Below, piece after piece: positions 1-64,000 of a stretch of DNA of 64,000 bases (positions within the stretch are counted from its first letter, which is position 1; every line of letters begins with the position of its first letter). The translations under genes and the position numbers were made by a program. Source of the DNA: Ephemerocybe angulata (lineage: Eukaryota; Basidiomycota; Agaricomycetes; Agaricales; Psathyrellaceae); NCBI GenBank assembly GCA_013368325.1, contig JAACJK010000164.1, positions 434,001 to 498,000 of the forward strand, written 5' to 3'. The notes beneath the pieces were generated by a model. The model was not told where the DNA came from and ran no database searches. It saw only the letters and a list, made by a program, of their open reading frames with translations.

Positions 1-1278
1 TGTGGACTCCTTCACCGAGCGCAGCCGCGTCGAAGCTGGATTCACGGTGGGCCCTAGGATCTTCAGCACTGGCATTCCTGTGTATAGCGCCGCGGACTCC
101 GTGGCATATCAGGATGTGACGGATATGGATGAGGCGAGGTCGGCTTTGGTTAGGATCAAGGTGGAGGGTGGCGAGTACGCGATCTCTTATAAGAATTATA
201 ATATTCCTTTCAGGTGGGCGAACTCATCGTGATCATTGCCATTCTGTGACTTGGGTTACTGATGCACTCTCTTTAGAGGGGCAAGGCAGCGATTGCTTCT
301 TGCTGCGCGTAACTTTAGCATGCTCTGCGTCCCAGAAGGAGGTATGAATTATGATTGGGATATAACCTACATCATCGACGGTGCGCCTACTTTCACTTGA
401 CCAGCAAGCCAAGCATCTATCTGACTCTGCTTGAAGGTATGACCACTGTCGAGCACGCGCTTCCTGTGCCCGTCCTGTACGATGATGTTCTGACCCTGTA
501 TTCGATGAGCGGTACTGGATCGACTCCAACGCATCTTGTCAACTACGGCGGCGCTTGGGGAGAACAGTTTGTCTGGGCAAACGAGGACGTACCAAACGAC
601 CCGAAGTAAGTCCATCGTCCCCATACTCCGAGGCCACTGGCAAGTGCTGAGCTGATCTTGTATTTGTCAGGCTCAGGCGCTTTACGAGGCATGATATTTT
701 GGAAAGATTGTCCGAGTCATATGCTAGGCCCAAGAACTGTGAGTTTATACAGCCACGTTCTAATGTACTGAACCTTGACGTTCGGCAGCCTACGCTTTCT
801 TCAACACATCTGAGTCTGTGGCAAACATGGTTCATCAAGGTCTGCTAGCGAACATAGGCGCGCACGGGGAGCCGCCCCTTGGCGTGAACTATCACGCTGA
901 GATGGAGTTTACGAGAGCGGGTGGCTTGACTCGATATGAGGTACGCATTCTCGAGCTCTATATTAACCAAAGGTGTTATTTTCTCATGCGAACCTCCAGA
1001 CACTCCGAGCAGCCACCATCGATGGCGCGACGACCCTCGGACTCCACAAATCCATCGGATCCCTCGAGCAAGGGAAGCTAGCTGATTTCATTCTGTACCC
1101 TCCAAATGTGGACATCCTGAAGGAAGAGAAGGATGGTGGAAAGTTCAGCACTGTCGGACCTACAAGAGATATATTCTTGGTGGGCAGGGCGGGTCGTGTT
1201 TGGAAGGCTGAGACGATGGAGGAGATTTGGCCTGCTCAGAGTCCGCGCCAAGTTATGCCCGTCCTAAATGCAGATTAA
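1..1278 (+). CDS. Amidohydrolase, TolB-associated type (C-terminal part, 5' end outside window)
   Basis: Partial gene entering from the left edge. Spliced exons: 1-about 212, about 277-380, 437-605, 671-738, 789-940, 1000-1278. Family knowledge: members of the metal-dependent amidohydrolase superfamily hydrolyse C-N or related bonds in a TIM barrel. Seen: the exon 2/3 junction reads DGMTTVEHALP with a candidate metal-binding His. NYGGAWGEQF, and then RRFTRHDIL after the next splice, resemble the amidohydrolase half of large proteins that carry an N-terminal TolB-like propeller. The end has the classical ATIDGATTLGLH...IGSLEQGKLADF block that closes the barrel. Substrate is unknown. Whether a propeller precedes it cannot be seen. 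Confidence 0.8.
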
Positions 1279-1403
1279 GATAATCTGGCAGTTTCTGTAC
1301 TCTGGGTAGCACCGAATTGAATCTAGTTATTGTGTTATACTTATTCGTTGTAACCTACGACACTTATATCTCCCTCTATACCACCAATATTCTCAAATAC
1401 CTC

Positions 1404-2389
1404 TCATTCCAGCGCCTTGAGAATAGCCTTGCCAGTATCGGTTGCAGAGCTAGGGTTCTGACCAGTGATCAACCTGCCGTCGACTACTACGTGAGACTGG
1501 AGACTCCGTCAGCTCGAACTCTCATGATACCACATCCGGAGCTGGCACTAAGACTCACCCCGAACAGTTTGTCAGCCTTCGTGAACGACCCGCCGAGGCT
1601 AATGATCTTGTCTTCGAGTAGGAAGGGGGCCCTCTGAAGCGTCCGCACCATATGGTTATCGCACAAGTCACAAGGCAGAGACACGAAGAATAATCTGCTT
1701 ACTTTGGTGGTGCCGAGGTATTCTTCCTCAGCGTCAGAAAAGCCCGTGAAGTTGCGTCCAGCGAAGATGGACTTTCCGTCGGCATCGACAGCGTCGACAA
1801 GCGCGCTGAGTCCCAGTTAGGCTGAAGTATAGGATGTATATGGAGCAACTCACGCAGGACCATGGCAGACGGAAGCAACGAGCTTTCCAGCGGTCCAGAA
1901 CTACATAGTTTATTTCAGTCAGAGGAGATAGCAATTACAATTATTTCAAGTGATCACTCACATCAGATGCCAACTTGGCATTTATCGGGTCGAAGGCGAG
2001 ATCCAGCACGGGGCCCCACCCTCCAGGGTAGAAAATGGCGTCGTAGTCGCTAACCTTCACGTCGGTGAGGAGCTTGGCGTTGGTCAGCTTCTCCTTGACG
2101 GTCTCGTCGGCGAGGAACTTGATGCATTCCTCGTCACCCTTGTACGCGTCGACGCTTGCCTGGTCAAGCGGGGGGTTGGGCCCTTTGGGTGCGGCAAAGT
2201 CGATCTTGGCATGGGGTGCGAGGACGTAGTAGGGGTGGGCGGCTTCGGGGAGATACCAGCCCTGTGAAAGTACACGTGTCAGTGATCTGCAGAGTGTACT
2301 CTTTGTCTTGCTGCGGAACGCCGACTTACGGTAGGTTCACCGGTAAGGGTATTGGCCGCAGAGGTGAAGACAAAGAGGATTGAAGGCAT
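1404..2389 (-). CDS. DJ-1/PfpI family protein, Hsp31-like (putative glyoxalase III)
   Basis: Six exons: 2330-2389, 1962-2261, 1854-1900, 1703-1805, 1559-1633, 1404-1496, giving 225 residues, normal for Hsp31-type members. The nucleophile is Cys132 in the elbow motif SVCHGPA, followed by His133. Glu26 in YLPEAAHP matches the acid used by Hsp31-like glyoxalase III enzymes. The FYPGGWGP and GQNPSSATDTGKAIL blocks are also typical. Family role: glutathione-independent conversion of methylglyoxal to lactate and protein quality control in the cytosol. That role is inferred from the intact triad-like residues. The gene is divergent from the MIF-like gene at 2791 and has a TATA box 65 bp upstream of its start. 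Confidence 0.9.
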
Positions 2390-2453
2390 CTCGAGCTTTG
2401 GGGATTGTGTTTAAATAAAAGTTGACTGATAGTTCGGCAATATCGTTGTATCC

Positions 2454-2461
2454 ATTTTATA
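2454..2461 (-). promoter_or_regulatory. TATA box of the DJ-1/Hsp31-like gene
   Basis: TATAAAAT on the minus strand, 65 bp upstream of the start codon at 2389. Spacing and sequence fit a fungal core promoter. Confidence 0.55.
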
Positions 2462-2696
2462 CACTTCCTACCATGTCATTAATTCCTTCTAGTAGGCACG
2501 GTCTGACTCAGTTTCCGTGCAATGAATTGGTCAGTCGCCTTTCATGCTGCGGCTTGGGAGCCAATCATGAATAATTCGCTGGGTCACGCCGAAGCCTGGG
2601 GGAAAAGTACTCGCTGATAGCATATTGTATCAGGTGTCAGGCCTCAGGGTGTTACAAGCTTACAAGCTTGGATACCGATGACTGAATGACGCAATC

Positions 2697-2704
2697 TATA
2701 AATA
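2697..2704 (+). promoter_or_regulatory. TATA box of the MIF-like gene
   Basis: TATAAATA on the plus strand, 87 bp upstream of the ATG at 2791. The 401-bp gap between the two divergent genes therefore holds two opposed TATA elements. Confidence 0.55.
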
Positions 2705-2790
2705 CATAGAGGCACCCATGACTTATAAGCATCAGTCCCCGTTCGCAGCCTACTCGTTCTCGAATCTTCTCCTTCCTCCTTACCACCACC

Positions 2791-3400
2791 ATGCCTGCTC
2801 TTGAGCTTACCACTAACGTCGTGGTAAGTACGAACGCGTATGGTGTCGCGATATAGCGCTAATGGATCTGGGCCCCGATGTACAACTTGATTAGATTCCC
2901 GATGAACGGGCGTTCGTACTCGAATTCTCAAAGGTTAGCGATCTATCTAGAGGAAGTATATACAGTCACTGAGCCTGGGTCCCACAGTTTGCTGCAAAGG
3001 TTCTCTCGAAGCCTGAACAGTATATCTCTATCAGCGTGAAGCACAACCCGAACCTTACTTTCGCTGGAACGTTCGAGCCCGCTCTCCTCCTTGCGATTGT
3101 ACGATTCGATCCCAAATCTAGATTCCTCCCCAGCCGCTCAATGATTACCACAGGTCAGCTTGGATAACATCGACCCAGAGAAGAACGTGGTCTACAGCAA
3201 GGAGCTGTTCGGCTTCTTCAAGGAGAAGCTTGGCGTCCCAGACAATAGGGGCTACATCAACTTCAACGATCCTGGAAGGTCCTATCTCGGGTATGTGCCT
3301 ATTAACATGCCTGATACAGAGGCCTTCCTCTCGCCAAAATCTGACTGGCGCGTTATCTAGGTACCAAAGCACGACCTTCACCGAGATCTTCGGAAAGTAA
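2791..3400 (+). CDS. MIF-family tautomerase-like protein
   Basis: Five exons: 2791-2823, 2895-2933, 2988-3098, 3154-3290, 3361-3400, giving 119 residues, close to the 115 of animal MIF. It begins MPALELTTNV, so removal of Met would expose the Pro that is the catalytic base in this superfamily. Other family blocks follow in order: LSKPEQYISI (with the active-site Lys), TFAGTFEPA, YSKELFGFF, and GYINFND near the C-terminus. The CxxC oxidoreductase motif of animal MIF is absent. Known family activity is keto-enol tautomerisation as a homotrimer; the physiological substrate in fungi is unknown. No signal peptide is visible, as usual for MIF. Confidence 0.9.
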
Positions 3401-3853
3401 AGATCGCGAAATTGAAAGAAGACCCAAAGATATTATTTACGCGCCTGGTGATGTAGGGATGCGAATGAATACACTTGTACCGATAACTGAAGGCTGAATC
3501 AAGCCTAGCTCTCGATTTATCTCAGTGTAAGCGCCCGTTAGGTCCGTCCAATCGAATCTAGCGCTTGAGGAAAGCATTAGCGTAGGCGCCCATGATGTCA
3601 TTGTGGCATGTCGGCCATCCCAGCTCTGTTCAGGTGCTCTGAAACGGATATCGCATGTCTTTCCCAAGATACGAGCATAGTTTGAGAGGCATCTCCTATT
3701 TCTTGGGCATGCCAAGAACCCTTTTACCTGGAGGTTGAGTAAAAGGGCAACACCCCTTTGATGTCGGAATGCGTGGAAGGATCTTGTCCAGCATTTTGCA
3801 TTTATAGGACCACAAGCGAGAGCAGCCCGAGTACACGTTGATTACCGACACCC
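3401..3853. other. Intergenic, no gene seen
   Basis: 3' flank of the MIF-like gene and promoter of the AhpD-like gene. Only short shadow frames; no RNA gene or repeat recognised. Confidence 0.5.
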
Positions 3854-4877
3854 ATGTCAACCACCATTACCACCGCGTTTCTGAACCAGCTCAAATCGTT
3901 CTATCCAGCTTCTAGATTAGCAAGCGGGGGAACGAATAGCAGCGGTGAGCAAGCTTTCTTTCAATTTACATTCCCAGTCCCAATTGAACACCCTGCACCA
4001 ATGCCATTTCACTACCACTCTACTAGCAATCTCAAACCCGTGGTACATCGTGACCGCTGTTGCTCTGAGTGCCAGCAACAAGCCAGATGGCGTGCCTCGT
4101 GTCTTCGAGCACATGCTCTCGCAAGAGCTGAAGGACCATGCCTCGGATAGCCAAGAGGACCGCCTCATCCTCGCTCGTAAGTTCCGCGAGGCGATATTCA
4201 AATCCGGTTTGATCAGCGGATACCCAAAGGTATGTATGCACTCCATTGCTGCTGCACTATGGCAAGCGCTGAGAGCCGAGGGTTCACGTTACCGTAGGCA
4301 ATAAACAGCCTTGTAGCCTTGCACGAAGCCATGCCCGAGGACCTTCGTGACACCCAGATTCACAGGTTAGTAGAACCGGATAGCAAGCTGAGTGCGCTGA
4401 CACTGTAACAAACACGGATATTAGGAGCACAACAATGTCCCTAGCAGAATACGAGCAGAAGGGCCAAGTCTTCTGGGACTCTGTCTACGGCGCGAACGAC
4501 ATCTACGAGATGCTCTACAAGGTCTACCCCGACCTCGGTAAGTCTCGGAAAGTTCAATTGAGACCGCCGGCTCTCCACACAACGCAATCTTACTTCTCTC
4601 ACCAGCCTGGTTCTCCAAGACAATCGGGTACGGCTTCACATACGGGCCCATGCAAGATGCATTCCCCGGTGGCCTCTCTCAACTCGAAACGTCCTATACC
4701 CTAGTCGCAGCCCTCATCGCAGGCGACACCCCCCAACAGATCGCTTGGCACCTCGCCGGCGCGAAACGCTGCGGAGCGTCGTCCGAGGAAGTCCAAGCGG
4801 TCCGGTCCATTGCCATCGAGGTCGCGAAGCACTGTGGAATCCAGTGGAAGAACCCCGTCCCGGAAATAGATTTGTAG
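3854..4877 (+). CDS. AhpD-like / carboxymuconolactone decarboxylase-fold protein
   Basis: Five exons: 3854-3944, 4027-4229, 4298-4365, 4425-4537, 4606-4877, giving 248 residues. The assignment rests on an all-helical protein with the AhpD-like pattern: NPWYIVTAVALSAS..., then GAND near the middle, and a C-terminal LVAALIAGDTPQQIAWHLAG followed by GASSEEVQAV, the sort of small-residue helix pair found in CMD-fold proteins. The usual CxxxH redox motif is not evident. Similar fungal proteins are annotated as AhpD-like or as peroxisomal Pxp2-like. The C-terminus ends EIDL, not a clear PTS1. Function is open. Confidence 0.7.
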
Positions 4878-4883
4878 ACTAAC

Positions 4884-4912
4884 CATGATGGATGGATGGA
4901 TGGATGGATGGG
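4884..4912. repeat. (GATG)n microsatellite
   Basis: About six tandem GATG units just after the AhpD-like stop codon. Confidence 0.9.
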
Positions 4913-5446
4913 ATATAGGTAAAATATGAAGGTGACTGCTATGCGATTAGTAGGCTGTAAGTAGTAGAAGTCTGAGCTGTGTAAAGGCCCGCAGCTAGAC
5001 GATGTAGAAGTAGAGTAATATGTGGGCCAAGCGGCGATGTGGGCGAATGCTGGAAACGGTACACAGTATGAATGAGCGAGAGGCGAAAGGAGACTGTCAT
5101 AACAGCACCACCACGCTATGAACATGTTTATCGTAAGGAAGAGAATGTATGGCCAACGATGGCTACTGATACGACACTGCGATGAAAGTGTAAAGGAAGG
5201 GACAAAGCAAAAAGTGAACATGAGGATTAGTGTCAAGGCCGGGAGTGGTATGAAAGGAAACGATAGGCAGGGAGTGATGCTCAGAATCTAATGAATAAAT
5301 ATAAGTTAAAGAATGGACGACGCCAAAAAACGAAGGCGTTCAGGATAAAACGAGCGGGAAGGGGAAACACGACTATCATGATGTACCTCCGAATGCTAAG
5401 CGACTTATTGAGTCTACCTCTATGATCATGAGTCAAGGGTCCGGGG
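4913..5446. other. Convergent intergenic stretch
   Basis: 3' flanks of two convergent genes. The open frames here look like shadows with no recognisable product. Confidence 0.5.
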
Positions 5447-8080
5447 TTAGGAGTCGGCCACTGTCGACGGATTTCCTTCAGGCTGGGGTGTGTCAGGAGG
5501 AGACACGACCGTACTCCCAGCATCACCAGATCCGCTCGCCTCTGATGGCTGGCTGACAACACCGTCCAGGGATGTGGATGGGGTGAGAACAACAGGGGTA
5601 GCAATCGAGTCTCCTTGAACCTCAATAGACGACGAACTTGAAGAAGCGGCAGAATCAACGGCAGGGGTGGTCGTCGTCGTCGTCGCAGGGGTAGTTGTAG
5701 TCGCCGTTGCAGTGGTATTCGTTGCTGCCGCCGCAGTGGATGACCCAGCTTCCGCGTTCTTGGGAGTTTTAGCCGCGATCTTCAAATTGACAAACGGTGC
5801 TCGCAGCCTCATCTTGGCGTCTATGTGGTAAGTGTAGTCCGTATCAAACCGGGGGCCAACAACGCCATGCCTATTGCAGACTAGCGTCAGTAAACCACGT
5901 TAGGAGAGAGTGGTGAAGAAGACTAACTCAGCAGTAATGTGCTTCTCCATAGAGTGCCGCGTGTCCCTAATCTTGCATGTCATGCAGCAGTAGCTTCGGT
6001 GCGAGTAATCGTCCCAATCGTGTTCCCGACGCAGTTTAGACAGTTCTAGAATTTCAAGTTTCTTGACGAGCGCAGTCCGACGAGCATCCACGACTCCATA
6101 GGGTCGCGAGACGTGTGCAGTTGTATACCGAGGTGTATGTTCAATCTAGGGGGAGAAAGGAGGGTTAAATGCGATCACATCGACAGTAGGACTGACTTAC
6201 CATCCGCCCCCATCGAGCAAATGTTCGAACGGCGCCAGGTCGATAGCACAAGGCACAGTAGCACTCAACAAAGGGGTTCGCCTCGTTCATGTCGTCGACA
6301 GAAATCTCCGGGTCCAAAGAAAGAGCCTTCAGGACATACTTCGCGCGCTTGTGAGCTGCCTCGTGGAAAGAAACCCGATCGCCCCCAAGGTTCCACGGCT
6401 CTGCCCTTAGTCGCTCAAAGATGTTGCTAGGATCTGGCATTTCGACATTCCGGGTGAAGTTGCAAGTGTGGACGAGGATGCGCGGATAGGAGACAGGGAC
6501 GCTGCAGGTCTTGCAGTTGAACAAAGTCGTTGCGCGGGAGAGCATTTCCTTCGACGCCATTGAACCGAGCGAGCTTTGGCGGAGAATGTCAAGCAAAGCT
6601 TTATCCTTTTCCTCTCGCCACTTTGCAGAGAACTCGAGCATTTTTTCCGCGCCAATGTCGAAATCTTCCAGTGTGACAGTTGCATCGAGGTCGGGATTCT
6701 CTAGGATGGCTCTGAGCTCTGGCATAGTCGCGAAATCTGCCACCCCAGGGAGAATAGAGTGCATAGGCTGAGACGCGACGAAGTTCGCATACATTTGCTT
6801 CATCAAAGCACAGCGCGAGGTCATGATCTTGTTTTTCTCTTTGACCAGCCGTTTTTCGCGTACGTCTTGCATGAAGGCAATCATGTCTGCTTCGATCTTT
6901 TGCCAGGCTATAGGGGTGTCAGCTTTGTAAAGAGCTGGGTCGTTATGAACGCACCTCTCTCTGTTAGATCTTTAGGGATCTTGACGTGCTTGTGCTCCGT
7001 GAGACGGTACTTGGACATCTTCTCGATTTCTTCGCCCCATCCGAGTGCTGTCAACTTCTCAATGACTCTGGAAAGGCGTGAATACTAAGCTCTGTATTTG
7101 CAAACCCTCACGTACGAGTTAGTGCGCTTGAGTCGCGCGTCTTCGAGTTCACGATTTCTCCGGGTGTGACGACCTGACAAAAATTCCCGGCAAAGTTCAG
7201 CATGCTCCACGATCCTGTCGTACTCTTTCTTCTTGTTCCAAAACCACAACGCCTGACTCTCCTCGTCCATACGTGCCATCTCCACAGTGAGAACAACTGC
7301 CTGCTCAAGCGAGTATTTTTTCTCTGTGTGGGGATACACGGTCCCGGTCGTGAACTCATGGGTGCTCGGAACGATGCTTTGCAGGACGTCCGGCACTTTC
7401 TCCTTCACTAGATTGACCCAATGCGTGTACATGGTCCCGCCGCATCGTTTACAGCACCTCATGCGCGCTTCCCATATGACCGTCTGAACATTGTTGGCGA
7501 AGCAGTACTAGTCGCGAAAAGCGTCAATATATGCGCGTATCCGATACTGTCAAGGGGATTTACGTACATGGCAATGCGTTTCAAAAACGAGGCTTGCATA
7601 TTCCGGCTCGCTCATGTCGAAAGGGCAGTCGGGGAGTGCCTCGATGTTGGCGCGTGCACTCATCCAAACAGATACAGACGATCGCGACATGAGGATCTCC
7701 CTGAGCGATTTGCTCGTTCTTGACAGCTGGAGCAAGTCGAGAGGCTTCAGATGGCCAAAGATCTTCAATGCCGTCAGTCGAATGCCCCTTAACCCCCGCT
7801 ATGCTTGGTCGCGTACCTCATAAGTAACGTCCAGTGGGAGGACCCATATGTCCTTTAACACTCCCCGGAACGCTCGAAGTTTCTTAGGGGGTGGTTTGAC
7901 GACCTCCTTTTTCTTCTTCTTCTCCTTGACCTTGGTTATGCGGCGTTTCTTGGTCGGTCTGGAGACAAGCATGAAGTCACTGTCCTCCGAATCCGAAAAG
8001 TCGCTGTCGGTGAGCGGGGTGAGCTCCGATTCGTCGCCATCGAGGGTGAAGGCGCTCGGCGATGTCTCTTGAGACGACAT
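5447..8080 (-). CDS. F-box protein with Cys-rich central region
   Basis: Seven exons: 7817-8080, 7568-7762, 7116-7507, 6955-7067, 6201-6907, 5928-6145, 5447-5870; phases agree and give 770 residues. Residues 1-80 are acidic then strongly basic (a K-rich run followed by PPPKK). The F-box is around residues 86-115 (IFGHLKPLDLLQLSRTSK). A possible metal site follows: HCHYC and then RCCKRC. A further CYCALC appears near residue 540. The last about 100 residues are low-complexity Thr/Ala/Ser. F-box proteins bind Skp1 and pick substrates for SCF ubiquitin ligases; the target is unknown. This architecture (F-box, Cys pairs, long helical middle) is a recurrent Agaricomycete family. Confidence 0.85.
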
Positions 8081-9415
8081 TGGGAGCCGCGAACGTTGAG
8101 GGGGTGGACACCGCAACGGTGGTGGGAGTGGTTGGCAACGCGGGGAATGCACCCGTTCAGCTTTTGTTTGTCCAAGTTGTTCGGACCAGTCTATAGAAAA
8201 TCGATCCGAATGATGAACTGCATGAATGAAGGGTCCACTGCGCTTGCGTCTCGACCTCAGCTCAATGTAAGTACCTATATCAGGCTTGGCTAAAACTGTC
8301 AAACTCAAAGGGCAGTGAGTCGGGGGGAGGCGACTCGAAATCTCGGCAGGCGGGTTAACTCAGGAGACTTGCCGGGCTACTGAGGACTGCCGACGGGTTT
8401 TCACTGAGCTTGAAAAAGAGGTCCGAGCATAGTTCAACACGGATTCTCCAGATCTGTGGATCCTAGAGTGGTGTACTGCCCGCAAACCACCAATTGTATC
8501 TTTCGGTGACGTTCGTACAACCCTCAAGGGAATCCGATTTTTGCGAATCCCCCAAGCAACCCCCAAGTTGCATTCTTTCAGAGACAATTACATAGCAAGC
8601 CTTCTGTATTGGTATTCATTCTCTGCATTCACCCAACTCGATCTCTTCTACCCGCGGAACCGACCTCTTGAGTGGTCCAAACGGCGGTCCCGCTGAGCAT
8701 CACTCCCCTGGACCTCCCTTCGATCACCCCTGGATGGTCTTATAACACAAGTATTATTAGAAGGACATCCCAAGCCTTCAGCTAGAATGCGCTTTGCGGA
8801 CTAAACGGCATTAAAAAATACTCCAGCGAGCAATGCATTACCAGTTCAAACGTGTGTCCAAGGCAACAATTAACCGGGAATGTAAGGAAATCCCTTTGTT
8901 CAGGTAGGTATTCTTGACTTGGCCCGTGTCTGTCTATACGACGTGCCACAGAAGCATTAGATAAAACGTTCGACCTTCAACTCTCGAATATGTGACCTCG
9001 AGGCTCGCCATGTTTTTGTTCGCAGCGGCGCTTTCGTAATTGTCGTCACAGATTACATGAACCTAGCTGGGAGATTGTTGCGTATCCGACCGGGCAGCAT
9101 CTCCCGGCTCAATATCTCCCCTAATCGACATATTTTCTTCTGTTATAACAAGGCCATCATGCTTTTTAGACTTCCCAAAGCTCTTGGGCGCTAATGTTCG
9201 AAGCATGGCGGGCATACCGGACCGCTCGGCATAAAGCGGCATGATGGCTTCCACGTGACACGGCCTTCCTAATTGGCGGGCATGAGTTGGAGGATTTGAA
9301 GTTACACCTCAACACATACCTCCCGCCAAAGAGCAAACTCGACTTCTACCTGGGAGAAGCACCTCCAGAACGCGTCGCAACCTAAACGACGCCCCACAAC
9401 TCCTCGTTGTACTGC
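8081..9415. other. Intergenic, 1.3 kb, no gene seen
   Basis: Divergent upstream region of the F-box gene and the WD40 gene. No coding-like frame, tRNA or repeat recognised. Confidence 0.5.
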
Positions 9416-12400
9416 ATGGCAGGCTCCATCAGCTCTGACGATGAGGGGTCTACCCCAACCGCGTTGGCAGGCTCAATTCTAGGACTGAAAGCGCCTCTGC
9501 GAATCCGACGCCATGGTTCAACACAAAAGCCACATCTTATCCTACGCCGTGTGGTAGAAGAGGACAACTCGAGTGATGAAGATGAGCCAAATCGCGTTGT
9601 TCGGTTTAGCCTTTTTGCCCTGAAACGGATCGAGGTCAAGCCGGGGAAGGAGATTCTTTTGTGTGTAGCGACAGAGGATGAGAACTTCAAGGACATCCCG
9701 GTCGTCTTTGAAGCCGATACCACTAGCTCAGAATCTGCAGGGGAACCCGGGAGCCACCCGTTTCCCATGGAAGTGGATTCGGAGGAGGATGAGGAGGAAG
9801 TTGCGAAACCACCCGTAAGACACGTCCTTCCCCCTCATGTACGCCGAACGTGGCATAAAAAGGTACCAGAAGAACCGCCTTTCTTCTCAGGTGAGCTTCT
9901 ACGAGCGCTTTTGGAGTTTCAAGGCAGCTTAAAAGTATTTAGGCCCTATTGCCACTCGAGTATCTACCGGGGTACAAGCATCCCCAGCTGTGGCCTCCAT
10001 AGGCGTTGAGGCAACACCCAAAGGGCGTTCCGTATCTATACAGGCGTCCTTGTCTACTTCTTCGGTTTCTGTACAGGCGACTATCACCTCCTCCGCAGCT
10101 TCTGTACAGGCGACTACCACCTCCTCTGCAGCTTCTGCTCAAACCGACCCCATTGTTGTACCGCCTCCGCCTGAACGGAAGAGCCAAGGATCTCAGGTAG
10201 GGCCAGAATCTATTCCTCTACTCTACGTAGATACAACGCCTTCGGTGTTACAGAGGGATTCTGAGACGTCTGATCCTGTAAGTGCTTTCTTTCAATGTCC
10301 AATGCTCGAGGACTATAACGACGAAACCTACAGGGTCGACGCAGCCTTTCTCCTATGGATCTAGACTCAGCCTCGAGCTCGGAGGCTTCTACACCCGTTA
10401 CATCCTATTTCCCTAACTCCCTTCCGACTACCCAATCCTCATTACCCGGGAGATCTGCGTCACCACATCTCAATGGTGACGACCACGCCTCTGACCTCAC
10501 GAAGGACTCGTGGTCGGGACAGGTATCTCCGGATCTTTCACCCGCTACCCAAAGTGGCTCACTGAAACCACTCTCCCCTCTACCGTCGATACATTCCATA
10601 CCACTGCCTACTGATCGTTGGTCAGACACGTGGGATGGCTTCAAAGAGCGCCCTCCTCCGACTTCAACACAAAGTCCTCAAGTCACCTCTGCGGCTCAGG
10701 CGTCCACGTCGAAAACAGTGGAGAGTCCTAGATACAACGTTAGCACCCCATCCATCACACCTCTACCGCCCCAGGCGGAAAGTCCTGCCTATAGTCCTAC
10801 GTTATCACTGTTGCCAGAGCTAGACAATGGCCTCCCATCGACCCAGAAACCTCTCGCAGCGGGCCGCCCCGTACAGGCTTCTGAGCCATCGCGTGTTGTA
10901 GCAAGCAAGGACAAGGAAACATCCACAGGCTCAGATCTTACTCCATATCCACCCACTTCAGCTCTTCCTCCCCCACCACCGCAGCCAGCAAAGAAACACG
11001 CAATCTACGATATGTTTGTCCCCGCCAAATTAGCGACTGCGGCTAGCATAGAATCCATACCTACTGGATTGAATATGATCGAGCCTGAAGCAGGAAAGGT
11101 GCGTCCAGGACGATGTCTTTGGGTGGAGTTAATCCAGGCTTACTCCTCCATCCTTCTAACAGGGATCCTTCTCGACAACCGTCCCAAGGCCCGTCCAAAC
11201 CAGCGTTAAACCTAATCTCCCCACTCCCCCACCTTCCACTCAATCCTCTTTCTCTCAGACGAAATCCGCACCTCCCAGTATACCCGTTACATCTGGTGTG
11301 CTTTCTCTTGGGCCAACGTCTATAGTTGACCTGACTAAAGCGCATGTTACTTCCTTCCCCCCTGTCCCGGTCGACCCCAAATCGGTAGCTCGACCAGTGT
11401 CAGGGCCTTCGACGAACCCTCTGAATATCGCGCCATCCACAATGCCCACCGCCATGAGGAGTTGCATATCGGGAGTTGCACCTCCCGCTGGACCGCGGTC
11501 GTTACAATCCGTGTCTTCTAAGAAACCCGTCGTCATTGGATCGGGGTGGTCGGCTGCCAAGGGCCTAGCGTCGCTTCCTGCCCCTCCTGAACCTGCACCG
11601 CAAGCGGCACCGTCGAAAAAGAGGAGGCGGGGGAAAGCAGGGAAAGGCAAAGGCAAAGCTGGAGAGGCTAGTAAAGCTAGTACCCCCGTGTCGGATGCGG
11701 CACTTGAAGGAGCCTCCTCGACACCACCTGCACCACCTTCGACGTTATTACCCGCACCACCCTCGACGTTACCACCTGCACCACCCTCGACGTTACCACC
11801 TGCACTTCCCCCGACATTACCTCAGCCGCCACCACCACCTCCGCCAGGGCTCCCGTCGACATTGCCACCACCACCGCCCGAGCCACCCTCGGGCCCCCCA
11901 TCAAACCGTTTGGTGGAAGTGAGCAGGCTTCGTTCGGGGTGGAAACCTGTAACCGTCACCTTTGTCAGCCCCTTCCGCCCAGCTCCCGATTCCAACCAGA
12001 GTGGGCTCGACGGTTTGTCAACGTCCACTTCTTCTCGCTCGCCGACAGATTCGTCCTCTTCTACGTCCTTTGGCTTTGGAACTAATAGTTCGAGCAGTTC
12101 TGTTTCCTCTGTATGGACTGTTGGAGCGGATAGTACAAACGATCCTTCAACACAATCACATTCAGGTTTGTTCATGCATTGGACCTTCCCTTCACTAGTT
12201 ACTGACTATGATCGCCATGTAGATTCGACAGATCCCACCTCTATACCACCAGGGTTGCGGCAAGGAAAAGATGCGCCTCCACATCTAAAGAGGCCATCGC
12301 CAGCTTCGAAGCAAACGAATGGGATGCAACCCGCTGGCGTCTTTTCCCTTGGTCCCATCCCAACTTCAAATACATCCATTCCAGTGAGACCGCAGCCAGC

Positions 12401-14229
12401 AACAGCTTCGAAAACCGTCGCCACCCCTACTCCACCACCACCGCCTTCCACAGCTACTCCGAAACCTGCGCCCCCTCCTCCTGCAACAACAAGCCCGGTC
12501 GTTCCTCTCATGCACCCACTTCCACCCAGGCCCCCCGTTCCACAACCTGCGCAAGGGCGGGGCGTCAAGCGCGAACGGGCAGCGAGTCCAGAGGTGCCTC
12601 AGAATAACGGTGCAACTTGGCGAGATCGTATTTCGCCGCCGCGGGGGAGGAAGCCGAGAGTGAATGTGGCCTGCCCAACGGTGCAATGTAGTTCGATGAA
12701 GACGTTGCAGGGGGATGGGGAGCCGTATTTGAAAACTATCTCGTTCAGCTCGGATGGGACGTATTTCGTGCTCGGATGTGAGTGATTCTTGCCTCTTGTG
12801 CTCTCATTACGTCCCCCTTGTCTTGTCAGAGTCGTGGTGAACTGACGGATATTTGAATCATTAGGCTCGGATCAGACGATACGCGTCTGGAGTACGCGAG
12901 AGAGGCTGGAGCTGGCGAGGTTAACGCATCATTCCCCGATTGTCAATGCGTATTGGTTGGAAGGTGACGCAGGGGTGATAGTCTTGACTGATGACGGGCT
13001 TGTGAGTAAATGGACAAAGATCGTGAGTTTAGCGGTGCTTTCTGTCTGCCTGCTCGGATGTCCACTAACGTGATGTACCTTCCTTCGTTAGGGTCCGAAC
13101 GCATGGAAATGGGCGAAGGTCCTGAATGCGGGGGATGACTTAAGGTCAGATCAGGATCCTATATGCTTTGCTTATGCAAAAGACCGGATTGCGGTATCGT
13201 TTCCGCGCCTTGGGGTTAAAGTGTGGATATTTTCGAATGGTAAGTTGATCATTTTGCGGGGTTCTTTAGGCTGTGGATGGTTGCTGATGGTTATATGGCA
13301 TCGGTGTAGGCGTTTGGCATGTACAGCGCTCGATATTGAGGCAGAACGTAACTGCTATCACGTTTATGGAGAATGGGGAAGCGCTTCTCGGGGGGACGCG
13401 AGATGGGGCGTTGTGAGTTGCTATTGTCTTGTTATCTAATAACACGCCTTGCGGTGCGGGGGAATCTGACCGAGTTCGCACAGGTGGTACTGCGAAATTC
13501 CAAATGGGACCCTGCGGGCGTATGCGTTTTTGAAGAGCAAAATGTGCGTTATCATACCAGTCCAACGTTCGAGTGGGTTTCATATGGCTGATTGATATGT
13601 GGATCCTGCAGCATCTCACTTGATTTGAGCCCCACGGGAACTCACGTATTGGTAGGGAGTTCAAGTGGCGGTGCCGCGCTGGTTGCGCTGCGAAAGTCGG
13701 AGAACAAAGGGCATATCGAGAAGGTCTATAGCTTGAATAAGGAAGGGGATGGGTGGGCGGGGCGGAATGAATTTGGGGCGACGTTTGCGACGAAGGGGCA
13801 GGCGGTATTGTTTGCGAGCGTGGATAGTTGTGCGCTCGTGTGGGATAGAAAGAAAGGGGGCGCGGTTTATGGGTTAGAGCATGATGAAGGTCAGTTGGTG
13901 GCTTGTTACCGACGATAAAGTTACCCGGCTGACTTGGGATTGTGTTCCTGACCAGGTGATATCATTGAGGCGGTTGCAGTGAGTACATTCCCCCACTCCC
14001 TCCGAGCCTCGGCTGATTAGCGTGTCGTATGTAGACTGTTGACAGTATAGGTGGACGGGAGGGCTGCATGGTCTCGGGTACACGGAGCGGACAGCTGTGT
14101 TGGTGGGCGTTACCCGTCGCAGCTGGTCAGGGACAGGGTAAGTCCAGTGGATGTTTCCGATCATGAATGGGGATTAACCGCGCGCTAGGTGAGGATTCAC
14201 GGACGAAAAAGCAGAAAGTAGAGGCGTGA
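9416..14229 (+). CDS. WD40-repeat protein with very long Pro/Ser/Thr-rich N-terminus
   Basis: Twelve exons: 9416-9890, 9943-10277, 10334-11098, 11163-12777, 12865-13022, 13092-13239, 13310-13412, 13484-13543, 13612-13889, 13956-13978, 14035-14137, 14189-14229. All phases match; 1367 residues. Residues 1-1000 are low complexity: an acidic patch, SAASVQATTTSSAAS repeats, and a proline tract built from PPAPPSTL units (11720-11900). The last third is a propeller: IRVWSTRERLELARLTHH, DGLVSKW, VKVWIFSNG, TRDGAL, then GCMVSGTRSGQLCWWALP. The C-terminus carries a short basic motif (TKKQK), a possible nuclear signal. The ATG at 9416 is the first in frame. Partner and pathway unknown. Confidence 0.85.
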
Positions 14230-14829
14230 TATTATTGTGTTTTCTTGCATCGTCTTCGTTTTGCATATGCAGCATTAGGCATTCCATTGTATTTATACTA
14301 GGCACTCGATTTAATTTCTTGAAACGTGAACCGAACCGAGTTTGCGCATGTTTGGGCTGCTTGTGTGCTGTGGCTCGTTTAGTCCTGCGATCAAGTCCGT
14401 GTTGCAACCAACTCTCGAGACCGTCAGCGACCGTCAGCTCTTGGAACCCCGTCGTGACCGCTTGCCCTCCGTCTTCCGTAAGTCCTCGTCGTCCAGCTCG
14501 TCTCGTCGCTGTCGCCCCACCGTCCCCACCATCCCAGCTCACCGTGCATCCGCGTTGCCCACAGATTTGACCCCAATCGCGCAACCACCCTCCGTCGACA
14601 GACCGTGCCAAGCTCTTCCAAGCCAGCCCTTTTCCCTAGACGTCTCAGAGAACCCAGGAGTGTGAGTACCAGCTGCTTTCCGGCGTGTTCTGGTCGCTGT
14701 CGAGGGCAGAAGAGCCACGAGGCTTGCGGTTGCCACGCTCAGTTGCAGCCAGATGGACAGCGCCCACGAGCGGGCGATATGCATGGGGAGCCGGGGACTG
14801 TGCTTATACCTCGCTTCCTAGCTTCCAGA
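14230..14829. other. CDC42 promoter and 5' UTR region
   Basis: About 600 bp rich in CT stretches upstream of the CDC42 ATG. A 5' UTR intron is possible but not resolved. No other gene seen. Confidence 0.45.
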
Positions 14830-15693
<864 letters not shown>

Positions 15694-16372
15694 TCCACTC
15701 ACTCGACGACTACCACGATCCGCGGACCTTGTTCCGCTATTTCTCGACGACTCTACGTCCCTCTCTGTTTATGAATATGCCTTCCTGCCACAACCTGGTT
15801 ATATATCCGACTTTTGCCTTATATTTCTGACTTTTGCTGCCTTTTTATCTCGCGCGCTTTTTTCTCGATGTTAAATCAAAGATACTTTTGGTTCTCCCTC
15901 TCACTCTCTCACTCCCGTCGCAATACTAAGGTCCTTTCACTTTCTTTGGTGAGAAGTATTTCAGAGCTTTCGTGTTTCGTCGCCGGCAGTAATGGAGGGC
16001 GGCTGGCTGGTTTCCCTTAGAGTACATTACCTCGGCTCAGAATCCTCCCTAGAGCTTCATTCAAGTTGATGTTGCTTGATACCCATACCCCCTGCGTACC
16101 CTAATGAAGTTCCTAATGGATTGGGCTTCGCTTTCCCTCGCAATTGTCAACGTGTCGGACGCGCTGAGATTGGCCAATGTCCCTCAGCGCGCGCCGTGCG
16201 GTCCTTCAACAGGAGATCCGAGACGGCGGGTCCGGGCGTTTATGTGGCTGTGATGGTTTGCTTGGCATCGGCGTCAAAGTTAAAGCGGGCCAAAGCAAGG
16301 ACAAACGAAGATTCTGGAAGACGCGTCGAATCAAGTCAGTGTAGAACTGTGTTGACTCCCCAGCTTATTATC
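15694..16372. other. Intergenic, SF3B4 upstream region
   Basis: Pyrimidine-rich 3' flank of CDC42 followed by the SF3B4 promoter. No further gene seen. Confidence 0.5.
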
Positions 16373-17692
16373 ATGTCGAGACCACAGGATGACAGAAATC
16401 AGGAAGCCACGGTGTACTTGGTGCGTCTTCTGCCTCGTATCCACCGTCTATGATGCTTATACGTCTTTGCCCCATGTTTCTAGGGTAACTTGGATGAGCG
16501 GTGTACGGACGCGCTAGTTTGGGAATTGATGCTACAAGCTGGACCGGTCGGTGAGTACTTCCCCGTATGCCTTGAAGGCGCAGGATAATGAACTGAATGG
16601 ATTGCCTATAGTCAATGTGCATCTGCCGAAAGACCGAATTTCAATGGCTCACCAGGGATATGGGTTCTGCGAGTTCTTGACAGAGGAGGATGCGGAATAT
16701 GCCTGTAAGATCATGAACCAGATTAAACTATGGGGAAAGCCCATAAGAGTTAACAAGGTTCGTCGCAGGTCCTCTATGAATGAAGATTTCGAGCAGTCCT
16801 CTTTGCTTTCGCTTCTGCTTTCGATTGTGACCGGATGTTGCTGGTGTTCGTGGAGGTGTTTCTGAATTGGATGGACGTAGCTGACCTTTTGTTCTCGATT
16901 TGTAGGCTTCGTCGGACAAGAAGCAGCTGGACGTCGGAGCAAATCTCTTTGTTGGAAACTTGGACGAGAACGTGGATGAGAGGCTCCTGTACGACACGTT
17001 CAGTGCGTTCGGAATTATGGCTACGACAGCCAAGGTGCGTCCCTCGCTGTTCTATCCCAACCCCCAACTTACACATCCGCCATGAACAAAAGATTGCTCG
17101 CGACCCAAGTACCGGAGTCTCCAAGGGCTACGGCTTCGTCGCCTACACCGACTTCGAATCCTCCGACGCCGCCATCGAATCCATGAACGGCCAATTCCTC
17201 ATGAACAAAGCCATCACCGTGCAATACGCCTTCAAGAAAGACGGCAAAGGCGAGCGCCACGGCACCTCCGCCGAGCGCCTCCTCGCAGCCCAAGCACGCA
17301 AAAACAACGCCCTCCCCGTCGCCGCACGCCCGCCCCCCGCCCCCATGGCCTTCGGCCAACGGCCCCCCATGCCAGCGGGCTTCCCCCAGCCGTACCAGGT
17401 CGGCCAGTTCGCGGGCGCCCTCGCGCCGCATCAGCCTCCGCCCCCGCCGCCGGGGTTTACGCAGCAGCAGACGATTATGCCGGGGATGGGGGGGATGGGG
17501 CCCCCGCCTATGCAGATGGGGCCGCCGGGGCAGCAGCCTGGGATGATGCCGATGGGCATGCAGGGGATGCCCCCGGGCATGGCGCCGCCCCCGCCTGGCG
17601 GGATGGTGTATCCTGGGTATCCTGGGGGGATGCCTGGGTATGGGGCGTACCCTCCGCCCCCGCCTGTCCCTCAGCAGCAGCCACAGTATTAG
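16373..17692 (+). CDS. hsh49: Splicing factor 3b subunit 4 (SF3B4/Hsh49), two RRMs
   Basis: Five exons: 16373-16420, 16484-16550, 16612-16757, 16906-17034, 17093-17692, giving 329 residues. RRM1 runs from [19 protein letters not shown] (RNP2) to GYGFCEFL (RNP1). RRM2 runs from [19 protein letters not shown] to [12 protein letters not shown]. The C-terminus is the Pro/Gly/Met-rich tail of the family ([18 protein letters not shown]). SF3B4 is part of the U2 snRNP SF3b complex and contacts pre-mRNA near the branch site. Intron 3 (148 nt) is longer than the others. Its upstream neighbour is CDC42, on the same strand. Confidence 0.97.
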
Positions 17693-18143
17693 GCGGGTCT
17701 TTTCTTTGTTGTTGTGTATATCCAGTTGGGCTAGAGTCTGTAGCTAGATTGTGGTCTATTCATTCTTTTGACCTCTGTAAAAGTTACGTCCTGCGAGTTA
17801 ATGAGGTCGATCTCGAGCCTGATGTTTGAACTCTTTGAACACCTTCAGCTTAGCAAGGTCTCAGCTCTAGGCCTCTAGGCCTCAAGGCATAACCGTAGTT
17901 CCTGTCTTCAAGCTTCACGCACATCATGGTCGTGCAGCCAACGTGCAGCCTTCATTGACACACGATGTCTGTGGGCGTCAAGCGGTGCCAATTTAAATCT
18001 GTCAGTGGTATATATGTAAACTTGTCATGTTGAAATACTGCTGCAGAACTCCACCACCACTCCAGTTGCAATCCGCTAGGTAAAGGCCTGACCCACTGCT
18101 AGTGGACGCTATTACTAACCAATTGCACGGAGCTAAGAATCAG
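17693..18143. other. Intergenic, no gene seen
   Basis: 3' flank of SF3B4 and upstream region of the orphan ORF at 18144. Confidence 0.5.
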
Positions 18144-18647
18144 ATGTCTCCCACTCAGGAGCACTATGTGTATGCTGGCTACACCATCTCTGAAGCCGAA
18201 GTCCTCAGGTGGCTTCTCGCCTCTAGGACTGGGGATGAACTCCCTCGCTGGCGTCATTCAAGTTATCTCAATGAACCCATACAGCCCGATGTACTCCAAA
18301 GAGCTTGGAGCAAGGACCAAGGCGGTCGTGACCTCCCACAAAAGTGGATATTCGGGTCATGCGTCAAGAAATTAGGGGGCGACTTGACGATGACTAGACG
18401 AGTCGCGCCGGCCCTTATAACATATGGTGACTATGAATGGAAAATTGCATTAATATCCAACTATAGTGTGACGAAGGATAAAGGTGATGAAGTGCCTGCC
18501 TGGAATGAAGACGATCCGAGGACCCAGCATCTTCTCTCTCAACTGAAGCAAGTGGTAGAATGCTTGGAGCTCGGACCTTTCCTCGAGAGTCCGGGCATAC
18601 AAATATTGCGAGAAGGCGCCGGTGACATCGATGGTATCATCGTCTGA
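18144..18647 (+). CDS. Orphan protein of unknown function (167 residues)
   Basis: Single-exon frame beginning MSPTQEHYVYAGYTISEAEV and ending DIDGIIV. The frame is also open upstream, but the first ATG is at 18144. I recognise no domain. The composition is globular-like with conserved-looking aromatic positions (YVYAGY, RWLLAS, KWIFGSC, GDYEWKIALISNY). No signal peptide, transmembrane segment or coiled coil is visible. It could be a small soluble protein restricted to mushrooms; without expression or homologues, a chance ORF cannot be excluded. Confidence 0.5.
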   Translation: MSPTQEHYVYAGYTISEAEVLRWLLASRTGDELPRWRHSSYLNEPIQPDVLQRAWSKDQGGRDLPQKWIFGSCVKKLGGDLTMTRRVAPALITYGDYEWKIALISNYSVTKDKGDEVPAWNEDDPRTQHLLSQLKQVVECLELGPFLESPGIQILREGAGDIDGIIV

Positions 18648-19004
18648 CACTCTTGGCACGACATGCCCAGTGTCCGGGGAGGGGGACAAGTAGGAAGGCT
18701 TTGTTTTGCTTCACTTCTCAATGACGGTATTTTCTTGTAGAAACACTTTTTCTTTGCGTGTCGCTTAGTTTTACTCGACTACAATGCAGTTGTAGCGCCT
18801 ATGTAGCGAGTTAACCTTCGTCCATTCCCAGCACGCTTTCAAATTTCAGGGAGCGCTCGTCAAGCGCTCGTCTTGTAAAACACGTCCATGAAGTGTCCAT
18901 GAGCGCCCATGAGGTGTTGCCGTTTGATGGCCGGAGGGTAATGCGCACACGGTCGTCTCATAGCTGCGCGACGGTGACGATATCGTCCTTACCGCCCACC
19001 AACG
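18648..19004. other. Intergenic, no gene seen
   Basis: Upstream region of EMC4; only short non-coding-like frames. Confidence 0.45.
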
Positions 19005-19802
19005 ATGTCAAGAATCTTGGAATACTCCTCATTAGAGACTGCAGTAAAGTAATCGCACTTCTGCGTCGAATCCGAAATACAATCAACTCACAGTGCCCTC
19101 CAATGGCTGTAGATGGAGTAAACTCCCCTCACCACCTGGCTTCGCGAACCAGGCCTCGAGCACATCCGTACGTCGCGCAAGCGCCCAAATACCACACCCA
19201 TCCACACCTCCTTAACATTCCCAACCCTCACAACAGAAGACTTCAAGTAAGAAATCCTCCAGTGGGTCGAAGACGAAAGACTCCTTCGACGAGATCAAGG
19301 AGAAGCGCGCCTGGGACTTTGCGACGAGCCCTGCGAAGCAGCTGCCGATGCAGGCGTTTATGCTGTACATGTCCGGAGGGGGCGTGCAAATATTCAGCAT
19401 GGGGATTGTGTTTATGTTGCTTATGAGCCCGTTTAAGGCTGTCTTTGCTATGAACGAAGGTGCGTTCGTTCGTTTTGGTGGTTTGCCCTGAAGCCCTGGC
19501 TGACTTCTACGCATGGGTTGGCTGGATGTGATCAGCGTTCGCGCAGTTCGCTCCGTCGAGTGCGAAGAACCCGAAGGCGACGTCGACGCTTATACTGCAG
19601 AAACTGTTGTATGTTGTGTGTAACCTTCTGACGCTCGGTGTGGGGTTGTGGAAGTGTCGCTCGATGGGGCTTTTGCCAACGGGGTCGGGAGATTGGTTGG
19701 CGTTTGAGACGAGATGGCCGGTGAGTGTTGCGTTATTCTTAAACTGAACGTGTAGCTGAAGTGTCTTTCGAACTGTAGGCACCTGAGATATCGCTTTACT
19801 AG
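19005..19802 (+). CDS. emc4: ER membrane protein complex subunit 4 (EMC4)
   Basis: Confident exons: 19095-19167 (frame LPSPPGFANQASS), 19237-19459, 19536-19720, 19779-19802. The core reads KRAWDFATSPAKQLPMQAFMLYMSG, then GVQIFSMGIVFMLLMSPFK (first membrane segment), and LLTLGVGLWKCRSMGLLP (second), the EMC4/DUF1077 signature. EMC4 is a subunit of the ER insertase for tail-anchored and multipass proteins. The first exon is unresolved: ATG 19005 gives MSRILEYSSLETA, which looks like an EMC4 N-terminus, but joining it to exon 2 at the only good splice sites (intron 19044-19094) leaves the frame one base out. Confidence 0.85.
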
Positions 19803-20089
19803 CGCTGTATTTGTAGAGATGGATGGAGTCTAATTGGATTTCAATTGGCTTGTGTATCTCGCGAGGCTTGCTGAGCCACAGGCGCAATCCCAGAATCATC
19901 CCATAACTGCCGAATGGGCCCTTAGGTCCCTGGGTTCTTGACCCAACTGAAGAAACCCCTAGGAGATTCCAAGCCTCCCCCTCACTGGAGGTTTGTCTGG
20001 GCGCCTATCGACATGGGTCCCGAAAACAATCCGCTCAAGACCCTTGGCAATGCAGAGCAGCGTATAGTGTCATGAAGGCAACGATTCCA

Positions 20090-21088
20090 TTAAATATCGA
20101 AATCAGAGTCCGAGTCATCTCCCTTCCGTGCAGGGCCCCTTATATTTTTTGGGGCTCGCGCATTGACAGTTCCAGTTGTTGCAAGTCTTGACCTGGTAGA
20201 CGTTGAGTAATCTTCGTCAAAGTCTTCATCCTCGTCGCTCAGGTTGTCTTCCCGGTCACGAGCTTCGGCGTGCTGCATGAGAGAGGCTTCTGACACATCC
20301 AGGGTTCCACTCATCAACAGGATGGCCTCCAGTTCTGGGGAAGTGGACTGTTGAGCATGGTTAGGATGGAGAGTAGATGGTTCGGCGTACCTTCTTGTTC
20401 TCGGTTTCGATCAGCACCCCATGCGACAATCTGGTTCCTGATCTCTCCTTTCCTGTACACGATGATCATGGGGACGCGCGAGTCTGGTAGATCTGGGATG
20501 CATTTGTCTCCGACGATAGAGACGAACTTCGTTCGAGGATACTTTGCGGCAAGGGTGCGGATGTGGTTAAACGTTCTGTCACTTCTTGGAAGCCTGGAAC
20601 ATAGAATAGTGTTAAAGCTAAGCAGATAGTGGTAGAGTGTGAATGCGCACCCGTCTTTATAGAGGAAACATATGACACCGGTCCCTCGTTCGTTGTCGTC
20701 GTCCTCAGCGTCCGTCCTGCTCGCATCCGTGACCTCCCTGGTATAATCCTCCCGGCCAATGGGGTATACCCGACCGAACCTCGCAGCATGGTCCTCCCTC
20801 CTCGCCTGTGCAAGTCGGTGTCTCCGCAGACTCTCGATGGCGCGCTCCTGCTCATCGTCCTTAGTCACCTCTCCCATCCGCTGGAGCTCGGCGAGGGTTG
20901 AACTGTTTATGAGATCATCGAAGGTTGGGGAGGGCGGGGGTGACGGTGTGCGTTCCTTGGGCTCGAGTGGAGGTAGGATGCCGTGCTTTCTCAGAGCATC
21001 GTTGCTGAGCAGTCGTCAGCGATGCCCGCTAGGAGGAGTGCACGTCGGGAGCTCACAATTCGGTATCTTCGTTGGGGTTGATGGACAT
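20090..21088 (-). CDS. plp2: Phosducin-like protein, PDCL3/Plp2 type
   Basis: Four exons: 21057-21088, 20651-21004, 20391-20593, 20090-20334, giving 277 residues. It starts MSINPNEDTEFNDALRKHGI, the family N-terminus (NEDTEWNDxLRxxGI). A helical acidic/basic segment follows, then a thioredoxin-like domain: VICFLYKDGLPRSDRTF, AAKYPRTKFVSI, DLPDSRVPMIIVYRKGEI. The end is acidic, closing DDSDSDFDI. The family assists CCT/TRiC folding of actin and tubulin in the cytosol; Plp2 is essential in yeast. No redox CxxC is present, as expected. Its start codon lies 132 bp from the Dicer start, head to head. Confidence 0.92.
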
Positions 21089-21220
21089 TTTCTGGTGCTC
21101 CTTGGTTAGCCGTTGGTAGAAGTTTGGGTATGACTTGGCTGCTCACATTTATAACAGTCAAGCACCAAAGTAGCTGCGGTTAAGGTGCGCAGGGCTGAGC
21201 GCAGCGGCATCGACTTGAGT

Positions 21221-24200
21221 ATGATCTTATCAGTGCCTCCACGTGAAGTTGACGGCGCTTGTCGAATTTGGTCATCTCGGAAGCGGCGCTTGTCTTTTGA
21301 CCCTCAACCTCCACCACGGAGACCCAAAGTACCTGAAATCGCTCCAGCACAAGGCGGTACCGGCACCAAAGTTACAAGGCACGCTGGAACATGTCGAGCC
21401 TATGAAATGACGGTCCCGATAACCACGATCTCGAACCCTTCGTCCTCTGCTGCGGCGCAGGGACAGGTAGCGCGCAAGTATCAGGAGGAGATCTTTCAGC
21501 AGGCGCAGAAAGGTGAGTAGGGAGCACAGGTACATTCTACTCCGTACTCAGCTTGGTCGATACCAGGCAATGTCATCGCATACCTGAGGACGGGATCGGG
21601 CAAGACCCTCATCAGTGTACTCCTCATCCGATGGATAGCGACTCAAGAGAAGTCGAGGGGCAAAGTCATCGTTTTCTTCGTTCCCAAGGTCAGCCTTGTG
21701 GAGCAGCAGGCTCAGTATATTGAGAAGGAAACCGGGCTTCGCGTGGATAGGCTGCATGGGTCTCTGGCCTTCAACTTTTCGGATCGGCAGGGCTGGAAGA
21801 AGCGATTCGAGACCCACGACGTCGTTGTTATCACCTCCCAGCTTTTCATAGAGTTGATTACGCACTCTCTATGGAGCATAGACAAGGTGTCGCTCATGGT
21901 CTTCGACGAATGCCACCACGCCAGGAAGAACCACCCCTACAACGGCGTCATGCGTGAGTATGCGCAGATCAAGGACAAGTCACGGCGACCAAAGATCTTT
22001 GGCATGACCGCTTCTCCTTACTGGAACGAGAAGAACCCCGCTCTGTCCCTTTCGACTCTTGAGACGAACCTGCAATCGAAGATCGTCGGTGTTCACGAAC
22101 ACGTTGAAGAGCTACAGGCGAACTTCTCTCGCTTGGATGAAATCATACAACAATACCCCTACCCTCCACAAACTTACGAAGAATACCCAGAACCTACTCT
22201 CTACAATACCCTAAAAGTCTTCTACGTCAACTCACCTGATCTCTTCGATCGCCTCGCAGTACCTTGGAGCAAGATAGAGATGCGATACTACATGACCCTC
22301 AGCAACCTCGGCCCGTACTGCGCGTCTCTATACCTATACTCCGAGATGCAACATCACATGGCAGCTGCAACCGCCAAAGCTAAAGAGCTTCTGGCGCCGG
22401 AATCGGAGGACCACTCCATGAACATCGACACTACCGACCCGTCGAAAAGCCCCCCGCTCGAAATGTTCGACATCCTCGAGATCCTGGACGATTTTTCGAG
22501 CTTCTTTGAATTGAAAGACGGGATGCTACCCATCGCGGTGCCGATGAACTGGAACTCCCCAAAAATCCGCGTCTTGGCTGATATCATCCGGAAGAACCAG
22601 AAGAAGGGCTTCCAGTGTATCATCTTTGTCGAGCAACGTCAAGTTGCTTCGTGTCTGTCGAAAGTCCTGGAAGCCATCCCTGAACTCGAGGGCCTCGTAC
22701 GCTCGGCGCACTTGATTGGCCAAGGGGTGAGCAGCGATGCGATGACCAACCAGGCGCATTTCTCCAAGGGAGATCCTATCAAGCTCTTTAGAGAAAAGGC
22801 GATCAATGTTTGTGAGTACTAGGCTCGTAGGCCTATGCCATGAAACTGACATATCTTGCACAGTGATTGCCACATCTGTCGCGGAGGAGGGCCTTGACTT
22901 TCCTGTGAGTGAAATGCCTATCGTTCAAGGGCGAAGCTAACAAGAAACTAGGAATGCGATCTCGTCATTCGATTTGATCCCCTACAACACCTCGTTGGCT
23001 ACGTCCAATCTCGAGGCAGAGCCAGAAGTCGCGCCTCCAAGTATATCGTCATGATACAACAAGACAACATGGCGCAACTGGAACGGTACAGGGCTCTCCA
23101 ACAAGGTGAATCCTACCTAAGCCAGACATACCACACTCGCGGGTATGCCCTGGAGTCAATGAAACCGACGCGAGACCCCTGGGACGACATCTACGACAAT
23201 ACAGACTCTTACGAACTTGCAGAGCGCGATCGCATCGTCATTCCTTCCACGGGTGCTGTCCTCACGTACGACAACGCCATGGGCCTCCTCAGCCACCTCT
23301 GCGCTCTCATTCCCCGCGATGCGTTTACCCCAGCGCACAGACCTGTCTATGAAGGGGATTTCCAATGCAGAATGCGGCTCCCCGCAAGTCTGCCTCTCGC
23401 GTCCAAAGATCTGGTTTACATTGGCTACCCCAAGAGGTCGAAGAAGGAGGCGAGGCGCTCCGTGGCGTTCTTGGCCGTGAAGCATCTACTGAGGCTGAAC
23501 GTGTTCAATGAATACTTGCTGCCTGTCTCCCAGGACTCGATTGACGATGAAGATGCGGAGGAGGAGAAGCGTCAGATAGAGGCTGAGAAGTACGGGGACC
23601 TCCCGCCAGATCTGATGGAGGTCGAGGTCAAGGATCCTTGGTACCTTGGGGAGAAGCTGTGGGTTCACCAAGTTGTGGTTTCTGGGAGGGAGGCGGTGGG
23701 CTTGGTGACTGGAACCCAACTTCCGCCGGTCCAGGTCGTCCACGATGGGAGAGAGGTCCGAATGTCTGCGGGCAGCCTCTTGCCTCTAGACTCGTATGAA
23801 GAAGAGTTCCCTCGCCAGATCATGAATGACTTCATGAGGTGGGGCGTCAGAGCGCGAAATTGTGGGAAGAAGTTCCCCGCGCCCCAGTGCAGCTTCTTCC
23901 TCGTTCCTTTGAAGGCCGATGGCGGCGTTGATTTCGAAACCATGGTGCGGTTCCTCGAGAAGGGGCCATCGTATGATTGGAGTGAGGTCACGGAGGATAT
24001 GTACGATCACATCCTTGTGATGAACCGATGGAAGACTGGAAGCACGTATCGGCTGAAGAAGACGTTTGAGGACCTTACACCCATGTCGAAGCCCCCGGCA
24101 GACTCGCCACAAGCGGGTTTCGAAACATATCAGGAGTACTTCACGCAGATGTGGTCAACGAAGAGACGATGTGTTACTATCCCGGAGAATGGACCTATGC

Positions 24201-26088
24201 TTGGAGTTGTGAAGCTACCTAGGCTCAACAATGGAGCCTATACTCTTGAAAAGGCGCCACCTTCCCCTGAAGAAGAAGACGATTCCACAATTAACCTGAC
24301 CCCTCAATCCGTTTGCTCCTGGGTGCCGTTCCCGCTCGGCCTCTCTGACGCATTTGCCGCCCTCCCTTACCTCTGCCGCCGCATCACCGATGTCTACCGC
24401 GTGCGCGTTGCTCGGCAAGGCCTCCGCCTCCCCTCCATCCGGGACAACTATCTCATCGAAGCCCTAACAGTGCCTTGGGCGCTGACGATCTTCAACAACC
24501 AGCGCCTCGAAACCCTAGGGGACGCCGTTCTCGAAGTCTGCGTTACTGTCCAGCTTCTCAACCAGTACCCAAATCGACACGAAGGGCAGCTGTCGAAACT
24601 CCGCCAACAATATATTTGCAATCGGCACTTGCTCATGCGGGCGAGGGAGCTTGGCTTGGAGCACTATATTTCGTGCGAAGTGACGGCCGGGCAGTATTGG
24701 AGGTATACATGCGAGACCCTTGAAGTTATCGAAGAAGGGGCAGGCCCTCCGAGGAGAAGCTCCACTGTGACTTTTGCGAGGAGGAGTTTGCAGGACTGTA
24801 TGGAAGCACTGCTTGGCGCTGCGTATCTGGAAGGCGGGATTGGTATGTCTTTGAAGGCTGGCACCGCACTGGGATTGAACTTCGGGGGCGCTCTGCCTTG
24901 GACCCTGCGCTATCGTTGCGATAGGGAGGAGGTGCCCGCCGCACCGCTGTTTACGTTGTTGCAGGAGCGGTTGGGGTACGAGTTCCATTGGAACGATGTT
25001 CTTGTGGAGGCCGTCACCCACCCGTCTTTTGCTTCATCTGATGGCACGTCGTATCAGCGGCTCGAGTTTCTGGGAGACGGTGAGTGGAACCATGGCAATG
25101 AATGCTTGAAACTGACTTGATCTGTGTACCAGCTTTGATCAACCTCGTCGTCGTGGAATACCTCTTCAAAAAGTTCCCCTCTGCAACATCGCACGAGCTC
25201 AGCTATCTCCGCGCAAAGGTGATCTGCTCCCCCACCCTCGCCTTCCTCGCCATCACAAAGCTCGAAGTGCACAAAGTCATCCTGGCGAATAACATGGACT
25301 TGTGGAAGGCGATCGATCAGTGGGTCCCCATCCTCGAGTCGCTCACGTCGGAGGACATCGTCAAGCGCAGCTGGCGGTACGATCCCCCCAAGGCCATCAG
25401 CGACGTGTTTGAGGGTATCGTCGGCGCCGTGCTCGTGGACTCTGGGTATAACTACGAGACGGCCGCTGCAGTGGTTGAGCTGGTGATGGGGGACGCGCTT
25501 GCGCACCTTTCGCCGTCCATGGCGACGAATCCCATTGCGGAGGTCCTGGAGTGGGTCGCGAAAGCTGGATGCAAGAAGCTGAAGTTCAGGTACGTCGTCT
25601 ACTCAATCTCCTTGAATGAGGGGAACCTTCACTTGCTGACGTGGAATGTAGAAAGAATTCTCAGACGGCGACTGACATCAATGCCGATGCGATCGTCGTC
25701 CAGGTGCACGAAACTGTGGTTGCTGGGCCGGTGCTGGCTTCGAGCGGGAGCGTTGGCAAGTTCATTGCGGCGGAACGTGCTTTGGCCGTCCTAGCAGACC
25801 CTGAAAACCCTCTATCGCTCGCTAAGCTGTGCGACTGTGCAGCCATGGCCAAGGCTGAGGAAGCGATGGATGACATGGAAATCTCAGAAGAGGAAAACAC
25901 TCCTGCCAGTGCGGAGGCAGACCCTGCCCTGGCGACTAGTGTCGTTGCAGGAGAAGGAGAAGGAGAAGGAGCGAATTCTTCGACTAATTCTGCGGCGATG
26001 GGTATGAAACTTTCTGAGTAATAACTGGTGGTGCGATGGCTGAAAATATCACTTTGCAGCTACGGAAGAAATCCCTGGCGCAGAGTAA
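21221..26088 (+). CDS. Dicer-like ribonuclease III
   Basis: Seven exons: 21221-21512, 21567-22811, 22864-22904, 22952-25079, 25133-25589, 25652-26001, 26060-26088, giving about 1513 residues. Helicase: LRTGSGKT (K110), DECHHARKN (211-214), TSVAEEGLDFP, motif VI QSRGRARS (544). Dicer-dimerisation domain about 631-717. RNase IIIa has RLETLGDAVL (1044) and DCMEALLGA (1140). RNase IIIb has RLEFLGD (1229) and SDVFEGIVGA (D1326, E1329), so both catalytic sites look intact. A degenerate dsRBD-like stretch follows. No clear PAZ is seen, common for fungal Dicers. It cuts dsRNA to siRNAs for RNAi. An alternative start is 21408; reading through the last donor would end at 26021. Confidence 0.93.
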
Positions 26089-26572
26089 GGTGGTGAATGG
26101 ATGGAGCACCCTCGAGTACGTGGACGATGGTGTTCTATCCAATCATGATCTTGCACTGCCCTATATTGGGTCTCTATTTACTGAACTGCGTAATCTTTCT
26201 ACGCTAACAACATGCAGCGCTTTATGGCTACTATCTATCTACTTCCCCCCCAATCCCTAGTGTTACGAGAAAAGCCCCAACCTCCTATGTACTACTGTAA
26301 CTTGTATTGACAGCAAGTGAACACTGAATTCCCTCCTCTAGCGTATTCTTTGGCAAGACGTCTAACAGACGCTTGCTTCTACCCCCGTTCTCGGTCACCT
26401 TGCTTTGGACTCCTGGGATTCAACTCATTCTCATTGCACCCCATTATTCCAATTACAAAGAGACACAAAGCGAGGAAGCTTCCAATCAAATGGCTTGAAT
26501 GCCTGAACAATGCTCTCTACGTTCAAGTGATTGTGCGCGATCGAACAATGGTCTGGGCGCTTAACAGACGCG
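26089..26572. other. Intergenic, no gene seen
   Basis: 3' flank of Dicer and distal promoter of the gene at 26752. Confidence 0.45.
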
Positions 26573-26580
26573 TGACGTCA
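26573..26580. promoter_or_regulatory. CRE/ATF-type palindrome TGACGTCA
   Basis: Perfect bZIP (ATF/CREB) consensus site 172 bp upstream of the ATG at 26752 and about 85 bp upstream of its TATA box. Confidence 0.45.
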
Positions 26581-26664
26581 TGGTTACCACAATGGCTCCG
26601 ACGAATTGCGTCCAAGCACGGTGGTTGAATGTAGTCAAGGCCACGCCGATCAGCTCCCACAACG

Positions 26665-26672
26665 TATAAAAG
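26665..26672 (+). promoter_or_regulatory. TATA box of the gene at 26752
   Basis: TATAAAAG, 80-87 bp upstream of the start codon; canonical sequence. Confidence 0.6.
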
Positions 26673-26751
26673 GCCCACTGCATCACCAAAAGTTGCATCC
26701 AGCTTCATTCTCTGCTTTACCCCCCACAACACTCTCGTCGCCGAACTCACC

Positions 26752-27465
26752 ATGCCTGGTACGGTGTTTCCTTTGGCGCTGTTCTGTTGTACGTTCTGAC
26801 ACTGTCACTCAGCTAAGAAGAGATCCTCCCCCGACAACGACAGCTCTGCGGAGACCGGCAGGAGAGCCACTAAAGTGCAGAAGACGTCGAACGTCAAGAA
26901 AGCTGCCACAGCGAAAGTACGTACCTCGGTCTCCATCCGACCATGTACTCGCCCAACTGACTCCACCTCCAGCCAGCTATGCCCGTTTCCGAGTTCAAGG
27001 AGAAAGCGCGCCCATTGCACGTCCATTTGACCCATACGCCTCCGTCTATAGTGGAGAAAGACGGCGAGGAGGATGTTGAAGGCATTGTCGCGGCCACTGC
27101 GAACGCGCCTACCAGTCCTGCCGCATCCATCGACTCTGGTCTCATATCGAGCCTCACGCTGCTTCCGAGCACGTTTTCGACAGGGAGCTATGGGTGGAAG
27201 GGCAGCAGGAAGGTCTGGGTGGAGTTGCAGAACACCGAAGCTGGGGAAAGTGGAAGGGAGAAGGTCCAGGTTATGTTTACGTGAGTGGTTGCTTTGTCCA
27301 TGCGGTTGTTCGACGCTGATGATTTGTCTCAGGATTAACGCGACTGTCGTTGGGAGTAAGCAGGCCAAGGAAGGGGGCGAGGACACTAAGGAAGCAGAGG
27401 AGGTGGCGGAGGCAAAGCACGTCATCGAGGATGCTGAGGCGGAGGAGGAGGAAAAGGACGAGTAG
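26752..27465 (+). CDS. Unknown protein with basic N-terminus and acidic C-terminus
   Basis: Four exons: 26752-26758, 26813-26916, 26973-27280, 27333-27465, giving 183 residues; the first coding exon is only 7 nt. Residues 1-37 are Lys/Arg-rich (MPAKKRSSPD, VKKAATAK), a likely nuclear signal. The middle (about 40-145) looks folded: RPLHVHLTHTPP, SLTLLPSTFSTGSYGWKGS, KVWVELQN. The last 30 residues are almost all Glu, Lys, Ala and Asp. Basic head, small beta-rich core and acidic tail resemble small chromatin proteins, but no known domain is recognised and no function is claimed. TATA and CRE elements suggest a regulated promoter. Confidence 0.75.
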
Positions 27466-27887
27466 AATAGGGAGATGCGTTGTGATTTGAGTTCGGTTTC
27501 TTCGGGTAGTTTTTATTTTGGATCTCATTCTATTTTTGGTGCTGTGTATGTTATAACGATACGATGGTCTTAATCTTCTTGAAGCATCTCTTCTCCTCGA
27601 GTTTTGGCGCTTAGTGACTAGTGGTGGGAGGGTGAAGGCAGAGAAGAACTTGAGAAGGTCTGTGCGCGTAAAGCTATTCGTGGGAATTGGCCGATGGGAC
27701 CGGGGTTCCGAAATGCCGGCGGTTCGGAGTGTGGCTTTGGTGCTGTAATAATCCTTGTACTTGTACCATCTCCTCATCTATTTCTCTGGCTCTATACCCA
27801 CCTCTCGCCGTCGCTCTGGCCCAGCACACACCGAAACGACCGCTGATTGCTTAGACTCGGAGTTGAGCATTAATACCTGGGGGGACC
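27466..27887. other. Intergenic, no gene seen
   Basis: Flanks of two tandem plus-strand genes; nothing recognised. Confidence 0.5.
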
Positions 27888-30678
27888 ATGACGATCAAGC
27901 CTCTCAAAAGCAGGACCATGTACACTCATGTTGGCGAGGAGTCGCCCAGATCGACCGAGCTTGGTGAAACTAACATCGCCGCTACTCAGAGAGTGCATAT
28001 CAGAATACCCCAGCTCCCTGTAGAACTGATTTGCTGCGTCCTAAGCCATCTGGAGCACCGGGATCTGCTTCAGTGCACTTTGGTGAGTGCTGCATTTTGC
28101 TTGGTATTTCTTTGAGCCACCCTCTATAACTCACTTTTAATACAGGTTTCAAAGCTATTCTACAAGCTGGTTAATGAAACATCAAGGCTCATGTACACTC
28201 TCGAGCTCGCCAAGAGTCGAATGGTATCTATCCTATCCCCCGAAGACAAACTCAATTTCGCCCATCGCCTTGAACTTTTGAAAGATAGAGAACAAGCATG
28301 GCGAGTTCTGGCATGGAAGCATCGGCGAACTTTGGATCTTCCACCCACCGGTTCACTATACGAGTTTGTTGGGGGCGTATATGGCAACGGGAGAGAGGGC
28401 GACAACCGCATGACGACTTCAATATCCTTCCTCGAGCTTCCGTCCTTGGGCATACCATCACGAACGGAGGACATAACCGCACCTCAAGAGTTGAAACTCT
28501 GGACGCACTTGATGCCAGACTTGAACATCATCGACTTCACGATGGACCCCATCCAAGATCTGCTGGTTCTCGTCGCGGTGGCACCACTTGAGTGAGTTCT
28601 GATCTTCTAAGCTTGATTGCCACAGGGCTCAGACGTCGTCTTCTTCTCCACCAAGGTCTCAATATGTGTATGAACTTCACATCCGCTCGATAAAGACGAA
28701 CCAAGCCCATCCCAAAGCCCCGACCTCCGTCTTCCCATGTCTGCGGAAGCCACTAAACCACGCCTCCCCCGTCGAAGTCATCACAGCCGTCAGAGTGCAG
28801 GTGTGCGGGAACCTCGTCGCCCTTCTCATCAAAGATGTGATGGAGAACTCTGGGGGGCACCTCGAGATCTGGAACTGGGAACATGGACCTCAGTACTCGG
28901 TAAGACCTTTATCACACCCATAACGCTACATCGAAGCGAAAACGCGCGCTAAACTCCACTTCCTCGTCCATTTTCTCTCTCACAGTGCCAGATGCCGCGA
29001 ACGAACGGCATTGACGACTTCAGTTTCCTCACCAATTCCGTAGCCCTAATTGTGCGCCCCACGGGGCAATTCGAAGTGTACGACTTCGCCGATCCCGGCA
29101 CGCAATCCTCCGAACCCGTGCTGCGATATGCGTTCGCTTTCCCACCTCTGTCCCCGGGCTACAGCTACTGGTACATCTCGATGTCCAACAACCCCACGCC
29201 CGGGTGCATCCCCTCCCCGCACGACCACCAGCGCAACCTCGATGGCTTCTTGAAGGGCCACAAGCAAATATACTACCCCAATCCCGAGGACCGGGTGCAC
29301 GCGTGTTGTCTGTACGTGTTCAATCCTGCAGATCCTGTGCTGCATGCCGTGTCGAGCTTCGTGTTCTTCGTGAAGATCGGGACGCTGTTGAACCCCCCGA
29401 TCGAGTGGTTCGTAAGGAGGCCGTTTGATGACGAGGACGCGGAGCCGCCGTACTGCAGGCCGGACATTTTGCGCGAGCGGATGAAGCATATGGATCCGGG
29501 ATGGGAGGAGGCGTACGAGGCGGAGATGGAGGAGAGGCGGAAAAGGAAAAAGAGCAAGAAGGCGAAGGGAAAGCAGAGGATGGATGAGGACGAGATTAGC
29601 AGTGTCGTGGGGGAGTATGGGGGTTCTGATGGAGCCGAGATATTGCAATATCCTGAGCCAGGGGATGGGTGGATACCTATTGACATTGATGGATCGGAGG
29701 TGCAAGAACTTGCAGACCCCCCGTCGGACCTTGACATCCCTGTGCACGGCTTTCTAACAGGCGACGAACACCCCGCTACTCACATTGGTACAGCCGGTCC
29801 CTCCACGAGCGCCCCTAGCATCGCGAACCCCGACGACGCCAGCTCCTCGAACGCCCCTATCGATTCAGACTCCTCCGACGCGGGCTCGAGTATAAGGTCC
29901 ATCAGGGTAGTGCCACTGCCATGGGAGACCTGGGGCCCGATGAACACGCGGTGGTTCGACGAGTGTCTAAGCACGGACTGGCAGCACGCAATATATGGCC
30001 TGCGGGCGGTGGAGAGCGTCGAAATCTCCAAGTTGACGGCGGAGAGGCAGATTGAGGTGCATAAGTGGGCTAAGGGGAGGAGTGCGGAGGATGAGGAGGA
30101 GTTTGGAAACGCGAATGGGGCGGAGGCCAGTGGGAGCGGAAGTGCGAGTGCGAGTTCGAGTCATGCGGCGGCGGCTGGTGGTGCGAATGGGGGTGGTTCG
30201 ACGGCGAGTGGGGCCCAGGCGCAAGACGGTGGTGGTGGGACTGGTGGTGGGGGGCCTGCCCCTGCCCCGCCTCCTCCTCCGCCCCGACGCGAACGCCGCT
30301 TCCTGCGCATACGCGACTTCAACCCATACGCACAAACCAAAGCGGCGCGGCTCGAGACAAAAGACCACGCGATCTTCAAAGGAAAAGGGCGGATACGGAG
30401 CGTTTGGCGCACGCCCAAGGTCGTGACGGAGACGTCGAGGGTGGAGATGAATGGGGTGTTTAAGTATGATATTATGAGCAGCCTCCCGTATGTGGAGACG
30501 GTGAGCGACGAGACGTTCGATGTTACGGATGTGATGATGGATGACAGTCGGTTGTTGCTGTTGAAGGTACGTCGTGTATGTCGTCCTTTTGCTTTTGGTT
30601 TGGTGGCAGGTGCTGATTTTTGGGTTGTAGCGCGGGCGTGGAGGACAGTTGAAGACGCTGGAAGTGTTGATGGTATGA
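27888..30678 (+). CDS. F-box protein (837 residues)
   Basis: Five exons: 27888-28082, 28146-28591, 28656-28899, 28986-30566, 30631-30678. The F-box is at about residues 40-75: IPQLPVELICCVLSHLEHRDLLQCTLVSKLFY. The rest has beta-propeller-like strands (LLVLVAVAP, GGHLEIWNWEHG, FEVYDF) typical of one large mushroom F-box family. A basic linker (RRKRKKSKKAKGKQR), an acidic part and a Ser/Gly/Ala/Pro low-complexity tract encoded at 30120-30290 follow. A conserved-looking C-terminal block (FNPYAQTKAAR) comes next, and the protein ends RGRGGQLKTLEVLMV. It would recruit an unknown substrate to an SCF ubiquitin ligase. Confidence 0.88.
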
Positions 30679-30818
30679 TGAGGGCGATGGGTAGGCGCAA
30701 CGGATTTGTATCATTATTCAATTTCTATGTATTGTATTTAAATAAGGAACTCAGAGCTGTCCAGGTAGTCTTCCCCAGCCAGGATTACAAAATTCATTGG
30801 ATGATCGATGAGCATCTG

Positions 30819-32439
30819 TTAGAGCTTCAAGTTGGAGTCATATACGAAAATTGAAGTCAAGGACAATGTTGACCCCCGTACCCTTCTGCCCCATCTCGGA
30901 CCTGAAAGAAGAAAGTATCCGACGTTGCTCGTCAATCCGAAATGGCGACGTCGCGGGACAACCAACTCTACTTCCTCCAGAAGGTCGGGCGATTCCTGTG
31001 TCGCTCCGTACTTCCTCTGCGCTAGGAATTCGCACACATCATTGTAGTCGAAGTTGGCGAGCCCCGACGGGTTGAGTATCCTGAGGGATCTGAATCGCGG
31101 CAATAGTTTGGTGGGAAATTGACATGCATCCCTAATGAGGTGGGAATTCGATCGTAAATTGTCGAGTGTCATCCTCTGTCAGGTGGGCGAGCATGGGGAG
31201 GGATGGGAGGATGAGGTGCAAGCACTGGGATGAGATAGTTAGGGGCTCGACGCGGAGGCGCTGGAGGTTGGTGGCCCGGTTTGGACCACCGCTAACAAGC
31301 GCGATGATATTCTGGCGAAAAGCTGTCATGTCCCCTTCCCCCACACTCGGGACGAATATGATGTCCAGGGTGTGAAGATATGGTAACCGGAGATGGTGAA
31401 ATATTGCAGTGTCGCTGCTGGAAACGTCCATCAGCCGTCGCATTTGAAGTGTTTTAAGGTTGGGAAGGAGAACTTCAAGCTGTGTGTCGACCGGTAAGAG
31501 GCGTCGAGGGGATCCTTCGTGGTCTAAGGTTAAGGATTCGATGCTGGCGCAACTCCGTAAGATATCCAACAGAAATAAAATAGGCCAATCGCACGCGATA
31601 GTGAGGCTTGTCAAATTGCTCTGTGACAAATTTCCCGGTACTTCCCAATCAAAGTGGTATGGGGGAAGGTCCAAGGAAAGAGTGTGAATGATAGGGATGT
31701 GATCCAGTATTGCCCAGATGACACCGAAGGACATGTCGCTCTTTGTATGCACCATACCTAAATGGAGGGACCGTATCGAATCGCACAGTCGACCTTTCGC
31801 AGTCTTCAGTTGCATCTGCTGGATGATGGTCTCTATACACTCCGCATACAGGCAGGTAAGAGAAAGTTTGTCGATCGGAGGCCCATCCATGAGAAGGTTC
31901 GTTAGCTCGTGCTGGGGCGATAGGGGGCACCCTCCGGTCATTATATGAAGTCCATTGATTTGCAACGTTTTCTTGACACTTCCAGAGCGCATAAGCCACT
32001 CTCGGACCCTTTCGACCTGGTGTTTCTTCGGCGCGTCGATGTAAAGCCCTTCCACGTGGGCCCAGAGAGCAGGCATGGCAAGAGCTGCATCACGCCACGC
32101 TTTACAGACGCGACAAAGTACGTTTAGTTGGCGATCCCAAGAGAGTTTCGTGGAAGTAGAAACGGAGATAATGAAAATCTCTCCTAAGATTTCGGAGGGC
32201 AGGAGGTTGCGACGGAGCGGTGAGAGTAGTGATTGGTACGTTTCGCGTTCGGTTTTGAGGATTCCAAGTTGCAGCTCGAGTTGATGGATTTCTCGCTCTG
32301 CTTTCAGGACTCCGAGTTGCAGCTCGAGTTGGTGGATAGTCGTTGATCGAGCCTCAATCTCGTGCTTGACAAAGTCTAATTCGAGAGGATTGAGTGTGAC
32401 ATTGCCTGTGAACAGGTGGATGAGGCGATCCTGGTTCAT
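30819..32439 (-). CDS. F-box protein, apparently frameshifted near its 3' end
   Basis: The main frame runs 32439-31132 (435 residues) and begins with a coiled coil (residues about 20-60) that contains a tandem duplication of the 16-residue unit IHQLELQLG(V/I)LK(A/T)ERE. The F-box follows: LPSEILGEIF, CRVCKAWRDAALAMPALWAHV. Leucine-rich-type strands fill the rest. The frame stops at 31132 soon after HLTEDD, but the next frame, open 31172-30819, continues naturally with LDNLRSNSHLIRDA and SLRILNPSG, as in related proteins. One extra base near 31170-31178 would explain this. Alternatives are a sequencing error or an intron of about 94 nt that removes a repeat. The start codons of this gene and the F-box gene at 32596 lie 157 bp apart, head to head. 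Confidence 0.7.
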
Positions 32440-32595
32440 GGTGGTGGGAGAAAGCGAAGTGATGTCACTGACAGAACTTGGGATGAAGAGGCCACATCAA
32501 GCGGAGACTCAATATTCAATGTCCAAGTCCACGCATCCGGCGCGCGTTCCCCGACCGGACGTCTTTGTCTCTAACTTCCACCTCAGTGCAAGCCT

Positions 32596-34252
32596 ATGAA
32601 GCTCAGTCTTCGAGGGTAAGTCGTGACAAGTGTGTATATGATACTCCAAGCTCACTCAATTCTTATCTGATAGAAAACGGTTTGGCAAGGCAGCCAAAGC
32701 TGCACAACCGCCGCAGGCTGTTGGCAACACTGCGAAGGTCGAAGCCTTGAACCCGTTCGACAATTGTCCAGACGAAATTCTGTCCGAAATATTCTACTTT
32801 GCAGTTGGACGAATCAGCACGGCCGAGCAAGCCAACCAAATTTACGACAGGAAGCCCCAACCATCTATTGCTTTCACCATCTCGCATGTTTGCGCGCGGT
32901 GGCATTCAGTCGCAGTGGCGACCCCGGCGCTGTGGGCAGACATTTCCATCCACGACTGGCTCTTCCCTATGGTCCCAGTCTTCAAGCAGGATGAAGAAAG
33001 CCTGGTAGAGCCCAACCGCCTGCTCTGCGAATTCGTGGAAACCTGCCTAGCAAGGTCAGCAGACCACCCGCTATACATATCCTGGCGGCTCTGTTCGAAC
33101 ATCCGACCATCGCCCAAGTTCCTGGCCACAATTGCAAAAACATCTCATCGGTGGCGAGAACTCTATCTTTCCTTCTGGAAGGCAACCACTCCACTCGAAA
33201 CTCTGCTGCAGCACAAACACTTTAGTGGACTCCCGAATCTCCGCAAACTTTGGGTTTCTGAAGACATGTCGCAGCTCCGCACCTCCGATCTTCCTGTAGC
33301 AATCCGACACATCAATGCCCCCAAACTGGACTTCGTTAATTGTTACACTAGCAGCGGGGTTCCCAATGCGATTATTGGCCAGTTCTCACTGGCGAACGCG
33401 ACATACCTCCACCTCTCGTTTGAACCTGCGGATAATCTGCCCCTCTTGGCTTCAATGCTTAAAGACAGCCCTTATCTCCGCTATCTACACATATCTCTGG
33501 ATAATCACTGGTCGGGGTCGATTCGACTTCCTTCAGATCTTACCTTGGATCTCCAAAGCCTTTCCAGATTGTCGATCACGTCAAACCCGCGTTGTTCATG
33601 GCACTTTTTGTCGCGAATCCGTGCCCCAACCCTCACTCATCTACATATCTCGGAAGACGCCGCAGGATACGGACAGTGGTCCGCCTCGGAAGACGGTGCA
33701 GCTTTCGATGGAGATGTCGACAGATTCCTAGACTCGGTCCCCAGTAACTTGAAAGCCCTCACAGTGCAGTGCATGCCATCGTCCCGTTTACAAAAGCTGT
33801 TAGGGGCCACGCGACCAAAGAAAGTCAACTTGACGGACATGGCGCTGGGATATAAAGAAAGCGGAGAGGGGCCGGCTGTGCATGGGCTCATGGCAAACGT
33901 AGTCTCCAGGGCAGGTCACTGCTCCCAGATCGAAGAGTTGGCCATCTTCAACCAAGTTCGAGAATATGAAGGCTCCGATGACGGATTTGCCGAGCAGATA
34001 CTCGACACTATTCACCAAACCTCCCAGAAACTCCAGCTGCCTGCAGACCCACGACCACTCAGGATCAAGATATATTCCGACATGCCAATGTCCAGGAAGG
34101 CCATTAGAGCATTCGATCTTCGTTCTTTACCTGGAACAATTGATGTCCAACTGTATATGAATTGGGAGACCGTACCATGGGAGAAATGGAGAGGGTTTGG
34201 CTGCAGTTCTGAGGATGAAACCGAGGACTTGGCCCAATACTTTACTGTCTGA
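32596..34252 (+). CDS. F-box protein, cluster type A, copy 1
   Basis: Two exons: 32596-32615 and 32674-34252, 532 residues. The 20-nt first exon (MKLSLRG) ends at a GTAAGT donor; splicing restores a frame that otherwise starts only with a non-ATG codon. The F-box region reads NPFDNCPDEILSEIFYFAV, HVCARWHSVAVATPALWADI. LRR-like strands follow, then NPRCSWHFLSRIRAPTLTHLH and the tail VPWEKWRGFGC. The paralogue at 36015 has the same exon plan and the same blocks. SCF substrate receptor by family; target unknown. Confidence 0.88.
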
Positions 34253-34493
34253 CGTATGTAACCCCCTTTTTCCTAACTTGCTTTCCTTCACTGTTCAGCG
34301 ACTTATGCTTGATCAACTACCTTACAATGGAGTTGCAATTGTCGTTGTACATACCTTTTACAAGGAGGCTCACCTCCCAATATTACCCCCTTCTGGCTTA
34401 TACTCGCGAGGAGGTCGTGTGCACTCTCTCAAATGCTACAATAAAAGGGCGCCGGGGAAATGTCCTTTCCAGCAAGCTTGGCAAATATACCTA

Positions 34494-35804
34494 CTACCAA
34501 TAATATCCTGGACTCTTGTCGTAGAGTATTACTTTAAATGGAACGACGGGGTCTCTAAGGGGAAAGTTATCTACCGTACGAAAGCTTTCAATCGCTCCAA
34601 CGTAGGAAGAGACTGCTGGAGGTTCACACTCCTTAAAACCGTAAACGAGCCTCAGCGTGTCGAGGGTAGGTAGAAAGGTGGTAGACGTCTGAAGCAACTT
34701 TGAAAGGTGTTTCCATTCCTTCCAGTCCTCCAGATCCTTGTCTTCGGGATAAACGTAAGCCAGCGTGAGGTGACGCAGACTTGACAGAACTTCTAGAGCG
34801 GGAATGATATCCTCGCACTCCTCGAGCTTTCCGGAGCTCAGAGTGAGGGAAGATAAGTTACGACCCCATCGGCCGAACAGGCCCCGAATGTCGAGAAGTG
34901 CAGATGGAATACGCTGGATCCTTCGGAGATTGCTGAGGGTCAAGTCGGACAGCGCTGGGCAGTGGATCAATCCAAGTAGATGGTCCATCCTGGCTGTTTT
35001 GCTTTGAGAAATTACAAATTTGACCAATCGGGGTAGGCTTATTGCTGGAGGCCCCACCGGGGTTAAGCGCTGGTCGTAGAACGTAACATCGCAGGATACG
35101 AGGTGAGACGATGATGTTCGGAGGATGTCGAGAAACAACTCGGGTTGAATCCAGTGAACCTTCAGGTATTGCAGTCGACTTCCGTTCGGAAGGGCGCACT
35201 CCACTTTAGGAACTCTTCTATCCCAGTTTCGGTTTCTGATGATGAGGGTTGAGAGGTTCAGAGCGCTGTGAAGCCATGCTTTCGGCACCACCTCACCCCC
35301 GACGATGAGGGTTTGAAGGAGGGGGAGACCGCCGTGCATAGCAACTTCTGCAAATGGGCCGCTCTGGTTGGAACGTGAAAATAGGTAGTCGAGGTATACC
35401 CATTGCTTTGAACGAGATAATATCTTGCTGACCAGAAGACGGTATGTCTGGTTTGTGGGCACTGGACCTTGTAATTTGCGGAATCGGAGCGAGAGTGGGG
35501 TGTCCTGAGCTCGCTGAAGCCACTGTTCGAATAAATCGACTTCGTTAGCATTTATCCCGCCGTTTGGAAAAAGGTTATCGGTCGGTATCTTCATGTCAAT
35601 GGCCGACCAGAGGGAAGGGGTCGTCCAGGCTATCGATCGCCAAGCTCGACAGATGTGACCGAGGTAAAGGGGCGAATGTCTTCCATGAAAGATTAGTGTA
35701 ACTTCGTCATAACTGTAAGGAAGCGCGATGGCGAAGGCAAATATATGAAGCATAAGTTCGGTGGGGAGTTTCTCGTGGACAGGAAGAGAACTGGAAGGCG
35801 ACAT
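34494..35804 (-). CDS. F-box protein, cluster type B, copy 1
   Basis: Single exon, 436 residues from MSPSSSLPVHEKLPTELML. The frame is open to an upstream ATG at 35861, but the internal start lines up with the paralogue at 38991. F-box: LPTELMLHIFAFAIAL, then GHICRAWRSIAWTTPSLWSAI. Repeated Leu-rich segments follow (LPLLQTLIVGGE, LSDLTLSNLRRI, LSSLRHLTLAYVYPED). It ends with IESFRTVDNFPLRDP and FKVILYDKSPGYYW, matching the C-terminus of the paralogue. It is convergent with the type A gene at 32596. Confidence 0.86.
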   Translation of the reverse strand: MSPSSSLPVHEKLPTELMLHIFAFAIALPYSYDEVTLIFHGRHSPLYLGHICRAWRSIAWTTPSLWSAIDMKIPTDNLFPNGGINANEVDLFEQWLQRAQDTPLSLRFRKLQGPVPTNQTYRLLVSKILSRSKQWVYLDYLFSRSNQSGPFAEVAMHGGLPLLQTLIVGGEVVPKAWLHSALNLSTLIIRNRNWDRRVPKVECALPNGSRLQYLKVHWIQPELFLDILRTSSSHLVSCDVTFYDQRLTPVGPPAISLPRLVKFVISQSKTARMDHLLGLIHCPALSDLTLSNLRRIQRIPSALLDIRGLFGRWGRNLSSLTLSSGKLEECEDIIPALEVLSSLRHLTLAYVYPEDKDLEDWKEWKHLSKLLQTSTTFLPTLDTLRLVYGFKECEPPAVSSYVGAIESFRTVDNFPLRDPVVPFKVILYDKSPGYYW

Positions 35805-36014
35805 GGTGGTCAATGGGCGAGACTCAGATAGACGCCGAACTGGTGACGCATCGTCCATCATCACAATATCCGGCGGAGCCCTCGGCCCAACCCGAGCCCA
35901 ACCAACACTACTTAGCCCAATACTCTGGGGTTACGGGAGAGTTAGCTTTTGTTCTTGACCATTCCAAGACTTTGCCACGCAAGTTTGAACCGTTGAATCG
36001 CGTCCAATTGGCAT

Positions 36015-37605
36015 ATGGAGCTCAATAGCCAAGAGTAGGTACCCACACATTGTCGGCTAGCATGTGTAGCTCACTAAATCCCTTTGAAATAGGAGAGGAA
36101 TTGCTCTCAAACATGGCTCTACACACCATCCCAACCCATTCGACACATGCCCTGACGAGATTTTGGGAGAGATATTCTGCTCTGCAGACAATGGACCCGA
36201 GATATTCGAAACACGCTGTCCTATAGATCGGCCTTACCCGTCCACACCCTTCTACTTGTCCAGTGTTTGCAGGCGATGGCGGTTGATCGCCATATCGACC
36301 CCAGCGCTGTGGGCATACATATATATCGACAATTATCACTGGCTACACAGGGGATCGGATCAAAAGGAACACGCAGAGGCACCTCTTAAAGGCAGACACG
36401 AACTCCATGACTTCGTCGAAACTTGCTTCGCGAGGTCGGGAAAATATCCACTATACATCCAGTGGCGGGATTCTCTAACCACCTCCCTGCCCGACCCCCT
36501 TTTGGTCTCGATGTTAGCCAAAGAGTCACACCGGTGGAGAGAGATCGTCTTTCACTCCAGGGGCAATGTTTCTACCCTCGAAGCGATATTGAAGCATCAA
36601 GACTTTAAGGGGCTTCACGTCCTCCGCAAGATTCACATTGCTGAAGATATGTCCCCCAACCCCAACCTCCTCGGGAACTCGCGAGCTATTGGAGCACCCA
36701 ACTTGACCTCCGTAGTTCTTTGCTCGTCCGCCGAAAACCTCAACGCAATGGCGGGCTACATCTCCCTGACGCATATCACATATCTCCACCTCACGATCAA
36801 TTACGACCAACGACTACGTCCCGTCGCCTCCGTCATCGCGAGCAGCCCTGGCCTTAATTATCTGCACCTCTCCTTAAATATCGCGTGGCACCACATAGAC
36901 TCACTTCAACCGGGCTGCACCATGGACCTGCCACACCTTTCTAGGCTCTCAGTTTCCGCAAATCCGAGGTGTCTGTGGCACTTTTTGTCGCGTATGCGTG
37001 TACCAGCTCTGACCCATCTACACGTCTCCGAGGAAGCGCCTTTGGGACATGAGGCCGGTTCACCGAACGTTACAGACGTCGACGAATTCCTGGACGTTGT
37101 ACCTCCCGCCCTGGAAGCTCTCACTGTCCAATGCATGGATTTCCCCCAACTCAAGAGCCTGATAACAGCCACTGAACCCCGCAAAATCAATTTAACGGAC
37201 ATCGTGATCGGAGAGAACGATGGAGATGAGTGGAACATACACACCTTCCTGGAGGATGTTGTCTCTTGTGCGGGCTATACCTCTCGGATGCAAGAAGTGG
37301 CAATATTTAATCAGGTCCAGCATTTCGAAGGCGCCGACGATGGGTTCATTGAAGCAATCCTTGACTCCCTTCACCGAGCAGCGGAGGGTTCTCCCCTCTT
37401 CGAAGACCCAAGACCTCTGCGCATCGACATATATTCCGACCTGCCTATTCCAGAGGAGGCCATGGACGAATTCGACCCAGACACTCTACCTCAATGCATC
37501 GACGTCTGTCTGTACGAAGACTGGACATCCCCGGTAGACAAATGGCGGGGCTATTTCCTTGATCCAGATCCAGAAGAGGACCTGAGCGGGTTCTTCAGTA
37601 TCTGA
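36015..37605 (+). CDS. F-box protein, cluster type A, copy 2
   Basis: Two exons: 36015-36034 and 36093-37605, 510 residues. A 20-nt first exon (MELNSQE) is spliced at GTAGGT, as in copy 1. The F-box reads NPFDTCPDEILGEIFCSA, then SVCRRWRLIAISTPALWAYI. NPRCLWHFLSRMRVPALTHLH and the tail SPVDKWRGYFLDPDPEEDL correspond to copy 1 throughout, with clear divergence, so the duplication is not recent. Its start is head to head with the type B gene ending at 35804, with a gap of 210 bp. Confidence 0.88.
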
Positions 37606-37734
37606 CCTGTGATGCGGTCCTTTATACTCATTGCGTACCAGCCCATTATCGAGCGCCCATCGTGCAATTCCCGCAGATTCGGATTGTACGTACGACATCC
37701 TAAGACTAGCAACCTAGAATACAACTTGAAAGCG

Positions 37735-38991
37735 CTACCACCATTTTTCACTGTAACGCTGAAGTAATACTATTTTGAAGGGCAAATCAGAGCTACGGAG
37801 AGGAAAGTTCTCAACCGTGCGGAAAGCCTTGATCCTCTCAAAAAATATGGTCATCCTTGGAGGAAAATTGGATGGATAATCGAATTCCCCAAGACGGAGT
37901 GTATCGAGGGATGGCAGGAACGTCGATGAGGTGTAGAGCAGATGCGACAGGTCCAACCATCTTGCTTCAGTGGACCCCCTTAGACACTTTCTGAGATCGA
38001 TTAACGTGAGGTGGCGAAGCGTCGGGAGAGCGTTAAGGGCGTGAATGAGGCCTTCTTCGGGGAGCGTCATGGGCCCAAGCATTAAGGTCGTCAGCTGACA
38101 TTTCCAACGGTTCAGAACACCACCGAGGAAGCTGTCGGTGGTCAGGCCCAGATCCATGGCGGAGTCTGTCTGAGAGAGCCGGAGAGTCGACAACGATGGG
38201 AGGCGGATTGAGTGGAGTAACGCGACGAAGTCGGCTGTCTGGGGGCGACCCTGCCTTATAGATAACTCGGATAAGTGATGGGGTTGAAGAGAGGTGTTTT
38301 CCTCGTCGCGGGCGGAACCGAAGATGGTACCTTCAAAAACCCGGAGCCTTGGGACCATAACGAGGGCGTTTCGAAATTCGCCGTAGGTCAAGGAACCGGA
38401 GCCTAGAAAGGCGAGTGGGAACCTTTGCAAAGGGCAGAATGAGTGGTAGCCTTGCCCCGCGATGACTACCTTGGAAAGCGCCTTGGCGCCGGAAAAGGCG
38501 TGTGATGAGGCATGTCCTTCGATGAAAAGTGTCTGCAGGAGAGGCATCTCACTGGATGCCATTATATTTCGAATGTTGAAGGACCATCCGAAGGGTAAAC
38601 AAAGGTCCATATAGATCCAAGTCTTGGAGCACGCGACGAGGGTACGAACTAGGACATCGCACTTGTCAGACAAGTGAGACGGGGAGCTGAGAGATATCGA
38701 AAGAGGACAGGTTTTGGCTCTATCCAGCCATTCTTGAACCAAGGGGATGTTCGTTTCTAGATTTTTGTCGCTGTCGCCGGCGGCTGATATTTCCAAAGCT
38801 GACCATAACGACGGTGTCGACCAAGCAATTGCGCGCCATGCTTTGCAGATACGTCCAAAGTTGAGTGGACAAAAGCGGTTCCTGAAGAGGAGTCGTCCAT
38901 TGCGTTGGGTCTCGATCGAAGAAGTGAGAATGAATATTTCTTGTAGAACTTCAACGGGCAGAGTATCGTGAATGAGTTGGGAATCGGCCAT
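37735..38991 (-). CDS. F-box protein, cluster type B, copy 2
   Basis: Single exon, 418 residues from MADSQLIHDTLPVEVLQEI. F-box: LPVEVLQEIFILTSSI, then GRICKAWRAIAWSTPSLWSAL. Leu-rich segments follow (LPSLSTLRLSQTD, LPTLRHLTLIDLRK), and the end reads IKAFRTVENFPLRSS and FKIVLLQRYSEKWW. The frame is open upstream to 39027. Only 69 bp separate this ATG from the outer end of the transposon array at 39061, so its natural promoter has been displaced or replaced by element sequence. Confidence 0.86.
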   Translation of the reverse strand: MADSQLIHDTLPVEVLQEIFILTSSIETQRNGRLLFRNRFCPLNFGRICKAWRAIAWSTPSLWSALEISAAGDSDKNLETNIPLVQEWLDRAKTCPLSISLSSPSHLSDKCDVLVRTLVACSKTWIYMDLCLPFGWSFNIRNIMASSEMPLLQTLFIEGHASSHAFSGAKALSKVVIAGQGYHSFCPLQRFPLAFLGSGSLTYGEFRNALVMVPRLRVFEGTIFGSARDEENTSLQPHHLSELSIRQGRPQTADFVALLHSIRLPSLSTLRLSQTDSAMDLGLTTDSFLGGVLNRWKCQLTTLMLGPMTLPEEGLIHALNALPTLRHLTLIDLRKCLRGSTEARWLDLSHLLYTSSTFLPSLDTLRLGEFDYPSNFPPRMTIFFERIKAFRTVENFPLRSSDLPFKIVLLQRYSEKWW

Positions 38992-39050
38992 CGCTTCTGC
39001 AGCTGTAGGGTACGAGTTCAAGGTCAAGTTTCAAGCGCTCCTGACCGCGG

Positions 39051-39060
39051 CCGGGCTTAT
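39051..39060 (+). repeat. Candidate target-site duplication, left side of array
   Basis: CCGGGCTTAT immediately outside the left terminal repeat. TCCGGCTTCT lies immediately outside the right terminal repeat (56013-56022). Seven of ten positions match, so this is suggestive only. Confidence 0.35.
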
Positions 39061-39127
39061 CAAGGGCCCGATACTGATGGATGTGGGTAAAAAACAAATA
39101 AAGTAATTTAAATCCAAATTCCCAAAA

Positions 39128-39160
39128 GGGAAAGGGGGAGAGGGGAGGGGAGGAGGAGGG
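39128..39160 (+). other. G-run cluster (possible G-quadruplex), repeated in each copy
   Basis: Runs of three to five G separated by one to seven bases, five runs in 33 bp on the plus strand, downstream of the transposase gene. Same at 44778-44810 and 50428-50460. Confidence 0.5.
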
Positions 39161-39292
39161 AGGAGATTCTGAGTGCTCAGAAAGGTGCCTCTCGATAAGT
39201 GGGCGTGTCAAAAGATTGACGTGATATGCCTCGGCTCGGGCCATCCCAGTTTGGCCTTTCGCTATTCTTTTCTCCTGTATTCTTGAAGGAGT

Positions 39293-39324
39293 CGGATTCT
39301 GATGCGAACAAGCATCAGAATCCG
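39293..39324 (-). terminator. Perfect 13-bp hairpin downstream of the transposase gene
   Basis: CGGATTCTGATGC, loop GAACAA, then the exact reverse complement. It begins 185 bp after the stop codon. Repeated at 44943-44974 and 50593-50624. It may shape the mRNA 3' end or be a protein-binding site; the role is inferred only. Confidence 0.45.
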
Positions 39325-39508
39325 CCAGATACCACCGTAGCGACAGTAATTATTGTTCATAGAACTCCAACCGGAGATCCAATACTCGCTTAGAGCCTTA
39401 GGGGCTTTGAGAAGAGGAGCCAGGAACATAGATAGGTCAGAAGGAATGTATATTAAGTGATAGTATGCGTGGAAGTGGGATACACACGAAGCCTGTCCTA
39501 CATGCAAC

Positions 39509-42500
39509 TCATAGCCATCCTTCGCAACAGTTCTTAGTTGGTCGCGCAGAATTCCGACCAACACACTCAAACCGGCCACAGTCACGGCAAGGTCGAGGGC
39601 AATTGCGCCGAGTTTGACGGCCAGGACAGACCATCCAACTACACTTCATGCAATGGCGAGGCTTCCGTGGTTTTGTGACGGCCTTCCGTTTGTTGTGCGC
39701 TTCGATTATTCGATGATGCGTAGCCGTTTCGTTCGGAGTCTGGGTACAGGTTCCACCGGTCGGGGCTGCACCTGGAGCGGGAAACTGGTAGGTAAACATG
39801 GCGGCGGAAGGAGGTTGTGATGAAACACTCGGCGCGTGCATGCTCAGCCACGGTGCAGAAGTCGATGGGGCTTGTTGATTGGCATAGCCCAGAGTATTAC
39901 CGCCGGCGTGAGACTGTAACCAAGCCCCGTTATTCAGCGGCGGCCCACTAGCAGCGGTGCTGAACATTTGGGTCGGTTCTGCTGGAGGCTGATGCTGGAA
40001 TGAAGAAGGTGCATTATCATACACCACATGCCCAGCAGGGACACTGTGAGCCTCGAGTGAGAGGACCGGGACAGGTGGCGCAGCAGAAGTACGGTCCAAA
40101 TCAGTAAGCAGGCGGCCAAGCGGTCGACGTACTCCGTTGCTGAGGGCCGAGGATGTTCTTGCATTCAATCGCGTCTGCCGCTCCGAGAAATATGACCGTA
40201 GTTGCTCCGGAAGCTAATGCAGGCAATATTGAGTACGCACAAAAGAGAGGTGGTTGTAAGAACACACCTTGTAGAACACTCGGTCGGTTCCATCTGCGAG
40301 CGCATTCCACACCTTCACCGCGCGACTCCAATTGGGCCCCGCATTCGATGATCCGTTGAAGGCGGGGTTTCCTTGCCAGAGGTCATGGAACAGCTTCTCC
40401 TCCATCGGCGTATGGATCGGGAGAATGGGCTTGCGAGTTCCCTGCGATTTTGCGAGCAGGTCATAGCTAACCGGATTTTTACCTGTTCCTGGGGTATAAT
40501 CACCCATTCCGTTTTCATTTCGAATATCTTGCGGGATCTCAAGAACACCAATGGGGCGCTCTGAGGTCATTTGATAGTTATTGTTGTTGGTGATGGGGGA
40601 CACTTCGCGATCTTCGAATCCTTTTAGAGAACTCTTGAGATATAGCTCGAGATCTTGAATGGCATTGACCAGCCAGATTGAATAGTGACTCTTGTAGTGT
40701 TGACCAGTTGTGTTTAATGTCCCAACCTTGGAGTAAGTGAGTTTTGAGGTTATTAACCATGATAGTGATAGAATACGTACATCAAGATTGCGGCGCAGCA
40801 CCAAATCATCCATCGTGGCTTCGAGATGTCGAACAGAGACACCAGAGGAAGGGAGGTGGGGTCTGAGTTGAGTGTGGACGCCCTCCGTTGTGTTCGTTCC
40901 CCTGTGACACCGGTACACCGGGAGACCTGTCTTACTATCCTTTCCAATCTCGACGTACAGAGCAACGCCTGGCGGATCAGAGACATGGCCACGCTCGATT
41001 GTGGTGAGTATATTCTTCGCAATATTCCAGCACCGAGCGTCGAAAAGAGGCTTGTTTGTTGTTGCGTCCTTGAGAGGGCCATATGTGGTAAAGACTTCTC
41101 GAACGCGGGGATACAGAATTTCCGGGGCTGGGATGAAACGCTTGCAGTGCTTCTTCATCCGTTTGGGATGGAGTTTGCGAATTTCGTTGAACGACAGCTT
41201 GGGGTTCTGCGTGTCACCCCAGGCGGCAAGGCGATTTGCGTCCTCCGGATCGGGAAGGAAGAATGTATCGCGCAGCGTGATTAGAAAGTCATTTGTAAGG
41301 CCATGTCGCTGAGCGAGAGGGAGCATGTGCATGAGGTGCCAAGGATCCTTGATGACCCGGCTTCGTATATCATCTGGCCAGAGAGTCGGAATGGGCCCTA
41401 GGATCTCATCGGGAGACTCGGAGGCTGTGCCATCGGTATTGGCGCCTACGCCAGAGTTGGCATCTGAGTGCACAGAGTCTTGGTGGTCAACAGAAGGCCG
41501 GGGCTGAAGGCGTTGAGCACTTGGAGGGGGAGGTGGCACAGGGAGAGGTTCATATCGGATGAGATGCGAGCATGGATAGGTGACGAGGAATGGTGGTTTT
41601 CCGAGATTATTGAATGAGCAATCACGTCGGGTAACCAGTTTAGCAGCACCCCTAATAACTTCAGACACTTCAATAACAGCTGAACCCGGCGGAGTTGACA
41701 GAGATGATAGTGAGATCCGTCCAGATGCAGCTATCACCGATTTGTCCAAGCCATACAGATACACTGGTGTGCCGGAGGCAGGGATGGCGTCAGTTGGCAA
41801 CGCACTGGGTGTTTCGAGAGTGGATAATCTGTTGTATATCTCGAGGGAAGCCCAGGCATCAAGAGCCGCATACTTGATTTGCTCCTCAGTCAAGACTTGA
41901 TTGTCCCACGCCGTACTGACTCGCTCGGACACATTTTTGTTCAGCCGTTTGTGAAGGACGCGCGCAGCGAGGTCTGCCAGGGAGGTATTTCTGATGTTGT
42001 GCAGCACGCCCTGTGTCTTCGCAAGCCGAGCGAGATCAATCCCACCGACGAAGGGTCTCGAAGAGTGGCACGTAGCACAAAGACCATCAAGGTCTCTGTC
42101 CACGTTCCTTCCGACTTTCTTGACGCTTGGATTTGCAAGTAGCACCTTGAGCTGGATAGGAAGATTCCCATCAGCAACCATGTCGCCAATCTATCCTCGG
42201 CAAAGTCAGTTGCATGAACAGTCATTGGGATATGAGGAGGCGTACCTGAAATATATAAACATCATTCTTGTATGCAATCTGGACTAGAGCGGTGGGGCCC
42301 CGGTGAGTGAGACGATCATTTGCCGTAACGTCCACATTCCATTCGGTGTCGAGCCCAACTACAACCACAGCATCATCATCGGAGACGAGGTCATCCATGA
42401 TGGCTTCGCAAGCGGAGTTGATTGCAGTTGAAGTGTTCTTCACTAATGGCGGATGTCCTGAGGGAAGTGTGAGTTGTTCGAGGTGCGCATAATTCTCCAC

Positions 42501-44560
42501 AGGAACGACATCTTTAGTCAGGGAGCCATCAAACAAGCCCTCGAGGAACTGCTTGTCACCACCAATGTTATCGGTATACATAACCAGCGGCTGCGAGTGC
42601 CCGTAGAACTTCAAGGACTCGGAGAGCTGAGTCAGAGCTAGGATCGTTTGCGAATGCCCGGTTGTGGTAACGAGATGGAACGAGCGGATCTCTCCATTTT
42701 GATTCGTGACGCATAGCGCGCCGTCGAAGATCTTCTTCTTCCCAACGCGAGCAACGTGCTTTGTGATCTGCAACACAGGATATAATCAGCTATTGTCACA
42801 ACCATAAGTAGACGTATAAAAATGCACCTTAAAACTGTGGTCAAGAGAACCGACATCCAACGGAAGCATAGACGTATGTTGATGGATCTCAGATCGGTGC
42901 TCTTCCATGTAGCGGTCGTACATTGTCCGGAAAAATTGAGAACTTGGAACGAAGCCTCTGTTGCCTAGCGAGCTCGTGTCTTGGTATGGAAGGAAGACGA
43001 GATATTTTGCGCCCGTCCACTCATGCATTGACTGAGAGCAAGCCGCCAAAAATGAGTAATACTGGTATTTCATTTTGTCATACCGGACTAGGTGCTGAAC
43101 TCGAATACAATCAGAGAATTGGCTTGCACCCATTCCGTTTGCAAAGCAGGACCTCATCAGCTCGCATAGCGATGTGGAAAGGCCACTGCGGCGGCTGAAC
43201 CTAACCGGAAACTCTTCAGCAAGCTGTGGGGGCAGCATGGCAAGGATCCGAGAATCCCAGCTATGGTACGTGACCGTATGACGACCGGACGTAGGGTTCT
43301 GACAGCTGGTACACCGATAACGGTAGCCCAGAACCCAGAAGTTCGAGTCGACGTCAACGCAGCGTCGCGGTCGCGAGATTATGCCATGGCGGATAAGCGG
43401 GGTTCGACATCTGGGGCACGGGATGGGGGCTAATGACAGGGGATCCCAAACAAACATTCGGCGGGTATACAAGAGCTGAGGGGAGGGGCGGCCGTGTCGT
43501 AGTTGGAGGTACGTCGACTTTTCCGGTATCCAGAACGTGTTGAGCTCGTCGTAGAGACGAGGAACTCCTTGGGGAGTGCGGTCACTCGCAATCGTCTTGC
43601 ACGCTTGGAAATACTCGAGCAGCCAGGGTGGAAGCTCCTTCGGCGTTCGGGATGCTCCATTTTGCTTTTCTTCTGCGTCGATAGGCTCCTCGTTTGGGTC
43701 CAGGTCGTCACCAACTTCGTCTGGGCCAAGCTGGTCCCCATCCTCCCCAATCCCCTCGCCGGACGCCTCCTCCTCCAAGCTGCGCTCCTCTCCTTCTATT
43801 TCATCGTCCGAGTCCTCTTCTTCATCTTCGAAGACAGCCCTACGTGTATCCTCGCCTGAAAGCAGTGGGATAGCCGAGACCAGACCCGCATTCGGATCCG
43901 GTGAAGGATTACTTGAAGATCCTCCTGCGCTCGAGTTGGAGCTGCGGGCAGGTACGGCGGGGCCCAGCGTAGCTTGTGAGTGCGGAGTACTGCTACCACC
44001 TTGCAATGTTGTGGCCGTAGGTACTAATGAGAGCACCCCTTGACCACGAGATGTGCCTGGAACCACCTATTTCAAAAGTAAGTCTCGATAATGCAGTGAA
44101 TCACGATGATAGACTCACAAACTTGCCAAATCTAACGCTCACGGCATCGCTTACATCCTGCACATTCTTACGAGGTCTTCCTGGAGGGCGTTTGGCAGTC
44201 GGAGGACTATCTACTCGTTCCGTCTCAAGGGGCTGCTGCCGTTTACCGGGAGGGCGTCCTCGGGGACGCTTTGGGCCAATGAAGACCGGCGTCTGGGAAG
44301 TCGATTTCGGACGCCCGATTTTGCGCTGCTGGTCCGAAGGTGGGGTCTGGAAGGCGTCGTCGTCGGCAGTTAGAACCGGTCCAAACGTATATTGGACTGG
44401 ACGCGTCGCGTCATTCGGCGGTAATAGTGGTTCTTGGACTGGAAGGAGGAGGACCGTCAGGTAACGTTGAGAGCGCGATTGGGTTGGACTTACCAGCTGT
44501 GAGTGAGCCATTTTGACTCGGAAATTCACCGGGATACTCATTCATAGGGTAATCAGACAT
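39509..44560 (-). CDS. Transposase-like protein with inserted DEDDy 3'-5' exonuclease (copy 1)
   Basis: Seven exons: 44494-44560, 44119-44438, 42828-44066, 42246-42767, 40781-42190, 40268-40726, 39509-40213; phases agree, 1573 residues. Order: AT-hook-like GRP motifs (about 60-115, RGRPPGKR and PPGRPRK); acidic region about 205-262; zinc ribbon C346/C349 and C381/C384; first acidic residue D538 in LDHSFK; D608 in MYTDN; then exonuclease D682/E684 (LDTEW), D749 (NVDRDLDGL), Y823/D827 (YAALDAW); then DPWHLMHML (998) and E1152 in RGTNTTEGVH; Cys-rich tail 1527-1569. Exonuclease motifs I-III are complete. The flanking Asp, Asp, Glu pattern with a DxWH motif is as in MULE-like transposases. The family recurs in mushrooms; I recall DUF6729 for its zinc part but cannot check. 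Confidence 0.8.
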
Positions 44561-44714
44561 TATACGTGAGTTCAAGATAGATTGAGGAGGATAGTATTAT
44601 GGTAGAAGTTGAGGAGCAGGTCGCTGCTAACAGGAGCCGTATTGGGTAAAATTACATAATCATTTCAAACTCAGCATTGGTATTTGCCACAACCATAGAT
44701 AGCGAGCCTTAGTC

Positions 44715-47700
44715 GGCCCGATACTGATGGATGTGGGTAAAAAACAAATAAAGTAATTTAAATCCAAATTCCCAAAAGGGAAAGGGGGAGAGGGGAGGGG
44801 AGGAGGAGGGAGGAGATTCTGAGTGCTCAGAAAGGTGCCTCTCGATAAGTGGGCGTGTCAAAAGATTGACGTGATATGCCTCGGCTCGGGCCATCCCAGT
44901 TTGGCCTTTCGCTATTCTTTTCTCCTGTATTCTTGAAGGAGTCGGATTCTGATGCGAACAAGCATCAGAATCCGCCAGATACCACCGTAGCGACAGTAAT
45001 TATTGTTCATAGAACTCCAACCGGAGATCCAATACTCGCTTAGAGCCTTAGGGGCTTTGAGAAGAGGAGCCAGGAACATAGATAGGTCAGAAGGAATGTA
45101 TATTAAGTGATAGTATGCGTGGAAGTGGGATACACACGAAGCCTGTCCTACATGCAACTCATAGCCATCCTTCGCAACAGTTCTTAGTTGGTCGCGCAGA
45201 ATTCCGACCAACACACTCAAACCGGCCACAGTCACGGCAAGGTCGAGGGCAATTGCGCCGAGTTTGACGGCCAGGACAGACCATCCAACTACACTTCATG
45301 CAATGGCGAGGCTTCCGTGGTTTTGTGACGGCCTTCCGTTTGTTGTGCGCTTCGATTATTCGATGATGCGTAGCCGTTTCGTTCGGAGTCTGGGTACAGG
45401 TTCCACCGGTCGGGGCTGCACCTGGAGCGGGAAACTGGTAGGTAAACATGGCGGCGGAAGGAGGTTGTGATGAAACACTCGGCGCGTGCATGCTCAGCCA
45501 CGGTGCAGAAGTCGATGGGGCTTGTTGATTGGCATAGCCCAGAGTATTACCGCCGGCGTGAGACTGTAACCAAGCCCCGTTATTCAGCGGCGGCCCACTA
45601 GCAGCGGTGCTGAACATTTGGGTCGGTTCTGCTGGAGGCTGATGCTGGAATGAAGAAGGTGCATTATCATACACCACATGCCCAGCAGGGACACTGTGAG
45701 CCTCGAGTGAGAGGACCGGGACAGGTGGCGCAGCAGAAGTACGGTCCAAATCAGTAAGCAGGCGGCCAAGCGGTCGACGTACTCCGTTGCTGAGGGCCGA
45801 GGATGTTCTTGCATTCAATCGCGTCTGCCGCTCCGAGAAATATGACCGTAGTTGCTCCGGAAGCTAATGCAGGCAATATTGAGTACGCACAAAAGAGAGG
45901 TGGTTGTAAGAACACACCTTGTAGAACACTCGGTCGGTTCCATCTGCGAGCGCATTCCACACCTTCACCGCGCGACTCCAATTGGGCCCCGCATTCGATG
46001 ATCCGTTGAAGGCGGGGTTTCCTTGCCAGAGGTCATGGAACAGCTTCTCCTCCATCGGCGTATGGATCGGGAGAATGGGCTTGCGAGTTCCCTGCGATTT
46101 TGCGAGCAGGTCATAGCTAACCGGATTTTTACCTGTTCCTGGGGTATAATCACCCATTCCGTTTTCATTTCGAATATCTTGCGGGATCTCAAGAACACCA
46201 ATGGGGCGCTCTGAGGTCATTTGATAGTTATTGTTGTTGGTGATGGGGGACACTTCGCGATCTTCGAATCCTTTTAGAGAACTCTTGAGATATAGCTCGA
46301 GATCTTGAATGGCATTGACCAGCCAGATTGAATAGTGACTCTTGTAGTGTTGACCAGTTGTGTTTAATGTCCCAACCTTGGAGTAAGTGAGTTTTGAGGT
46401 TATTAACCATGATAGTGATAGAATACGTACATCAAGATTGCGGCGCAGCACCAAATCATCCATCGTGGCTTCGAGATGTCGAACAGAGACACCAGAGGAA
46501 GGGAGGTGGGGTCTGAGTTGAGTGTGGACGCCCTCCGTTGTGTTCGTTCCCCTGTGACACCGGTACACCGGGAGACCTGTCTTACTATCCTTTCCAATCT
46601 CGACGTACAGAGCAACGCCTGGCGGATCAGAGACATGGCCACGCTCGATTGTGGTGAGTATATTCTTCGCAATATTCCAGCACCGAGCGTCGAAAAGAGG
46701 CTTGTTTGTTGTTGCGTCCTTGAGAGGGCCATATGTGGTAAAGACTTCTCGAACGCGGGGATACAGAATTTCCGGGGCTGGGATGAAACGCTTGCAGTGC
46801 TTCTTCATCCGTTTGGGATGGAGTTTGCGAATTTCGTTGAACGACAGCTTGGGGTTCTGCGTGTCACCCCAGGCGGCAAGGCGATTTGCGTCCTCCGGAT
46901 CGGGAAGGAAGAATGTATCGCGCAGCGTGATTAGAAAGTCATTTGTAAGGCCATGTCGCTGAGCGAGAGGGAGCATGTGCATGAGGTGCCAAGGATCCTT
47001 GATGACCCGGCTTCGTATATCATCTGGCCAGAGAGTCGGAATGGGCCCTAGGATCTCATCGGGAGACTCGGAGGCTGTGCCATCGGTATTGGCGCCTACG
47101 CCAGAGTTGGCATCTGAGTGCACAGAGTCTTGGTGGTCAACAGAAGGCCGGGGCTGAAGGCGTTGAGCACTTGGAGGGGGAGGTGGCACAGGGAGAGGTT
47201 CATATCGGATGAGATGCGAGCATGGATAGGTGACGAGGAATGGTGGTTTTCCGAGATTATTGAATGAGCAATCACGTCGGGTAACCAGTTTAGCAGCACC
47301 CCTAATAACTTCAGACACTTCAATAACAGCTGAACCCGGCGGAGTTGACAGAGATGATAGTGAGATCCGTCCAGATGCAGCTATCACCGATTTGTCCAAG
47401 CCATACAGATACACTGGTGTGCCGGAGGCAGGGATGGCGTCAGTTGGCAACGCACTGGGTGTTTCGAGAGTGGATAATCTGTTGTATATCTCGAGGGAAG
47501 CCCAGGCATCAAGAGCCGCATACTTGATTTGCTCCTCAGTCAAGACTTGATTGTCCCACGCCGTACTGACTCGCTCGGACACATTTTTGTTCAGCCGTTT
47601 GTGAAGGACGCGCGCAGCGAGGTCTGCCAGGGAGGTATTTCTGATGTTGTGCAGCACGCCCTGTGTCTTCGCAAGCCGAGCGAGATCAATCCCACCGACG

Positions 47701-50364
47701 AAGGGTCTCGAAGAGTGGCACGTAGCACAAAGACCATCAAGGTCTCTGTCCACGTTCCTTCCGACTTTCTTGACGCTTGGATTTGCAAGTAGCACCTTGA
47801 GCTGGATAGGAAGATTCCCATCAGCAACCATGTCGCCAATCTATCCTCGGCAAAGTCAGTTGCATGAACAGTCATTGGGATATGAGGAGGCGTACCTGAA
47901 ATATATAAACATCATTCTTGTATGCAATCTGGACTAGAGCGGTGGGGCCCCGGTGAGTGAGACGATCATTTGCCGTAACGTCCACATTCCATTCGGTGTC
48001 GAGCCCAACTACAACCACAGCATCATCATCGGAGACGAGGTCATCCATGATGGCTTCGCAAGCGGAGTTGATTGCAGTTGAAGTGTTCTTCACTAATGGC
48101 GGATGTCCTGAGGGAAGTGTGAGTTGTTCGAGGTGCGCATAATTCTCCACAGGAACGACATCTTTAGTCAGGGAGCCATCAAACAAGCCCTCGAGGAACT
48201 GCTTGTCACCACCAATGTTATCGGTATACATAACCAGCGGCTGCGAGTGCCCGTAGAACTTCAAGGACTCGGAGAGCTGAGTCAGAGCTAGGATCGTTTG
48301 CGAATGCCCGGTTGTGGTAACGAGATGGAACGAGCGGATCTCTCCATTTTGATTCGTGACGCATAGCGCGCCGTCGAAGATCTTCTTCTTCCCAACGCGA
48401 GCAACGTGCTTTGTGATCTGCAACACAGGATATAATCAGCTATTGTCACAACCATAAGTAGACGTATAAAAATGCACCTTAAAACTGTGGTCAAGAGAAC
48501 CGACATCCAACGGAAGCATAGACGTATGTTGATGGATCTCAGATCGGTGCTCTTCCATGTAGCGGTCGTACATTGTCCGGAAAAATTGAGAACTTGGAAC
48601 GAAGCCTCTGTTGCCTAGCGAGCTCGTGTCTTGGTATGGAAGGAAGACGAGATATTTTGCGCCCGTCCACTCATGCATTGACTGAGAGCAAGCCGCCAAA
48701 AATGAGTAATACTGGTATTTCATTTTGTCATACCGGACTAGGTGCTGAACTCGAATACAATCAGAGAATTGGCTTGCACCCATTCCGTTTGCAAAGCAGG
48801 ACCTCATCAGCTCGCATAGCGATGTGGAAAGGCCACTGCGGCGGCTGAACCTAACCGGAAACTCTTCAGCAAGCTGTGGGGGCAGCATGGCAAGGATCCG
48901 AGAATCCCAGCTATGGTACGTGACCGTATGACGACCGGACGTAGGGTTCTGACAGCTGGTACACCGATAACGGTAGCCCAGAACCCAGAAGTTCGAGTCG
49001 ACGTCAACGCAGCGTCGCGGTCGCGAGATTATGCCATGGCGGATAAGCGGGGTTCGACATCTGGGGCACGGGATGGGGGCTAATGACAGGGGATCCCAAA
49101 CAAACATTCGGCGGGTATACAAGAGCTGAGGGGAGGGGCGGCCGTGTCGTAGTTGGAGGTACGTCGACTTTTCCGGTATCCAGAACGTGTTGAGCTCGTC
49201 GTAGAGACGAGGAACTCCTTGGGGAGTGCGGTCACTCGCAATCGTCTTGCACGCTTGGAAATACTCGAGCAGCCAGGGTGGAAGCTCCTTCGGCGTTCGG
49301 GATGCTCCATTTTGCTTTTCTTCTGCGTCGATAGGCTCCTCGTTTGGGTCCAGGTCGTCACCAACTTCGTCTGGGCCAAGCTGGTCCCCATCCTCCCCAA
49401 TCCCCTCGCCGGACGCCTCCTCCTCCAAGCTGCGCTCCTCTCCTTCTATTTCATCGTCCGAGTCCTCTTCTTCATCTTCGAAGACAGCCCTACGTGTATC
49501 CTCGCCTGAAAGCAGTGGGATAGCCGAGACCAGACCCGCATTCGGATCCGGTGAAGGATTACTTGAAGATCCTCCTGCGCTCGAGTTGGAGCTGCGGGCA
49601 GGTACGGCGGGGCCCAGCGTAGCTTGTGAGTGCGGAGTACTGCTACCACCTTGCAATGTTGTGGCCGTAGGTACTAATGAGAGCACCCCTTGACCACGAG
49701 ATGTGCCTGGAACCACCTATTTCAAAAGTAAGTCTCGATAATGCAGTGAATCACGATGATAGACTCACAAACTTGCCAAATCTAACGCTCACGGCATCGC
49801 TTACATCCTGCACATTCTTACGAGGTCTTCCTGGAGGGCGTTTGGCAGTCGGAGGACTATCTACTCGTTCCGTCTCAAGGGGCTGCTGCCGTTTACCGGG
49901 AGGGCGTCCTCGGGGACGCTTTGGGCCAATGAAGACCGGCGTCTGGGAAGTCGATTTCGGACGCCCGATTTTGCGCTGCTGGTCCGAAGGTGGGGTCTGG
50001 AAGGCGTCGTCGTCGGCAGTTAGAACCGGTCCAAACGTATATTGGACTGGACGCGTCGCGTCATTCGGCGGTAATAGTGGTTCTTGGACTGGAAGGAGGA
50101 GGACCGTCAGGTAACGTTGAGAGCGCGATTGGGTTGGACTTACCAGCTGTGAGTGAGCCATTTTGACTCGGAAATTCACCGGGATACTCATTCATAGGGT
50201 AATCAGACATTATACGTGAGTTCAAGATAGATTGAGGAGGATAGTATTATGGTAGAAGTTGAGGAGCAGGTCGCTGCTAACAGGAGCCGTATTGGGTAAA
50301 ATTACATAATCATTTCAAACTCAGCATTGGTATTTGCCACAACCATAGATAGCGAGCCTTAGTC
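44715..50364 (-). mobile_element. DDE/exonuclease DNA transposon, copy 2
   Basis: Head-to-tail with copies 1 and 3. Its left terminal repeat lacks the outermost CAAG and is preceded by TC, which equals the first two bases of the right flank of the array. Its right terminal repeat is full. Confidence 0.75.
45159..50210 (-). CDS. Transposase/exonuclease protein, copy 2
   Basis: Exons are those of copy 1 shifted by 5650 (first exon 50144-50210, last 45159-45863). No stop, frameshift or substitution was seen, so this copy appears as intact as the others. Confidence 0.8.
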
Positions 50365-53300
50365 GGCCCGATACTGATGGATGTGGGTAAAAAACAAATA
50401 AAGTAATTTAAATCCAAATTCCCAAAAGGGAAAGGGGGAGAGGGGAGGGGAGGAGGAGGGAGGAGATTCTGAGTGCTCAGAAAGGTGCCTCTCGATAAGT
50501 GGGCGTGTCAAAAGATTGACGTGATATGCCTCGGCTCGGGCCATCCCAGTTTGGCCTTTCGCTATTCTTTTCTCCTGTATTCTTGAAGGAGTCGGATTCT
50601 GATGCGAACAAGCATCAGAATCCGCCAGATACCACCGTAGCGACAGTAATTATTGTTCATAGAACTCCAACCGGAGATCCAATACTCGCTTAGAGCCTTA
50701 GGGGCTTTGAGAAGAGGAGCCAGGAACATAGATAGGTCAGAAGGAATGTATATTAAGTGATAGTATGCGTGGAAGTGGGATACACACGAAGCCTGTCCTA
50801 CATGCAACTCATAGCCATCCTTCGCAACAGTTCTTAGTTGGTCGCGCAGAATTCCGACCAACACACTCAAACCGGCCACAGTCACGGCAAGGTCGAGGGC
50901 AATTGCGCCGAGTTTGACGGCCAGGACAGACCATCCAACTACACTTCATGCAATGGCGAGGCTTCCGTGGTTTTGTGACGGCCTTCCGTTTGTTGTGCGC
51001 TTCGATTATTCGATGATGCGTAGCCGTTTCGTTCGGAGTCTGGGTACAGGTTCCACCGGTCGGGGCTGCACCTGGAGCGGGAAACTGGTAGGTAAACATG
51101 GCGGCGGAAGGAGGTTGTGATGAAACACTCGGCGCGTGCATGCTCAGCCACGGTGCAGAAGTCGATGGGGCTTGTTGATTGGCATAGCCCAGAGTATTAC
51201 CGCCGGCGTGAGACTGTAACCAAGCCCCGTTATTCAGCGGCGGCCCACTAGCAGCGGTGCTGAACATTTGGGTCGGTTCTGCTGGAGGCTGATGCTGGAA
51301 TGAAGAAGGTGCATTATCATACACCACATGCCCAGCAGGGACACTGTGAGCCTCGAGTGAGAGGACCGGGACAGGTGGCGCAGCAGAAGTACGGTCCAAA
51401 TCAGTAAGCAGGCGGCCAAGCGGTCGACGTACTCCGTTGCTGAGGGCCGAGGATGTTCTTGCATTCAATCGCGTCTGCCGCTCCGAGAAATATGACCGTA
51501 GTTGCTCCGGAAGCTAATGCAGGCAATATTGAGTACGCACAAAAGAGAGGTGGTTGTAAGAACACACCTTGTAGAACACTCGGTCGGTTCCATCTGCGAG
51601 CGCATTCCACACCTTCACCGCGCGACTCCAATTGGGCCCCGCATTCGATGATCCGTTGAAGGCGGGGTTTCCTTGCCAGAGGTCATGGAACAGCTTCTCC
51701 TCCATCGGCGTATGGATCGGGAGAATGGGCTTGCGAGTTCCCTGCGATTTTGCGAGCAGGTCATAGCTAACCGGATTTTTACCTGTTCCTGGGGTATAAT
51801 CACCCATTCCGTTTTCATTTCGAATATCTTGCGGGATCTCAAGAACACCAATGGGGCGCTCTGAGGTCATTTGATAGTTATTGTTGTTGGTGATGGGGGA
51901 CACTTCGCGATCTTCGAATCCTTTTAGAGAACTCTTGAGATATAGCTCGAGATCTTGAATGGCATTGACCAGCCAGATTGAATAGTGACTCTTGTAGTGT
52001 TGACCAGTTGTGTTTAATGTCCCAACCTTGGAGTAAGTGAGTTTTGAGGTTATTAACCATGATAGTGATAGAATACGTACATCAAGATTGCGGCGCAGCA
52101 CCAAATCATCCATCGTGGCTTCGAGATGTCGAACAGAGACACCAGAGGAAGGGAGGTGGGGTCTGAGTTGAGTGTGGACGCCCTCCGTTGTGTTCGTTCC
52201 CCTGTGACACCGGTACACCGGGAGACCTGTCTTACTATCCTTTCCAATCTCGACGTACAGAGCAACGCCTGGCGGATCAGAGACATGGCCACGCTCGATT
52301 GTGGTGAGTATATTCTTCGCAATATTCCAGCACCGAGCGTCGAAAAGAGGCTTGTTTGTTGTTGCGTCCTTGAGAGGGCCATATGTGGTAAAGACTTCTC
52401 GAACGCGGGGATACAGAATTTCCGGGGCTGGGATGAAACGCTTGCAGTGCTTCTTCATCCGTTTGGGATGGAGTTTGCGAATTTCGTTGAACGACAGCTT
52501 GGGGTTCTGCGTGTCACCCCAGGCGGCAAGGCGATTTGCGTCCTCCGGATCGGGAAGGAAGAATGTATCGCGCAGCGTGATTAGAAAGTCATTTGTAAGG
52601 CCATGTCGCTGAGCGAGAGGGAGCATGTGCATGAGGTGCCAAGGATCCTTGATGACCCGGCTTCGTATATCATCTGGCCAGAGAGTCGGAATGGGCCCTA
52701 GGATCTCATCGGGAGACTCGGAGGCTGTGCCATCGGTATTGGCGCCTACGCCAGAGTTGGCATCTGAGTGCACAGAGTCTTGGTGGTCAACAGAAGGCCG
52801 GGGCTGAAGGCGTTGAGCACTTGGAGGGGGAGGTGGCACAGGGAGAGGTTCATATCGGATGAGATGCGAGCATGGATAGGTGACGAGGAATGGTGGTTTT
52901 CCGAGATTATTGAATGAGCAATCACGTCGGGTAACCAGTTTAGCAGCACCCCTAATAACTTCAGACACTTCAATAACAGCTGAACCCGGCGGAGTTGACA
53001 GAGATGATAGTGAGATCCGTCCAGATGCAGCTATCACCGATTTGTCCAAGCCATACAGATACACTGGTGTGCCGGAGGCAGGGATGGCGTCAGTTGGCAA
53101 CGCACTGGGTGTTTCGAGAGTGGATAATCTGTTGTATATCTCGAGGGAAGCCCAGGCATCAAGAGCCGCATACTTGATTTGCTCCTCAGTCAAGACTTGA
53201 TTGTCCCACGCCGTACTGACTCGCTCGGACACATTTTTGTTCAGCCGTTTGTGAAGGACGCGCGCAGCGAGGTCTGCCAGGGAGGTATTTCTGATGTTGT

Positions 53301-56014
53301 GCAGCACGCCCTGTGTCTTCGCAAGCCGAGCGAGATCAATCCCACCGACGAAGGGTCTCGAAGAGTGGCACGTAGCACAAAGACCATCAAGGTCTCTGTC
53401 CACGTTCCTTCCGACTTTCTTGACGCTTGGATTTGCAAGTAGCACCTTGAGCTGGATAGGAAGATTCCCATCAGCAACCATGTCGCCAATCTATCCTCGG
53501 CAAAGTCAGTTGCATGAACAGTCATTGGGATATGAGGAGGCGTACCTGAAATATATAAACATCATTCTTGTATGCAATCTGGACTAGAGCGGTGGGGCCC
53601 CGGTGAGTGAGACGATCATTTGCCGTAACGTCCACATTCCATTCGGTGTCGAGCCCAACTACAACCACAGCATCATCATCGGAGACGAGGTCATCCATGA
53701 TGGCTTCGCAAGCGGAGTTGATTGCAGTTGAAGTGTTCTTCACTAATGGCGGATGTCCTGAGGGAAGTGTGAGTTGTTCGAGGTGCGCATAATTCTCCAC
53801 AGGAACGACATCTTTAGTCAGGGAGCCATCAAACAAGCCCTCGAGGAACTGCTTGTCACCACCAATGTTATCGGTATACATAACCAGCGGCTGCGAGTGC
53901 CCGTAGAACTTCAAGGACTCGGAGAGCTGAGTCAGAGCTAGGATCGTTTGCGAATGCCCGGTTGTGGTAACGAGATGGAACGAGCGGATCTCTCCATTTT
54001 GATTCGTGACGCATAGCGCGCCGTCGAAGATCTTCTTCTTCCCAACGCGAGCAACGTGCTTTGTGATCTGCAACACAGGATATAATCAGCTATTGTCACA
54101 ACCATAAGTAGACGTATAAAAATGCACCTTAAAACTGTGGTCAAGAGAACCGACATCCAACGGAAGCATAGACGTATGTTGATGGATCTCAGATCGGTGC
54201 TCTTCCATGTAGCGGTCGTACATTGTCCGGAAAAATTGAGAACTTGGAACGAAGCCTCTGTTGCCTAGCGAGCTCGTGTCTTGGTATGGAAGGAAGACGA
54301 GATATTTTGCGCCCGTCCACTCATGCATTGACTGAGAGCAAGCCGCCAAAAATGAGTAATACTGGTATTTCATTTTGTCATACCGGACTAGGTGCTGAAC
54401 TCGAATACAATCAGAGAATTGGCTTGCACCCATTCCGTTTGCAAAGCAGGACCTCATCAGCTCGCATAGCGATGTGGAAAGGCCACTGCGGCGGCTGAAC
54501 CTAACCGGAAACTCTTCAGCAAGCTGTGGGGGCAGCATGGCAAGGATCCGAGAATCCCAGCTATGGTACGTGACCGTATGACGACCGGACGTAGGGTTCT
54601 GACAGCTGGTACACCGATAACGGTAGCCCAGAACCCAGAAGTTCGAGTCGACGTCAACGCAGCGTCGCGGTCGCGAGATTATGCCATGGCGGATAAGCGG
54701 GGTTCGACATCTGGGGCACGGGATGGGGGCTAATGACAGGGGATCCCAAACAAACATTCGGCGGGTATACAAGAGCTGAGGGGAGGGGCGGCCGTGTCGT
54801 AGTTGGAGGTACGTCGACTTTTCCGGTATCCAGAACGTGTTGAGCTCGTCGTAGAGACGAGGAACTCCTTGGGGAGTGCGGTCACTCGCAATCGTCTTGC
54901 ACGCTTGGAAATACTCGAGCAGCCAGGGTGGAAGCTCCTTCGGCGTTCGGGATGCTCCATTTTGCTTTTCTTCTGCGTCGATAGGCTCCTCGTTTGGGTC
55001 CAGGTCGTCACCAACTTCGTCTGGGCCAAGCTGGTCCCCATCCTCCCCAATCCCCTCGCCGGACGCCTCCTCCTCCAAGCTGCGCTCCTCTCCTTCTATT
55101 TCATCGTCCGAGTCCTCTTCTTCATCTTCGAAGACAGCCCTACGTGTATCCTCGCCTGAAAGCAGTGGGATAGCCGAGACCAGACCCGCATTCGGATCCG
55201 GTGAAGGATTACTTGAAGATCCTCCTGCGCTCGAGTTGGAGCTGCGGGCAGGTACGGCGGGGCCCAGCGTAGCTTGTGAGTGCGGAGTACTGCTACCACC
55301 TTGCAATGTTGTGGCCGTAGGTACTAATGAGAGCACCCCTTGACCACGAGATGTGCCTGGAACCACCTATTTCAAAAGTAAGTCTCGATAATGCAGTGAA
55401 TCACGATGATAGACTCACAAACTTGCCAAATCTAACGCTCACGGCATCGCTTACATCCTGCACATTCTTACGAGGTCTTCCTGGAGGGCGTTTGGCAGTC
55501 GGAGGACTATCTACTCGTTCCGTCTCAAGGGGCTGCTGCCGTTTACCGGGAGGGCGTCCTCGGGGACGCTTTGGGCCAATGAAGACCGGCGTCTGGGAAG
55601 TCGATTTCGGACGCCCGATTTTGCGCTGCTGGTCCGAAGGTGGGGTCTGGAAGGCGTCGTCGTCGGCAGTTAGAACCGGTCCAAACGTATATTGGACTGG
55701 ACGCGTCGCGTCATTCGGCGGTAATAGTGGTTCTTGGACTGGAAGGAGGAGGACCGTCAGGTAACGTTGAGAGCGCGATTGGGTTGGACTTACCAGCTGT
55801 GAGTGAGCCATTTTGACTCGGAAATTCACCGGGATACTCATTCATAGGGTAATCAGACATTATACGTGAGTTCAAGATAGATTGAGGAGGATAGTATTAT
55901 GGTAGAAGTTGAGGAGCAGGTCGCTGCTAACAGGAGCCGTATTGGGTAAAATTACATAATCATTTCAAACTCAGCATTGGTATTTGCCACAACCATAGAT
56001 AGCGAGCCTTAGTC
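50365..56014 (-). mobile_element. DDE/exonuclease DNA transposon, copy 3
   Basis: The last unit; its right terminal repeat ends at 56012 and faces the FMP25-like gene. The left terminus is shortened exactly as in copy 2. Confidence 0.75.
50809..55860 (-). CDS. Transposase/exonuclease protein, copy 3
   Basis: Exons: 55794-55860, 55419-55738, 54128-55366, 53546-54067, 52081-53490, 51568-52026, 50809-51513. The start MSDYPMNEYPGEF at 55860 is chosen because it splices in phase (GTAAGT donor) into the AT-hook exon. A downstream in-frame-looking ATG at 55841 belongs to a different, unspliced frame. The intron 52027-52080 is 54 nt with no stop in frame, so retention would add 18 residues without ending the protein. 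Its 5' end is 152 bp from the right terminus, leaving room for a short promoter inside the element. Confidence 0.8.
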
Positions 56015-56022
56015 CGGCTTCT
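56013..56022 (+). repeat. Candidate target-site duplication, right side of array
   Basis: TCCGGCTTCT, 7/10 to the left flank at 39051-39060. Confidence 0.35.
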
Positions 56023-56161
56023 TCCGCTGATTGCCGCCATGGGATCACCCCTCTGCCGAGTCGCGTCAGCGCGCAAATCATACCTGGAGGTGAGTCGTGT
56101 CTCTTATCCTAAATTCTCTGTGCACCACCCCTGTCTACCACCTTGTCGAAACGCCGCAAAA

Positions 56162-58298
56162 ATGCTCAGAAAGGCATCCGGCAGGGTTCTGAAGTCGAGC
56201 CAAAGTCTAAGCGCGAACGTACAACGACACTCCCGAAGATGGATCCAGACGAATGCAAACGCGAAGGGGTTTCAGTACCGTAGCAGCGGGAGGAATGCTG
56301 CTGTCGCGGTTTCGGCCGCCCTGTTGGGGTCTTATATGGTGTACTCGAGCGGAAGGAAAGTCTACAACGATGTCTACATTCCCGCCAATGGCGAGACTAG
56401 GGATCCTACGTTTGGGTCAGCAAGTCAGGTCCTGGATGAGGATAACTTGCACACTTTGGTTTGGGGATCAAACAGGTGAGTATCCCGTTATTTCAATTCG
56501 TAAACAGGTCTAAATGGCGCCTTAGAACCAAGCTGCTATCACCCAATGCTAAATCTAATGACACTGTGCGAACACCTGCGGTAGCCAGCTGGCTGGATGG
56601 TGTCGCCCTTCGGGATTTGCAGCTCCACGAAAATTATGCAGCGTGCATCGACGCTAATGGTGATGTGTACCAATGGGGTGAAGGGTTCTATGGAGACCTG
56701 CTGCCGCAATCTGCAGATAGGTGTCCCAGGCGGACGTTGACTGGGAAGGTATGTGCACCACCCTCTATCCAAAGAACGGGCTCTTAATTGCGTTGTAGAA
56801 TATCATACAACTGCAGCTGACGGATGACAAAGTCTACGCTCTGTCAGCTTCAGGGCAGATCTATGTCTTCGCAGCTAAGGCGAAGGACCAGCCGAAACCT
56901 GTTGGCGCCCCGATACCGTCGAGCGATTCTTGGTGGGGTACTGGCTGGCTTTGGGGCGAAGACCAAACCATTGACTTCGCGCAACTTACGCCCAACGACA
57001 AGTTGAACAGGAGAGAAAAGTGTGACTGCTATTTTCTGAATCTATGTACCTAACTAACGTTGTTCCAGGTTCACCTCTATTGCGGCTGGGCAGAACCACC
57101 TTCTTGCCCTTACATCTAAAGGCCGCACATTTGGGCATCCCATCAACAAACTCGCAAACGCCTACGGTCAACTTGGCTTCCAGTCATTCTCCGTCCCCGA
57201 TCCCGCTGCTCTCCTTACCGGCACCAATACCCATCTTCACGTTGACCTTGTGCCTAAATCCCTTCACGACCCCTACATGAAAGCCTCTCGTTCAATGCGC
57301 GTTACTATTGATGCAGAACCAGATGTTCAGCAAGATCTGGGCGGGCTCAACGATAAGAGTGTGCGGTTCTGCCCATTCATCTACGAAATTCCTGTTCTTC
57401 AGGGCATCCAAATTGCGCAGGTTGCTGCTGGGGCACGCTCCAGCTTCGCTCGCACGCCATCTGGGCGAGTCCTGGGCTGGGGTGCCAATGAATACGGGTT
57501 AGTTTAACGTCATTGTCTTTCGTGCGGGAACTAAAGCTTTTACAGGCAGCTTGGGCTGGGAGCCAACGTCGCGCTGGACACAATCACCGTACCAACTGAA
57601 GTCATACTCTGGCGCGCCACACCGAACAGTGTCGAGAGCACCTGTACCGACGTCAAGGCCGGTACGTTGTGACCTTAGATACGCAATGTGCATGACCACT
57701 TACTGCTGCACATCAGGTGGCGATTTGACTGCTTTCGTCGTCGATCGTGCTAAGGACCAAGAAGCCACTCAAACCGAACTTCTCATGACTGGGAATGGCC
57801 AGTACGGTGGCCTGGGTAACAACGTCTTTACGACGGGGCAGCGTGATGCTTCTCGTGTGAAGGCAGTGTCTGGTCTCCGACAATGTAAGTTATCGTCGTC
57901 GCTACCTCTCCGAACTTCAAGGCTCATGCCACCCTCTTCTAGACAACGAAAAGACGAACACCCTGGATCCTATCAAGCCAGAGGAAATCACTGTAGCACC
58001 CTTTGGGCACGTTCTCCTCACCATCAACTCCTCGGCTGACTCTAACGGAGTCGGAGGAAGCGATGTTATGGTATGGGGACGCAATTTCGACTCTGAGCTG
58101 GGTAATGGGAGGAAGTCGAGCATTGCGGGTCCTATTCACTTAGATTTGGCCGAGGGTGAGAGGCTGATGTTGAGGACGAGGAAGGCGAAGGAAGTCAAGG
58201 ACCTTCATGGGAAGGTATGGAAGAAGGGTGTGAATGTCAAGCAGCAAGTCGCTGCTGGGTATGGCACCAGTGTGGTTTACTGGAAGATTGACCAGTGA
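56162..58298 (+). CDS. fmp25: Mitochondrial RCC1-repeat protein, FMP25-like
   Basis: Eight exons: 56162-56475, 56526-56748, 56799-57019, 57069-57497, 57546-57661, 57717-57884, 57943-58298; the frame is open to an alternative ATG at 56039. From 56162 it is 608 residues. The N-terminus MLRKASGRVLKSSQSLSANV is an Arg/Lys/Ser presequence; one membrane segment follows (AAVAVSAALLGSYMVYSSG). RCC1-type repeats: LHTLVWGSNR, GDVYQWGEGF, AAGARSSFARTPSGRVLGWG, VMVWGRNFDSELGNG, QQVAAGYGTSVVYW. Yeast Fmp25 is an inner-membrane protein needed for respiratory complex III assembly. The transposon array ends 26-150 bp upstream of its start, inside what should be the promoter. Confidence 0.9.
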
Positions 58299-58816
58299 AT
58301 GGCAACGGTCACAATACGTAGGTAGACTAATCAAGTATAATATCTAGTATAATAGCACCCTCCGCTCTATCTCACGTAACGAATGAGATCTGAAAGCTTC
58401 AACACCAGTGCAGCGGCTTACTTCGTTCGTAGTTGATTGGACCTCCTGGCTTTGGAAAGACAGCAATCATAAACTGGCGAATGGGATTGTCGCGAAGGAG
58501 GTCCCCGAGGGAGCTACCGTGAGTAGCTCCTAAGTAGCGCCTAAATCCTGGAGGAGGTACATTCTAACATCCCCTCAGTCTCTTGAGTCCGCCTCGCGGT
58601 GCAATCACAGTCGCAGTGGGTGATTCGTGCAGCTCTCGTCGCTGAGAGCCCCTCCGGCCGAGACACCTGATGGAGGACGTCGAGAGGGGACGGTAAGGAC
58701 CAGTATCGTTAATTTGAATCTACGGGATCCAAGAGTTTAGTTAGGATGTCTGTTTTCGAAAGCGAAATCTCGCTTTCACTTTCTTGAATGTAGAATTCAT
58801 GTATTCAAATATTATC
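58299..58816. other. Convergent intergenic stretch
   Basis: Holds the left copy of a diverged direct repeat (58330-58394; partner at 60146). No gene seen. Confidence 0.5.
58330..58394 (+). repeat. Direct repeat, left copy
   Basis: Shares ATCAAGTATAATATC, TAGTATAATAGCAC and TCCGCTCTAT in order with 60146-60218, with small indels. The pair brackets the RING gene. Confidence 0.75.
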
Positions 58817-59527
58817 TTACAACAACATGGGCAAAACATGGGATAGACTTTCATCGATTTGGGAGAGTCTTTCGTCGATTTGGGATTGTCTTTCAGCGGT
58901 TCGGGATTCTCGCGATTGCACCTGGGCCTGGAGCTCGTCATTGTCCTTTCTGAGCTGAGAGTTGAACGGTTATTTACCCCTCCTCCTCCTCCTCCTCCTC
59001 CTCCTCCTCTGTATTCCTCCATCTCCTCCCTGAGAATCTTGATCCCAGCTTCCAGTCGCCTGGTTGATTCATGGAGTGCTTCCTTCTTTAAACGTGCACG
59101 TAGGCAGTCAGCATGTATAAGTTCTGGCAGATACAAATAGCGGCGACTTACGGTGTCATCACTCATTCCTTCACCACTATTATGCTCGACATCGCTCAGA
59201 CTTTGCCGAAGGTTCCTCGAGTTCTCCGAACTAGGTTCTATCAAAAAGTTGCTCACGTCGGCTGCAACACACCTCGCTCGCCCCTCCGGCGTATCCTCGA
59301 CATAGGTACGACGAGGCGGATAATACGGTATGTTACATAAAGCGCAAGTTGATGCTTGCCTCAGCTCGAGGCAAGTCTTGCAGAATGCGTGCCCTATTGC
59401 TCGTGGTTCAGTTTTCTTTTTTGCCAGAGAAAGGGATGGTCGTCATACCGCAGTTCCATAGGACCAGTAATTGATGTCTCTCATAGGATTTCATGCAGAT
59501 GGGACATAGGAATTTTGTGGCTGGCAT
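58817..59527 (-). CDS. Small RING-finger (C3HC4) protein with coiled-coil tail
   Basis: Proposed exons: 59449-59527, 59152-59393, 58978-59085, 58817-58954; 188 residues. The RING is complete: C8, C11, C26, H28, C31, C34, C43, C46 (LCPICMK, NCGHAFCKTC, TCALCNIPYY). A coiled coil follows (KEALHESTRRLEAGIKILRE, then LRKDNDELQAQVQSRES and QIDERLSQIDESLS). RING proteins act as E3 ubiquitin ligases; target unknown. The two coiled-coil halves lie in different frames, separated by a (GGA)n microsatellite and a 23-nt GTAAAT...TCAG segment. Removing those 23 nt restores the frame. If it is not spliced, the frame continues instead to 58741 with an unlikely tail. Confidence 0.7.
58978..59010 (-). repeat. 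(GGA)n microsatellite inside the RING gene
   Basis: About ten GGA units, read as poly-Gly in the RING frame, immediately before the 23-nt intron-like segment. Confidence 0.9.
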
Positions 59528-59637
59528 TGGAGAAGGTCGTGGCCAAGAGCAAGCTGTGAACTGGTCTGAGTCTCAGTCTGACTAGTCTCCGTTGCTGTAC
59601 CTAGTGGCGCGACGCCGACTTCGGAAATTGCGTGACG

Positions 59638-59649
59638 CGTGACGTCACG
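59638..59649. promoter_or_regulatory. CRE/ATF-type palindrome in the RING gene promoter
   Basis: CGTGACGTCACG, a perfect 12-bp palindrome containing TGACGTCA, about 110 bp upstream of the RING gene ATG. Confidence 0.5.
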
Positions 59650-60145
59650 CGGCGGGCCTGCTCATTCAGAGGGGCTGGAGAGTCTTTCCTCTCCTTTCAC
59701 AGCAGCCTAGGAGATATCTCGATTGACTGCTATGACTAGCCCGCCCAAGCCTGGATTCAAAGTCTCCACGACTACTGAGCTGCCCTTTATACCGTAGAGT
59801 AGAACTGTTCTTGCTCCATCACCCATTTCGCTCCATCTCGCGATCGTAATCAGACAACCAAAGAATACTTCCTTCCGAAGGTGGGCACAGTACCGAGATT
59901 TACGATGCATGGTGGATTTCTTATGGGTCATAGGTTGGAATCTACAAAGGCCTCAAAATCAGGGAGGTCCCAGTTGCCAAACCGCGAGCAACCGAAGTGC
60001 CAGTCAAAGTCCATGCGGCATGCCGTCTCCATGCAGGTAAGCCGTTCCAGCTTTCTCATTTTCGAAGTGGAATCCCCGACCGTGTGTGTGTGTGTGTAAT
60101 TCAAGACGAAATTTCCCAAGAGACGTAAAGGACGAGTGCTTCTCT

Positions 60146-60218
60146 ATCAAGTATAATATCCTTGTAGTATAATAGCACTCTCCGCTCTATATCTCGCGTC
60201 GAACGAATGGGTTCTGAA
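60146..60218 (+). repeat. Direct repeat, right copy
   Basis: Partner of 58330-58394; has two small insertions (CTTG and AT) relative to it. Confidence 0.75.
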
Positions 60219-60818
60219 GGCCCTCCTTTCAACGTATAATCTGCAACCATGTGTTCACTAAACACCTACGGGTCCGTCAATTAGGGGCGAATGCTGCTTA
60301 CGGCAAATCAGCCACCGAGATCGAGCAGGGCTTCTTACATTAAGTGGCAGCCTTAATTACGCTAGTATAAATTCTGGCGTTTTCATTTATTCTCGCTCTT
60401 TTGTCTCTACCACCACCTTCATTCTTCCTCCTCCTCAAAGCCACTTCGACCAGACTATAGATAGTGGGGGTATACATCATTGAAGCTTGAAGGCCTGGTG
60501 CTTAGACTCTTCTGGTAAGTATCAGAGATTGCATCACAGTATTTCCTACCTGAGCTTCGAGCTGAGCAGTTACACTCCCCGTCAGGGATCCTGGCAACGG
60601 CCCATAACACATTTTTGACCCCGCCCTGACCCATTGAGGCCCGCCTTTCTTTATCTTGATATCGAAGCTCCACTCGGCGTGCAGAAGTTCCTTCAGCACC
60701 GTCGCAAGCGCTAAGTGGCACCGGCCGGGTCCAAGCCAGGTCAAAGCACGCCTCTTCCGAGTTCGTATCCCTCTTAATTCGCGCCCGCGGAATATTACTG
60801 CGCGGAATTACCTCGACC

Positions 60819-62150
60819 ATGGCCTCCTTGTTGAATACAGTGGCTACTTCACCCGCCTTGACAGCGTCGTCTTACGGTGTGTTCTCCCCCACGACCCGAC
60901 CTTCCAGATCGTCCACTGTCAGTTCCACCGCCTCCTCATTCCAGCTCGCGGGCGCCGACTCCGACAGTGAGGACGAGATCGTATGGAGCCTTGCCTCAGA
61001 CTCGGTGGCGGACCTGGTCGAGACGGCCAGCTTGAACGCCTCCTACTACAGCCTCTCATCCGACGACGACGACGATTTCGTTGTGCTCAGTCGGAGGGGC
61101 ACCACTGGCTTGTTGAACGCCGCGACAAACCCAGGCTCCGGCGCGGATACGCCTATCGATGCAGCCATGGCTGCCTCGAACAGGTCGGCGTCGTCCGCGG
61201 TACCAGGCGCTCTACGGTCCCGCCTCCAGGAGCTCACACTCGAGGATACGATGAACGAGGCGGTCCCCAAGTCCGAGAGTGGCAATACTGCTACTGATCT
61301 CGTCGACGCCTCCCCTGCTGGTGGTGCCACGGGCCGAGCTTCGCCAATCCACGTACGACCGGAAGATAAGGTGCCGGAGGAAGCTCAGAATCCGGGTGCA
61401 GCAAGCCTCCCTACGCCCGAGGTCTCTCCCAAGCGCGAACGGAAGGTCGGACCCGACGTGGCGAGTCCATTGACACAAGGAGCTTCTCCCGTGCAAGAGA
61501 ATCAAGTCGCTCCCGTGGTCCTTGCTGCGACCAAGAAGAAGTCAAAGAAGAAATCCAAGTCTAAGAGGCGCAAAGCGAAGGATAACGCCAAAGCTAAGGC
61601 TAACGCTGAAGGCATTGTTGACAATGAGCAGGCGAAGAAGGTAAAGAAGAAGGCAAAGAAGGCGAAGAAGGCTGCTGCGGCAAAGCTTAATGGTGGTGTC
61701 GCTCCAGCGGCGCCTGTTGCAGTAGACCCTTCGATGTTCAAGGAGGCGTCGGAATACATATCGTCGTACGTCTTCCCGCAACCTACTTTCCTGGTTGCCT
61801 GATACTGACCTGCTACCCATAGCTTCTTATCCAGCCCAGAGGCACGAAGCAATGCCGTGTGTCGCCTCACCCTGCTCCAGAGCCTTATCGTCGAGCTGGG
61901 CCTCATCTCCTCCGCGCTGACCCTCCCGGCCTCCCTCAAGTCTGCGAAGACCTTCCTGAAGACACACGCGTTCCTGAACATCAAGGAGTATATCTCTGTA
62001 CGTGGTCAAGGACAGGAGGCCATTCGGAAGATCCTGTACCCTAGCCGCAGTGCTTTGATTCGGGATATCCGGAAGAAGAGGAACGCGGTGTCGCTGCAGT
62101 GGGTCAAGGAGCACGGCCTCCAAGTTTTGCTCGTCGGCTGCTTCCACTGA
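60819..62150 (+). CDS. Unknown Lys-rich protein with conserved-looking C-terminal helical region
   Basis: Two exons: 60819-61765 and 61823-62150, giving 424 residues. Residues 1-215 are Ser/Ala-rich and acidic (DSDSEDEIVWSLASDS, SSDDDDDFVVLSRR). About 235-295 are strongly basic (KKKSKKKSKSKRRK, KKVKKKAKKAKKAAAAK), likely a nuclear or RNA-binding segment. About 305-424 are predicted helical (FLSSPEARSNAVCRLTLLQS, LTLPASLKSAKTFLKTHAF, HGLQVLLVGCFH). No named domain is recognised. The intron lies within the folded region, and the spliced frame is clearly coding. Confidence 0.75.
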
Positions 62151-62979
62151 ACACGCCGTTCCCTCCCTCCCTTTGACATACATGCCTTTTAATGCTCTCG
62201 GGTTTTCAGTCCTACTCGCGCTGCCTCTCTCTCCTTAAATTCGTCACGTTCCCCCTCCTCTGAATGGCGCCTCTCGCTTTCGTTCTTTAGTGTTATATTG
62301 CCCTTCCGTTCGTCTCGGTTTCTATGCCATCGCTTGTACCATTCCTTCGCTGCCCTACGTCTAATCAGCTCTCCCCTCCTCACTTGTACTATTACGTTAC
62401 GATTCTCGCTTTCTTGCATTTTGCTGTCCATGGTTCATCCTCCCCTGCCTTTCCTTCTTTATGTTTGCATGACTTTTACGATTGGGTCCTCTGAATGGTT
62501 TCTGATTTCGCCGGGCCCGTTACCGTTGCCGTTAGCCTTCTGCAAGTCACTCCTTCTTGGTACCTGAGGCCTTAGCTTTTACGAATACATTGTACATTAC
62601 CTAGATTTCGCATTACACGCTGTCCATTACCGTCGTTGAGATTAACCTTCTTCCTGAGCGTTGAGCCCGAGCCTGAGCCTTTCAAACGAGGATAATCAAT
62701 AACTCTCGACGAATATATACAAGAGAGAGATGGAGGGGAAGAAAGTAGAGGGCTGCCAGAGTGCTAGCGTGCATTAATAGTTCCAGGTATCTATGAGCTA
62801 CGTTAGGGGAGAGATGAAAGAAGGGACATAGTCGGTAAGGGGTAGCGCTGAATAGAGAATAGGTTACACCAAGCGCAGAGAGATACTTGTGAGTAAGATA
62901 GACGGTTGTCGGATGAAAGACAGAGGAGCCGGCAAAGATGGAGGCAGGTAACCCAAAACAATCGAGCCGTAAGCCGTGA
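62151..62979. other. Convergent intergenic stretch
   Basis: Pyrimidine-rich 3' flank of the gene at 60819 and 3' flank of the CAF-1 gene. No gene seen. Confidence 0.5.
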
Positions 62980-64000
62980 TTATGACGTCGAGGCCTAAAG
63001 AAAAGCATGAGGCCCGAAATCTGCTTTTCGAAATGAGCAGATACGTACCTGAGTTACATTAACATTCCCGGCGAAAGCAGGCCTAACAACCCATTTCTTC
63101 TTCACCTTGTCTTTCTCGCCCACCTCGCGGATCTTGGCCTCCACAGATGCCTTCGTCACCTTGTTCGGCTTGAGCGCTTCGTATATCGTTTCCACCAACA
63201 GAACGAAGCTGGATGTCTCCAACTCCGCGATCTTGTTGATGAGGAAGGGGAGGTGTGCGTCAGGGAATGGCGCACGGAGGGCAGGAGGTTTCTTCTGCGT
63301 TGTTGGTGTGGGCTGGGCGGGCGTTGGTGTGTTGGGCGTCGACGTGGATGCCGTGGAGGAGGACGCCGCGGCGTTAGATGAGAGAGGGTTCAGGCCGGAG
63401 GGTGTGTTTACGAGACGGAGGGGGACTGGCGGGATAGCGAAGCCGTCTTGTGTTGTCGGTGGCGGGTTGGCGAGGGCGGATTGGGCTTTGAGGTGGGCGC
63501 GGTGGTCTTCGTTGCAGGTCGAGACGTATGTGAAGGGGTCGATAGGAAATGGTGTGTCTATAAGGATAACTTCAGAACTAAATCTTATGGGACAGATACG
63601 TTGATAGTTACCATTGAAAAGTTGTATCTGGTAGGCTTTGAAAGGATCGTAAGAGCACTCGCCAATGCGGTTCTCCCAGAAGGGTCCCTTAGCGAACGGC
63701 ACGAGGGGCACGATGACTTTCCGTTTCTTTGTGTTCTGCTTCTTCTCAGGGTCATCGGCTTTGCGCTTCGGGAGAGGCGGTAGGTCAGTGCCGAACAGGT
63801 CTGGCGGTGTTATCGAGTCGATGTCACTAAGATTAACGATTTCAGGCTCCTCGTCGTCGTCAACTAGCCAGCTGTCAGCGTCAGAGTCATCTGCGTCCGG
63901 GTCCTCTTCGTCTTCGTCATCTTCAGCTACGTCTTCACCAACAGGTTCTTCTTCCCATTCTTCTCCACTGTCGTAGCCATAATCGAAGACGAGAAGATCC
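62980..64000 (-). CDS. cac1: Chromatin assembly factor 1 large subunit (CAF1A/Cac1), C-terminal part
   Basis: Gene on the minus strand entering from the right edge. Exons in window: 63612-64000 (continues outside), 63049-63557, 62980-62994; the last exon encodes only five codons and the stop. The visible N-terminal end has the CAF1A acidic block, VFDYGYDSGEEWEEEPVGE and DADSWLVDDDEEPE. KKRKVIVPLVPFAKGPFWE and a Pro/Ser/Thr linker follow. The C-terminal helical domain contains PFLINKIAELETSSFVLLVE, KVTKASVEAKIREV and KVKKKWVV, the DNA-binding winged-helix-like end of the p150/Cac1 family. CAF-1 deposits H3-H4 behind replication forks through PCNA binding. Confidence 0.9.

What the first reader, a model, noticed from the sequence alone, without database searches (positions are those of the whole stretch)
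39509..56014. 3'-5' exonuclease domain embedded inside a transposase catalytic core
Seen: in one spliced 1573-residue frame, the Asp at 538 (LDHSFK) and Asp at 608 (MYTDN) are followed by a full DEDDy exonuclease (D682, E684, D749, Y823/D827), and only then by DPWHLMHML and Glu1152 (RGTNTTEGVH). Known: MULE-like and related transposases have Asp, Asp, a following H-containing motif, then Glu on one RNase-H fold. Inference: the exonuclease is an insertion between the second Asp and Glu strands, as the helical insert of hAT transposases is. Two nucleases in one chain could combine end cleavage with strand resection.
Basis: partly seen in the sequence, partly recalled or inferred. Interest (0 to 1): 0.88.

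Follow-up and report, generated by a model that had tools for sequence, protein, structure and literature searches.

The report
Exonuclease inside a mushroom jumping gene
A fungal genome carries three identical back-to-back copies of a mobile DNA element whose predicted single protein has a DNA-trimming exonuclease set inside its likely transposase core, a layout already reported in 2013; the exact six-base joints between copies here and in related arrays suggest that it likely multiplies by a copy-out route best known from bacteria.

Summary
The window carries three identical head-to-tail elements. Each encodes a predicted 1573-residue, seven-exon protein with a complete DEDDy exonuclease between the second catalytic Asp and a DxxH motif, and the Glu after it. 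Two exons cross the domain borders, so exon skipping cannot release the exonuclease whole. The architecture is already published: Kojima & Jurka 2013 report it for Dada transposons of Laccaria and Ectocarpus. A fish relative without it (28 residues at that point) indicates that it is an insert. The DDE fold itself is supported by motifs and predicted strand order only.

What is new is the element anatomy. Relatives in the same genome have terminal inverted repeats and perfect 8-bp target duplications. Arrays, also of short non-autonomous copies, are joined by 6-bp spacers (15 of 16 junctions; one has 5). In all four arrays with an intact outer duplication, a spacer equals its last six bases. 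The IS256 family shows similar numbers (8-bp duplication, joints mostly 5-8 bp, 6 best), so I favour copy-out/paste-in transposition (inferred, untested). The window array itself lacks a matching outer duplication. The exonuclease probably does not set the joint: zebrafish Dada-U1, reported without one, shows the same 8-versus-6 pattern.

The parts
39065..44708 (-). Transposon copy A (5,644 bp): 5' end GGCTCGCTATC.. at 44708, 3' end ..CAGTATCGGGCC at 39065
   Evidence: exact repeat boundaries; ends set by a short derivative with a perfect 8-bp duplication in contig C220
44715..50358 (-). Transposon copy B, identical to A
50365..56008 (-). Transposon copy C, identical to A
44709..44714 (-). 6-bp spacer GACTAA between copies B and A
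50359..50364 (-). 6-bp spacer GACTAA between copies C and B
56009..56016 (-). 8 bases outside the 5' end of the array, CGGACTAA; the last six equal the spacer. The other outer flank (39064-39057, CTTGATAA) does not match it
44494..44560 (-). exon 1 of copy A (start ATG at 44560)
   Evidence: GT-AG splicing
44119..44438 (-). exon 2 of copy A (weak AT-hook-like stretch below the Pfam cut-off)
42828..44066 (-). exon 3 of copy A: DUF6729 with CCCC zinc ribbon, ending in LDHSFK with D538 (codon 42842-42840)
42246..42767 (-). exon 4 of copy A: second catalytic D608 (42572-42570) and exonuclease D682 (42350-42348), E684 (42344-42342)
40781..42190 (-). exon 5 of copy A: exonuclease D749 (42094-42092), Y823 (41872-41870), D827 (41860-41858); DxxH D998 (41347-41345); E1152 (40885-40883)
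40268..40726 (-). exon 6 of copy A
39509..40213 (-). exon 7 of copy A: linker and C-terminal Cys-rich finger, stop
45159..50210 (-). transposase-exonuclease gene of copy B (ATG to stop)
   Evidence: identity to copy A
50809..55860 (-). transposase-exonuclease gene of copy C (ATG to stop)
   Evidence: identity to copy A

Best explanation
The three identical 5,644-bp units are tandem copies of a DNA transposon of the exonuclease-bearing Dada kind, whose single predicted protein has a WRN-like 3'-5' exonuclease set between the second catalytic Asp and the DxxH motif of its likely DDE transposase, and which likely moves by an IS256-like copy-out/paste-in reaction. Shown: the three copies, the joints, the splice-consistent frame, the order of motifs, their conservation, the terminal inverted repeats and 8-bp duplications of relatives, and the 6-bp rule at array joints. 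Inferred: the RNase H fold of the DDE part (motifs, strand order of a model, published alignment of Dada with MuDR/hAT/IS256). Inferred mechanism: the 3' end of the right end attacks the same (or a sister) strand about 6 nt outside a left end. Within one copy this would give a circle with a 6-bp joint; between sister copies it would give a head-to-tail dimer. A later symmetric insertion with 8-bp stagger would give the 8-bp duplication. The exonuclease appears to be kept by selection and likely trims or removes a 3' end made during these steps, but it is probably not what sets the 6-bp distance.
Against: No circle, excised element or transposition was observed. The window array has no matching outer duplication (CGGACTAA versus CTTGATAA), and two other arrays (C117 1.26 and 1.30 Mb) also lack one. 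One of the 6-bp spacers (AGTGCG, C117 1.30 Mb) is not a suffix of the flank TCAAGTGC but AGTGC plus a G. No other left end preceded by CGGTTG is in the assembly (exact pattern), although copy-out would leave the donor in place. In ISCth4 either end can be the donor; here the flank-derived spacers all come from the left-end side. The KolobokP paper says copy-out spacers typically have the length of the duplication, which is not so here. Kojima & Jurka read the 6-bp spacer of zebrafish Dada-U1 as the true duplication length, and their Dada-U6 insertions support 6 bp. The DDE part has no Pfam hit and no structural match was reported. Model confidence is moderate (pTM 0.64 and 0.60). The C-terminal finger is Cys-rich, not the CCHC of Dada.
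Confidence: 0.6

Rival explanations
1. Ordinary cut-and-paste: arrays arose by repeated insertion into the target duplication of an earlier copy, or by unequal crossing-over.
For: Cut-and-paste is the usual reading for eukaryotic DDE transposons (general knowledge); back-to-back insertion does occur here (C133 inverted pair with abutting but different 8-bp duplications).
Against: Insertion into, or crossing-over at, the duplication predicts 8-bp spacers; 15 of 16 are 6 bp and one is 5. Insertion shifted by two bases would leave two extra bases beside the outermost left end; none is seen in the four arrays with intact duplications.
Confidence: 0.25
2. The built-in exonuclease resects the target duplication from 8 to 6 bp during joining, so the arrays are a product of the exonuclease.
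For: Exonuclease and transposase are in one predicted chain and both active sites are conserved.
Against: Zebrafish Dada-U1 shows 8-bp flanks and a 6-bp joint, and the paper reports the exonuclease only for Laccaria and Ectocarpus. IS256-family joints of about 6 bp form with a transposase for which no exonuclease is mentioned in the passages read.
Confidence: 0.1
3. Assembly artefact: the tandem copies are mis-joined long repeats.
For: Window copies are 100% identical and no reads were available.
Against: In other arrays the copies differ by single bases or indels (C60 a T-run indel, C117 1.27 Mb a substitution), and joints differ within one array (AAGTGC/AGTGC; AAGAAT/CGGTTG). The joint rule recurs in eight arrays, two of which (C117 1.26 and 1.30 Mb) share a flank.
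Confidence: 0.05
4. The exonuclease is made as a separate protein by alternative transcripts, and the fusion is a gene-model artefact.
For: No transcript data; ten of 98 alignment rows lack about 48 residues of the exonuclease in their gene models.
Against: D608, D682 and E684 share one exon, and D749 to E1152 share the next, so no exon combination gives the exonuclease alone; 48 of 52 complete rows keep all ten residues in this order.
Confidence: 0.03

Closest known systems
Dada DNA transposons with exonuclease: families of Laccaria bicolor (Dada-1_LB, Dada-2_LB) and Ectocarpus siliculosus (Dada-1_ES) in Kojima & Jurka 2013, PMC3706591 (abstract, Results and Discussion read; not figures or supplements)
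   Same: DDE triad, DxxH after the second Asp, CCCC finger before the core, DEDDy exonuclease between the second Asp and DxxH, introns, similar size (Table 1 coordinates of Dada-2_LB span 5,652 bp; window element 5,644 bp)
   Different: In the text read no termini or target duplications are given for those families; here inverted repeats, 8-bp duplications and arrays are defined. Their sequences were not compared
RNA-gene-targeting Dada of fish, Daphnia, Perkinsus (same paper)
   Same: Core motifs; tandem copies joined by 6 bp while flanks match over 8 bp (Dada-U1)
   Different: No exonuclease reported; insertion inside snRNA/tRNA genes; no terminal inverted repeats in Dada-U6 and Dada-U1; duplication given as 6-7 bp; CCHC finger at the C terminus
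IS256-family insertion sequences such as ISCth4 (PMC7780238, passages read)
   Same: C/DxxH in an RNase H-type transposase, 8-bp duplications, joints of about 6 bp, circles; tandem dimers in a cited paper title
   Different: Bacterial, 1.5 kb, no exonuclease mentioned in the passages; either end can be donor; the mechanism is demonstrated there, only inferred here
KolobokP (PMC9587614, passages read)
   Same: Eukaryotic DDD/E transposon with an extra nuclease, multimers and footprints likened to copy-out/paste-in
   Different: His-Me finger homing endonuclease, long terminal direct repeats, neighbouring copies share a repeat

Membership tests
Dada superfamily | DDE triad with DxxH following the second Asp | tested here: met
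   D538, D608, D998xxH1001, E1152; kept in 95-100% of rows with letters; catalytic role itself untested
Dada superfamily | N-terminal CCCC zinc finger | tested here: met
   C346 75 of 78 rows with letters, C349 75/76, C381 73/74, C384 68/71; lies in DUF6729
Dada superfamily | C-terminal CCHC zinc finger | tested here: not met
   Window tail is CxxC..CxG..C..CxxC without the His; exact spacing C-x2-C-x9-H-x8-C found in 1 of 182 proteins (many are fragments), the fish P0180
Dada superfamily | 6-7-bp target-site duplication | tested here: not met
   Nine loci of relatives have perfect 8-bp duplications; 6 bp occurs as joint between tandem copies. The window array shows no matching duplication at all
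Dada superfamily | Insertion inside small RNA genes (for families with definable termini) | tested here: inconclusive
   ARAGORN on 7 rejoined empty sites finds no tRNA, and the sites share no similarity beyond the overlapping C133 pair and 10-11-bp chance words; Rfam on 12 loci and the window finds none, but snRNA genes split by an insertion were not tested
Dada superfamily, exonuclease branch | DEDDy exonuclease between the second Asp and DxxH with all four acidic residues | tested here: met
   paper statement
Dada superfamily | Sequence similarity to named Dada transposases | not tested
   Repbase and the paper's supplement were not available; a fish protein with Dada hallmarks matches at 3.9e-35
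IS256-type copy-out/paste-in transposition | Joint of the two ends with about 6 bp of donor flank | tested here: met
   15 of 16 accepted genomic joints are 6 bp; flank-derived in 4 of 4 arrays with intact duplication, with two further foreign spacers in one of them
IS256-type copy-out/paste-in transposition | Circular intermediate and retained donor copy | not testable with these tools
   Needs DNA from cells
hAT / MULE / Kolobok / P superfamilies | Sequence match to the family's Pfam model | tested here: inconclusive
   No such hit in 28 members at E<=1; structural list filled by exonucleases

The most novel reading that the evidence does not exclude
Exonuclease-type Dada elements are eukaryotic copy-out/paste-in transposons: a DDE enzyme with a built-in 3'-5' exonuclease joins its right end to a point 6 bp outside a left end, makes circles and head-to-tail multimers, and pastes monomers or whole multimers back with 8-bp duplications, so that autonomous and tiny non-autonomous copies become tandem arrays.
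Probability: 0.45. Interest if true: 0.85.

Novelty: new variant of a known kind. Interest (0 to 1): 0.6.

Why it matters
The embedded exonuclease is known, but in the text I read its elements had no published ends or duplications. Here they have, and with them comes a sharp numerical signature (8-bp duplication, 6-bp joint, spacer taken from the left-end flank) close to the one of bacterial copy-out/paste-in. If true, a replicative DDE pathway operates in fungi and perhaps fish. It would explain how a transposon turns itself into tandem repeats, question the published 6-bp duplication of zebrafish Dada-U1, and make the role of the exonuclease testable with two point mutants. It also gives Pfam DUF6729 a likely meaning: the N-terminal, zinc-binding part of Dada-type transposases.

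Tried and rejected
Rejected: rolling-circle (Helitron) origin, because relatives have inverted repeats and 8-bp duplications. No tRNA gene at the insertion sites. Rejected as junctions: C196 (3-bp) and C125 (25-bp), judged chance palindromes without subterminal element sequence. C184 is counted among the 16 joints but is likely the other allele of C60 (same spacer and flank). The duplication scan of eight loci gave none for C85 and the two C117:1.71-1.72 Mb copies. C128 outer flanks were not determined. The joint scans cover four end types only, without mismatches; C133-type ends were not scanned. A 1366-residue open frame listed for C184 proved to be read-through of introns. Pfam on 28 members found no DDE family. 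Structure searches list exonucleases and no DDE chain among the rows shown; that absence is not evidence. Protein searches scored only about 8,000 candidates each, so lists are lower bounds. Paper searches: DUF6729 none; transposase plus exonuclease domain plus Agaricomycetes none; led to the Dada paper; copy-out in eukaryotes gave KolobokP as the nearest. The library holds open-licence papers only, so I do not claim the joint rule is absent from print. Papers: PMC3706591 abstract, Results and Discussion; PMC7780238, PMC9587614, PMC8869645, PMC12730594, PMC10368747 passages only; PMC3985635 listing only.
Full report
What is in the window. Between 39065 and 56014 the sequence repeats three times with period 5,650 and no difference. 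A 711-bp internally deleted derivative on contig C220 of the same genome has the same two ends inside a perfect 8-bp duplication, GCCGTTTG. This fixes the element as 5,644 bp, starting GGCTCGCTATC and ending CAGTATCGGGCC (on the minus strand), and leaves a 6-bp spacer GACTAA between copies. The genome is probably Ephemerocybe angulata: two of its contigs have exactly the lengths (3,712,436 and 674,659) of contigs behind NCBI proteins of that species.

The protein. Six GT-AG introns of 52-60 nt give 1573 residues. DUF6729 with four Cys precedes D538; D608 follows 70 residues later. A DEDDy exonuclease fills about 672-840, then come a linker, DPWH (D998-H1001) and RGTNTTEGVH (E1152). Exon 4 holds D608, D682 and E684; exon 5 holds D749, Y823, D827, D998 and E1152. 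The exonuclease therefore cannot be freed whole by exon skipping. Transcripts were not available.

Conservation. A first search gave 13 relatives, a profile search 103 at E<=1e-5; each scored about 8,000 candidates. Named sources are mostly mushroom-forming fungi, with a chytrid (Podochytrium) and Phenoliferia, Mucor and a fish. Across 111 rows both sets of acidic residues are almost invariant. D538-D608 is exactly 70 residues in 75 of 85 measured rows, DxxH to E is 153-155 in 61 of 72, and D608 to D998 ranges from 302 to 502 in 68 rows. Between the C60 and C120 relatives, dN/dS is 0.075 (DUF6729), 0.058 (first DDE part), 0.205 (exonuclease), 0.362 (second DDE part) and 0.585 (linker). Other pairs are mostly saturated at silent sites, so this rests on one pair.

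The exonuclease is an insert. A profile made without it (five members) found P0180 from the fish Merluccius polli (3.9e-35). This has DUF6729 (9.6e-82) but no exonuclease, D376 and D444 (68 apart), 28 residues from there to D472xxH475, and E637. It also has C-x2-C-x9-H-x8-C at its end, the exact spacing given for zebrafish Dada-U6 (C1359, C1362, H1372, C1381). It was the only one of 182 proteins with that spacing. That the exonuclease was gained rather than lost is inferred from its absence in most Dada and in the related superfamilies.

Known architecture. [quoted passage not shown] The headline of the finding is therefore not new. The window element differs from the textbook description in its C-terminal finger (Cys-rich, no CCHC). 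Its relatives differ in having inverted repeats and 8-bp duplications, and no RNA-gene target was found (snRNA genes not tested at rejoined sites). I call it Dada-like, of the exonuclease branch, rather than a fully tested member.

Ends and duplications. A scan of eight loci for ends with inverted repeats and a duplication gave five perfect 8-bp cases (C60 array, C120, C152, C133 twice) and none for three loci. Four more perfect cases came later: C220, C117:754232-756003, C117:1925331-1928568 and C185:93333-97234. Arrays without a matching outer pair are the window (CGGACTAA/CTTGATAA), C117:1263366-1281442 (CATAGTGC/TCAAGTGC) and C117:1299865-1311914 (TCAAGTGC/CATTTTTT). The last two share TCAAGTGC and may be one array split by a rearrangement (inference). 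The C128 flanks were not determined.

Joints. Exact-pattern scans for right end, 0-25 bases, left end gave 7, 7, 2 and 2 distinct places for four end types. Two were dropped as chance palindromes (3 and 25 bp). Of the remaining 16, fifteen have 6 bp and one has 5; C184 is probably the other allele of C60. In the four arrays with perfect outer duplications a spacer equals the last six bases of the duplication: GGCGCCTT/CGCCTT, GACTTATA/CTTATA, CATAATGA/TAATGA (three times), GAAAGAAT/AAGAAT. The C185 array also has CGGTTG twice, a sequence not from its flank and found beside no other left end in the assembly (exact pattern). In C117 1.26 and 1.30 Mb the spacers are AAGTGC, AGTGC and AGTGCG next to a flank TCAAGTGC; the last is not a plain suffix. 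The arrays at C117:754 kb, C117:1.93 Mb, C185 and C128 have periods of 889, 811, 865 and 783 bp, so they consist of short copies that cannot hold the gene (the fourth C185 copy is longer), and the ends suffice in cis.

Reading. Insertion of a second copy into the duplication, or crossing-over there, would give 8-bp spacers. Insertion shifted by two would leave two extra bases at the outermost left end, which is not seen. A right-end 3' hydroxyl attacking 6 nt outside a left end gives what is seen. In the IS256 family this is the copy-out step: ISCth4 has 8-bp duplications, in vitro joints of 6-8 bp and best insertion with 6 bp; IS256 circles have 5, 6, 7 or 19 bp; either end may be the donor. 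The KolobokP authors, who likened eukaryotic footprints to copy-out/paste-in, state that the spacer is typically as long as the duplication, which differs from the pattern here. Zebrafish Dada-U1 shows apparent 8-bp duplications CTGCGAAT with tandem copies separated by GCGAAT. Its authors took this, with the 6-bp duplications of Dada-U6, as evidence for 6 bp. Given our independent 8-bp cases, the alternative reading for Dada-U1, duplication 8 and joint 6, now deserves weight. Because the paper reports the exonuclease for Laccaria and Ectocarpus only, it is unlikely to set the joint; its task stays open, with trimming of a 3' end the best guess.

Noticed in passing
P0002, P0004, P0011, P0028, P0029, P0032, P0036, P0039, P0049, P0055: Ten of 98 alignment rows are annotated with about 48 residues missing at the same place inside the exonuclease (between D749 and Y823). 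This may be a shared gene-model error or an alternative splice that disables the exonuclease.
   Followed up: partly
C185:93333-97234 (L045): Array of short non-autonomous copies with two spacers (CGGTTG) that do not come from its own target duplication; no other left end with that flank was found in the assembly.
   Followed up: partly
C133:163352-175155 (L030, L031): Two full-length copies inserted back to back in opposite orientation, each with its own perfect 8-bp duplication, the two duplications abutting.
   Followed up: partly
C220:6011-6721 (L017): Short derivative of the window element whose last 13 bp (CCAGTATCGGGCC) are duplicated at its 3' end.
   Followed up: no
model mce37bfa6918b residues about 391-469: A well-ordered beta-rich piece follows the exonuclease inside the same insert; its fold was not identified.
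   Followed up: no
window 21521-25794 (+): Open frames that read like a Dicer-type gene (helicase part, then RNase III-like parts); named from reading the translation, not from a search.
   Followed up: no
window 31132-39030: Cluster of several F-box-like (leucine-rich) open frames on both strands beside the array; named from reading the translation.
   Followed up: no
Pfam PF20499 (DUF6729): This unnamed domain coincides with the N-terminal CCCC zinc part of Dada-type transposases in fungi and in a fish protein.
   Followed up: partly
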